From positions 16,678,001-16,742,000 of the forward strand of contig NC_088788.1 in assembly GCF_949628265.1 (NCBI RefSeq): DNA of 64,000 bases, written 5' to 3'. Origin of the DNA: Cloeon dipterum. Its lineage: Eukaryota > Arthropoda > Insecta > Ephemeroptera > Baetidae. Below the pieces are notes generated by a model. The model ran no database searches, was not told the origin of the DNA, and was given only the letters and a program-made list of their open reading frames with translations. Below are positions 1 through 64,000 of the stretch, in pieces. The position numbers and the translations under genes are program-made. The first letter of the stretch is position 1. Each line of letters begins with the position of its first letter.

Positions 1-1103
1 ACCGCCCACCACCGCCACCCTGACCTCAATGCTGTGCTGGTCGTCCGGCACCTGGCGGCCCAACGGAAAACGGCGATAAATTACACGCTTTTTCAAGGAC
101 AATATTCAGCCTGTAAATTAAATTTTTCCTCTGGTTTTAATTTTTGGTTCGTGTAGAGTGAATATTAATTACAAAATTGTTACCTTTCGGACGAGCACTT
201 CAGCCACCCTGCGCTGATCCTCCTTGTCCCCGAGGAGGCAGTCAGAGACTACTCGCTCCCTCAGCACGGTGGTGGTGGCGCCGAGCTTCTGGGCCATCTG
301 CCGCAGCGTCTGCAGCGACGCCCGCAGCTCCTTGGCGCTCAACCCTGTCAGCACGCCGCTGTCTTCGACGCCTATCTCGTAGATCGCCTCGCCCTGACCC
401 TCTCGTAACCGCCACTTCATCTGGAACAAAACGAATGATCCATTTCACAATTTATTCTAATTTTTTTATTATTATTTTGATGTTCCAGTTCTTTATTTTA
501 AAACTAAGTTTGTTCTTTTAATAGTTAAATCAGAGAAGTGCCACTGGATGAAGCTTCTGAAGATTATTAAATTTAAAAACAAAAATAAACGTCAGATTGG
601 ATTTTCTGATGCTAACTCGGCGTTAATTTTTATCATCGTGTAATTAGGTTTTTAATTTTATGATATTTGTGGTCTAACTTTAAAGAAACAAATTAAATCA
701 AAACTTGGCTCTTTCAAATTCTGAAACGCTTTAACAATTTAGATAATCATAAAAATTACTAGCAAAATTGCCAACATTCAATTCTGAAGACATTAATAAT
801 ATTGTAGCTCGTAAATAATTTAAAACAAGCCATTTTTATTGGTACCTGTGTGACTAGATGTTCGAACCGGAACCTGGATGGGTTGACTAATTTGAGTTTG
901 TACTCGACGTTGCCCAGCTGGGGCTCCGGGGGCAGCTGGTCTGCGTCGGGCAGCAGCAATTGCTTGTTCTGTGTCTTCTTGTTCTTGTTTCGTGAGCACG
1001 GCTTGAAGCTGGAGCTGCTGCTGCTGCCGCTCTCCCACGAGCTGCCGCCCTCATCTGAGCTCGACCCCGAGCCGGGGTCAAACAACCCCAGGAACGACTC
1101 CAT
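1..1103 (-). CDS. GTPBP2: GTPBP2-like GTP-binding protein, N-terminal part (cut by window edge)
   Basis: Three exons read leftward: 1103-846, 420-184 and 51-1, joined in phase 0 at GT/AG borders. The start is the ATG at 1103, followed by a Ser/Gly-rich stretch of about 35 residues and a basic Lys/Asn/Gln patch. The protein then enters the conserved GTPBP1/GTPBP2 N-terminal region: VEYKLKLVNPSRFRFEHLVT, then MKWRLREGQGEAIYEIGVED in exon 2, then VLVRK joined to VPDDQHSIEVRVAVVGG in exon 3. The window ends just where the G1 (P-loop) motif should begin, so the GTPase core is not seen. The family comprises elongation-factor-like GTPases; vertebrate GTPBP2 acts in rescue of stalled ribosomes. The EHLVTQMKWRL wording fits GTPBP2 better than GTPBP1, but the paralogue call is from recall. 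No odd codons or breaks are seen. Confidence 0.87.
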
Positions 1104-4100
1104 ACGACTGCAACACGCGCCAGACGGGGAGATTAGAGAGGAAACGATGTCAGGATGAGGGGTTGAATAAATTCATTAATTTTGACGGGATTTAATTAGT
1201 TTTAATGAATTTAATAAAGACTTGAAAATAAATTTAAACTGTACAAATTTAAGGGTTAAAAAGTAGCACGGAAGTGACAGTGCCAATTTCTTTGCTGTTT
1301 GATTTTTTTAATTAAAAAATTTAAGTTTTTAAATTTTTAGCATCAGTTGCGTTAATTAAAAAACAATTTGTTATTCTACTTGGTTAATAAAAGAATTTCC
1401 TAAAATGTCTTGGATTGTTTTTATTTGTGTTTTGAAAAAATTATTATTTCTCGTTCTCAAGTCTTATCGCTCTGTTTTCCATGATAACGAATTGGTTACT
1501 ATTATTTCCCCTTTAGAAGGAATTTCAAAGCGTCACTATCATTATGACATTTAACCCACTTTGCAGTTGTTAGTCGTGGTGTGCTCGACTGCTCGTCAGC
1601 TGGCCGTAAGGAAAATTGCCTCACGTTGGCGAAAAAGTGAAAGGAGGGGGAGGCAGGCATTTAGTTGAACGAGAGTGCACTAGACCATTCGCACAGCGGC
1701 GGTGAAATAAAAAATCTCACTCAAACCTTTCACTTTCTGTTTCATAACGCGATGGCATAATTCGTATTCTCTTGCATAAATATACAATGAATGAAGTTCT
1801 CAATTAAGTTAAGGATTTAGACAGTTTCAAAGTCAAATTACGTAAAAATTGAGATTCTTTGGATCAAATGAATAGTTTGCAAATTCAACAGGAAGTAGGT
1901 TAAACGAGGAAACGGAAAACTGCGTTTTGATAGTGGTCAAAAACGACTTGGGTTTCAAAAGTTTGCTTAACCAAGATTAAAGGAAGAATTATTCAAAAGT
2001 TAAATTATTTCAACTGTACAGGGCACTCCAAAACAAAAAAATAAATTCAATCTCTAGATTGAAATATAATTTTTCCCCACGATTGTAAAGGTAGCATTAA
2101 TTAATTCAAAATTTTGTGCAGGGAAAAATAACTACTAGTGTTCGAATCAAAGACATTAATATTTTATTATTTAATCTTTTTAATAATTATTTCGTCAGCC
2201 TCTAATTTACTAAGAGTTGACTGGACATGTAATTTAAAAATTAATTTAATTCTTACAAAAATGACCATAAAATCTTGGAAAAATTTCTCACTCCATCTAG
2301 AGATTTATTTTCTTATTTTAACATCTTAAAAATAAATCTAATTTAAAGGAAATTTTTTGAACTATAAACCTGCGACATTAGTGGTTGAAAATTAAAAAGG
2401 AATTTATCTCAGAGGGAGATATGATTGCAAGTTGAACCTTCATTGGAATCAAGTTTTTTCCGCGACATAAATTTTCAACGTAGATTTTCCGGAATGCTTT
2501 GTTTGTTTGTTTGTTTGCCAAGGAATCATCGATTGGCAAAGCCAGCTGGTGGAGCTGCGAGTCTCGTGCGAGAACACAACAAACAGCACCACTTCTTGCG
2601 GGCCACATCAAGCAGCTAAATTTAAAAAGCGAGTTGCGCACCACTTCTGGCTGCTGGCCAGCTTTGCAATTCGGCCAGGGGTGGAAAAGCGCCTTGCACT
2701 AGGCCTTGCTCCGTGCGCGGCCTCGATTCTGAGCTTTCTTTTGGCTTTGCTGCTCATCCCTTTATGCAATTCGCACACATCAGCTTTAATCCTATCTGTT
2801 GCTCGACAAACACACAATTTCAGCTTGTTTTTCACAATCAGGGCTAAATTAGTATAATTTTGTTGATTGAAATAATTATCACGTTGGAAAACAACGGGAA
2901 ATAAATTGACTTGTTGCATCACTTTCCAACTATGATGCAATTTTGCAGAACATGGAGCAACAATAACCGATTTAAAACGGATAAGTATAGTATTACGGCA
3001 CAAAAAATGAAAAAAATTGCAAATCACGAATAACGTATCAATGTAAATCTGACGGAACTAGGCAAAAATTAAGAGTGCACTTCTTATTTGAATTTTTAAA
3101 TAAATTGAATAAATAATTATACTATGGCAGACTCACCATTTTCGCCCAACTCACACTTCTCGCTAGGATAGGGATTAACATTGAATCTTCCCATCAGAGC
3201 GAGAATTGTGAGTGAGCGTAAAGTGTGAGTCCCCCATAGTAGGAAATAACGGTGCCTGATTGTTAAAATTTTAAATTTAGCGCATTGCAGGCATCAAAAT
3301 GAGCATATAATTATGCTTTATATTAACACTTGGCGTTCATTACACCTGACAATGAGAATCTAGTTCAGTGAAGCTATGAAAACGCGAATTTTCCTTCCTG
3401 CTGAGAGCCGAGACGCGAGAGAGCGATAACAAAAACATTGGCATCAAAACCAAACAACGGCTACGAGCAACGAACTCTCCCCGCGGGAGCTTATTGTCAA
3501 AGTGCCAAAGCCTCCTTCCTCCTTTAGCGATGCAAACCAGATTTCCGCGTTCGAAATTCATCCCAAAACCGACTCAAAAAACACCAACCTGAAGCGCACC
3601 TGACGCACTCGAGATCCGATCGAACGAATTCGCTGTTGCTAGGTGTTCAGGCCGACTGCTGCTGTCATCCTACCAAACTCAACACAAAAGCCCGTTTCTG
3701 TAATGTTTACAGACGAGCGGCGGAGAGAGAAAGCTGCGACCACGCCCACTTACCGTTGCGTCTTCATCCGCGCTCACCAGGTGGCACGCTGCTGCAGGAA
3801 ACCGTAACATTGCGGTAGGTCAGTGTGAGTCATCAGTCCATCACATTATTTCAAATCACACACTTCACTTCACAGTCTAAGATTGTTCGGGACATGCTCA
3901 GCGATCGTTGCAGAAAATGTGAACACAGTGCACGTGAACAAAATAATTGACAGTAAAATCTTGTCTTTTATATATTTATTTGTCATTTTCCAGTCGCTAG
4001 GATTTGACAAAATGAAAGCTAGACTGAAAGACAGTTCCCGCAAATTGTATTTTTTTCTAATCTATTTTTAAAACTTTAATAAGATTAAAATGGGAGACTC

Positions 4101-5179
4101 CCACCATTCCGCAATTGAAAACGTGCTTAAAATTACCTAAATATTAACCCATAATTATTCTAAAAAAGGAGAGTCACCAAAATGGTATTTCCCGTATTTC
4201 CTTTTCTTACAAAGATATGTAATGAAAAACAAAATAAAAGCATATTATATGTAACATTAATTGTTATGAATGAGTGAATTTATTAAACGCAGTTATGCGT
4301 GCGACACTAATCCTACAATAATTTGTATCAATTTTTAAAACTCTTTGTTGCTTCTATTTATAATTGAATTGAACATTTCAAAATATGAAACTTTTCACAA
4401 TGTTCGCCACAAAATCTACATTTACAAATATCTTGGGGTTCACAATAATTCATCTGATTTAAACAAAACATTAATTTTTAATTAGTGTTTTTGTTTTTTC
4501 GATTTCTCGCAGCACAGAAAGTGCATGCGAGCACTAGACTTGTTTCCGTCTACGCATACTGGGCTAATCTACACTTTAGGTTTTTTGGGCTAATTAGAGG
4601 CGTTCGCTAATTATTGGTCCCTCCATTATTGGGCTAGAGTTGCCAGAAAAGCGGAGAGTGAGCGCTGTTTTGCCTCTGACCCCGCGAATTGAAGGGGGAT
4701 GAGAGCGTGTTCTTTCACCCGCTCGCATTCATTCATTCCACTGAAAAATCGCTCGCAAAATCCACCCGAATGGATGGGGAACCCCTACTTCTCCGTGATC
4801 ATCTGAGATAAACAACCGGCCTCAGAGTTCGCGGTCCCCCGATCGCCGCAATGTTTGAGCAAAAGAGTACAGAAATAATTTTTATCTTCCCCATTTTTGG
4901 ATGCAAAGTGTTTAAAAAACTCACATCAATATTCAGGTCATAAATATACTTCAATATGCTCCAGATCTAGACACGCATTGCCACAATTTTAAAGTATGCA
5001 ACCTGTTGCACTCTCACGCTGTGCACGTTGCACAACATTTTTCTGTTACACATAACATCAAATTCATTAAAAAATTTTATGCTCGAATCTAGTTAATTAA
5101 TATTATGACATTAAATTTAAAATGAACTCGGTTAAAACGGAACACGACGAATAGTGTATTTAAAATAGAAAGAAGAATA
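1104..5179. other. Intergenic spacer between the GTPBP2-like gene and the nine-exon membrane gene
   Basis: No exon could be supported in this 4 kb. Most of it is AT-rich. A GC-richer part at about 3340-3830 and another at 4480-4860 could hold promoter or 5' untranslated sequence for the leftward GTPBP2-like gene, or a distal enhancer. The longest open frames (minus strand near 2608-3027 and 3340-3561) lack splice-linked partners and look like chance ORFs. An inverted repeat sits at 3121-3240 and is listed separately. Confidence 0.6.
3121..3240. repeat. Imperfect inverted repeat of about 120 bases (foldback element or hairpin)
   Basis: The left arm begins ACTATGGCAGACTCACC and the right arm, read on the opposite strand, begins ACTATGGGGGACTCACAC. 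The arms stay paired for about 43 bases, through TCGCT on both sides, around a loop of about 33 bases. The element begins and ends exactly on ACTATGG/CCATAGT, as expected of a small foldback transposon (MITE). No transposase is present. A stem-loop RNA is the alternative reading. Confidence 0.75.
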
Positions 5180-8100
5180 TTAGATATCTTGACATTTCTG
5201 AGGCTCAATTATGCTGATCTCCATCGTATACTCTTTCAGAATCTCTTCATTGCGCCAAAGAAAGTTGCTGATTGGTATGTCGCCCAGAGCCGAGTCGCCA
5301 AGAACATCTTCCATTCCGACAATAACGCTCCAGAATTTCATCATTAAGAAATGCTAAAATTTTAATTTTTTTATTTTGTTCCATCATAGTTATCGTAATA
5401 AATATTACATGGGCGAACAAAATGAACAAGTATCCTTTATCAACTGACATGATGTAATACAAGTGAAATACTTGCATAGCAATCCAAGTGACCTATAGCG
5501 ATTGAACCAAAATTTAATTTAATTTTTGATTATACTTCATCATTACCAATCTAACCACCCTGATGAACATGGAGAGAGTAGTAATGTTGGACATCAACAA
5601 GAATGCGCGATCAATCTTGCTGAGTTCCTCATGAGCTCTGCGGGATAAGTCCGTATTTATGGCCCTCATCGACTCTGATATTTGGACTAGAGGCGTCAGA
5701 GTCCATGTTATTCCTTCTGGGAGACGGTCCTTTGCGTTATTAACTTCTTCTTCGTCTGCGCTTGAAGCGTTTGCTATAGCATATATGCAGAGTATTTTTT
5801 ATTGTGAATAAATCATATTAAATATAAATAACATATATAATAGGATAGCTGTCGAACTCACGAAGAAAAAATTTATTTGCTTATAGTTCAAGGACTGTTA
5901 AAAAAGAATCCCTGCTGATTAAAATTTTGTCTTCAATTTTTTAAACTATATACTATCTTCATAGAAAAAGTGGCTGCAAATTATGTTTGCGAAGTGGTTT
6001 TCTAACTCTAAATCCGATCAAAAGTATAAATTTAGACATTTAATTTTTGAATGCTGCTTATAAACTTACTGAGTTTGTAAATATCTTCAAGGGTTGGGTA
6101 ATCGGCTCTCATGCGTTTGCTTATTTCCCGAGCAAACAGGAATTGCGCTCTCCTCAGGCAATCAAGTAGGCAGCGGAGCTTCTAAGTATACAAAAGGTTC
6201 GTTTAAATTAGCAAAATTTCACATAAATATTCAAAACAGATTTTAAAAGATTAAGCCCAAATAATTCTGACGCGCCTCTCTCAAGATAAAATTTTCGATT
6301 TATCGCATAGTCGTGCTAAAAAAAGGAGAAAATAAAATATATTACAAGACTTGATTTCCAATCTCAAAATAATGATGAATTAAAATGGTACATTTTAGCT
6401 GCACAACGCCGCTAATTTATCACTCAAGTACTTAAAAAAACCTAAACTCCCACCGCTAAATAAAAAAATCGGGGATTATTAGTTTAAATGTATATTCTTC
6501 GCTGATAATTTAACACCAAAGTGCGTCTCAATGTTGGCAAAACTGTATATTTGCTTACAATTTATTTTTATGATTTGAGATTTTTACACTTCCTATGCAA
6601 CTAGGTTACCTTTTCATCTTCTACTGCCGACATCAATCTCGTTTTCAATTCCAAACACGAGACTTCAGAGACCAATTTGCCAAAACCGAGTTTCCGCGTT
6701 ACCACTAAGCATCCGTAAAGTATCAGCAGTCCATAAACCAGGATCGATGCCAAAATAACTTCAGTCATCCGTATGTGATAGCTGCAATAAAAAAATGTAA
6801 AAATATAATTTGCCTAAAGAATATTAGAAAGGTGAGAGATAAGTTCTCGTTTTCTAAAGTCTCAACTTTATAAGATTTAGAATTTGACAAACTCAAATAT
6901 GATGTGAGATATCAGCACTCTGTTTTTTTACCGAATTGTAGTTTCAAGAACAAACAATGTCAAATATTATGAGACGTAAATATTTTAAATTTCAATATCG
7001 AATTCGCGGAAAAAGTAATCACTTGTCTAATAGTAATCATTTTGATAAATTAACACACCAAATTAAAGTTTGTCAGGCTCGAATACATACAAAACAACAC
7101 TTATATAGCTTGCAGATTTTGGACGATTTCTAAATTTCGAATCCTCTCAGGGTCGGGCACTGAAGTTTGAGCCTAGCATTTAATTTGCCAGTTTAAGTTC
7201 TCTTAGTACACCAAATTAGATTAAACAAGAAAAAATGGACTCAATCAATGAGAAACAAATTTTCAGTCCAAAGGTCGCGCACGGTTGATCTCGGCTTCAA
7301 ACCAGAATCTAAACATTTTGTATGCTTGTTACATTTTGGTCTTACAACTCGAAAAATTTGGAGGGGTTCAACACCCTGAAAATTGGAAAAATTAAGAAAA
7401 AGAGTTGAAAAAGTGATTTTGATCTTAATTGACATGCAACTTTTTTGCAAAAGCAAAAGTTGTTCAGAATAAAATTTGGGGTTGGAGGTGAAAATTTTAA
7501 GTTGATATCTCGACTCAAACAAAATTTTTCGCTCTTTTCAGTTTGCATACTAATTTTTCAGGAAATTTGAAATTCCAAAAAACAGGGCAACAGTCCACTT
7601 TTTTACTTCCGACTTCGACTCCTATCACCTTTCACTTCTTATAGTTTCAGGGAAATTCGATTACACTTACTCTTTCAAACGGCTCAAAGACACGTCGTGC
7701 AAAAACTTGTAAAACATGTCAATTGTATTTTCTCCTTGAGAAAAGACAGCTGTCTATATCGTCTTTATATGACTTTTTATAAATTAGAAACAAAAGAATT
7801 GTGGATTGATCGAACTTACTTTCGAAAGTATGCCGCATCACCAACAAACATGAATGCCAGCATCACTAATGTCCATCCGAACGTTGGCATCATTTGAGTT
7901 ACAAACCTACAAACGTTTAATGTGAATTATACGGGAGATCACGGAAATAAAAAATTTTTATGCTATTGCTTGTTATAATTTTGACCTTCAATTCGAATAA
8001 TTGTACTCACTCAACTCCATCAATGACCACTTTCCAAAACAAGCGTACAAAGGCTGAAAACGGAACATGCTGGTATAGATGTTATATAATCGATTATTTT

Positions 8101-9288
8101 CGTTTAAAAAAATGTTTCTGGGCATTAAAAATCCCTTAAACTATGGAATGAAATTTTCAGGGACCTATTTTCTTGCGTACCTGCTTTTTTCTCTAATTTA
8201 CACCTGTAAATAAGCTTCTTCATCAGCCCCTTCACACTTGGATCCTCAGTGTCCATCGGTAATAAAAGACAGGATTATGATGTGACGGGTAGTAGAGTCT
8301 ACAACAAAAGTAATGTTTCGCATTTTTTCATACAACGTTTTTGTGTTCCTAAGTATTTTCCGACCTTGTTGTTTCAAGATTTTAATTTGTTCATAATTTT
8401 GCATTTTAAATAATGGATATAATACTAATTAAAAAATTAAAATACGAGATCAAGCAAAAAGCATAGTTTTAAAAGTCATTGATATTCAGCTGTTTTTAAT
8501 TGATAGAAATAATTTGATACATTTTATGCGGGTCATTCATTCGTTCGGAAATTTCAATGCAAAAGAAAGTCTCTATAGCAAGGATTAAATCCTTTACAAG
8601 TGCTATGAGGAAAAAAACGCGTCTTTCACTCATGAGGACAAGATTTGGCCGGAAGCCAGAGCATGATTGTGTGGTGGTGCCTCTCAAAGGGGGGCACAGT
8701 ATGTAGCGGTTCCAGCACAGCATCAATGACGTCAGGTTGGTTGATAAACCAACTTTACGACCCCGAGAATACAGCCGCAATGCCTGCGGGTTGGGCCGGG
8801 TGTTTCTGAACGATTAAAAAAGTGGATGTCTTTTACCAAATCAAAATGCTTTCAAAGAATGACTAAAAGACCCCGTCACCATTTTTAGTGACAAAAGTAT
8901 CATGATGTAATTATGTGTTGTAATAAGGCTTTATTTACTTTTCTATTTAAATAATAAGCAATTCCCTGCGTTTTTTATATGATATTGTCCTATATGAAAA
9001 TTACACAATCAATGGTTTACGTAAAATTGCTATAAAAAATAATTAATGGAATTTCTAAGGTTTGCGGTAAAGTTGGGTTAAAGTTGTAAATTATGTAAAG
9101 TAAATTATTAGTTTCAAATTTAAGACCCTAATATCTTCGGACAGCGATGGGGTTGACAAACAAACAAAAACGAACGCTTACGTGAAATTAGGCAGCAATT
9201 CAGGGTTCAGATGGTTCAGATGAGAGCGATCATAAAGAGCAGCCACGTCGTCTCCAACTCGGTCGCTTAATCTCTGGCAGTCTGGCAT
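5180..9288 (-). CDS. Nine-exon gene for a multi-pass membrane protein of unknown family (425 aa)
   Basis: Exons read leftward: 9288-9182, 8805-8598, 8244-8181, 8053-8011, 7906-7820, 6781-6610, 6181-6070, 5773-5547, 5492-5409 and 5353-5180. The 8244-8181 exon uses a weaker acceptor; if its in-frame ATG at 8256 were the start instead, the gene would be shorter. The splice phases agree at every junction (2,0,1,2,2,0,1,0,0), which is strong support because most exons are under 60 codons. The start is the ATG at 9288 (MPDCQRLSDRV) and the stop is TAA at 5182-5180. Hydrophobic segments include FGWTLVMLAFMFVGDAAYF, MTEVILASILVYGLLILYG, a long stretch around LSMFIRVVRLVTWIAMQVF, and GYLFILFAHHFLMMKFWSV. 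A hydrophilic loop of about 130 residues lies between the second and third. Length and topology recall insect chemoreceptors, but the C-terminal gustatory-receptor TYxxxxxQF signature is absent, so no family is claimed. The last eight exons are firmer than the first two. Ten exons are listed if the weak one counts separately. Confidence 0.72.
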
Positions 9289-9904
9289 AAAAGCGAATCT
9301 TTTCCTGCTCTCGCTCAGCGCTTGCTCACAATCAGTTATGCCTGCGTCTACTCGATATAAGAGCGAACGGTTGTGGATTTTCCCTTTACTTGAGAATATC
9401 TAATAAGTTGTAATTTAACACGCACCGTGAAATAATACAAATTTTGTTCTTATATATAACTGATACATTTGCTTATGCTGCTGGGAAACATTAAAAATTA
9501 ATTTCACTGTTGAACTGGAAGTCGGAAATTGACTGAAAGAAACTGGCAACACCTATTGAAAGAAATCATTTTACGTGAAGTAAGCGCAGGATTGAATCTA
9601 AAATCGCAGCGGAAATGCCTTAAAATCGAAAGTAACCGCTGGCACCATCTATATTGGTGGCTTCGAATTGTAGTAGGGCTTTCGCCAAGGGTGAATTGGA
9701 AGGAAACAGATAAATCAACGACTGTTTGATTGATTCTTCAACACTGAAAGCCAAAAGAAATATTTGAAATGTATTGCACGTCAAAAAGAGTGGTGGAAAT
9801 ATTCCAAATGCTTTGCAGTCACACATACAGTAGTTATACTACTGATCAATTTCCAGCATAGGCGTTCATTTGTAGATTAGACAGTCATTATTTAAAATCT
9901 GAGC
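9289..9904. promoter_or_regulatory. Divergent spacer between the membrane-protein gene and LRR gene L1
   Basis: The two genes are transcribed away from each other with 616 bases between start codons, so both promoters should lie here. No clear TATA box was recognised. An open frame at 9529-9729 has no splice partner and is taken as chance. Confidence 0.5.
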
Positions 9905-11577
9905 ATGGCGGGCAATGGGTCAAAGGTAGATAAAGAAATTCCAAACGTCATGGAATATGCAAGTCAACTAGACACGGATGGTAAGGTTTACTATGACTTT
10001 TAAATAATAAATATGATTTAAAAAATTTTTGCAGCCCAAAATTGGAGTCAGAATTTGGTGGAAAGATTCATAACTTCCTTAAGTAAACAGACCACAGCAA
10101 GAAAATCTAGTTTTTTAGTTGCGGAACAAATTCTCTCCCAATTGATTACTCCTGATCTAAAGGAATTCGACTTGAGCCTGATTGTCAACTTGTATCCTGA
10201 GAAGCCTCAATTTGCATTTGCAATTAAGGTAAAAAATTTATTTTTTTTAACTCATTTATTAACAAAAAAATCTCTTATAGGCACTGCAGTTGGTCTCGTC
10301 CAGAGCTAAAATATGCAAGCTCAAAATTAAAATACTAGAATCAGCAGGAGCAGTTAATTATATTATTCCGCAAATGAATGTTGAGATGAGAGCTGGAATT
10401 CGCGGGTTGGAGAGTTTGCGACATCTTGACGTCGATCGGTTTTATTTCACAATAGATGATTTGATGAAATTGTGCTGTGAAATTTCCTCGCTGAGGGACT
10501 TAACAGTAAAAATCGCTGCTCAACCCATCCAGACATTATTTGATGATCCCGATCTGTTAAAAAGCTTTAAAAATAGCTTCGGAAAATTGGCAGTGTTTCG
10601 TTTCTCATCTTTGAGCGAAGAAGATCACAGTAAAGAGTTTGAGGAGGAATTGACTTGCGTTTGCGTTCGACACCTGCCAAATCTGCAGTTTGTGGGCAAT
10701 TTCAGCCTTTTTGCTGATATGACAAGGCCTTGCATGGAACAGGAAGATCAGTCCAAACTTCAGCACTTGTCTTTACGTTTAAAGCGATCTGAAACTCAAG
10801 TTGTCGCATCTTTTGATAAGTTCCCTGATGTCCATACTTTATCCGTGAGCAAAGCATTTTTAAAACGTAGGTTTTAAAAATAACTCAAGCTTCTTGCAAT
10901 TTCAGCTCAAATTGGACTCAGATTACAATTACTGTCCAATCGAGGAATCAAAAATCAAAGCAATGCTTAAATTCTCACGGCTGAACACTTTGAAGTTAGT
11001 GAACATAACTTCGCCTCCATATTTTAAACAATTCTTGAAAATCTACGGAAAACAACTTAAAGAGCTGGATTTGTGTTATAAATATGAAATAGAGGCGATG
11101 GACTTGGAATTCAAATTGATTTGCGAATTTTGTCCAGCATTGGAAACAATCGACTTGCGTGGCATACGCGACATTACCGATAGTGACTGGTCGATGGCCT
11201 CGTTCTCTGAACTCAAGGAACTGAATCTGATTTTTACCAGGAAGTAAGTTTTTTATATTTCACATTCCATGGTGGGCTTAAAGGAATATTTTTGCAGCAC
11301 AACCCACTTAATTCAACTTTCTGACGTACTGTCTGCGCCAAATCTCAGAGAAGTGACGTTAGTTAATATACGCGTGTCCGAAGATGAGCTGAAGAAGACA
11401 CTAGAAATTGCTGAGGCTGGCGAAATTTCAAGCAAGATCGATTACTTGAAATTTTTTGTGCACGAGGAGGAGAATGTCGATGATAGCCTGGAAAACACGA
11501 TGAATAATAATTGGGATAAATTGGTGAACGTTTTGAAGAAAACTTGGCCTGACGCTAATATCAATATAATTTGGTAA
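9905..11577 (+). CDS. Tandem-array LRR protein L1 (483 aa)
   Basis: Five exons: 9905-9980, 10035-10228, 10281-10844, 10906-11243 and 11298-11577, with intron phases 1,0,0,2. The start ATG gives MAGNGSKVDKEIPNVMEYA. Residues about 26-90 form a helical N-terminal region with no F-box or BTB match that I can see. The rest carries leucine-rich segments such as LESLRHLDVDRFYFTIDDLM and SFSELKELNLIF, in the style of ribonuclease-inhibitor or F-box-type LRRs. There is no signal peptide or membrane segment, so it is probably intracellular. It shares exon lengths and phases with L2-L6 and is the first of the array. The function is unknown; substrate-receptor or recognition roles are only possibilities. 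The reading frame is intact. Confidence 0.85.
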
Positions 11578-12924
11578 TATAGTTCAGTAGTCCTCTTGAT
11601 ATAGTGTTAAAAAGCCACGACGATTTATTTTTAGTTTTTAAAATAGCTTACTTCTCTGTATTTATATATTTAAAAAACTGGATGAAACTATTCTCCTGTT
11701 GTAAATGGCCAAAATGATGTGACTGATAAAATTATTATTACACATTGAATCAGGAAAATAATTATATTATACATATACCATCAGCTGTTTCAATGCACAG
11801 AATAAATTTGGCCAAAAGCTACTGTAGCATTTGTTCCTTTCAGATGATGCATTGCAATATATATAACTTAATCAAACTGCAACACATACACAGTCTGACA
11901 TAGTCCACACAATAAAAATTAATTTTAACAGTAGTACAAAATAACCCAGACGTTTCCTTTAAAAATGATTTCCATTAAATCATTTTAGTTTTAAAAAATT
12001 TCAATTTATTGCAATTGATATTCAGAGCATGCATTGCTTGCTTGCATTTTGAAGAGAAAATAATCTCACAGTGTTTATGCCCTTAGACATTAACTTAAAC
12101 TTAATGACCTTAGATCTGGACCTGGGACATTAAATTTGGTGTCAGTTCGATTGGACTCGGCGAGGGGAATCCAAAGTACATGTTACTTTTTAGATTACAC
12201 CTCGGGGAAATTACATATTGAAGCCTCAAAGTTTTCCAAAAAATCCCACAAAACCCGTAAAAATGAATATTTTGTTGAAAAACTGTTATGTCGCAATCTC
12301 CAAGTAAAGACTGACTTCTGGTGTAAGTTTCGTTCAGTTTGCTTGACCTTATGCCAATTTTGTCCTCTATCCCGTGAAAATCATAAAACCAACTTCATAC
12401 CCAAATGATAAAAAATTGAGTGGAACAGTTCCTATTACAGAAAAAAGGGCGCAGACCCGTAAAAATAATTAAGTTAATGCTGCAAAATACAAAAAATAAA
12501 TGTTTGCATGTAACTTGCTTCACTCGCGTGTTAGTGTTTGGCACGCCGTATGACGTATGAATCGGTTCTCAAACGAAAAGTGCAAATAAGTATCGTATAT
12601 GTTCAACGAGTTAGACATGATACAATATTTATTAAAACTTGTTCATTTGGGCTAATGAAGAGAATGCTAGGCACTAGAGGATAGTTGAAGTAGACAACCT
12701 GCTCGGCTCGCGTGCTCATACGTTGCATACCAGTCATCGTTTTATCTGTAAGTGAACTATTGGGAAACGGAATATTCGGAATATTTAGTGACAAATATCA
12801 GGAATAACTTCTCAAAAAAGTCCCGGAATAGTGAACGACATTACAAGTAGCGACAAACGCACAGCACGATTCTACCCACTGCTGCACCAGGTTTTTTATA
12901 TCAGAAAAGTTCTAAGATTTGAGC
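11578..12924. other. Spacer between L1 and L2
   Basis: Contains the 3' region of L1 and the promoter side of L2. A short piece at about 12322-12390 resembles 17218-17285 in the third intron of L3 (see repeat entries). The open frame at 12136-12408 overlaps this repeat, lacks splice context and is not accepted as a gene. Confidence 0.5.
12322..12390 (+). repeat. Short dispersed repeat, copy 1 (matches 17218-17285)
   Basis: The stretch around ATGCCAATTTTGTCCTC, with preceding TGTAAGTTTCGTTCAGTTTG-like sequence, is shared with the third intron of L3 in the same orientation, with scattered differences. The two copies are 4.9 kb apart. It is too short to classify and may be a remnant of an older duplication or of a small element. 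Confidence 0.55.
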
Positions 12925-14956
12925 ATGGCGTGTAAGTACGTGAAATATTCTAAGATCATCAATCTAGACCTGGATGATTACATTAAAAATTTGAAAAAAG
13001 AGGGTGAGTGATTGACCCGGAAAATAAAATATTGAATTTTAATTTAATTTCAATCCACAGCATCTGACTCGAAGAAGGACGTTATAGACACATTCCTAAA
13101 AAAACTGGACGACGAGTGCAGAAATTTGTATTATTCCAATGCGAAAGTGGTACTATATGGTTTGATGCATCAAAAGATAAAAAAGAATAAAAAACTTGAT
13201 TTTAGCCCTTTTTTGGCTTTATCAAAACTGTACAATGAAGATCCCATCATCGTTTTAGAGGTAAAAAAGATTGAATGAATTCCTTTTTACTACAGATTTT
13301 CCTTGTATAGGTGCTCCAGAACTTTTCGTCTCAACTGTCAAAGCTTGTCGAGTTTATAATCAACTTTCCCGATGAAAATGCTGCTCCTCCTACAAAAATT
13401 GAGACTGCAATGCTAGAGGGAATCGGCAAAATGAAAAATCTGTGTACACTGAAAATCGAGAACTTCTATTTTGAGTACCAAGAGTTGTTTAAACTTTGCA
13501 AGCAGTTGTCCGCTTTGCGAGTTTTGGATGTAAAAATCAATCCCATAGAAAACTTTCCTGAAATAATTGCGCGATCATCATACAAGCCTTTCCAAAACTT
13601 GAAAACTTTCTACTTTTCTTCGGCATGGGTCAATTTCGAACGGAGTGGACCGTTTCAGGAAACGATGACCAACAATTTTGCCGCCTCCTTGCCAAAACTA
13701 GAGTATATTGGAGATCCCGAATCCTTCACCGACATGTCAACTGCTTGTTTCAAGTACAACCTGAACGAGCCATCCCATCTTCGCTGCATGTCCCTTAAAA
13801 TGAATATGGAAACACCTTTTGCGGATGACACTTTCGAATCCTTCCCTAATGTTAGAGATATCTGCGTGAGTAAAATTTAAAATATAATAAAAAAGCTAAT
13901 ATTTTTGTTTGGAACCAACAGCAAAAAATGGCGTCACCGTTTGATCACAAATCATTTTCTGCCACTTGCACTGTGATTTCAGATTCAACTCTGCTCACGC
14001 TAATAGTTGTAAATTATTATTACTTGACGAGTTCAAAACTAAAATCGGTTACAATATTTCAAGGCAAAATAAACCATCATCGTTTCTTCCGCAATTGACT
14101 TAACCGATTTTGGCTTCTGGCTCATCAAAAAGAAGTGATGTTTTTTTTTCAATCTGAAATCACTGTGAAAACTGTAAATGAAAGGTGGCGTCATATTTGC
14201 TTTGTACTTATACTTATATATTTTTTTGCCTCAATTTTCAGTTGAGATGGGACACAGTCGCCATTTCCCGACCAATGAACAAAGTCAACATGACCTCCCT
14301 GTTGAAAATTCACAAGTTGAATCGCGTGTCATTGACAAATCTGAGCTCCTCTGCTTATCTAGAGTTCTTTTTGACAAACTTTGGGAAGGAACTAAAACAA
14401 CTCGTGGTGTCGCCGTGTGCACTAAAAGATGTGAGATTCGCGATGATCGGCCATTGCTGCCCGAAACTTGATGAGCTCCAAATTCATTGTTTGTTCAAAC
14501 TGGTTGACGACACGGCTTGGTGTTTCCGCTCTTTTTCCAATCTAAAAGTTCTGGATTTGGAAATGATGGGCAGGTCTGCGTCAAGAGTTTTTTTTTATAA
14601 TTGTATCTTTTACTAGTTTTTGCAGCATCAATGACGAGCCAATTGGTCTACCTGATATTCTTTCCGCGCCAAAACTCGAGAAAGTGAGGCTGATTGACAT
14701 AACTGTGAGTGAGGATGAGTTTAATGAAGCAACTGAGTTGCTAGTGCATGGAGAGATTTTGTGCAAAATCCTGCACTTAAATCTGCGTGTCCAAGTGAAA
14801 GACAACTCAGGTAAAATTATAGATATCATGCTCTCTGCGGGCAAAAATTTTATCGATGCATTTCCTATTTTTCGACCTGGTGCTTTCATCCAAGTTGATC
14901 CGATTGACTTCATCGGTAGACAGGAATTTTACAATACAGTAAACGTGACTGTTTAA
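12925..14956 (+). CDS. Tandem-array LRR protein L2 (498 aa)
   Basis: Five exons: 12925-13003, 13061-13260, 13311-13865, 14242-14573 and 14626-14956, phases 1,0,0,2 as in its neighbours. The start gives MACKYVKYSKIINLDLDDYI. The second exon encodes the family's variable helical region (about residues 27-93, rich in Lys, Asp and Leu). Exons 3-5 encode LRR segments such as MKNLCTLKIENFYFEYQELF and FSNLKVLDLEMMG. The third intron (376 bases) is long for the family. The donor of exon 4 (AG|GTCTGC) is weaker than its neighbours but keeps the family phase and gives the expected SINDEPIGLPDILSAPKLEK join. The frame is open throughout. The protein is probably intracellular and its function is unknown. 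Confidence 0.84.
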
Positions 14957-15779
14957 AATTTTACTTTTATTTCAAATAAAAATCCATGCCTTTTAATTTA
15001 TTAAAATTTCGAGATGAGTAGCTAAATATTCTAAACCATTCAAACATTTAAAAAAATTAGTTTTCACCTTGTAGTAGCTAAAATAGCGTGTATATAGCTA
15101 TTTATTTTTAATTTAAGCGAGGAAAATGGCTCAAAATGAATATTTTTTTTTGCAAAACGATAACACCAATAAAGACTAGAAATAGAGAAAATGAATGTTT
15201 TTTTTTGCATTAGAACCCTTACCACATTTTTTAGAAAAGGTTACTCTTTAAGAGGATTGCTTCACAAATTTAAAAAATAATTAATGATCTATATTTATAA
15301 AAAGAGATTTATCCAGCCTGGAATTCAGGGAATTGCGGACTATTTTAGATATTAATAAATAGTTAGAAATACTCTTCCTGTGCTTTATTTAACTTTTATT
15401 CATCTCGGAATTCTCTAAATTGGATGAGAAAGTATCCATAGCGCAGAGAGTAATTCGGCTGTTTAATTGTATTGCAAATATTAAATCTTAATTAGAAAAA
15501 ATGATTTAAAAATTTGATATTTTTCTAAAGATAAATTTAAGCATTTGAGAAAAATCCCTACCTTGCTATTTAAACAAGAATATCTTCTCCCTGGCATTCG
15601 TTGAAAAATGGAATGTAATGCACGTGAAGAACCACAGAAATTTGTTACTAGAGTTCTCAAAAATTTTAAAAATTATGTTGCACATGCACTGACAAGGTTA
15701 GGAATTCTGTTCATTATTGAACGATCGAGAGTACTCTACAGCCTCGACTAACCTCGTTTCTCCTACAAAAAGATTAATA
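14957..15779. other. Spacer between L2 and L3
   Basis: AT-rich sequence with homopolymer runs. No exon, repeat or RNA gene was recognised. It should hold the polyadenylation region of L2 and the promoter of L3. Confidence 0.5.
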
Positions 15780-18027
15780 ATGTCGTACGTACTTATGAAA
15801 TCTAATATCAAACCTGTTGAATATGAATTCATGGGTAACGGCGCCGCGGCATTGAGGGCCGACCTGGATGTCATGCGCAAGAGTGAGTAAATAATATTTA
15901 ATCTCAATTTCAAATTTACATGGTTTTTAATTAATCTCAGATGGCGCATCGGCACAGAAGATTTTGGACGATTGCTTGATACTTTTGTCTGGAACATGTG
16001 GAAAGTACAGTTCTGATGACATAGAAATGGTCCTTGAACATTTCATCACCAAGGAGACGACGAAAATTGATTTCGACCGAATCATTTCTTCGTTTCCCGC
16101 CGAGTCTAAAGTCTTAAATAGGGTAATGGGAATTTTAACACAGTTGATTTTTATTTTTAAAACATATGATTTACTTCTGACAGCAAGTGAACATGAATTA
16201 TGCAAATTTAAGACTTTTGAGTCACTCTTATAACCGTCTAAAACCTTCTAAATAACCCTTGTACACTTACATTAAAACCTTAAATTCGCTCGTTTACTTT
16301 TTTGGTATATTTTTTTTCTCCAGATACTTCTTAACCGTGAGTTTCGTCAAATTTAACAATAACTCTGAATTCTTTGCATAGAAAATGTCGTTTAAATATT
16401 GATTCTAAGCTCTTATAATGACTTATTCGCGTCTATAGTTGTATTCAATGTAAAATCAGCGGATATATTATTTCAATTTATGAATTCACAGGGGATGCGG
16501 CTGCTCTCGCCACACTCTACCAGCATTTGCGAGTTCACCATGAAGGCAGCACAAGCAGGAAAAAGTGCAAAAATTGACGGATCCTTATTGAACCAAATCT
16601 GCAAGATGGAAAATCTAAGAAAGCTGGATATCAGCGCAGTCCAATTGACCATACCCGAACTAATGAAGCTCTGCGGACAGCTGGTCTATTTAAAGGACAT
16701 AACTGTAAAAATCAAACCGTGGCCACAACCATATCCGTTCAAGGATCCGACCTTTATTAAGGCCTTCAAGAATAACTTCTCTCACTTGAAGACTTTCAGC
16801 TTCACCACGATACAGAGTGACGAGGAGCTCACTTTCGAGCAAGAACTGACCCGCTTCTGCGTCATGAATTTGCCAAATCTGGAGTACTTGGAAGATTTCG
16901 GATATCTTGACACTAGTAAATTCGGCTGCAAGCACCAATTGAGAAAGCCAAATAGCGTTATGCACTTGTCCTTACCGTTGAACGAGGAAAGAGCTATCCG
17001 AATTCTCTCCCGGCTCCAAAGCTTCAAGCATCTCACTGTTTGTTGAACTTTTTCTTATATTTAAATAATTATCTAAAAATCAACTTCGAAACTCGAAGGA
17101 ACACGTCGAATTTTTGCGATTTTTTAATTTGCAAATATTGAAAACGTCAAATTGTTAAATTATTATTTTGTCAAAACTTTTGAACGCAAATATCTAATAG
17201 CAAAAAATAATTTTGAAGTGTAAATTTGAGTTAGTTTTGACCTCATGCCAATTTTGTCCTCCGATCCGTGACGTTTCGTCCAGTGCTGTCTGATTGTAAA
17301 TAATTCAAATTGAATTCCAGATTAGACTGGATAGTGGCTTCCGTTTACAACCAATCAAGGAATCAAAAATAGACAATCTGCTCAAGCTGAAAAAGTTAAA
17401 ATGTCTGCAGTTGATGCACTTGAAATCCGCCGCCTTCTTGGAGTTACTCCTGATGACCTATGGGAAATCATTGGAGCAACTGATCATTCAATTCGTTCCT
17501 GACTCAGTGATGGAAATCAGATTCGTGTTACTCCACTCGTTGTGTCCGAAGCTAAAATCACTCGTCCTGCACGACATGCCCAAATTGGTGCACGATGCCG
17601 CTTGGTCCCTCGCCTTTTTCTCGCATCTCAGAGAGCTGGATTTGAAGCAAGATTTCAGGTAAATTTTAGTTTACAGCTTTTATTTTACACATATATATTA
17701 ATTCCTATTTTTTAATCTGGTTCTTCCAGCAATGGCAGTGAACCTGTTCGCCTGTCTGATATTTTGCTAGCACCTCAACTTGTGAAAGTGAAGCTGGTGG
17801 GACTTGCAATCACCTACGACCAGCTACAAACAACGACAAGATTGGTTGAGCGGCGGCAAATCTTGACCAAAATCACCCATTTCACTTTGGAAGCTCACGT
17901 AAAAGAAAAAAACGGAAAATACGTTCAACAGGTGGTGGTGAGATTTGAGCACCAGAATCTTGAAAGAGCGTTGCTCCAGTTTCGGCCAAGTGCTATCGTT
18001 TCCATAGATGTCGCTTATTTCGCGTGA
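15780..18027 (+). CDS. Tandem-array LRR protein L3 (488 aa)
   Basis: Five exons: 15780-15882, 15941-16122, 16492-17037, 17321-17658 and 17730-18027, phases 1,0,0,2. Two in-frame ATGs are possible: 15780 (MSYVLMKSNIKPVEYEF) and a downstream one at 15831 (MGNGAAALRADLDVM). The second gives a first exon nearer the length in L1. The second intron is unusually long for the family (369 bases). The third intron uses an odd donor, ACT|GTTTGT, but its phase and the joined sequence (HLT then IRLDSGFRLQPIKES) match the other genes. LRR segments include MENLRKLDISAVQLTIPELM and FFSHLRELDLKQDF. A copy of the last 20 or so coding bases plus 3' flank reappears at 22669, marking the edge of a tandem duplication. 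Confidence 0.83.
17218..17285 (+). repeat. Short dispersed repeat, copy 2 (matches 12322-12390)
   Basis: Lies in the third intron of L3. It shares the ATGCCAATTTTGTCCTC core and flanking bases with the copy upstream of L2. Confidence 0.55.
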
Positions 18028-19056
18028 AAATATCTTATTTTCAAAAAGTGAAATATCCCCTTAAATATTGAAGACAGAAAAGGTTTAAGACAGAATGTCT
18101 CGTCGCAGAAAGTGCAATTCAACGCTTGTTTGAGATATTTGGATTCGCTTTAAATAGTGAAATCATTTTAAGGGAAAGGAAGTAAATTTCGGGTCCTGTG
18201 ATTCGCCAAAAGCCACCGGGATGTTGAATTAATTGCGTCCTTAGACGGTCCTAAATTATATAAAATATATATTTTGTAAAATTGTGCTGTCTTTATGCTT
18301 TGTCAAGACTTATTAAGAAATTTTTGTCTGCTGTAAAAATAACTTGACTGCCTGTTGGATCAGCACTTATCCCAAAACCTGGCAAGTTCGCCATTTGATA
18401 TAAATGGAAAAAAAACATTGTAAATTTAATGTACAATTTAAAGAAATTTTAGTAATATCGTCAAAATAAAAACCTTAATTTTATACATTTAACCTGTTTC
18501 CATAATTCCAAAATCTTTCTTCCTTACTTTCGAATACTTTGGCGAATATAAGGGAAAAGAAATCATGAAAAAATTTGTTCTGTTTCATTTATCAAAAAAT
18601 TATGATTTTATTGAACACTTTTTTGTGAGAAACAAAACAAAATTAATTATATTATGCACCATGACGAGTAATAGGAGCCTAGTTCAATGTATTTGATAAA
18701 AGTAGAGTTTTCGCCATCTACCTGATTGATTGTGAAATATTTTTATGTCCACTGTTTGAAGTTGAGAATGAAAAGCATTATAAAACTGTAAAAAGTAGGG
18801 ACGGAGCTAGGTCACTGACTATGCAATGTTGCCGTTCTCGTTATAGCAAACTAAGAGAGAACTATTTCATTTTTCATCCTCAAGGAAATTCTTCGACTTA
18901 TGATCGATGCTTCTGAAATGTGAAGAATGGCAAAAATTAAAAGCACGTCAACATTCAGGGGATTCTCGTCAAGTTTTCAAAAATTTTGGTTTTTCCTACT
19001 CTAACAAGCCAACAGTCCACCCAGCAACGTGCCCGTAAGATTTAGCAAGTCGCAAA
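18028..19056. other. Spacer between L3 and L4 (part of duplication copy A)
   Basis: No gene is seen. The sequence is repeated with small insertions and deletions at 22691-23888, upstream of L5, which shows that the duplication includes the L4 promoter region. Confidence 0.6.
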
Positions 19057-21511
19057 ATGCCTAAAAGACTGAAAAATCAAAGCTTTGATGACTTATTATC
19101 GTCAAACCAACACTTAGAAGCAATAGAGTTAGCCAAAAAATTGAAAAAAGCAGGTGAGCAATTATTAATATTCTTTTAACAGCAGTGAAAGTGAAACAAT
19201 ATTCTCGATTACAGGGAAGGCTGGATTTAACTGTTGTCTGGAACGTATATTGTCCAGTACATACAAAAATTTAAACACTTCGCAGATGAGAGAAATAATT
19301 CGAATACTGATTAACTCGAAGACAAAAGAAATAAATTTTACTGTCGTCATGGAAGCACTACACCTTAAAGACCCTGAAGATCATCAGTTTGATTTAATGG
19401 TTATCGTCTCGATTTATTATTGAATGCGATCTAAAATTTGTTCTTTGCAACTAGGTTCTGCAGAATATCTCAAGCAGAGCAACAAGTATTTCTAAATTCT
19501 CTTACTGCATGGTCGGAGAGAAAAATTTATTTCCTCACACGAAAATTAAAAAAGCGACGAAAGAATTTCGGATGGAAATCTGCAAAATGAAGTCACTCAA
19601 AGTGTTTGAAGTTAACATGCTATTTTTTACGCTCGCCGACCTGCTGGAGATTTGCAGGAAGTTGAAAAAATTAAAGATTTTGAATATCTTCCTCGCATGC
19701 GACGAGAAATACGAGTCAGCGAACCGGGAAGAATTAAAAAAATCACTGCAAAAATGTAAAGAGTTTCGCTTTTCTTCAGTGTGGTGCGAGGACCACAAGA
19801 ATGAACGGCTTCAGAGAGATCTGACTTGTTACTGTGTTCAACACGTGCCGAAATTGAAAGGATTGGGCAACTTCGACTGCTTCACCGACATGACCAATGG
19901 AATCATAAGCTACAAAGGGATATACTCTAGACTCGAACGAATTGACATCTCCGTGAATTCCAATTCTAAAAATGTATCTTTCATCAAATTTCCTGAGATC
20001 ACACATTTAAGAGTAAGTCTTAAAGTAGCAACGGAATTTCATTTTTGACAGTGCTTATCGATTTCTGAGGTGTAATAATTTGTCGCTCCTCCTGGGTGTC
20101 ACTGTGTAAACGATTTTGACGGTTCCACCGCATTTCGGCAAGTCGGGTCGAATTATCAACATAGTTTTTTGGCTGCCTGACCTAATTTTACTCTCAACAA
20201 TCGAGTGACACTGTCAATATAGTCCAATTTCATTACTGCTTTAATTTTTCACACAAATTGGACAATGTCGATGACGGCTTAATAGTTTTTGACATCTAAA
20301 ACAAATTTTAATAGCTTTTATGATTTTTTCCCAATGAAGGGATGTTTTTTAGATTTATCAAGAGTAAACCATCTCATACCTTTGAACTGTATTTCAGCTC
20401 GCCAATTTTGATTTGTTAACGCTTCTCGATTGGCTAGAGATGAAAGTGTTGAAAAATATGAAGTCACTTGAGCTGATCCAACCGACACACCCTGCACATT
20501 GGGAGCAACTCATGATGCACTTTGGGAAAAATCTGAATGCGCTTAATATTGAACTGCCCGCTAGCAACATTGGTGACTTCAGGCTCGCGCTCATTAACGC
20601 CGAGTGTCCTAATCTGACAGTGTTGAAGTTACTTCAAATTGACCATTTAAGCCAGGACGCAACTTGGTCGTTGCGCGCGTTTAACCAACTAGTAGAGCTG
20701 CAATTACAAGTGAAGTAAGAAGAAGGAACGGATTCTGGCTCATTTGGGGTAAAATCAACAAAATTGCCATGAGAATCTCTTATAGTTTGTTTGACACAAG
20801 TTTGAATTTACGCAGATTTACGAGACTCAATTTGGAATTTTCAAACGCAATGTTTTTGTTGCCCAATATTAAAATTACGACGTTCTAGCCCTCAAAAGTT
20901 GTCTTAAGACATGACTCAACTACTGTGAAAATTTCAGATTGGTTTTTGTCCTATTAAAAACTAAAAACTGAGGATATGGTCACAACTAAATCTCGGGTTC
21001 TTACCATCTGGACCATTAAGCTCATTTCGACTTAAAAAAAATTGAAGGGAACGATTCTCACGCTACAGTCTATAGCGACTACCATGCATGACAATTTTAT
21101 TAGTTATTTTGCTCAAAATAAGTTAAAATTCTTTCATTGTTCATGTGCTCATAATAATGAACAAAATTTAGCTCATTCCATTGATTGTAATATTTTTCTA
21201 GGATTTCCTGCACTAAACCATCCGATTTTCGGCGGTTAATCGCGGATATCTTATCAGTGCCAACGCTTGAAAAGGTGACGTTGGAGAATATTCCTGTCAT
21301 AGGAAATTTGGTAGGAATTGCAGCTAAGATCACAACATATTCAGCTCTTTCGCTCAAAATCGTCGAGTTCAATGTGAGTTTAAGAGAGCTTAATCGCGGT
21401 GCTGAGAAAAGGGAAGAAATTTCCAATGAAGATAAATGCCAAGAGATACAAGATGCTTTAAAATTGGCACTAAGAAATAACGGTGCCTCCTTCAGGGTTA
21501 GCCTCGTGTAA
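19057..21511 (+). CDS. Tandem-array LRR protein L4 (488 aa), duplicate of L5
   Basis: Five exons: 19057-19153, 19215-19399, 19455-20012, 20398-20714 and 21202-21511, phases 1,0,0,2. The start gives MPKRLKNQSFDDLLSSNQHL. Exon 3 encodes LRR-like segments such as MKSLKVFEVNMLFFTLADLL, and exon 4 encodes MKSLELIQPTHPAHWEQLMM. The fifth exon begins AA|G ATT TCC TGC, giving KISCTKPSDFRRLIADIL, and ends at a TAA. The third intron (385 bases) is twice as long as in L5 because of an extra segment. L4 and L5 are identical over the last 84 residues but differ in the first two exons, so they are old duplicates with recent exchange at the 3' end. All frames are open. Confidence 0.84.
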
Positions 21512-22523
21512 TTATGCTTTGTGACTTTTGATCCAAAGCAAAACGAGTCCTATCAATCTTTTATACCATCTGATGACCCACGCAAATCCTTTATTGTATA
21601 CATTTAATCTCAGAGTTAGATTTATTTATTTTTCATAATGTCTACACTCTTAACTGAAAAATTGATTTTACGTCAATCTAAATTTGAGTGGTGTAAAGAG
21701 CGTCGAAATAAATTTTATGACTCTTAACTTATAATTTTGACTGTATATTTTTCTCCAAAACCCTAAAAAAGCTTTTAGTTTTTTTTTAAATTGTTTCATT
21801 CTTGTACGTTCCCAAGCTATAAAGAAAAAGTTGAGAACTCGATTTTCTCTCCCTAGCTGTGAAGATGCGTGAAATATGGAAGGTTATGCAACCTGCTCGA
21901 TTTCTGAGTCAAGAACGTTGCATATTGATTAGCCTAATCAGTGCTATAGTTTTATTTCAACCATCACCATTCCCTAAAATATGAATTGCTGGTTAAATAG
22001 GGCGAAGTTTTAGAGAAAAATTCAGCATTGCCTGATCCCAAGGCTTAAAGTTTGTTGCTTTCCGAGATTCTGGCTCCTTTTTTGATCAAAGGATTAAGTA
22101 ATAACTGGATACAATAATGTCATTTTGTAAGATTAAAGATGATAGCTTAGATATTATTTTCTTCCTGTTTTGATTTCAGTATTCCTTGACCTTGTTGAAT
22201 GCCTGGCATTCCAATCAATGTTCTTGATGGTGTTAAGGCAACGGGAAAAGCCCGCATTCATTTATCTATGTTATTCGATCTGCAATTTTGTTGGTATTTT
22301 AGCAGCGTAAAGTTCTGACAAATTTTCTTGACGCTCGGGGAAAAATTCTTAGAGAGTTTCAAATACGTTGGAGGGCAGTAAACGTATAAAATTATTGTTC
22401 ATAGAATATTGGACGGAGAAATCCGAGATCTTTCCTATACATTTCTCATCTTTGAACCCCGAAAGCAATTTCCCAGTCCTCTCTGAAATCCTAGCAGATT
22501 ATACTAAAAAAGACCCCACAGAA
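21512..22523. other. Spacer after L4 (part of duplication copy A)
   Basis: No gene is seen. It is nearly the same as 26147-27293 downstream of L5, except that the Gypsy-type insertion present there is absent here. Confidence 0.6.
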
Positions 22524-22690
22524 TGGCATACAAATATTTGAGCGATGATCCTGATTTTCACCTTTACGACAAAGTAATGGATGAAACAACTGATTTGTCA
22601 GGATCTTTGAGAATTGGCCGTAACCAATATGCTTTTCGAATTTTCTATGATTTATGAATTTACGAAATATAGATGTAGCTTATTTCGCGC
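22524..22690 (+). pseudogene. Duplication-junction remnant: L6 exon 1 copy fused to the 3' end of L3
   Basis: Bases 22524-22620 reproduce the first exon of L6 (ATGGCATACAAATATTTGAG onward) with an open frame and a GTAACC donor. The following intron copy stops at about 22655. From about 22669 the sequence instead matches the last coding bases and 3' flank of L3 (TAGCTTATTTCGCG). There is no downstream L6 exon, so this is a non-functional fragment left by unequal crossing-over between the first intron of an L6-like gene and the last exon of an L3-like gene. It could still supply a promoter and an orphan first exon that splices into L5. Confidence 0.85.
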
Positions 22691-23888
22691 AAAAATATCC
22701 TTTTATCAAAAAGTCCATACATATTGAAGATAGAAAACGTCTAAGCCAATAATTTTAGTCAGAATGTCTCGTCTCGTAGAAAGTGCAATTTATTGGGTGA
22801 ATTCCACGCTTGTTTCAGATAATTTGATGGATACACTTTAACCAGTGAAATTATTTTAAGGCAAATTTCGGGTCCTGTGATGCGCCAAAAGCCACCGCAA
22901 TGTTGAATTAATTGCGTCCTTAGGCGGTCCAAAATAATATAAAAATATTTTGTAAAATTCTGCTTTCTTTATGCTCTACCAAGACTTATGATTTATTTTC
23001 TATTTAATTCTATAATTTTGTGTATTGACATGCAAGAATAAACAAGAATAATTCATAAATATTTGACTACCATGAAAATAGCTTGGCTGCCTGTTGGGTC
23101 AGCATCAGCACTCACCTCAAAACCGGACAGTTTCGCCATTTTATTTGAATGGTAAAACATTGTAAATTTAATGTACAATAGAAAGAAATTTTAGTGATGT
23201 CGTCAAAATAAAAAAAACTGATTATTATAGATTTAAGCTGTTTTCATAACCCCAAAATGATTCTTTCTTACCCTCGGATATTGTGGCGAATATAAAATAA
23301 AAGAAAATCCTGAAAAATATTTGGTCTGTATCAGTTATCAAAAATTTAAGATTTTATTGAACCCTTTTTTATTGTGAGAAGCATGCTTAGTAAACAAAAT
23401 TAAATATATTATGCAACGTAACGAATAATAGGAGTCTTGCTCAATGTATTTGATAAAAAGTAGAGTTTTCGCCATCTACTTGAGGGGTTGTGAAATATTT
23501 GTATGTCCACTGTTTAAAGTTGAGAATGAAAAGCTTTATAAAATTGTGAAAAGAAGGGACGGATCTAGGTCACTGACCATACATCGATGCCGAATAGCCT
23601 GGCTCCAAGCGGGCGATATCATAAACGAGGCTCCTATTCTCGTTATAGTACACTGAGAGCGGGAGAGAGAGAGAGAGAGAGAGATTTTTCATTTTTCATC
23701 CTCAAGGAAATTCTTCGACATATCATCCTTGATCGATGTTTCTGAAATGTGAAGAATGACAAAAACTAAAAGCACGTCAACATTCAGGGGATTCTCGTCA
23801 AGTTGTCAAATTTTTTTGTTCCCATTCTAACGCGCCAGCAACCGAGAGACAGCCAGCATCGTGCCCGTAAGTTTTATCAAGTCGCAAA
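22691..23888. other. Spacer before L5 (part of duplication copy B)
   Basis: Repeats the L3-L4 spacer. The open frame at 23444-23656 is not kept in copy A, where small insertions and deletions break it, so it is not accepted as a gene. A GA dinucleotide run lies at about 23657-23686. Confidence 0.6.
23000..23050 (+). repeat. Short dispersed repeat, copy 1 (matches 44335-44384)
   Basis: The TGACATGCAAGAATAAACAA core and the preceding TTAATTCT/TAATTTT bases recur in the second intron of trypsin T5, 21 kb away. The first duplication copy lacks it, so it looks like an insertion or a small mobile remnant. Confidence 0.6.
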
Positions 23889-26146
23889 ATGGACAACATA
23901 TATACAAAACTGGGCAGCCAAACGGACGTTCAAAGCTTGAAAAGTTTTTCCAATGACTTTGTCATCCGATACTTACAAGCAATGGAGTCAGCCAGGAAAT
24001 TGAAAAAAGAAGGTGAGCAATTAATATTCTTTTAACAGCTGTGAAAATAAAACAATTTTCTCATTCGCAGGGAGACATGATTTTCACACTTGTCTGGATT
24101 CTATATTGTCCGTTCCAGACAAACATTTAAACACTTTAACGAAGAGAGATATAATTCAAATTCTACTTGACTCGGAGACAGAAGAAATAAACTTCAGTCG
24201 CATCATGGAAGCAGTATACCATGGAAACCCTTACCACGCGTTTGATTTGATAGTGCGTCTCGTTTCATTATTTAATGTGATCTAATATTTGTTTTATGCA
24301 AGTAGGTTCTGAGGAATATCTCGAGCATAGCAACAAGTATTTCTAAATTCACTTACTGCACAGGCGGAGAGGAAAATAATTCATTTCGTCACGAGCAAAT
24401 TAAAAAAGTGACCGAAGAATTTCTGATGGAAATCTGCAAAATGAAGTCGCTCGGAGTGTTCGAAGTTAACATATTATGTTTTACGCTCACCAACCTGGTG
24501 GAGATTTGCAGGAACTTGCGAAATTTGAAAATTTTGAATATCTTCCTCGCATGCGACGAGAAATACGAGTCAGCGAACCGGGAAGAATTAAAAAAATCAC
24601 TGCGAAAATGTAAAGAGTTTCGCTTTTCTTCAGTGTGGTGCGAGGACCACAAGAATGAAGAGCTTCAGAGAGATCTGACTTGTTACTGTGTTCAACACGT
24701 GCCGAAATTGAAAGAAATTGGCAACTACGACTGCTTCACCGACATGACCAATGGAATCATAAACTACGAATGGTTGATGTTCTCTAGACTCAAACGGATT
24801 GACATTTCCGTGAATTCCAATTCTGAAACTATTTCTTTAGACGCATTTCCTGAGATCACACATTTAAGAGTAAGTGTTAAAGTTGCAATGGAATTTCGTT
24901 TTTTGACAGTGCTAATCGATTTCTGAGGAGAGATTAATAATGTGATGACGGCTTTTGACTTCTAAAACAAATTATTAGCTTTTATGAATTTTCCCAATGA
25001 AGGGATGTTTTTTTTAGATATATCAAGAGTAAATCACCTCATACCTTTGAACTATATTTTAGCTCGCCAATTTTGAAATGATCTTGCTTCTCAATTGGCT
25101 TAAGACGAAAACATTGACAAATATGAAGTCACTTGAGCTGATCCACCCGCTACACCCTGCACATTGGGAGCAACTCATGATGTACTTTGGGAAAAATCTG
25201 AATGCGCTTAATATTGAACTGCCCGCTAGCAATATAGGTGACGTCAGGCTCGCGCACATTGACGCCGAGTGTCCTAATCTGAAAGTGTTGAAGTTACTTC
25301 AAATTGACCATTTAAGCCAGGACGCAACTTGGTCGTTGCGCAAATTTAAACAACTAGTAGAGCTGCAAATACAAGTGAAGTAAGAAGAAGGCACGGATTC
25401 TAGCTCATTTGGGGCAAAATCAACAAAATTGCCATGAGAACCTCTTATAGTTTGTTTGACAAAGTTTACGCAGATTTACGAGACTTATTTTTAAATTTTT
25501 TAACATAAGACACGTATTAGCCCTTAAAAAAGTTGTCTTAAGACATGAGTCAAAATTCCTGTGAAAATTTCAGATTGGTTTTTGTCCTATTAAAAACTAA
25601 AAACTAAGGATATGGTCACAACTAAATCTCGGGTTCTTACCGTCTGATCCATTAAGCTCTTTTCGACTTAAAAAAATTGAAGGGAACGATTCTCACGCTA
25701 CAGTCTATAGCGACTACCATGCATGACAATTTTATTAGTTATTTTGCTCAAAATAAGTTAAAATTCTTTCATTGTTCATGTCCTCATAATAATGAACAAA
25801 ATTGAGCTTATTCCATTGATTGTAATATTTTTCTAGGATTTCCTGCACTAAACCATCCGATTTTCGGCGGTTAATCGCGGATATCTTATCAGTGCCAACG
25901 CTTGAAAAGGTGACGTTGGAGAATATTCCTGTCATAGGAAATTTGGTAGGAATTGCAGCTAAGATCACAACATATTCAGCTCTTTCGCTCAAAATCGTCG
26001 AGTTCAATGTGAGTTTAAGAGAGCTTAATCGCGGTGCTGAGAAAAGGGAAGAAATTTCCAATGAAGATAAATGCCAAGAGATACAAGATGCTTTAAAATT
26101 GGCACTAAGAAATAACGGTGCCTCCTTCAGGGTTAGCCTCGTGTAA
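23889..26146 (+). CDS. Tandem-array LRR protein L5 (498 aa), duplicate of L4
   Basis: Five exons: 23889-24012, 24071-24252, 24306-24869, 25063-25379 and 25837-26146, phases 1,0,0,2. The start gives MDNIYTKLGSQTDVQSLKSF, longer than in L4 and differing in sequence. Exon 3 includes MKSLGVFEVNILCFTLTNLV. A long part of exon 3 (around ILNIFLACDEKYESANREEL) and all of exon 5 match L4 almost or wholly base for base, while exons 1-2 are clearly diverged. The frame is intact. As in the rest of the array there is no signal peptide or membrane segment, and the function is unknown. Confidence 0.84.
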
Positions 26147-27293
26147 TTATGCTTTGTGACTTTTGATCCAAAGCAAAACGAGTCCTATCAATCTTTTATA
26201 CCATCTGATGACCCACGCAAATCCTTTATTGTATACATTTAATCTCAGAGTTAGATTTATTTATTTTTCATAATGTCTACACTCTTAACTGAAAAATTGA
26301 TTTTACGTCAATCTAAATTTGAGTGGTGTAAAGAGCGTCGAAATAAATTTTATGACTCTTAACTTATAAATCTGATTGTATATTTTTTCTCCAAAACCCT
26401 AAAAAAGCTTTCAGTTTTTTATTTTAATAAATTGTTTTGTCACTGGCTCGAAATATAAATTTTACCACATAGCAAAGCAGGTCACCGTTCAACCATACCA
26501 TTAGCTTGTGGGTGTTACGCATTAGTGTGAACAAGTTTAATATCTGCTTTTGCAGTAAAGGTTTGAAAAGTCTGCGAGACGAACTGGCGTCCTTGCTCAC
26601 TGACGATTTTAGTTATAGTTACATTCTTGTAGCTGTGAAGATGCATGAAATATGGAAGGTTATGCAACCTGCTCGATTTCTGAGTCAAGAACGTTGCATA
26701 TTGATTAGCCTAATCAGTTCTATAGTTTTATTTCGACCATCACCATTCCCTAAAATATGAATTGCTGGTTAAATAGGGCGAAGTTTTAGAGAAAAATTCA
26801 GCATTGCCTGATCCCAAGGCTTAAAGTTTGTTGCTTTCTGAGATTCTGGCTCATTTTTTGATCAAGGAATTAAGTAGTAACTGGATACAATAATGTCATT
26901 TTGTTAGATTAAAGATGATAGCTTAGATATTATTTTTCCTATTTTGATTTCAGTATTCCTTGACCTTGTTGAATGCCTAGCATTCCAATCAATGTTCTTG
27001 GTGTTAAGGCAACGGGAAAAGCCCGCATTCATTTATCTATGTTATTCGATCTGCAATTTTGTTGGTATTTTAGCAGCGTAAAGTTCTGACAAATTTTCTT
27101 GACGCTCGGGGAAAAAATTCTTAGAGAGTTTCAAATACGTTGGAGGGCAGTAAACGTAAAAAATTATTGTTCATAGAATATTGGACGGAGAAATCCGAGA
27201 TCTTTCCTATACATTTCTCATCCTTGAACCCCGAAAGCAATTTCCCAGTCCTCTCTGAAAGCTTAGCAGATTAGACTAAAAAGACCCCACAGA
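26147..27293. other. Spacer between L5 and L6
   Basis: Matches the spacer after L4 apart from the Gypsy-type fragment at 26439-26630. The plus-strand open frame at 26506-26760 runs across that fragment and is not a gene. Confidence 0.6.
26439..26630 (-). mobile_element. Decayed Ty3/Gypsy-type integrase fragment
   Basis: Read on the minus strand, this stretch encodes the integrase-core signature around SEQGRQFVSQTF and HPQANGMVER, typical of Gypsy-type retrotransposons. The aromatic residue before HPQ is replaced by a stop, a second stop follows VER, and the usual catalytic Asp of the SDxG motif reads Glu. No other part of the element is present. The corresponding position in duplication copy A (after about 21780) lacks it, so it arrived in copy B after the duplication or was lost from A. 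Confidence 0.82.
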
Positions 27294-29680
27294 ATGGCAT
27301 ACAAATATTTGAGCGACGATCCTGATTTGCACCTTTATGACGAAGTAGTGGATGAAATAGCTGATTTGTCAGGATCTTTGAAAATTGGCCGTAAGCAATT
27401 TGCTTTTTTAATATTCCATGATTATACACGTAATTTATTTTTTTTGCAGCAGCAGCAGCCACGGCTCAGGATATATTTGACAAGTTCATAATCAATTTGG
27501 GTTTTAGAGAGAGTGTAAAGTGGTCTGAAGTGAGGCCCCTTACTCAACGTTTGATTGATCAGGGCGTCCACACAATCCATTTGAACCGAATCACAGAATT
27601 ATTTCCTGATGAGCCTGTGATTGCTTTAGAGGTAAGAAGCGGCATTCTTCTTTTAATCAATGCATAATTATTTATCCTCGTGCGCTTAGATGCTGCAGAT
27701 GATTTCAGCTCAAGCAACCGCCATTTGCGAGTTAACCATCGGTGGAAATATGTGTAGGCGGTATAGGAACATGCATTTAGAGATAAAAACTGAAATCTGC
27801 AAGATGAAGAGCTTGAAGAAACTGGAAATCGATAAATTCCACTTCTACGTTCAGGACTTGATAGAGTTTTGTCCTCAACTGCCCGCGCTTCAGTTTATCA
27901 AAGTAAAGATCGCCCCTACTGTCCCAGTATTTGAAGACAGGGATCAAGCCAAGGAGTTCGTAGCGAGTTTGAAACACTTGAAGGTCTTCTTTTTTAACTC
28001 GATGTGGTGCAGCGATGATACGAACTTCAAATTCCAAGCAGAGCTGACACGATTCTGTATCCTGCGGATGCCACGCCTGAGATTCGTAGGAGAACCGATA
28101 TTATCTGTTGACATGACGACTGCCATAGAGAATCAGAGAGAAATGTCAAGCCTGCAACACATTTCAATTATTATGAATGATTCTCAGCCTCAAATTGCGA
28201 CTTTCTGGAAGTTTCCGTATGTCAGGGACCTGGTCGTAAGCGCTTTTTTATCTTATTTTGTGGTATTAATGGAAAATTTTTGAAATAGCTCTTTCACAAT
28301 TTTCAAGTTCCAGGCTTTAATAAATTTAGTCAATCGGCCATTTTTTCTGAGCTTACGATCCACGAATCTTGCAATTTTAAACCGTTTCGGAAACATGATT
28401 CTTAAATCTCAATTTAAAATTGAAATTTGAATTATTTATTTGAAATAAAAAATGATTTAAAATTTCACAGCCCAATACCAATGAAAATAATTAGAGAAAT
28501 AATGATTATAATAACCTAACCATGTTTAAAATATATTGAATAACTCAATTTTAGAAACATGTAATGATTTGGTGAAAATAATTATTTTAATTCATTTCCA
28601 GATCAAATGGGACAAACACAAAGAGTACCCTCCAATGCAGGATTACAATTTGGACTCGATGCTCCAATTCCGTCATTTGAGAGCCTTGCAGTTGAATCAC
28701 CTTGCGTCTCTTTCCTATATGGAGTATCTGCTTTCACACTACAGAGAAAGACTGGAGGTGCTGAGTGTTGTCTGTGTTAAGAACACAGTGAGAGATATCA
28801 GATTCACGATGATTTACTCTCTTTGCCCAAACCTAGAGTTGCTCATCTTGAAAAACATTCCGAATCCAGTCAACGATGCAGCGTGGATCATGAGCTCTTT
28901 CAATAGACTCAAAAAGCTGTATTTGAAAGTGAATCGCAGGTGAGAAATTATTATTTTTTTTATTATTACCCAAGTCATTTGCTCGCATTGTTGAGGGAAC
29001 GCTTTTGTGAGAATCCGCGCGATGTTTTGGGGCTGAATTGCGCCTACGTTTGATTATATTGGATTGCAATGAATCCATTCAGATTTGGGAGAGTTGCGTG
29101 TTCAACTCGCTTCTTGCTAGTCTGCATCTTTCCAGCAAACTTGAATGAATTACACGGGACAAATGTCTAGAGTTTCAATAAAAGACCCTGGTGCGCGGGC
29201 AGAAACACGAACTGATCCTTTTTGGACTGGGCTTCCTCTGGCCCGTGAGCATATGTAATTGGGGCATGATTTTTTCACGAGTTGTTTGATACTAGAGGGG
29301 TCTCAAAAGCGATCAACCGATAACAATCCTTATATTTATTGTTTTGTTCCATATTTTCCAGCGCTAACGACGAGCCAGTTCGACTTTCTGACTTCTTGTT
29401 GGGGCCAAACCTTACAGAGGTGACTCTGGATGGCATCACCGTCTCTGCCGAACAACTGAAAGCCACAAACAAACTGATTCTTGACACAGATATGTTGAGC
29501 CATATCATCGAATTCAGACTGTTTGTCAATCCGCGTAATGTTACTGAGAGCTACGAGGAAGATTTGAAAAAAGAAGGAATGATACTTGAAAAAACTTTGA
29601 CTAGTTTACGGCCTAGTGCGATCGTCGTCGTCTTTATTATCTTGCCTATGGTTGGTAAGCCTATGCAAACCGTGCTTTGA
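27294..29680 (+). CDS. Tandem-array LRR protein L6 (493 aa)
   Basis: Five exons: 27294-27390, 27450-27631, 27690-28235, 28602-28939 and 29362-29680, phases 1,0,0,2. The start gives MAYKYLSDDPDLHLYDEVVD. The acceptor of exon 2 is a run of CAG triplets, so splicing could drop one to three Ala residues. LRR segments include MKSLKKLEIDKFHFYVQDLI, LRALQLNHLASLSYMEYLLS and FNRLKKLYLKVN. The fourth intron (422 bases) contains a dispersed repeat at 29112-29262. Its first exon was copied to 22524 by the tandem duplication. It is the last member of the array; the next genes are trypsins on the other strand. Confidence 0.85.
29112..29262 (+). repeat. Dispersed repeat, copy 1 (in fourth intron of L6)
   Basis: Shares CTTGCTAG, GGGACAAATGTCT and TTTCAATAAAA blocks in the same order and spacing as 35997-36135. 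The flanks are GC-richer than the intron. It could be a SINE or a non-autonomous element; two copies do not settle its ends. Confidence 0.65.
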
Positions 29681-30484
29681 ACTCTTGGATGCCTCAGAAA
29701 TGATAAACATTAACAAGTGCCATTAATTTTTTCTAAAAAAAATATCTAGGAATTTTCCGATTATTACAAATTGAGAATTTTCAAGGGTTTCCTGATCGTT
29801 TTTGTGAAGGCTTTGAAGATTTTGTAGCGTAAATGAAATTTTAAGAGCCATGTATTAATTGCAAAATATCCATGATATTGACAATTTTTGCTAGAGTTCC
29901 TAAAATTATACATATGTACATATTATCTCACGATCTGTCTGGTCGAAAATATCTTATTAGCTAATTCGCAGTTCTTCATACAAAAATTTACCACATATGA
30001 AATTTAATTTTATAAATGTAAGCCCTCAGAATAAATTGTATTTTCTTATGCAACAATTTACAAAGTTTTTTTAAAGCATTTAAAAAAGTTTGAATGAATA
30101 AATTTCACGAATAATAGAAGTAAGTTGCAGTATGATGTAGCGCCCGCCAGCAATTGTTAATTTTTTATTGAAACCAGCTTCTGCAGCAACAATCACTGCT
30201 GTTTGAAAGTTTGATATGAAAAAATAATATTTCAAGCTGTTTAAACATGATTTCAGCAGTACACAATACCAATGATTCTAAGTTTTAATAAAAAATATAA
30301 TCACGAGAATTTGAAACCGAGTCACTAATAACTACAAAATTAAAAGATACAGATAACATTTTTAAGAAACAGTCGGAACTGTCTAAATCGCTAAAATAAT
30401 AAGTCGCAATTATTGATTCAAAATAGTACTAAAGATTCAGCAAAAAAACATTTTATTATTTATTTAACATTTTTTCTGCACTTT
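29681..30484. other. Convergent spacer between L6 and trypsin T1
   Basis: AT-rich 3' flank shared by two convergent genes. No further gene or repeat was recognised. Confidence 0.5.
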
Positions 30485-32993
30485 TTAAATACCAGTAGTA
30501 GACCTGATCCAATCAAGGTGTTGTGCGACGTCAGTGTAGACGCCAGGGAAGAAAGGGTTGGCGCAGCCATTGCCCCACGAGGCAACGCCAACCACGGCGC
30601 CACCACCAGCCAAGAAGAGGGGGCCGCCAGAGTCACCCTGGCACGAATCGATGCCGCCCTCGAGAACGCCGGCACAGATCTGGTCAGAGGGCACGCCGCC
30701 GAAATCGACATAGGTAGCATTGCACTGGTCGTAGTCAAAGATGGGCACGTCCACCTTCAAAAGGACATCAGAGGCGGATCCTCCTTCCTGAATGATAAAA
30801 AATATTCTCAAAATAAATAGTTAAATTATTTTTTCACTTTGTTTTGGATATTTAATTTGAATAATTTCGTAATTTTTTACACTAAAAATTTATCATTTCA
30901 TATATATAAATGAGTATTAAATTCTAATTTCTTTTTGGCCTGTCCACTTTATGGTATTTTAGGTGAAAGATGTCTAAAATATATGTGGACAAAACTTTTT
31001 TACCAGTATTGAAAATTATGCTAATAAAGCCTATGTAAAATCTCTCTGGCCTTTGTAATGGTCGTAATGGTTTAAAAAAATTATAAAAAAATCGTTTACA
31101 TAGCTAAAATGTTTTACTTACGGTTGTGTCGCCCCAGCCAGACGTTGTTGTCAATTCTCCTGTGGCCGGGGTGACTGAGGATAGTGCGGCGGCGGACGTA
31201 TTGGCGTTGAAGACAATAGGAACGGTCGTCTGCATATTAAAAATCAGTAAATTGTGAATTGCTGAAAACGGCAATCTGACATGGAGGGTAGTGCTTTGCG
31301 CGGGTACAAATTTTCAACCCAAACCCGCACCGAACCCGCTTATTTCGTACCGCATCAAAACCGCACCCATGTCTTTTTTCAAAATTTGAACTCGCACCCG
31401 CACCAAATCGCACTACGCCAACCCGCACCCGCAATCCGCCATATTGGATTTGCAAAATCTGGACCCGCACCCGCGGGTTTTGCGGGTCAAACCGTTTTTG
31501 GTGCTAGCAGGGGGGTCTGTTTTTGGTGCTAGCAGGAGGGTCTGTTTTTGGTGCTAGCAGGAGGGTCTGTTTTTGGTGCTAGCAGGAGCAGGGGGGTCGT
31601 TTTTTGGTGCTAGCAGCTCGAGGGCACCGTGGGTTCGTTCCGCTCTATGGATTTTTTGCAACATTTGTATTAAATTTTGAGATGTTTGTACATGGACCAC
31701 GAGTCCGAAATTTGTAATCTGACTTGTTTTGGAGCTAAGCATTATTAGATATATTAGAGATTATTAAATTTGTTAAAATGCGAAGATTTGTTAGTTATTA
31801 GAATCCGCATGATATTAGATATTTATATTCTCATGGGTCGTTAATCGTTATTAAAAAAATGATTTTTAAATACGTTTATATTTAAGAAGGCACTTCAAGT
31901 TAAATATAACTTTTAATTAGTGAAACTATTTTATTTTAAACATTATAATAACAAAATACATTAAAATCATCAAGAAATAAATAAAATTTTATCTTATTAA
32001 ATACTAGTAAAATAAAATCACTCATAATTTTTTTTAATTTTTAGTCATTAAAAATAAAATTAAAAAAGGCTTTTGTATAACTATATTGTTAACAACACAG
32101 TAAATTATTAACTTGTTAGTTAATTAAAAATTGTTTAATGCTAGGGTTCATTCTAAATTATAAATCACACATCATGATTAATATAACTATTGATCTGTCA
32201 CTTCAAAACGAGATTATGTTTTCCAAAATATCATCTTGATCAGATAAAAACTTGGCCCTATTTCTAAATATAACACGATGGGAATTCTCTTCAGGTATTG
32301 GATGTCATAGAAGAACGAACCCAGTGTGCCATTGTGAGAAACCATCTAAATTGGCTTGGAAACCGTTTAAAACCATCTATAAAAATATTCAACTTTTTTT
32401 GGAACCAAAAATTTTGGAACTCTAATCCCTAGAACTAAAAGAAAATCATTTACCTGCCACAAGGCGATATCTCCAGCACGAGTGAAGTAATTAAAATTTG
32501 GGCTTATTGTAATGTTGGCGACCTCGTGCACGGCTCCAGGGTTGTCCTTTTCAAGGGTACCAACAATGATGCGAACTTCACTCGGGCTTAGATTGATTCT
32601 ACCAAAATTACGGAAAATTTATTTAATAACAATTCTTTCAATGATTTTATTTTATAATTATAAAAATTTAGAGTGATATAGTGATAAAAAAAAATTACGA
32701 GCAGTGTGCGGCGGTGAGGATCCATCTGTCTGAGATGATGCTTCCGCCACAGAAAGCGAAGCCGATGTCGTACTGTAGGGAAACCTGCCATGGGATTTCT
32801 CCAAGTGCAGCCGGGCTGCCGCCAACGATCTTTTCACCCGCTCTGAAATCCTGCGGGCCATATAGTTTTCGGTTTCGGGCTCCGCCTGAATGATGACAGA
32901 AAATGACACGTATCGATCACAGTCCTCAAAACAATCAGATCTACCTAAGGCGAAAGAAACGCAGGCTAGAATGATAACTAACTTGGCGAGCAT
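30485..32993 (-). CDS. Trypsin-like serine protease T1 (263 aa)
   Basis: Five exons: 32993-32945, 32885-32699, 32598-32454, 31229-31122 and 30787-30485. The signal peptide is [18 protein letters not shown] short propeptide ends FRAGEK before [16 protein letters not shown], consistent with activation by cleavage after Lys. The triad is visible as TAAHC (His57), GDIAL (Asp102) and [10 protein letters not shown] (Ser195). Asp189 six residues before Ser195 and the SWGNGC/PGVY segment mark trypsin specificity (cut after Lys or Arg). It should be a secreted, probably digestive enzyme. Unlike T3-T6 it has an additional phase-0 intron after DIALWQ (31230-32453, 1.2 kb) that is full of CCCGCA-rich and 25-base tandem repeats. 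Confidence 0.93.
31310..31482. repeat. CCCGCA-rich degenerate tract in T1 intron
   Basis: Repeated ACCCGCACC-like units on the plus strand, ending in a short inverted pair CCCGCGGG and TTTGCGGGT. Such tracts occur at the ends of some hAT-type DNA transposons, but no transposase or full terminal repeats are seen here. Confidence 0.6.
31494..31620. repeat. 25-base tandem repeat (about 5 units) in T1 intron
   Basis: Units of GTTTTTGGTGCTAGCAGG plus AGGGTCT start at 31494, 31519, 31544, 31569 and 31599. The first three periods are exactly 25 bases and the last is 30 because of a small GGAGCA insertion. Confidence 0.85.
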
Positions 32994-33023
32994 CTTGAGT
33001 GCAGATCTCTAAAGCTCGACCGA

Positions 33024-33031
33024 CTTTTATA
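33024..33031 (-). promoter_or_regulatory. TATA box of trypsin T1
   Basis: TATAAAAG on the minus strand, 31 bases upstream of the T1 start codon. Its closeness implies a very short 5' untranslated region. A GATA-type site (AGATAA on the plus strand) lies further up at 33388. Confidence 0.7.
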
Positions 33032-34137
33032 CGAGTGCGACCAATCGCCATTATCGCGATTGGAATACGTGACGAGCGTCCAACAGCCGCGCAATAATTG
33101 GTTCTCTTAATCGAGTTTCACAAAAATCAATTAGTTATTAAAAATTGAGCCCCTTTTTATATAAATTTCATCGGCACGATATACCCTCCATTGTAGAGAA
33201 ATAGTTAATTTCTCTATTTTGATTATATGATTGTAATTCAACTTCAAAGCGTTCCCTTTTTTCATATTCAGGACAAAAATCTCTCATAGAGCTAATTGAG
33301 TATCTTAATTATTTATTTATCTCAAAAACGTAATATTTTTTGCAGGCTGCAAACCAAAGTCAATTCTAATACAAAAAACAAAACAAAGATAAACCACTGT
33401 GTCAGCAGTTATCATGATTGGTTTTTTTAATCTATGAGACAGAGACAGGCCTCAAAAGAAAATATGGCAATTTCTTCTGGTAAATGAAAATGAGTAACTT
33501 TCGTAAAATAAGATAAAATATCTTGGGTAGGGCTCCAGCGCCACATAAAAATTACTATTGCGCACTCCCATCAACTTTCAAAGAAAAAATAAATGATTGC
33601 GAGTCATTGCTGATCGAATTAAAAATATATTTAATCCTTTCCATCTCTGTCAGAAAAAAATATTTTCAAATTCCAACAATATTATAGTTGTTTATTATGA
33701 TCCAAGACAAATGTACTGTTTTGGTATATTGATCAAACAAGACAAATTAATACATATATTAACACACCTCTTATGTTGCTTAACTTTTTGAGTGATTTTA
33801 TAGAAAATAATTAATTATGTTGTAATATTTGTCAACATTATTTCAGTCAAATAATTTTCCAGTGCACACAATATAATTGCATAAATAAATATTTCGATTT
33901 CACAACCGAACCCTCTGATTATGAGCTAATAATGATATAACATACATTGGCCATTAGAGGTAGAAGGTGTTGAACAGTACGTAGCCTTTTAATTTTTATT
34001 TGAATTCGTCTTTAGGTGTAGCAGAAATTTGTTTACTATTTATTGTACTTTGTTTTTGCTCTCGTCACATGCTTTTTGAAAAAACATTATGTTTACAAAA
34101 TCTGAATTGAAAATCATCAACAATGTTATAGAGTGAG
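33032..34137. other. Spacer between T1 and the zinc-finger gene
   Basis: AT-rich divergent spacer. No exon, RNA gene or repeat was recognised; the small open frame at 33597-33791 has no support. Confidence 0.5.
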
Positions 34138-34144
34138 TATAAAA
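34138..34144 (+). promoter_or_regulatory. Possible TATA box for the zinc-finger gene
   Basis: TATAAAA lies about 98 bases upstream of the first ATG of the 34242-35378 gene. The spacing is plausible for a core promoter, but no other promoter element was recognised. Confidence 0.4.
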
Positions 34145-34241
34145 CTTTTGCCTATTATGACCACTCTAGTTTATGAAATTGTTTTCGTTTTAAAGACATC
34201 ACCATCAAGCGTACCCGCCCATTTTCCACTAGCATTCATTT

Positions 34242-35378
34242 ATGCAGTGGCGTCTCAGCACGACGTTTCGTGTTGAATTTTCTCTCGCTACAACCCGCAA
34301 GATGATTGCAGATCAGCATGGCTTGACCTGCAGGAGTTGTGGGAAGACATTTCCCACAAAATACAACTGTCGACGCCACTTTAAAGCTGTACACGAGAAG
34401 CTGAAGGATGAGGAGCGGCCTTCGAAAGCGCCTCGCAAGAGAAATCAACAAGAAACGGAGGCTTTGTTAAAACCACCACCAAGCAAAAAAGGGAAGAAAA
34501 ACTTTGAAAAGCCTCCACCGAGCAGTGCGAGGAGGAAAACTGGTACACGACTAAGCAAGGACAAGGGTGAGTTGCCTCCATTGGTCCTACGCAGGAGTAG
34601 TAGGATAAATAAGCTTTCAGCGGGGGACAAGGATCTTTCTATGCTGGTCCAGCTTTGTAAGACAACGCCAGCTGCTGCAGCCAAAAGGTGCAGAGGCAGA
34701 AAACGAAGTTCAGCAGAGGACATTCAGGAGTTCCCTGCTGAAGCACGGGTCTCCTTGTCCGGGATTCGCAAGAGGACGACAGTGCAGTCAAAAGAAGAAA
34801 CCCCTTGTCCTCCTCCTGCGTGCAAGAAAGATGAAAAGAACCCCGCTCCTCCTACAAAAGAACTTCCAAGAAGCGTTGAAAAGTGCCAGAAGAAGAATAA
34901 ATCACCAGCACCAAAAGCAGAAGCTGTCGCACCAGTGAGACGCAGTAGGCGTCTGATCAAGGCGCAACCCCATGGGCAGCTGGCATTTGCGGCAATCCAC
35001 GAGCCTGAAGTCTCACCTATCACCAAAAGACCGCATGGCGGCACCATAGAATTTTCCAACCCTTGCTTCCCGTTGTACGCAAGGTTATTTTCCGAAGAAA
35101 GAAGGGTCACGGATGTTCCCACCACACCGGTAGTGTCTGGCTGGCAGCCGCAAGTGTTTATATGCGACGATAAAGAGTGCAAATATTATAAAATCACATT
35201 TGCCTGCGCCTCGTCCTTGAGTTTGCACAAGGCCGCAATGCATGTTAGGAAGGGAGTGGAGCTCATTCCGGACAGTGCTCCAACCTTGCGTTGCAGAGGG
35301 AGTGAAACGGCGGATGAGGAGCATCTGCAGATGGATTTATTTGCAGCTTTTGGCTTAATGCCGAAGAAAGACATTTAA
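34242..35378 (+). CDS. Intronless two-finger C2H2 protein (378 aa)
   Basis: One uninterrupted frame from ATG 34242 to TAA 35378. An alternative start at Met21 (MIADQHGLTC) lies just before the first finger. Finger 1 is Cys30, Cys33, His46, His51 (C-x2-C-x12-H-x4-H). A less regular finger near the end uses Cys308, Cys313, His329 and His334. Between them lies a long, low-complexity, Lys/Arg/Pro/Ser-rich region with basic patches such as LRRSSRINKL and VRRSRRLIKA, which suggest nuclear import and DNA or chromatin contact. It is probably a nuclear DNA-binding protein; no named family is recognised. It lies on the opposite strand within the trypsin cluster and lacks introns while every neighbour has them, so it may be a retrocopy or a young gene. 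Confidence 0.75.
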   Translation: MQWRLSTTFRVEFSLATTRKMIADQHGLTCRSCGKTFPTKYNCRRHFKAVHEKLKDEERPSKAPRKRNQQETEALLKPPPSKKGKKNFEKPPPSSARRKTGTRLSKDKGELPPLVLRRSSRINKLSAGDKDLSMLVQLCKTTPAAAAKRCRGRKRSSAEDIQEFPAEARVSLSGIRKRTTVQSKEETPCPPPACKKDEKNPAPPTKELPRSVEKCQKKNKSPAPKAEAVAPVRRSRRLIKAQPHGQLAFAAIHEPEVSPITKRPHGGTIEFSNPCFPLYARLFSEERRVTDVPTTPVVSGWQPQVFICDDKECKYYKITFACASSLSLHKAAMHVRKGVELIPDSAPTLRCRGSETADEEHLQMDLFAAFGLMPKKDI

Positions 35379-36352
35379 AAAACTAGTTAAATATGTAGTT
35401 TTAAATGAATATATACAAACATATTTTAATTAAATCTAGTGTTTCTGTTCATAATTTTAGCTTCCCTTGTAATCAGTGAGATTTTTTTATCTGATCAAAA
35501 CATTTGAGAATAATATTTTGTATGCACCAGAATAGGATATTATTCGTATTCGTTTTGAAACATCATTAGATATAGCAAAGAAAAGGGGAAAGCCGAATTT
35601 TGCTATACAATTTCAATTTGCAAAAATTTACTAACGTTTTAAAAATACTGATATAAAAAAATTGATATTTATCCCTCGGTTCCCAAATCCTTGCGTTTGC
35701 AATTATCTCAATGAACAATATCGGATGAAATTTTAAAAGTAACAATATATAACGTCTGTGAGTAGAATGCTGTCTGGCATATTTTTTTTACAAATTTTTA
35801 AACTCATTTATCGTATTTATCTTTCGGCAGTAGATTAAAATCTGCTAATGGAATTGTTTTTTAACAAAGTAATAATAGATAATCTATTTCTGGCTGCTCA
35901 GGGTCGAATTGGCAAAGGGCGGTAAATTAAGTGACCCTACTATGCTCGGATAGCTCCAGTGGGCTGGGAGGCGCACCCCAGCGCTAAGTCATCGTCACTT
36001 GCTAGTTTTCGCACCTTTCAAGCGGCTTTAGGGACAAATGTCTGGCATTTCAATAAAATGCCTTCGTGCAGGGAAGTGAAAAGATGGCCACATTGGGCCC
36101 AAGCTCCTCTGCGGCCACTTGGGCCACTCATTGTCAGGCACCATGCTATCCGCTCGGCGGTGTTATTAATATTGGGAAGTGCTTAGCAGATGTTCGAGAG
36201 AAAAAATAATTAATTGACCATGAAACTAAATTCAGCTCTATTCACATATTTTTCATTTTTATAAAATTGCTACAATTTCCAGTAAAAATATTTTTAAATT
36301 TAAAAAACATTTTATTTTTCAATCTATCACATAAATCATAACTTGTGCTTTC
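35379..36352. other. Spacer between the zinc-finger gene and trypsin relic T2
   Basis: AT-rich up to about 35880, then a GC-richer stretch holding the dispersed repeat at 35997-36135. No gene is seen. Confidence 0.5.
35997..36135 (+). repeat. Dispersed repeat, copy 2 (matches 29112-29262)
   Basis: Contains ACTTGCTAG, GGGACAAATGTCTGG and TTTCAATAAAA in the same order as the copy in the fourth intron of L6. The conserved core is 36031-36060. Confidence 0.65.
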
Positions 36353-36359
36353 CTAGCTT

Positions 36360-36740
36360 ATTATTCGGACGCCTGTTTTTTGGTTAATCCAGTCACGCTT
36401 CGGTGTGGACGCCAGGGTAAGGAATGTCGTTGTAGCCGCTTCCCTAAGACACACCAACCCTCGCAGCTCTCCGACGTCATCGCTCTCGCACTCATCGATT
36501 ACGACCTGAGGCTCACCTGCGCAGTTCTGGTTTGGGACTATTCTTCCCATGAAGGAGTAGTTGTTGTTGCACTCGTCTTTTCCTACGATGAACAAAATGT
36601 TGATTTTTACCCTCGGAACACGCTGGGGATCGCCCTTGAGGTCAAATGAGACCATTGTATTGGTTTGATCCGCAAGAACTGCACCACTGTTGGAACGGCA
36701 ACGTTGAGAGCTTTCAGAATATGTGCATTTTGACATTTAA
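36360..36740 (-). pseudogene. Serine protease relic T2 (related to T3)
   Basis: Read leftward, the translation keeps trypsin last-exon landmarks: KDECNNNYSFMGRIVPNQNC (Cys168 to Cys182), then DECESDDV, then GELRGLV, and finally DWINQKTGV. The six or so residues after the active-site position (GGPLFF in T3) are missing. The frame shifts after GELRGLV: the expected YPGVHTE appears in another frame, then the original frame resumes at DWINQ. A possible trace of the Asp102 exon (ENDI) lies near 36800. The SDD at the active-site position shows that, like T3, its ancestor probably had Asp rather than Ser195. No intact exons or promoter are seen, so it is a dead copy. Confidence 0.8.
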
Positions 36741-37567
36741 CTCTTTGGAAGCCATCAGGGTGCTAAGGAAACAGCCTGCCATGCCCATAATGTCGTTTTC
36801 CATGGAAATTATTTTTGATGAATCTTGTCTTTCCATTAATTTGATGTGTGTTTATATTATAAATTAATGAATTATATACTATTTAATAATTATTTTGACT
36901 CATATAAGTAAATTAGCACACGCTGGTCTTGACTGCTTCCTACTCATGTCAATCAATAACAAGTATTGCTTAATAATGAGGAGCCGGCTGGCCACCAAAA
37001 AACATATTTTTGCCGGTGTGTGGCTGTCAAAGTTTTACAATAATTGAAGTTTGACAGTGCTAAGTAGAGTACGTAATAACCGCTTGGAACAGCATTTTTT
37101 AAAATCAGTAAAGTATTAACGAGCAGCCACTTACGTTAGTCTTATATCAAATCTAAATCGCTAAACGACATGACAATAGTCAGACTAAAAAGAAAAAAAT
37201 ACAAATCAGCAACAACACTCACAGCGATAAAGAATAATGAGTTTTAACGTGACAGCGCCTTTGTTGTTCTTGCGTGAACGTGACAAAACAATTTTTTCCT
37301 AATTAAACCTTAATCTTTCAATAATTTTAAGATTTATCTATTTTTGGGTTTAAATGACCACATTAAAACAGTCTAAACACGAGAAATTAAATACTGTTTG
37401 TTAATAAAGTTGATTTTTTCCCTAGAATCTAATAGGTTAATTATAGTATTCTGAATAAGTTTTGTACTGCGTGGAACATACTCTTAATTTGTTTGACAAA
37501 ATAAAAATGGAAATAACAAACAGTTGCTCAGATTCTGTTTAGTAAACACATTCGCACAAATTAATTT
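36741..37567. other. Spacer between T2 relic and T3
   Basis: AT-rich; apart from a possible ENDI remnant of T2 near 36800 on the minus strand, nothing is recognised. Confidence 0.45.
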
Positions 37568-38832
37568 TCAAACACCGACTGTTTGGTTGATCCAATTGCG
37601 GTAGGCGGAGACCTCGGTGTAGACACCAGGGTAGTAGATGGTGCCGCAGCCTCTGCCCCAAGACACCAACCCTCTCAGCTCGCCGTTGAAAAAGAGAGGC
37701 CCGCCGTCGTCGCCCTCGCACGCATCAATGCCTCCCATGGGCACCCCGGCGCACATCTGATTAGGGGCAATTCCTCCAGACCATTCGTAGTTTCTGTTGC
37801 ACTCTTCCTTGGATACGACAAACAAGTCTCCCTTCAAAAGGACATCAGACGCCTGCCCTCCACCACCCACCTGTTCGATGGGAAATTGATTAAATTGTTA
37901 ATTCATTTTAAATGTAAACATAAAATTAATTGTATTTTTTGTTTGACAGGGTATTCCAAAGAACATTTGATCAAATTAATTTTTAATGAGAGAATGTGAA
38001 TATTTTGGACAAAAAATAAATCGGCAAGATCAGGAAATAATGTTAGTATTGCAAGAAAATAACTCACCGCAGTGCTTCCCCATCCTGAGACGGTCATGAC
38101 TATTTCCGGCACAGATTCGGCGCCTTGGGCGGGCAACGTAACGGGCTGCGTTCCACCGGCGAATTTGAAGGGTGGGTCCACCTTCCAGATGGCAATGTCG
38201 TTCTCGTAAGTGTAAGGCTCGAACAGTTCGTGGACGATGATCTCGGTGACGTTGTGAATTGTGCCAGGAGTGGCCCATTCCTCAGTGCCGGCCACTACTT
38301 GGAAGTAGCTCGGCGGATAACCATTACTGAAAATTATGATATTTTTTGTTTATTTATGAAAACCAGTATTATTGGGCGAATTGGAAACGAGCCAGGTAAA
38401 ATATTAAGAGAAGGGGAAATCCATAAAGCGAGAAAGAGGAGAGAAAAGTCAAATAATTTACTATTCTGTGACGTGAGCTGCAGTGATGATGTAGTTCTTC
38501 GAGATGATGCTGCCACCGCAGTAGTGCAGCCCTTCATAGAACTTAATGGACACTTGCCACGGAATTTCATGCTTCTTGACCACAGTACCGCCCACGATCC
38601 TATTCCCTGACCTGGAAAGTTCCGATTTGCCTGGCAGCCTTGAAGGGCTACCTACAAGATGAGCACAGATTTTGCAGTTAATATCAGTAACAGTTTTCTA
38701 AACTATTCGATTTACATAAAAGCTTTCATAGCTAAAATATAATAAAAAAAACATATGCTATATAGGAAGAGAAAGCTTACCGAGGACGAGAACGGAGCAA
38801 GCTAGAATAATTGTGACCGTTTTGAGCAGCAT
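37568..38832 (-). CDS. Non-catalytic serine protease homologue T3 (267 aa; Ser195 to Asp)
   Basis: Four exons: 38832-38781, 38651-38462, 38326-38068 and 37870-37568, phases 1,2,0 as in T4-T6. The signal peptide is [18 protein letters not shown] and the mature end starts [17 protein letters not shown]. His57 (TAAH) and Asp102 (ENDIAIW) are kept, but the active-site motif reads [10 protein letters not shown]: the catalytic Ser195 is Asp, coded GAC. Cys58 is Val (TAAHVTE), so the Cys42-Cys58 bridge cannot form although Cys42 remains. The other two bridges are present. The frame, splice sites and TATA box are intact, so it is likely an expressed secreted pseudoprotease. Insect serine protease homologues act as binding or cofactor proteins in immunity and other pathways; the role here is unknown. 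Confidence 0.9.
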
Positions 38833-38865
38833 GATGTATGATATAAATAATCTCTCTGAGCCACT

Positions 38866-38873
38866 ATTTTATA
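38866..38873 (-). promoter_or_regulatory. TATA box of T3
   Basis: TATAAAAT on the minus strand, about 34 bases upstream of the T3 start codon. A GATAA site on the minus strand at 38884-38888 lies just above it. Confidence 0.65.
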
Positions 38874-39821
38874 CATCAAATCTTTATCGAAGTACTGCAT
38901 GACTGGCTGGACTTTAAAAAATTGCTAATCATCCGCTCAATCAACTTTCCCAATGACAACAAATTTTTGCGTTTTGTCGTGACTACGCTCTTTTGTGCCT
39001 TATTTCCTACAATACATTTGTAAAAAAAACAAGTTAAAAAGATTGATTCCCAAAATTTTCTTAAAAAAATAGACTTAAAAATTTTCAATCTCTCAGATGT
39101 ATGGAAATCAGAGCTATTTACAGAAAGGGCTGTGAAATTGAGACAGTTGTTTTTTTCTGAGCTTGTAATTATTGCGGTACCATTAAAATAGCAAAGAATC
39201 ATGCAGTTTTCAGCCATTAGAATATCACCTAAAGCTTCAAAAGAGTGTCTGAAAAATTATAAAAGTTCCATCAATTAAGAATTTCAAATTATTATTTTTT
39301 GCGTTTGGGAATTCTTCTAACGCGCTTTCATCTTTAGTAGCCCATTTTTTGATTGATGCGTTTGCATCAAAACAGTTTTTCAATTAAAAAAGTAGGATTA
39401 TATAGTTGCTATTGTTAGACTCGTTGAAATACAGTCAGACCTGTCCTCGTTTTGGTTAAAAATATTATTAAGAACAGTTTTCATTTCCATTTGGGTAAAA
39501 TTCTAGCAAATAATATACTGTTATATATTTTCGTTAATTTTCAAATAATTAACACTTCATTCCAGCATGGAAAAATCAAAGCCTTGTTCGTTTTGATGGT
39601 ATTCTGAGAAGTATTTTATAGCCAATATAAGGATGATTTTTAATAGCATTTGGAGATTTAAAAGTTTTCAATTCTTTTATACTCAAAAAGGTAGACAAAT
39701 TGCATTACGTTTTCTTTGGTACCATTTTTCAGAGGAAATAGTATCACACATGTCAAAAGCGATCAAGATGACGAAAAGAAAACACGTTAATTTCTTTACA
39801 TTTACTGATGCATATTTTTAT
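38874..39821. other. Spacer between T3 and T4
   Basis: AT-rich. The minus-strand open frame at 38876-39217 overlaps the T3 promoter, lacks homology that I recognise, and is not accepted. Confidence 0.5.
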
Positions 39822-41708
39822 TTAGACACCAGTGTTGAGGTTAATCCAATCGCGGTACGCGGAAACCTCGGTGTAGACACCAGGGAATCCGGCCCAGGCG
39901 CAGCCGTTGCCCCAGGAAACAATGCCACGCAGCTCGCCATTGCGGAAGAGGGGTCCGCCAGAGTCGCCCTGGCACGAGTCGGCGCCACCCGCGGCCTCAC
40001 CAGCGCAGATCTGGTTCGGGGGGATGCCTCCGTAGGCGGCATAGTTGCTGCTGCACTCGGTCTTGGACACGATCGGCACGTCCACCTTCAAAAGGTCGGG
40101 AGATGCGGATCCTCCATACTGAAGAAAATGTTCATGAGTGATTTTTTAAAAAACGATAAAAATGTAATGCAATATTTAATTTTCCTAAAATCAAAGAGAA
40201 AAACACAAGCAAGACAAGTGCAATTCTAATCAATTTATGTATAATTTGAAGCGTAAAGGGTGTTTGCTAATTTTTCATGGTTCGGCAAAATGGTATTGAC
40301 AAAAATTATGTTATCATGTTTTCTTCGAAAATTTTTGTACATAACTGGATTTTTTCAGAGCAGTTTTAGTTTCTTAAAACAATTAATTCCAATTTTCCTC
40401 GTTTGAAAAAAGAACTGGACACATTTGGAAAAAGGGTATACGAATTTTGGAATTAATGCTTAATTGCCACGTAATTTTTTTTCTCAATTTTCAGAGACTT
40501 TCTTTTAAATAAAATTTCATTAGAATTATTTTTTGAATTTGCAAGCCTTGGATTTATAATTTATAATTACTGTTTTAATTAAAAATCTTTCAATTTTCAG
40601 ACATAATTTTGGTGGGATATGGGTAAATTTTGATTATATTTTTCCTTTGTAATTCGGAAAACCCCAGCTCGATATTAAACCGCAAAATCTGCTAATTTTC
40701 ATAGAGAAATCGCTCCATCTCTGAATTTGTGAATATTTGTCATTTGAAATATTTTTAAACCTAATTAATAGTTAAATTGAAATGAAAAATCATTACTCTG
40801 GGAAGAACTTACTGAGGTGGTGCCCCATCCCGAGACGGTCATTCTGGATCCCGCCGTGGATTCGGTGCCCTGAGCAGGCAGCTGCACGGCATCAGTGTTG
40901 GTGTCGAACACGAAGGGAGGGTCCACTCTCCAGAGGGAAATGTCATTCTCGTTGGTGTTCGAGTTCCAGTCGGCGGTGATGATCTCAACGACGCTGTGAA
41001 TCGTGCCAGGGCTGGCTGACTGCAGGGTGCCAGCCACCACTTGGTAGTACGATGGACGATTCCTGCACAAGCATACAATGATCAAATGAAAGAGTAGAAA
41101 ATAAAAAGATGAATTCCTTCATTAAATCAACAATTTTCTGAAACCCGATAAAAATTCAAAATTCTTAGTAATTTGAAACCGATCAGATAGATATCTTCAA
41201 TTATCAGCACCGGTGATCACTTAGGATAATTATTGTTTAGTCATGTCTGCATTGAAATTGTTGTGATATGCGGGAATATGTCAATAATTTGCTTACTCAG
41301 AGCAATGGGCGGCCGTGACGATGAAATCGTTGGAGATGATGGAGCCGCCGCACATGTGGAAGCCTCCGATGTTGGTCTGGATGGACACCTGCCACGGGAT
41401 TTCACCCGCTCTGGCCGGAGAACCGCCAACAATCTTGTCGCCTGCCTTGAACAGCTTGGCGCCTTGCAGCCTGGACGTGCCAGCTGATGAAATAATTTTT
41501 TGGTTACTCAGAAAAATTTTAACCAAATTTAAGATTCAATCAGAATTGGCCCATTTTTTTAAGAATAAAAAATAGCATCAGGGTCTAACGATTTAATAAA
41601 AAATTTAAACGTTACACTACATTTCTAAAACAAATGAGTATTATTTAAGGCAATCACACCTAAGGCTAAAGTGGCACATGCCAGAACTACTACTACTTTG
41701 AACAGCAT
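39822..41708 (-). CDS. Trypsin-like serine protease T4 (260 aa)
   Basis: Four exons: 41708-41660, 41483-41297, 41062-40813 and 40118-39822, phases 1,2,0. The signal peptide is [17 protein letters not shown]. The propeptide ends FKAGDK before [16 protein letters not shown]. The triad is seen in TAAHC, ENDISLW and [10 protein letters not shown]. Asp189 and [15 protein letters not shown] predict cleavage after Lys or Arg. It should have three disulfides (42-58, 168-182, 191-220). It is closely related to T1, T5 and T6 and is transcribed in the same direction, as expected of an array grown by tandem duplication. It is probably secreted and digestive. Confidence 0.94.
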
Positions 41709-41745
41709 TTTAAATTAAAATCGCAAATCTGTACTCTATAGTCTG

Positions 41746-41754
41746 CTTTTTATG
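41746..41754 (-). promoter_or_regulatory. TATA-like box and nearby GATA sites of T4
   Basis: CATAAAAAG on the minus strand about 38 bases above the T4 start. AGATAA-type sites follow at 41793-41798 and 41857-41863. GATA factors drive many insect gut proteases, so gut expression is a reasonable inference. Confidence 0.5.
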
Positions 41755-42406
41755 GTCGAACACTATCATAAATGTCACTGAGATTAATGGATTTATCTCT
41801 TTTGAGAGGTGTGGCGAAACTACTGTAGCCTTAAATTACAAGCAGATCAAAATCAAGATAAGATTGAAGATATAAATCTGCTGATGTTATGAGAAAAACT
41901 GAAGAGGAATAATATATAATACTTCATTGAACACACCTCACATTGGAATAAAAGTTTGAAGAATTTGGTGGGATAGCTCCGCAAACATAATGAGGAAATT
42001 ATTTTAGCCTTACAAAAGCTTTGTGCTTAAAAGAAAGGGAATTTATGAAACGGCAAAAAAGAAATACACTCGCAGGAAAATTTATAATGCAAAGCTATTT
42101 TAAAAATATTTCCTTTTAAGTGATTAATAAATTACTTTGGGTAAGGAACTTTTTGAAATTCGTCGGATCGGAATGTAAAATCAAATGACCAATAATTTCA
42201 ATTAATTTTTATTAATAATAAAGAGCAAGCTACATGACAAAAATTTCAAATAATGTAGATCGAGTAAAGGTTTTCCCGGATCCCCCATATTGGCCGTAAA
42301 AAAAGCAAAGCTCCCCATCCAATAAAAAGTAGTGCTAATATCTATTCCATCCTGAGAAGTAATTTTTAGTGCAGTGCTGCGCGAGTCTTGTTCTCTGAAG
42401 TTGTCC
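41755..42406. other. Spacer between T4 and T5
   Basis: AT-rich, with the GATA-type sites noted for T4 at its left end. No gene or repeat is seen. Confidence 0.5.
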
Positions 42407-44880
42407 TTAGTTGGTGTTTAGTCGGATCCAGTCGGTGAAAGCGGAGGCTTTGGTGTAGATGCCGGGGTAGCCTGGCTGCGCGCAGCCGTTGCCCCACGAC
42501 GAGATGCCGTGCAGGGCGCCCTCGCGGAAGAGCGGGCCCCCCGAGTCTCCCGTACACGCGTCAGCGCCCCCGTCCGCGAATCCGGCGCAGATTTGACTTG
42601 GGAACACACCCCCGTATGCTTGGTACGCGGTGTCGCAATCGGACACCGGCACCACCGGCACATCCACTCTCAGCAGGTCGCTTGATTCTGACCCTCCTGT
42701 CTGTAAAAAATTAAATTATTTGATTTCGTTAGAATTTCATTTAAAAAAGATACTCTCAAAACAGTCACATTAGTAGTAACTGTGGCAAACACGCAGATTT
42801 ACAGTTACTCGAAAATATTAGAAAAATACATTTTAAACGGCTCATAAAAACAGTAAATTTTCAGAACACAAATTTTGATAGTACATTTTTGAATCCCCCG
42901 GTTGTGAAAGCCCCCTATAAAAGTTGCCAGCGGTTACTTTTGATTATAACACAGTTCCACTGCGGCTTCAGACTCAATCCTCCCGCTGTACATATTCTGC
43001 TCATAAATTGATTTCTTGTGATGTGCTGAAAACTAAAGTCAGTCCAGCCAATCGCCGTAGGATTGTCAAGAATTACTTTTTCATTTCAAAAAATTGTTTG
43101 AAGGGCTTTCGTAAATGGTTAATTGCGTTTGAAAAATATGTATAAACATTATAAAGGAGTCTAATCTACTTAAATAATTTTTAGCACTCTGCCAAATGCT
43201 GAAATTAAAATATTTTTACTTTCTTAAGAGTTGGGAATTTTAACGATGGACAATTCATTTCTGGGAATCTGATTTATTTTGGAGTATCAATAGAGCACCA
43301 AATATGCAATTTTTAGGATCTTCAGAAATTTTTAAATTGTCTAAAACCATCTTTACAATCCGAAGCTATCAAATCTATCTTTATTACCTATGAACTCGCT
43401 ACAAAAACTAAAGACCATTCACACATGTGGGGAGGGTATAAATGGTTGTTTAGAAATTTGTCCGATTAGTCTGGAAATTGTCCAAAAAATGGAACATTTC
43501 GAAAGATAATGTATCCAAAACGGATTTTATCCGGATGAAAAAAATTGTACGAAAATTGTATTTATTAATCAAAGCTTTTTCTATTTTCAATGCTAATCAG
43601 TTCATCAAATAGCAGTAAAAAAATTAAATAAATTCCTGACTTAACCGTCATAAAAATATTTAACATTAATCCCAACCTTTTATGGAGTGTTTGTGTAATT
43701 AAAAAAAATTAATTCAACTTACGGAGGTGGCGCCCCAGCCAGAGACCGTAAGGAGGGTGAAGTCTGGCGTTTCTGTGCCCTGTTCGAGCAGAGCGATCGG
43801 CGCCGTGGCGGTGCCCCAAACAAACGGCGGTGTCACCTGCCACACGGCGATGTCGTTCTCAAAGGTGTCCGCGTTCCACTCCTCGTGCTGCATGATGCTG
43901 ACGACGGTGTGCATCGTGCCTCCGCTCGACAGCCGCACGCTGCCTGACACCACTGTGTAAGCATCCGCCGGAAAACTGCCAAAATTAATATGGAAATCAT
44001 TTTGTTCCAAATTCTGAAAAGCACTATGCAGTCTTTGATTTAAAATAATAGTTCAAAGATAAAAAAGAAGCAAGATTTGATTTTTTTTTCTATTTTCGAT
44101 TTTTGTCTACACTTTTTGTGCAGAAGCGATTTTTTTGCTATGTAATAGATGCTAACATCTATCATGGGCGAAATTCAGTAGATAATTCGTCTAATTTGGC
44201 TGGACTTGAACAGCCTAACTTTTATTTTCCAAAATGTGTCATTTGCGGCTCAGTACGGCAAGAGATTACATTGTAATTAAACGTTTTTGCAATATAACTA
44301 TGTGCTAGTATGTATGCCTTTTCTTGCTGTATTTTCTTTTAATTCTTTAATTTTATGTAATGACATGCAAGAATAAACAAGTATATATTATGTATTTATA
44401 CGTTTATACCCATAATTGAAAAAAGAACCCAAAAATATGAATATATTTCACTGCACTTGAGTTTCAACCAAATTTGTATTCCAAAGCATAACTTCAAGTA
44501 GTATATCTCTGCAAGTGGTTCTGGTAATTGGACGTTGGTTTTCGAGAAATCCAGCTAACAAAATTATCAGATAAGGAGTGGATTGATTCGAGTTAAAGCC
44601 ATATTTGGAATTAACATTTAAGATAATTACTCTGAGCAGTGCGCAGCGGTGACGATCCAGTTTTCGTTTACGATGGATCCGCCGCAGGTGAGCTGGCTAA
44701 AGAGGAGAATTCCAACTTGCCAGGTGATTTCTCCCTCGGCTGCGATACTTCCATTAACGATTCTCTCAGCAGCTACCAATATTACGTTAGATGCTTTGGA
44801 ATAAAATTAAATTATGCACTACTCTAACCCAAATTGTTGCACAAGCAGCCTAGAACAATGAGCGCTACTCCTCGCAGCAT
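42407..44880 (-). CDS. Trypsin-like serine protease T5 (246 aa)
   Basis: Four exons: 44880-44829, 44772-44631, 43975-43723 and 42700-42407, phases 1,2,0. The signal peptide is [18 protein letters not shown]. The second exon is 39-48 bases shorter than in the other members, leaving a minimal propeptide AAER before [16 protein letters not shown]. The first donor (G|GTTAGA) is unusual. The triad is in TAAHC, ENDIAVW and [10 protein letters not shown]. Asp189 is kept but residue 190 is Ala rather than the Ser of T1, T4 and T6, which in trypsins tends to shift preference toward Arg. It is the most divergent active member. Its second intron carries a short dispersed repeat (44335-44384). It is probably secreted. 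Confidence 0.9.
44335..44384 (+). repeat. Short dispersed repeat, copy 2 (matches 23000-23050)
   Basis: Shares TTAATTCT, TAATTTTATGTA and TGACATGCAAGAATAAACAA with the copy upstream of L5, in the same orientation. It lies in the second intron of T5. Confidence 0.6.
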
Positions 44881-45820
44881 CCTGGTGTTTGTTTTTATCG
44901 TGGTCGAGCGGTTTTTGGCTATCCGAGACAGTCAAGGTTCTTGATTACTCAGTTATCACTCCTACAAGGTCTTTAGTGCCTGCCGAATGAGATAAACGGT
45001 GCGAGTGGACACGTAAAAGGGTTCTCTTAATTGTTTAGATAGCTATTTTATATCTCATCTTTCATATAGACAAATTAAAAATTTTCTGAACATGTCACAC
45101 ACTTTTAGGTCGCTTTTATTTTTGTTGTATGTTCTTTAATAATGAACAAATGGATCCATTTTTTTTACTCCATGAAAGAAAATTAAAAAGACGAATTATT
45201 CTTTATTGATAATATAGCATCAGGTTTTTGGGAAATTTTTTAACATTGCTAAGAAATTTAGTGCATGAATATTTGAAATGAAATCGTTTTTTTTTTGCTA
45301 GTATATAATATTTGAGATAAATAATTTTTAGGTTCCAAATTCGCAATTTGAACATTTTGATTTCAGTAATTGGACTGTTTAGTTGATTTAAATGACCTAA
45401 TTTGTGTTCATTTGATGGTTTCGCAACGATTATAAGCTCAAAAGGAAATAACCAATCGTCAAAATATGAAATCCTCGTCATTTTGATTTATTTTCAACTG
45501 ATGTAAATGATGGGCTTATATAATTATTTCATAGCACTGATGATGTTTCAATAATTTTTTGAACTGGCTCATTTCAGTGAAAGAGAAAAACTATCATCCC
45601 TGAACATTTTTTGTGTCCTGGTAAATTATTTTCGTTCAGCAATTTTTTTCAGCAGTTAAGAATAATAATATTATTTTATTGTATTTTTTTGGTTTGCAAT
45701 TTTTGCGTCAAGCTATTTTTTCCTAGAATTCTGAAAAATAGCTATGTTTTCTTTCAGTTTAAAATGAAAAGAATGAAATTTTATATTTTTATGCCAATTT
45801 TATTGGTTATTGTCAGATAT
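44881..45820. other. Spacer between T5 and T6
   Basis: No gene is seen. A GATAA site at 44991 and a TATCT site near 45053 lie upstream of T5. The open frames at 45203-45481 and 45611-46129 are chance frames, the second being the shadow of T6. Confidence 0.5.
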
Positions 45821-47784
<1,964 letters not shown>

Positions 47785-47813
47785 GTTGAGTGCCGAATCC
47801 AAATTTTCGTCGC

Positions 47814-47821
47814 CTTTTATA
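47814..47821 (-). promoter_or_regulatory. TATA box of T6
   Basis: TATAAAAGGC on the minus strand, about 30 bases upstream of the T6 start, matching the arrangement at T1. An AGATAA site is at 47905-47910. Confidence 0.7.
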
Positions 47822-50206
47822 TTGTGGCGATCGCTCATTATCAACGCAGATTTCCACATTCGACTTTGATCGGTCTGATTTTCGTTTAAAAGAAAATTCC
47901 CAAAAGATAAAATTTAAGCAGTAAAGCTCGTCTGACCGTGAATTCAATTATTTAACAATCAGTGAAAATATTTCAGGAATAATTAATGTGTATATGAAAA
48001 AAGTCGCCATCAAAATACAATAAGTATATTAAATATACTTATTGTGATGGCGACTTAAATTTTAAGCTTTATGTAATATTTATTTTGAAAAAATCCAACT
48101 GTGTGGTTTTTTAAAAATCACATTTTTTAAATGGATTTCACCGCCCCAACCACCATGGATTTCAAAGATTAAGAAAAATAGAGACGAAATATTAAGACTC
48201 CAATTCACTTGATCTCAGTAACAAGAATTGTATTTATTTTTAGTTTAGCATTATGATTTTTTTCATCATCAATTATGTTGAAATTTCAAGAACCTGCACA
48301 CTTTTGATCATATAACCTTTTTGATTCGAATCAATCATCCACACAAGTGTCATTGATAGCGATCTCAAGCTCTCAAAAAGCTGAGCATGCTTGTATCGGT
48401 AGACAGATTTTTGCTTATCGTAATTTAAACTATTGTTTTTGTGACTGAGTGTTTCGAATAAAAGCAATCAGCATATAAGTCTCTTGTGAAATATTGAAAT
48501 CTTAAATTTGCTTGACGTGTTGAAAGCTAACCAATAAAAACACCCATTGTGGTATGGCTGACCTATAGTACTAATAAGAGATTGCTTATACCAGAACAAG
48601 CTGGTTAATTCCGTGTAAGTACGACACGCCGTTTTGTGAAACCATTGGATTTTAACTAGAGAAATAATTGACGTGAAGAAGTTATGTGTTTTAAATGAGG
48701 ATTTGTATTTAATTTGAAACGGGAATCCTCTCTGAAACATTTTTCTTTAACAAAGCTACAACATGAACACAATTGCGATGAATGTGAGATCCTTAAAGTG
48801 GTGGAAGCGTAGCAAAATGTGGAAAAATAATTTTAATCAGTAACCTCAAATAAGCGATGAATGTTGAATATTTTCTCATAGGTTGCCATTAAAGTATCTT
48901 TCGATTGATTCGATTTCTCTCATCGTTATCTATCCAGCGTTGTGTGAATTATGAGGCAAATTTAGCTTCTGGCGAAAAAGTCGTGAATTTCAACAAGGAG
49001 ACAGTGCTCGCCGCTAAATTAGCACGCAAGCTTTATTGCCTATTTTCTCAGAAATTTAGAAAATAAATTAAGGAAATTTTAGTTTGGGTCAAATTGCATG
49101 AAATATTTTTCAGCATTCTGCAGCACATCATGGAGATTTGACAATTGAATAAAAATTACAAGTATTTTTATTAATGCATTTTATTTTCTCTACAGAAAAG
49201 TAGAATAAATTCCTCTATATACAACAAAGTTATGGCTGAAGATCACGCCATAAAAAGTGTTCATAAAATACATTTCGAATGTACACACTGGAAGAGTAAA
49301 AGTATTAAAACTACCCCAGACAAGGGGCTGGAAGATCAAGTGTGTCACAAAACCGTCTAAAAAATTACGTTTGAATATGAATCTTCTCATGTCACAAAAT
49401 ATCCAGTAATTCGTAGTTTATGCATAATTATACACACAACCTCGCAGCATAAAATCGATTTGATATTTTAACACGGAATGGCACGATTTAAAATGGGAGA
49501 GTAAATTTATATGTTTATAAAATTTCGTTGCAAGTGTTCCTTGATAATCATGCTAGATTCAGTTCACGTTATTTTGTTTTGCTATAGAATATTGCAGCAA
49601 ATCGGTCATCAAAGTAAGTAGTCTAGTATAGTTGTGAACTGAACGTCGTCGAACATAAGTATTGCGTGGAGGAGAGTAGTATTTTATTTTGTACGTTGGA
49701 TATTGTATTGGAGTGTAATCCAATTTCAGACTGCGTGTCCCTGTGTGTTTTTCGAATAGCAATTAAAAGGTTGTCTGATTGCTGAACACGTATTCTCCGA
49801 GAGACAGACAGTTATACAGATTATAAAACGATGATTTGCTATCAGTATCACAGACTACCTGTTCATGGCACTTGAAAATTTTGTTACAAACCATGATCAA
49901 GAAATTTTACATTAGTTTTCTCTCTGACACTTAATAAAATTAACGAAACGGCCCTGCCGCGAAAGCAAGGGCCAAAACACCACTCACGCCGCACAATAAG
50001 ACTTGCAATTATTCCGGTTCGACGCGCCAAAAAGGTCTATTCAAAACTGGCTAAGATTCGTGTGTAAAAAAAATCACAAGTCTCACTCGAGAAAATCCAC
50101 ACTGTCTCACATGATCACTGTGTCCGTGTGCGATTTTCTGATTAATAAATGTTGTGGTCCTCTTAAAATGATAAGTCACAGGCACATAGAGTGAAATAAG
50201 TCCGGC
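47822..50206. other. Spacer between T6 and the 3' end of Egfr
   Basis: No coding exon was found in 2.4 kb. It contains the T6 promoter, a strong hairpin at 48001-48056, and at its right end the 3' untranslated region of Egfr. Open frames at 48273-48740 and 49190-49762 have no support. Confidence 0.55.
48001..48056. repeat. Near-perfect 25-base hairpin
   Basis: The left arm is AAGTCGCCATCA, a 5-base bulge (AAATA), then CAATAAGTATATT. The right arm is the exact complement without the bulge, ending TGATGGCGACTT. There is almost no loop. It lies 217 bases upstream of the T6 start codon. It could be a foldback element, a precursor of small RNA, or an inversion-duplication scar. Confidence 0.8.
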
Positions 50207-53200
50207 TCAGACGGTTGTTTCGTTGCGTCTGAGCGGCTTGAGTGGCTGCAGCTCCTTCTGCAGCCGGTCGAAGTCGTTGTAATATTCGTGGTCCGACTCC
50301 TCCTCCGACGAGCGCTGCGTCGTGATGTACCTGGGTAGCCCACTGTTGGGCCCCACTAGCGGCAGGCCCACGCAATTGGCGTCCGGCACAACGCCCACGG
50401 CGCGCGGAGGGCCCATCGCCCCCGCGGACAAGGTCCCCACCGCCTGGCCGATTATGTACTCAGGGTTGTCCACGCTCGTGATTATCTTTCCCACCATGGG
50501 GTTGAAGTCTGGACAGTTGGTGTACATGACGGTGTCTGTAAACGAAAAAAATATATTGTTATTTGCAATGGACATTTGAAATATTTATTTTCTTAATTAA
50601 ACGTAGCATCTTAACACATCCCTTTTTAGTCAAAGAGGAAAAATTAAAGATATTTGTTTATTACCTGGCAATTTGGTTTCATCCAAAATGTCCATGTAGC
50701 CATGATTGCCAGCTGCAATTGCAGAGCTCGATTGAGGAGGCTGAGGCATGAGGTAGTCGTCCTCGTCCAAAGGTAGATCAAGCGTCAGGTTTGTGCCGAT
50801 TTGCGCTTGGCGGTTCAGCGACATCGCCGAGTCAAAGCAATCATCTAAATCATAAATTGAAAAGTTGTTAAAGGAGCTTGCATGTTTGGAGCTCAACAGG
50901 ATTAAAAAATGTATCAATTCTGACAGCAAATCTGAGCTCCAAAGGGTAGAAAATCAATGGAATGACACCAAACTCGATGATTTTGAATATGGTTTTCCCT
51001 CAGGATCAAATCAAGGTCAGACCCTGACGTAACCATGAGGGTAAAAACATCGAATTCCTTGTCATTTTACCCGTACTTGACCCTGAAGAATTCAAATTTA
51101 CGCTCAGAATGTTAAAATGTAATAAAGAATTCAATCCAAAAAAACTTACCTTTGTCTGCGAACTTAAGAGAATCGCCGAAGTATTTGCCCTGGCTGGAGG
51201 AGTCGTGTCCGCTGAGGCTGGGCGGCATGTGGTGGCGGCTAGGACAGCTTGTCTGGCTGCCCCCATAGCGGAGGGCCTCCCAGTTGGGCGGCAAGGGCGA
51301 TTCAGCTATGCCGGCGGCAGCGCCGACGATGCCGCTGGCCGCGTGCCACTTCTTGGTCGGTGTGTGCGGCGGTGACGAGCCACTCACCACCGACATTGTG
51401 GACGAGGTCGAGTTAGGAGCGGTGCCTCTCGAGTGGCTTGGCTGCAGGTACTCTTCGGCGTCAATTACAGCCTCGGTGCCGCCCAGACCAGACGAAATGT
51501 TCTGGATTATTTCGTGCCGGTCTTGCGTTGAGAACGAGGGCAGTCGCATCAGTTTGTCGCCCTGGATCACCAAATACCTGTGGGAAAAATTTGCATTTTT
51601 TGAGCAATTCATTCAAAAATTGAGCAAGACACTGAGGGGGAAGAAATTTCTTTGTTGGGGATCCAAGAGATGAAGAGATGAATCAGATATAACTAATGTG
51701 CGTGTCTGTTTTATTTTTGGACACCAAACACGCAATTTAAAAACCTTACTTGTATATCGATTTTTCCAAAACATTTTTACGATATAAAAATCCCAAAGCC
51801 GTTAATGAATTAATTTTTAAATGAATCAATATGAACGGTTTGAAAAGCACATTACCTTCCAGGGTCGCGGCTCATCTTTGCAAACTCATCAGCCAGCTCT
51901 TTGAAGGTGGGCCTGCTGTCCGCGTTGAGCATCCAGCATTTGATCATGATCATGTAGACTTCGATGGTGCAGATGCTAGGTTGGGTCAGTCTCTCTCCCT
52001 TCTCGAGGATATCAGGCATGTCCCTGGCGGCGACATGAATGTAGGGCCGGTGTCCGTAGGTGAACAGCTCCCAGACGGTGACTCCGAAGGCCCAAACGTC
52101 ACTCTTGTGCGTGAAGATGCGGTGCTGGATGCACTCGAGGGCCAGCCACTTGATGGGCATTTTGCCACCTTCCGCCTTGTACTCGTCTTCGTTGATGTCC
52201 AGCAGCTTGGCCAGCCCAAAATCGGTGATTTTGACCTGATTCGGCGACTGCACCAACACGTTTCTGGCGGCCAGGTCGCGGTGCACAAGGCGCTTCTCCT
52301 CCAGGTAGGCCATGCCCTTAGCAATCTGCGTGCACCAGTTGAGCAACGGCTTCGAGCCGATCTTGTCCTTGTTGTTGCGTACATAGTCAAGCAGGCAGCC
52401 CAGCGGCATTAACTGTGTCACCAGCATCATCTGCGAGGTCATGCACACGCCCAGAAGCTTCAGCAAATTTGGATGCTCCACGCTGGCCATGATGTACGCT
52501 TCGTCCAGGAACTCCTTATTGCTGTTGCCCGCGCCCTCGCGTAACACCTTGATCGCGACCGGCACTTTCACGTTCTCGCCATGCGGAATCCAGACACCCT
52601 GAGCAAAAAATTAATTTTGTTAATTTAAACTGTTCTGACTTTTGTTTTTCCTTATTTAAAAAAAATGACCAAAACGTCGAAGTTATGACGGCAAATTAGT
52701 TTGAATAGGAATTTGAAAAAAATTTCAAATATTTTTCCTATGAAATATAAAAAGTGGCAGAGCTGAGTTATTTAAAATCTAATTTACACTCTACAATTTT
52801 AAAAGGTCAAATTATTTTTCCTTACTCAATTCCTATATATTAAATCAGGGAGAAAAGATTGCAAATTTGATATAAAAATCCTTGAAATAAAAATTTATAG
52901 TATTTTTTCGTTACCATTTGAAAAGATTTAATAAGAGATGACAATTTAAAAAAAAAACAATTTGAAAATGTTAAAAATAACAAGTAATTATAAAATTGTT
53001 ATTACTTTGTAGACGGTGCCAAAGGCTCCATAGCCCATCTCGCCTCCTTTCCTCATTTCCGCCTCCTTAATGATCCGCAGTTTGGCCAAATTTGGCTTCA
53101 CGTTTGTCGGCCTGAGCGGTTCGTTGTATTCTCCCATTCCAGTAAGCACTCTGGTCATCTTGACGGCGTTTTCTTTGTTGAGAACCTTAGTCTGCCAGTG

Positions 53201-56200
53201 GTAGATGAGAACGCCGGCAATCAGAACTATTAAGAATAAGCAGCCGCCGATGGTCAACACAAAAGTAGCCACGTTATCATTGGAACCCCTAAAAAGGCAA
53301 AACAAAAATTTAAATTAAACTTTCTAAGAAATATATGGATCAAACTTACAGGTGCATTGTAGTTTGCAGAGGTTCAAAGGAACAGTACGGTTCTCCTCCG
53401 AGCCCGGGGAAAATCTTGTGAGGAGTGCTCTCTGGGCAGTCACTAGTGCAGTTGAAAGCCGTTGTGTTGTCTCCGTCGCCACCGTTTGGGAAGATTTTGT
53501 AGTTTCTGCAGCCGAAGCAGTCGCTGTTCTTTGGCCCACTGCAGCCTCTGCACTCGACAGAGCACGGCACGCATTCCTGCGTCACGCTGTCTACAAAATG
53601 GTCCGTCGGGCACTCGTCCTCGCACTGCTCTCCTCGTTTGTATTTTGAACACTCTTGACACACCTAAAAATTCATTAAACTTAAGTTTAGTTTTTGATGG
53701 AATGGAGCTACTTGACCTCGTAGTCACCTCAGAAAGATTTAAATCAGCATATCAAACCATGAAAGTATTTGCAATTTTCAGTCAAATTAAAAAAAGTCAG
53801 GGACCTTCCCAAAAAATGACCCTTTTCTCGATTCGTTTCATAAAGTAGAATTATTACGTCAAAAACTAGACTAATTTTTTTTTAAAAAGTTCTATGGTTT
53901 AATTAAAAAAATATTTTTGAGCAATATTGAAGGGGGAAAATACAAACCTGGACATGGAATCCGAAGCCAGTGCACTTCTTACACCTGGGGTGGCACTTCC
54001 TGCAGATCGCTTTTCCCGCCAAAGGCTTGAGGGGCCCCTGCTCCTGAGGGCCAACCCATTCATAGAAATATCCATCAGGGCAAGATTCGTTCTTGTGCAG
54101 ACAACTCTCAACGTTGATGTCCCCGTTGATGATGGCCTTCTCGCACGAGTTGCACCCGGTCTTGCCGATCGTGTTTTCGGGTCCCTTGCAGCCGGACACG
54201 CAGTTGGCGTGGCACTCTTCGCACACATTGCTGGCCGACGTGTACTTGCTGTCTGGACACGTCTTGGTGCAGAAGGGGCCGTCGCGTACGTGCTTGCAGC
54301 TCGCGCATTTATCCGGTCCGGGGCCGAAACACGTGTCCAAGCACTCAGTATGGCAGTGCTTGCAGATCTTACCCTCGGCTTTGTAGATTCTGAAAAAATA
54401 TGTTATTTAGTTTGAGCTCTGAATTTAAGGGAAATCGGCTTTTCAATCGACACTAACGCGTCGATGTTTAAGCAATCTAGATGGTTTTAGATTGCTGCAA
54501 AAGTGATTTAAATGGCTTAAAATCATTATAAGATACGTACCCTTTTGTTTCACAGTCGTGGACGCACTCGTTTCCAAGCTGGTAGTTGGCGCAGGAGAGG
54601 CACTGGTCGTTCCCAGGTCCCCAGCATCCATTTTTGGAGCACTCTTCGTCGCAAACCAGCCCTTCCTTAACTAAGGAAATCATTAAATTCAGCCCAAAAC
54701 CGTATTAAAAATTTAAACTTACTACAAGCATCAACATCTTTGTTGTTTGTCAGCAAATAGTCGTGATCAGCCGACTTTTTGATGGTTTGCCAATTAATTC
54801 CATCCGCGTAACATAGTTCCCTGTTCTCTATAATGGAAACAGCCCCGGCGCCAACTTTCTTTAGTGATCTCAGACCCAAGGACTTGAGCGACGTTTTAAC
54901 AATGTAGAGTGACGAGAACATGTCAGTCAACGTACGGCCCCCGATATACTCCAAATTCCTACAAACACAAAATTATTAATTCACGTGTGTTAAAACGGAT
55001 TTTGGGAAACACACTAAAATAGATTTACTTGAATAACTTATTTTGATTGAGTTAAAAGTGTAAGTAAATTGTAAAAAATGTTAATGTTGAATAAGAACTT
55101 TGGCCAGTTTTTTTTAATATTTAAAAGATGCAAATATGCAAAAAGAAAAAAAATACTAAAAAGATGCCAAACTGCAATGCAATAGACTTTTTGTTCACAA
55201 ACATGTAGCATTTTTATGCAAGAGTTTTGAAGCTGAAAAATTGCATCCTAGATTTAAAATTAGAAAAACTCGAACCAAAATTTAACTTAAATTAAAAAGG
55301 AATTCATGCTGATCGAGTGTGGCCTACCTGAAGTACGACAGATTGGTGAACGACTCATTGAACGCCTGAATGTTCAGAAAGCCGGTGATTTCCTTCAAGG
55401 TGCTAAACACCTCGAGCCGGTCAGGGTGCATATCAGCATACCGATTGCCGAATGTGTAGTTCTCGTAAATGTGCTGATAGCCAACGAACGTGTGGTCCAA
55501 AATAGTGATCGAGCCTTCGATGACGGTGCAGTCTTTGAACGAGTCGATGTTTCCCGAGTGGACAGAAATATCACCCTGACAGGTCTTGGGACATGGTCCG
55601 TCACAGGGCACGCACTCTCCGTTGACGGCCTTCTTGTTTGAAGGGCACGACCTGACGCAGGCGCCGTTGTCCTTGAGCAGGTGCTCAGGGCAGTTTTTGA
55701 CGCAGGTGGCGCCGTATGCGTACTTGCCGGCAGGGTTAGTTACCCACGAATAGGTAATCGAGTCGTACCTCTGCATCGCTGGACACTCTTGCTTGCAAAC
55801 GCCTCCATCATAGAAATTTCGGCAAGCCTGATGATGAAATAAATATAAAGTATTAGAAAAAGATGATGCGTCAAGTTTTTTCAACATATTTTTTTCTTAA
55901 TTTTAAGCCTTCAAAGTTTTTACTGGTTTGTAAAACCTGTTGATTTTTTTTTTATTGGAAAATCACAATTTTATAAATTTTTACAAACTAATCAAGTTAA
56001 ATTTAATTTTGCCCAATACAAAGTGAATTAAAAATATTGCAAAATTTTAAGGGTAAAAAAGTTAATTTTCTCACCAAACAATCACTCTGCTTAGGTCCAA
56101 TGCAGCCTCCCGCGCAGAAAAGGTGGCAGCATTCCCTAGGTTTGTTCCCAAAGCACCTGCCTTGGTGGCACTGGGGGCTGCAGTTGATTTTGGAAAAGCG

Positions 56201-57078
56201 CTGGCAGTTTTCAGGTCCCTCGCCCCAGCAACCGGCCTCGCAGCTCTCGTGGCAAGGCGAGCATTTACGTTCGGGGCTCGGAAAGTCGTACTTGTAAACA
56301 TATTTCGCGTTCTGACCAGTAATGATCTCGTCCCAGTTGATCGTTTTTATGTGGCACAGGTTGTAATTGTTCAGAACGCCCACGCTGCCAGCCAGGATAT
56401 CTGGAATAACGGGTATTTTTTTTTAAAAATTAATTTCCCTGAGTAATTGGAAATTATACAAAAAGGTGTAATTGCGATACAAAGATTTGCCCTAATTATT
56501 ATTGATTTATTTTCTTTAAGTGTTCGTAAAAAGTAATAAATAAATAGAAAACACTAGACAGTTCTATTTAACAAAATTCCGGCCTCATGTGTATCTTTTA
56601 ATGACGACCCTTTGATTGACCTTTGAATTTGCCATTTAATTGATAAAAAAAAACACGATCAAAGCTATAATAGCAAATTTCTAATAATGCTTGCTGTTTT
56701 ACGATCGAGAAATTAGCCTGTCTACAAGAGAAAAGTACGCACCTCTCAGGGCAGGCAACTCCAGGTTGTGCATTTTCGACAGGGTGGTGATCAGGGCGAA
56801 CGCATCCTCGTGCACATTGAGCTTGAACAGCGTCCTGCCGCGGATGATTTGCAGACTGGGCAGCACGATGCGTTTAATGTCGACGTGCGAGATGAGCACG
56901 TAGCCGGTCACCTCGCGGATCAGGCTGAGGAAGCTGAGGTCAAGGTCGTCATCTTGCAGCCAGGTCAGTTCCAGGTTGCCGTCCACGTAGGTGCAGTTGG
57001 TGTATCGCTCGCGCAAATTGCGATAGTGGTGCTCGCGATTCGCGGGCACCGACATTCTTCCATTTGTTCCGATGCATA
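50207..57078 (-). CDS. Egfr: Epidermal growth factor receptor (Egfr), lacking only its first coding exon
   Basis: Twelve exons: 57078-56743, 56400-56075, 55827-55328, 54958-54723, 54670-54541, 54389-53948, 53663-53350, 53288-53006, 52598-51856, 51577-51150, 50844-50665 and 50535-50207. Together they give about 1415 residues with phases that agree throughout. The order is receptor L domain 1 ([20 protein letters not shown]), furin-like Cys-rich region, L domain 2, an extended second Cys-rich region, and a transmembrane helix ([20 protein letters not shown]). The kinase follows: [10 protein letters not shown] loop, VAIK lysine, [16 protein letters not shown] and GGKMPIKW. The C-tail has Tyr motifs such as EEYLQP, DDYLMP, GYMDI and NPEYIIG that fit SH2/PTB docking. 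It is a plasma-membrane receptor tyrosine kinase signalling through Ras/MAPK. The first visible exon starts in phase 1, so the signal-peptide exon lies upstream (to the right), perhaps beyond the window. All catalytic residues are intact. Confidence 0.97.
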
Positions 57079-60000
57079 CTGAAACACGCCAAGGACATTG
57101 TTGAAATAAGAAACAATTGAAGTGGATTTATTGAAATACTTGTACAAAAAAGTCTCGCGAAATGAGATAATTGCACTGCTTATTATAAAATTTCTGGCGA
57201 ACGTTTTTATTTTCTGAGCTTGCTCAAGGACTGCACGACATAAAGGCATTTTCTGAGCAAAATGCCAGGATAATAACTCCCTCTTTGTGCGTGTGCAGGC
57301 TCGCTGTCTTGTGGCATTGCGGTATGATTTTAAATAAAAGTTATTCAACTAGAATCTTACAAAAATGCAACGTTTCAGTGTTTGGCGAAACCAAATTGAA
57401 CAGCTTATATGATGGGAATTTCTTCGCTTTGATTAATTCAGCAAAGTAAAGAAAGTTAAAGGATATGATCTAAAATTTCAAAATTGATTTAAAATACAAT
57501 TTTTAGTCTCAATTTAGGCGAACTTTGGTTTAGAGACAATATCTGATGAGGCAACTCAACCGATGATTCATTTCTGACATTCTGAGAAAATCGTGGATTT
57601 CCCTTAATCGCTTGTGCCGCGCTTTTAAATTTTTTATGGTTCATCGTACAGCACAAAATAGAAAATATCTGAGATCTGATGAAATTTTCCATCTTTTAAA
57701 AATGAAATTTAATTTAACTATGTTCTTAATTTAAAAAATATATTTCCCTCGAGTTTCCTTATTAGTGCTAAAAAAGGCAGAGACCGACCAACAAGGCTTG
57801 CAGTCTGGCCAAACAAAAGTAAATACCCGACGCATTCCATTTGATAAAAGCGCTTAGAAGTGGCCCGCGGCACTCCACAGTGGTTGTGTGTACATGTATA
57901 TTTTTATTGAGAGCTGCACTACTCGAGGCGAAAACTCGCACAGGTGAGCGCGGCCGTCTGAATACACCTGTGTGCACGTGATTCTCGGAAAATGCTCAGC
58001 TTTACCTTCTCCATTAGCATGGAGCAATCTCACTCATGACGTGCTACATTTCAGCCAGCGCTTAGCCATTATTCTTCAGCAGTATTTTATCTCTCTCGCT
58101 CGCTCGCTGGTAATTTTCCTTGAAACTCTCGGCGAAAAGCAAAAGCGGCGACAAGTGGACGCGCGGAGACTGCAATGAGCGGTTTTTCCACCGCTCTGCG
58201 TGTACCCCCGCGGGCTTATCAGTCGTACGGAATGGCTTATTCAAATGAGTGCACAGGCTCATGAGAACAATGGCCCTTTTAATTTTCAGCGAAAATTGAG
58301 CGGCTCTGCAGCAACAATGGCGGTTATTGCGAATTTTTTAGGATAATCATATAAACTTTATCTTAAATTGGCATCTAGTTTTAGAAGTTTATTTTTTTCA
58401 CGAGAAATTTTTACAGGGTTTTTGGAGTAAAATTTCTGGTAGAAGTTTTTGGCACAAGTCACAAATTTGACCCTTAACATGGCATTGTTGGAGGAAAAAT
58501 GTCATCTTCATCGTTTCATGTTTTTTAAATTTGAAATCAATGAACATTCTGTTAAGTGTAGAAATGGCTGGAATTACATGTAAATTTGCGATAAAATCGA
58601 ATTTTCGTTGCTGAAATTGTCTTTCAGATTAAAACAGTCCAAAAAATCGAGACTATCATGGATTTTTCAACAGATTTAGAGCTCGCAACGGTATATAGAA
58701 GCTCTGAAAAATAAATTCAACCATTTAAATTTCACAATCCTGAAAATCAGAGAGGGAAGAAATTTTTTCACCGACGCAACGAAGCGTTTTGAGTTGATAA
58801 CATGTCTGGATTGCGTTTTCAGAGTCTTTTCGATCGAGTGCACTGGAATTTTGATCCTTTTCCAGGCTGTGCGTTCGCGGTCGAGCGGTGAGAGACTCTC
58901 TCTTTTACCAACACTCACACACACGGTTAATTTTAAAAGAAGCAAAGTGCGTTCAACAGGTTTGAAATAAATAATTTCATTATCCGATATCGCAGCATCC
59001 AGAATGACAATATGTCAGATTATTCTTCGACTGGCTGGCAACTTGATTGCGTCTCAAATGTGACAGGCCAACAACTGCTTGTCAAGCAAGCGGACGGCGG
59101 CAAAGCTGCTGCAGGCACCTCGCTCGCTCACTTTTTTCTACTTTTCACTCTCGACGCGGCCTCTTATGACATTTTTTTGTGGTTCCCTCTCGAATAATTT
59201 CTCTCCCTTCTCTCTCTCTATCTCTCTCCCCAGATAAAATCCCTCGCTACGTCGGCGGCTTGACAAAGGGCATTGTCATTCTTCATTTTCGCGCACGCAA
59301 ATGCAGTGCCGAGCGGTACTCTGGACAGATTGGCATCGCGGCCACCCAAAACGGAGCAAAGTTCCGAAAATCTAGAATTGAGAAAAAAATTTAGGCATCG
59401 CGGCCGCCATTTGTACAGTTTATTAGCCGGCCGAGGAGGAAGGTTTAGGCATCGAGACCTTCGGATTCTTTTTCAGAGGCGGAATGCCGCCGCCGTTTAT
59501 TCGGTGAAATATTTTTGCAATAGAATGGAGCTGCAAGAATGTGATGCTGGTCATTATCTCAGAACGAGAGCATCGCCGACGACCAGGGGGCAAAATAATT
59601 GCAGTCTCTCTTATTGTTCAACTCGCAGAGGAATTTACTTTATGTAACAGCCTGCGAGAGCACTTTTATGGAAAAGGATTTTGCACATTGTTACAAATTT
59701 TAAAACATATTAATTTACCTGCTGTTGACTTTGCACTTTTTTCGAATATTTATTTTTTCTTTCTTTTTAAGCCGACGCCGCGGAAAAAATTCCCTCGCAC
59801 TCGAGTGAGGCGGATTATAAAAGAGCGAGAGGAGAAGTCACAATAAATTAGCGTGCTTTTAGTGCTGCGGAGAATTATAATCTGCTAAATGTGAGATGAT
59901 GATGACGACCTCAAACGGTCGCTCGTTCTCAAGCCACTTTTATTGCCGGCTTTTCGCAGCATAAGGCAGTCGTCGTCGAATTACAATTAAAACCCAACGG

Positions 60001-63000
60001 GCAATCGGCACGTTGAAAAGGCAGCACAATTTATCGGAAACCGGCGGCATTATCGCGTTTGTCCGACCAGCACTTTTCGCGATTAGCTCATGGACAAACG
60101 GGCAATAATTCACTCCCAGCTTTGGTAGAAACTCTATACAGCAAAAGGGCGCACAATCGACACTTTTTCTTTCGGAAATTTCCGGGCTCTATTTACAGCA
60201 CTTTGAGGAATGATTTTTAACAGAAATGCCATTTTCCCATAATTTTTTATGTGCAAAAATTACAGATTTTTGTAAAAAAAATACAAAATCGATCGAATAA
60301 ATCAGATTCTCTTGAAAAGGGTGTAACAAACGGAAATTTTTAAGTAAGGACTTGCTTACCACGAAAGTTAAAGAAGGCGTAGCATAGTCACAAAAACCGC
60401 GGGAAAATCGTAAATTGTACTTTTTTCTGAGATTTAACCTAAATTTCTGATTAAATGATCAATTTACTGATTTTGCAGAATTAATCGAAAGTAAAATATT
60501 ATCAAATGCTTAAAAACCGGCTGTGAGAGCACAGGCAAGGACAAAACTGCAAGCCCTGCTGATATTGACAATCTCTTTTCTGCTTTAGTAATTGAATTAA
60601 AAATAGATTTTTATTTGTACGTAATAATATATGGCCAGCAGCACCTGGCATATTGAATTGATTTTGGAATCCCCGCTGCTGCAAAAACAATTTTCTTCCA
60701 TTCATCGTCTACGTGCCCAATTTTTTGTAATAAGACTTGGCGAACACGAAAAATCATTTAAACGCGGCGTGCCACTCACTTGCACAACACGGTGGCGGAG
60801 GATCGAATTCATTTCGCAGCTGAGGATGGAAAGGAACACTTTACTTCTCATATCAATGAGTGGCGCTGCATGATTTATAGCCGTGCGCTGCGCCATTCCC
60901 ACGTTGAACATATGCACTGCGAGGTTTTAAAAAGGCACTTCGGCTGCTCCGCAAATAAATTATTATTTCGTTTTATCAGCGAAAAAGAAAGAAAACGCGT
61001 CGTTTAATGGAATACGCGCAAAAATAATGGATTAAGGCGATTGCCATTTTTCGCTCTGGCCGGGACAGCAATAAAAATGCGCGGGTAAAAGCATTGAGAG
61101 TGTCATTGACGCTCTTACTGAGCCACACCTTTGTGTGTGTGTATGCATGAATGGAGCCCAAGAGAGTCTGAGAGAGACTGACTAACTCGTCCACTTTGGC
61201 AGCTTCCAAGGGTATGTGCACGCACGAGAGAGCATGTATACACATCTGCCGTTCGCGCAATTAATTTAAATAGAGCCTCGCGCAGCGCAAATATTGGACT
61301 GCGGTGTGGAATGCAAGTGTTTTGTGTGCTTTTCGGCCTGGGCGAGCCGAACAAATATTTGCCCACCCTTTTCGGCGACTCATCGCGCCGACCGGCCGGC
61401 AAATTTATTCACGAAAACCCAATTCCGCTTTGTCACTCTCTTTCTAAATCCAAAGCCGCGTCCGATTTTATAGCGCCGACCCATCAGCGGATAATCGTGC
61501 ATTAATTGATAATAAACTTGGCGCCTGAGTGGAAATTGAAGAGAATTCTATCAGAGGAGAAGAAATTTATGGCAATCCAATGAATTAAATACACCGCGCC
61601 AAGCCTGTGAGAAGTTTATTGAGTCTTGTTTGGTCAAAACAGCCGCTTTTTGTTTATTTGGTCGAGTGGAGAAGTGGAGATGCCCAAATTTGCACTTGAT
61701 TGCTCTATTTTGTGCGGGTAAAATCGATTAAATCAATCAACGAAACCTAGCCATACAGGGCGTGGAATGTAGAAAGCTAGAGCGGTGCCTATGCCAGGTT
61801 TATCACCAGAATTATCTTGCAAATCAACCGCAGCAAGAATCCATTTTTCTGCTCCAGTAAATATGCAAACGATACGCTCGTCGCAGCCGATTCGGGGCCA
61901 ATTACTTTGCAATGCAGAGCGCGGAATGACTCAAACACCTGCCGGCCAAAAAAAGCTTCTTTTGTCTCTTTCGCACAGCCATGCTAAAATTTTTTTATCT
62001 CGTGCGCCTCGTGCACTCAACATTTTTAATGATAATAATTACCATTGCCGCGCGCAGGACTGTTGTTAATTCGCGGCAAATTTACGATCCACTGGCATCT
62101 CGCGGAAATTTATTGCGAGGGGGCATAAAAACGCACTTAACAGCCGCGGATTTTTCGCGGCAATCGTAAAATTCATCGCGTAATTACCGACATTAATTGC
62201 TGCGCGGACGGACAACGGCTAAATATTTTTATCGGAATTTTCGCTCGCGCCGAGTGTCGATGGAGCAGAAAAGCAGCCGATTTAGACCGTTTTCCCACGG
62301 CGAAACGCAAGAATGCTAGAAATCACGTTTTCCAATCATGGCGCTGGTGGAACAAAGGGGGAAAATTTACATCATCATCGCATCCTCATCATCATCTCTC
62401 TCTCCTTCTCGGCAGCTCTCCTTTTATGTACATTCGCGTCTGCTAGCAGCGGCGGTGGCGGCACCAGCAGGTAGAGAGCGAGCGAAATTAATAATATCGA
62501 ACCCTTTGTTGGCATAACCAAGGCCCTCTCACTTCGCCAAATGTACCCAATAAACGACAAAGACGATGAATTGTCGGCGTGAGACCAAATCCGCCTATTT
62601 AAATTTGATTTTTCGAGACATTCCCAGCGCAATTACAAATTGTTGGGTTTTTTTTACTATTTTTTTTTAAAGTTAATTGATTTTTGGCTTGATTCCACGG
62701 TGTGCAAATTATGAGCAAAATTTCCTTACTGGTGAAATTAATTAATTACGATTACCAATAAGGAGTCAGTGTTCACTGATTGATTAGCATGCAAATTTTG
62801 GCACATATTTTCTCAGAATCCTGGGATAACTTTAGTTCTTCTTCAATTTTTAGATTGTATTTGAAGCAAAGGTGGATGCAGTTTATCAGATTTTTCAGAA
62901 CATAAATAATTTTCCCCGCATGGGTATAATGCGATGACAAGCATTCAACGAGCAGTGTCAAAATAATAGAGAATTTCCAATCAGATCTACGCGGTTGATT

Positions 63001-64000
63001 GTGAAAACGGTGGAAACAATGCAGCTCTCTTTAGCACTGGGGATTCCTTTCAAGCATCGCTTTGTTGTTGTGACTTTTTCGGCGAACAAAGGGGTGGCTG
63101 GCAGAGATAATTGTTGTCAAGGCGGCGCATGAACTGAGCAGGGGTAGAGGCGAATGCGCCGAGTCATCATATTTCTGTAAGATCTCATCCGCGTTATTGT
63201 TTTCTGCGTCAATTCGACGTATCGACAATGCTGTGGGGCACAACTAACGAAGGAAGGATCGAGAACGAAGTAGACGGACGCTATCCTATTCGGTCTGCCT
63301 CCAGCCTGATTAGATTCTTTTCTTCCTCTCACTCTTCTCCACGAAAAAAAGACGAGTAACAACATGGGAATGGTGGCTGGCTGGCTGCTGAGGGCCATCA
63401 AAAGATAAGAACAATAAGCCTTTTGTGCTCCCAATATCAAGAATCCGTTTTATTATTCTCGCTTTTAATTAAAATCTCAATCGCGGCCACTTTTTCCGAC
63501 GCGCACGTGGAATTCCCCTCAGGTGGTACCCACGGATTAAATTTGCAATCAAATTAAATGATTTTATGCACTGACAACAAAGAGAGAAAATTTTGAGAAG
63601 AAAAAAGTCGACATTTTCGTAGAGAAAAGCTTACTGATTTGGCCACCAAGGCCTTCAATTTAGTAAAACCTTAAAAATAAGTTTCCTAGCTCAAGATAAT
63701 CTGCAATAATCTAACTGTAATTTTCGCTGAGCACAAAAGAGGGAAAACGTTGACAGGCTTTAATCCTTCCCTTACAAAAATACAAAGGTCTCATTGTCAG
63801 GCCTTTATTCTGAAGCAACAGGCAAAAAATGGGATTAAAATTTTTTTCCTCTGAAAATTGTCGATAATAGCCTTTTTCTCACTAAGATCACGTAGCTCAT
63901 AAATTATTTTCAATTTTGTTTCGAGGAACTACAAAGCACAGCAAGGTCGTCGGCCGATTGATAAGTTCCGATAGACGAGAGCAGCTCCTCGTGCAAAAGG
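57079..64000. other. Non-coding region upstream of visible Egfr exons (probable first intron and/or promoter region)
   Basis: About 6.9 kb without a supported exon. It is richer in GC and CpG than the rest of the window, especially 57780-58320 and 58980-62640. It has CT-rich runs near 59190-59232 and a CATC-rich run near 62371-62396. Many AATTAA and TAATTA cores suggest regulatory sequence, but no specific element is claimed. The minus-strand frame at 62515 begins with a signal-peptide-like stretch and is discussed as a candidate, but its splice phase does not fit the next Egfr exon. Confidence 0.5.

Follow-up and report, generated by a model that had tools for sequence, protein, structure and literature searches.

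A tandem array of six leucine-rich repeat genes in Cloeon dipterum with a variable N-terminal region

Introduction

The locus studied here raises the question of what kind of protein is encoded by a compact row of related genes that share a leucine-rich repeat (LRR) body and differ strongly in their first two exons. It lies in a 64,000-nucleotide stretch of DNA from Cloeon dipterum, which is called the window below. The initial annotation had described six LRR genes with one rigid plan, had taken them to be rapidly changing and to encode probably cytosolic recognition-type proteins, and had named the array as the best candidate in the window for an undescribed system, with an immune or ubiquitin-ligase adaptor role as speculation. 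To our knowledge, the animal group of the host is not known for large cytosolic receptor families.

Results

The array occupies positions 9905-29680 of the plus strand and consists of six neighbouring LRR genes, g1 to g6, with one common plan (Table 1). The gene models were spliced by hand and then checked by script, with the sequence alone as their basis. The coding sequence of each gene is split into five exons, the intron phases being 1,0,0,2, and all six models stay open between the ATG and the terminal stop codon, giving proteins of 483-498 residues in which exon 2 codes for about 61-67. All 24 introns are bounded by GT-AG, and the donor reads GTAAG or GTGAG in 16 of them; a few donors are weak (GTCTGC in g2 intron 4, GTTTGT in g3 intron 3, GTTATC in g4 intron 2). 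In our judgement, one plan together with homologous sequence in six models is not a matter of chance. The extent, exon number, phases and protein lengths given in the initial annotation were exact.

Table 1. Positions of the array genes, the duplicated units and a neighbouring gene (positions in the window)
Feature	Position	Strand	Exons or parts	Basis
g1, 483 aa	9905..11577	+	exons 9905-9980, 10035-10228, 10281-10844, 10906-11243, 11298-11577	spliced model
g2, 498 aa	12925..14956	+	exons 12925-13003, 13061-13260, 13311-13865, 14242-14573, 14626-14956	spliced model
g3, 488 aa	15780..18027	+	exons 15780-15882, 15941-16122, 16492-17037, 17321-17658, 17730-18027	spliced model
g4, 488 aa	19057..21511	+	exons 19057-19153, 19215-19399, 19455-20012, 20398-20714, 21202-21511	spliced model
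g5, 498 aa, g4 duplicate	23889..26146	+	exons 23889-24012, 24071-24252, 24306-24869, 25063-25379, 25837-26146	spliced model
g6, 493 aa	27294..29680	+	exons 27294-27390, 27450-27631, 27690-28235, 28602-28939, 29362-29680	spliced model
Stranded g6 exon 1 copy	22523..22619	+		tblastn (E 1.3e-11), blastn self-comparison, sequences
Duplicated unit, copy 1	18004..22652	+	g3 tail, g4, g6 exon 1	blastn blocks, identity profile
Duplicated unit, copy 2	22669-27423	+		blastn blocks, identity profile
EGFR-like receptor tyrosine kinase	51855-57127	-	kinase 51855-52610; furin-like and receptor L 55327-55896; receptor L 56702-57127	Pfam

The LRR nature of the proteins, which the initial annotation had read from the letters, holds at the level of the predicted structure. 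An AlphaFold2 model of exon 3, made from a six-row input with g6 first, has repeated strand-helix units (pLDDT 84.9, pTM 0.81). Foldseek compared it with the PDB and returned 922 matches at E<=10, the best at E 2.9e-3 and none at E<=0.001; the best 50 of the 922 are nearly all LRR proteins by name, with unrelated functions, and the matches listed include tropomodulin, TIR1, internalins, COI1, SKP2, NLRP9, TLR13 and ZYG11B. LxxLxL-like strands run along all six proteins, their number being a count without a chance control. The two marks of the LRR superfamily, LxxLxL strands and a strand/helix solenoid, are found when the exon 3 model, the Foldseek matches and the strand motifs are taken together. 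An LRR fold is supported by this modelling, and the family is not placed among the known ones.

Profile searches point the same way. Matches of g1-g6 to Pfam families all stay below the curated cut-offs, and the best of them concern one member each (LRR_Zer-1 at 8e-5 in g3, LRR_At5g56370 at 8.1e-5 in g1, LRR_14 at 1.7e-4 in g2). A profile of the six proteins matched 24 sequences of solved structures at E<=10, with TIR1 on top (E 0.0025) and LRR proteins making up most of the rest; these weak matches include the LRRs of FBXL2, SKP2 and FBXL5 as well as LGR4 and internalin K. In NCBIfam and PADLOC the matches were weak and concerned unrelated families (best E 0.072 and 0.011, respectively). In agreement with what had been noted earlier, F-box, BTB, NACHT, NB-ARC, TIR and death-fold families are absent from the nine Pfam families reported for the six members at E up to 10, in a search where the filters of HMMER discard most matches with E above about 0.1.

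The paralogues are old, with the exception of one pair. Pairwise protein identity is 21-32% across g1-g6 and 78% for g4 and g5, and a tree separates these two from the other four with support of 100/100, the other two inner branches having 81/85 and 89/89 (the tree was rooted at its midpoint for drawing only). In the other 14 pairs silent sites are saturated (dN 0.68-0.95; dS 1.7 or more, or undefined). The full alignment of the six proteins contains 33 invariant columns, of which 31 fall in exons 3-5. By exon, the gapless columns that are invariant number 0/57 in exon 2, 12/170 in exon 3, 11/102 in exon 4 and 7/90 in exon 5, and the mean pairwise identity of exons 2, 3, 4 and 5, computed over five lineages after g5 was dropped as a near copy of g4, is 19, 30, 31 and 27%. 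Among exons 2-5, conservation is lowest in exon 2, which bears out the strong difference among the first two exons that had been pointed out for this array.

A blastn self-comparison shows that 18004-22652 and 22669-27423 are two copies of one unit, with blocks that are 75-95% identical. The unit begins in the last codons of g3, takes in g4 or g5, and ends with exon 1 of g6 and the start of its intron 1. At 22523-22619 lies a seventh fragment, a copy of g6 exon 1 that has 26 of the 32 residues in common with it, followed by 33 nt of g6 intron 1, and from about 22669 a copy of the g3 3' end begins. Such an arrangement is the expected product of an unequal crossover between the tail of g3 and intron 1 of g6, which would have made the pair g4 and g5, with the stranded exon marking the junction. 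The recent duplication, together with the identical fifth exon described below, and the seventh fragment go beyond the initial annotation.

Exon 5 is 100% identical in the two genes over 310 nt, which points to a recent gene conversion. Along the unit, identity is uneven: six of the eight 200-nt bins of 21000-22600 are at 94% or more, with the other two at 93.5 and 86.0%, and the 15 bins of 18000-21000 range from 72.6 to 94.9%. This unevenness suggests that local homogenisation followed the duplication.

Rates of change can be compared in one young full gene pair, g4/g5. In the 5' part, identity is 87.9% for the 500 nt upstream, 62.9% for exon 1, 86.2% for intron 1, 73.1% for exon 2 and 83.0% for intron 2. 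It is 89.6% for exon 3, 73.8% for intron 3 (poorly aligned owing to a length difference of 192 nt), 90.9% for exon 4 and 91.6% for intron 4, and in the downstream DNA 96.3%. Apart from exon 5, the exons of the two genes differ by about 9-37%. Exons 1 and 2 together differ at 86 of 276 codon-aligned positions versus 17 of 111 in introns 1 and 2 (Fisher P 0.0014) and 51 of 422 in the 500 nt upstream (P 9e-10), the P values of all seven rate tests being uncorrected and the sites not fully independent. Exons 3 and 4 differ at 88 of 873 positions and are not distinct from introns 1 and 2 (P 0.10). In this pair, therefore, exons 1-2 have diverged faster than their own introns, and with an open frame: there are no stops versus about 7.9 expected under random change (P 0.0004), and indels are multiples of three in 5/5 cases in exons and 3/11 in introns.

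The nature of this acceleration is less clear-cut. Over all exons, dN/dS is 0.133/0.119, and in exons 1-2 it is 0.402/0.377, with a bootstrap P(dN>dS) of 0.59. The rapid change claimed by the initial annotation is supported for the N-terminal exons of the one young pair, in which dN/dS is near 1 and not clearly above it. A locally different history or mutation rate for exons 1-2 is possible, because their synonymous sites are raised as well (16/55 versus 17/111 in introns, P 0.04). When residues are classed by g5, 9 of 29 hydrophobic and 41 of 64 other residues of exons 1-2 have changed (P 0.004), and when classed by g4, 12 of 32 and 38 of 61 (P 0.03). Such a contrast would be expected if the core is retained while the surface changes, as judged from residue type, and it is lost (P 0.20) if the core is defined by either residue being hydrophobic. 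A second comparison, between g6 exon 1 and its stranded copy, gave a mixed result: the exon differs at 8 of 97 positions, the intron stretch at 6 of 33 and the upstream DNA at 16 of 663, so that the exon is faster than the upstream DNA (P 0.007) and not faster than the intron stretch (P 0.19).

A conversion tract was considered as the cause of the divergence of g4/g5 exons 1-2. It is disfavoured because intron 1, which separates the two exons, and intron 2 stay 83-86% identical and because the window holds no close donor, the protein identity of g4/g5 exons 1 and 2 to the other four genes being 9-40%. A donor from outside the window is possible.

The model of exon 2 (60 aa) is weak (pLDDT 63.7, pTM 0.31), with helices at 5-15, 24-34 and 45-50; Foldseek returned four matches to it, the best at E 7.5, and the N-terminal 108-121 residues, compared as a profile with the PDB, had no match below E 0.14. 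The profile and Foldseek searches proposed for the N-terminus and the LRR part have thus led to no confident known family. Judged by hydropathy as a proxy, all six proteins appear to lack a signal peptide (the top 11-residue hydropathy within the first 40 residues is 0.18-0.85), and g1-g6 have no strongly hydrophobic stretch except near the g6 C-terminus (top 19-residue value 2.01), which agrees with the probably cytosolic location put forward before.

Docking motifs for ubiquitin ligases were sought in residues 1-125. The CRL2 receptors with a VHL box (ZYG11, ZER1, LRR-1 and PRAME) carry a BC box, described as (S,T,P)LXXX(C,S,A)XXX-hydrophobic, followed by a Cul2 box, in the accessible text of PMC4878042. 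A strict BC box occurs in one of the six (g5; shuffles 0.10-0.19 per protein), a relaxed one in two (g4 and g5, at unaligned places; shuffles 0.34-0.59 per protein) and a strict Cul2 box in none (shuffles 0.10-0.36). VHL-box motifs are not above chance in the N-termini of g1-g6.

The genes beside the array that were tested are ordinary. To its right, on the minus strand, trypsin-like protease exons extend over 30488-47913 in several related blocks that are 60-84% identical, and Pfam Trypsin was found in 3/3 open reading frames tested (30488-30820, 37571-37897 and 45824-46150; E 2e-23 to 1.2e-24). The remainder of this cluster was assigned by eye. Further on lies an EGFR-like receptor tyrosine kinase (Table 1). 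The shortness of the introns and this set of genes seem typical of an arthropod. An open reading frame of 381 codons at 34233-35375 has, by eye, C2H2-like zinc-finger spacing near its start and no Pfam match at E<=0.001. At the left end, the minus-strand open reading frames 172-444 and 762-1172, which we take to resemble a GTPBP-like protein, have no Pfam match. An undescribed system, as proposed earlier, is not supported by these surroundings, the gene family itself being what was found.

Relatives were also sought in contig collections of viruses and prokaryotes, which say little about animals: the six-row alignment gave 16 pattern matches in viral contigs and g3 alone gave 104 in genome contigs, with no confirmed relative in either. 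The accessible parts of the literature on arthropod, insect and mayfly LRRs, ZYG11/ZER1, ligase adaptors and PRAME contain no description of the family that we found, which is not to claim that it is absent from print.

Discussion

The observations that are new here are the exons 1-2 of g4/g5 outpacing their introns and a preserved unequal-crossover junction. The reading that we favour, tentatively and at a probability of about 0.35, is that the six genes code for soluble recognition proteins acting inside the cell, with a variable helical N-terminal cap set on an LRR scaffold. The scaffold would be the irregular LRR solenoid of exons 3-5, and the cap the N-terminal 95 or so residues of exons 1-2, predicted to form two or three short helices. 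The cap may serve for contact with a partner whose own changes drive it, be it a factor from a pathogen or an opponent in genetic conflict, and the LRR part would bear the more constant contacts, with duplication and local homogenisation supplying variants. A part of the protein that touches such a partner would be expected to evolve quickly, as exons 1-2 do in g4/g5. That the genes form an undescribed family of recognition proteins of the cell interior whose specificity is set by the hypervariable helical cap and not by the LRR, two small exons outpacing their own introns and the LRR body being kept or homogenised, is improbable as a separate claim; this layout would be the reverse of that of PRAME and cullin adaptors.

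Among the alternatives, a receptor of a ubiquitin ligase whose docking box has degenerated is somewhat unlikely. A short helical N-terminus followed by LRRs is the layout of FBXL, ZYG11/ZER1 and PRAME, and the weak profile matches to TIR1, FBXL2, SKP2 and FBXL5, amid other LRR proteins, the matches to LRR_Zer-1 and LRR_At5g56370 below the cut-off in one member each, and the presence of TIR1, COI1, SKP2 and ZYG11B among the Foldseek matches listed for exon 3 would fit it. The structural matches, however, follow the common LRR fold, since they place tropomodulin, internalin, NLRP and TLR on a level with these proteins. One would expect good conservation in a docking part, yet here that part is the least conserved. 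A ligase role is made less likely because docking motifs are at chance (BC box strict in 1/6 and relaxed in 2/6, within the shuffling range; strict Cul2 box in 0/6), because an F-box match (0/6) and the other domains searched for are lacking, and because exon 2 is without invariant columns, but a docking helix can be divergent. The adaptor role offered earlier as speculation is, as far as it would run through the N-terminal helices, weakened by the low conservation of that part and by BC-box and Cul2-box motifs at chance level.

A family of the germline or gametes, comparable to mammalian PRAME and enlarged through reproductive or intragenomic conflict and not by pathogens, is unlikely. The array resembles PRAME, as portrayed in the accessible parts of PMC3037382 and PMC1262708, in protein size and LRR architecture, in its tandem birth-and-death and in the speed of its change, but these texts report PRAME in eutherian mammals only (PMC3037382) and place its selected sites on one face of an LRR model (PMC1262708), whereas the fast part of the array is the N-terminus. 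It is just as doubtful that the family is partly redundant and under weak constraint, with little depending on exons 1-2 and conversion having homogenised the 3' part of g4/g5. The dN/dS near 1 in this pair would suit such a history, as would the identical exon 5 and the 6/8 bins of 21000-22600 at >=94% as signs of local homogenisation. Relaxation, however, lifts exons to the intron rate and not above it; the frame has no stops and 5/5 exon indels are in frame; and invariant LRR positions persist despite saturated silent sites in the other 14 pairs. Should exons 1-2 prove to be under diversifying selection, the six genes would make up a compact set of candidate recognition factors of the cell interior, with variation confined to about 95 exchangeable, testable residues. 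If not, it would be an example of tandem LRR-gene birth and partial homogenisation with the crossover junction preserved.

Comparison with known systems

Receptors of the NLR, TIR or death-domain kind are not recognised in the array, with no NACHT or NB-ARC, TIR or death-fold in the six proteins (Pfam, E up to 10). The mosquito LRIM/APL1-type proteins are arthropod LRR proteins tied to immunity; they are secreted and have a signal peptide and a coiled coil, whereas the array proteins have no apparent signal peptide.

The F-box/LRR proteins (FBXL, SKP2, TIR1) share with the array irregular LRRs and, by eye, strands like 'CPxLxxLxL', the array proteins again being without an apparent signal peptide; the array differs in having no F-box in any of its six members and an N-terminus that is its least conserved part. 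The ZYG11/ZER1 receptors of CRL2 are similar in having N-terminal helices followed by LRRs, and the weak LRR_Zer-1 match in g3 and the ZYG11B match in Foldseek go in the same direction, but the VHL-box motifs of the array are not above chance. ZYG11B is described, in the accessible text of PMC13201589, with a C-terminal ARM domain after the LRR, whereas no ARM family appears in the Pfam report for the array.

PRAME proteins are, according to the accessible texts, LRR proteins of 470-528 aa from fast-evolving gene clusters (PMC3037382, PMC1262708), with one clade under positive selection (PMC3037382), and to this extent they are like the array. The same texts give the human PRAME cluster genes three coding exons (PMC1262708) and PRAME a range restricted to eutherians (PMC3037382), and an N-terminal VHL box is reported (PMC4878042); set against this published plan, the genes of the array have five coding exons, and their VHL-box motifs do not exceed chance. 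The LRR genes of Tetrahymena with 90-bp exons, as presented in the accessible part of PMC6564038, are also fast-evolving and likewise keep to a rigid arrangement of exons, the phase of their introns being fixed. There the 90-bp exon is the unit and a gene has from 1 to 51 exons, whereas each gene of the array is built from five unlike exons in a fixed order.
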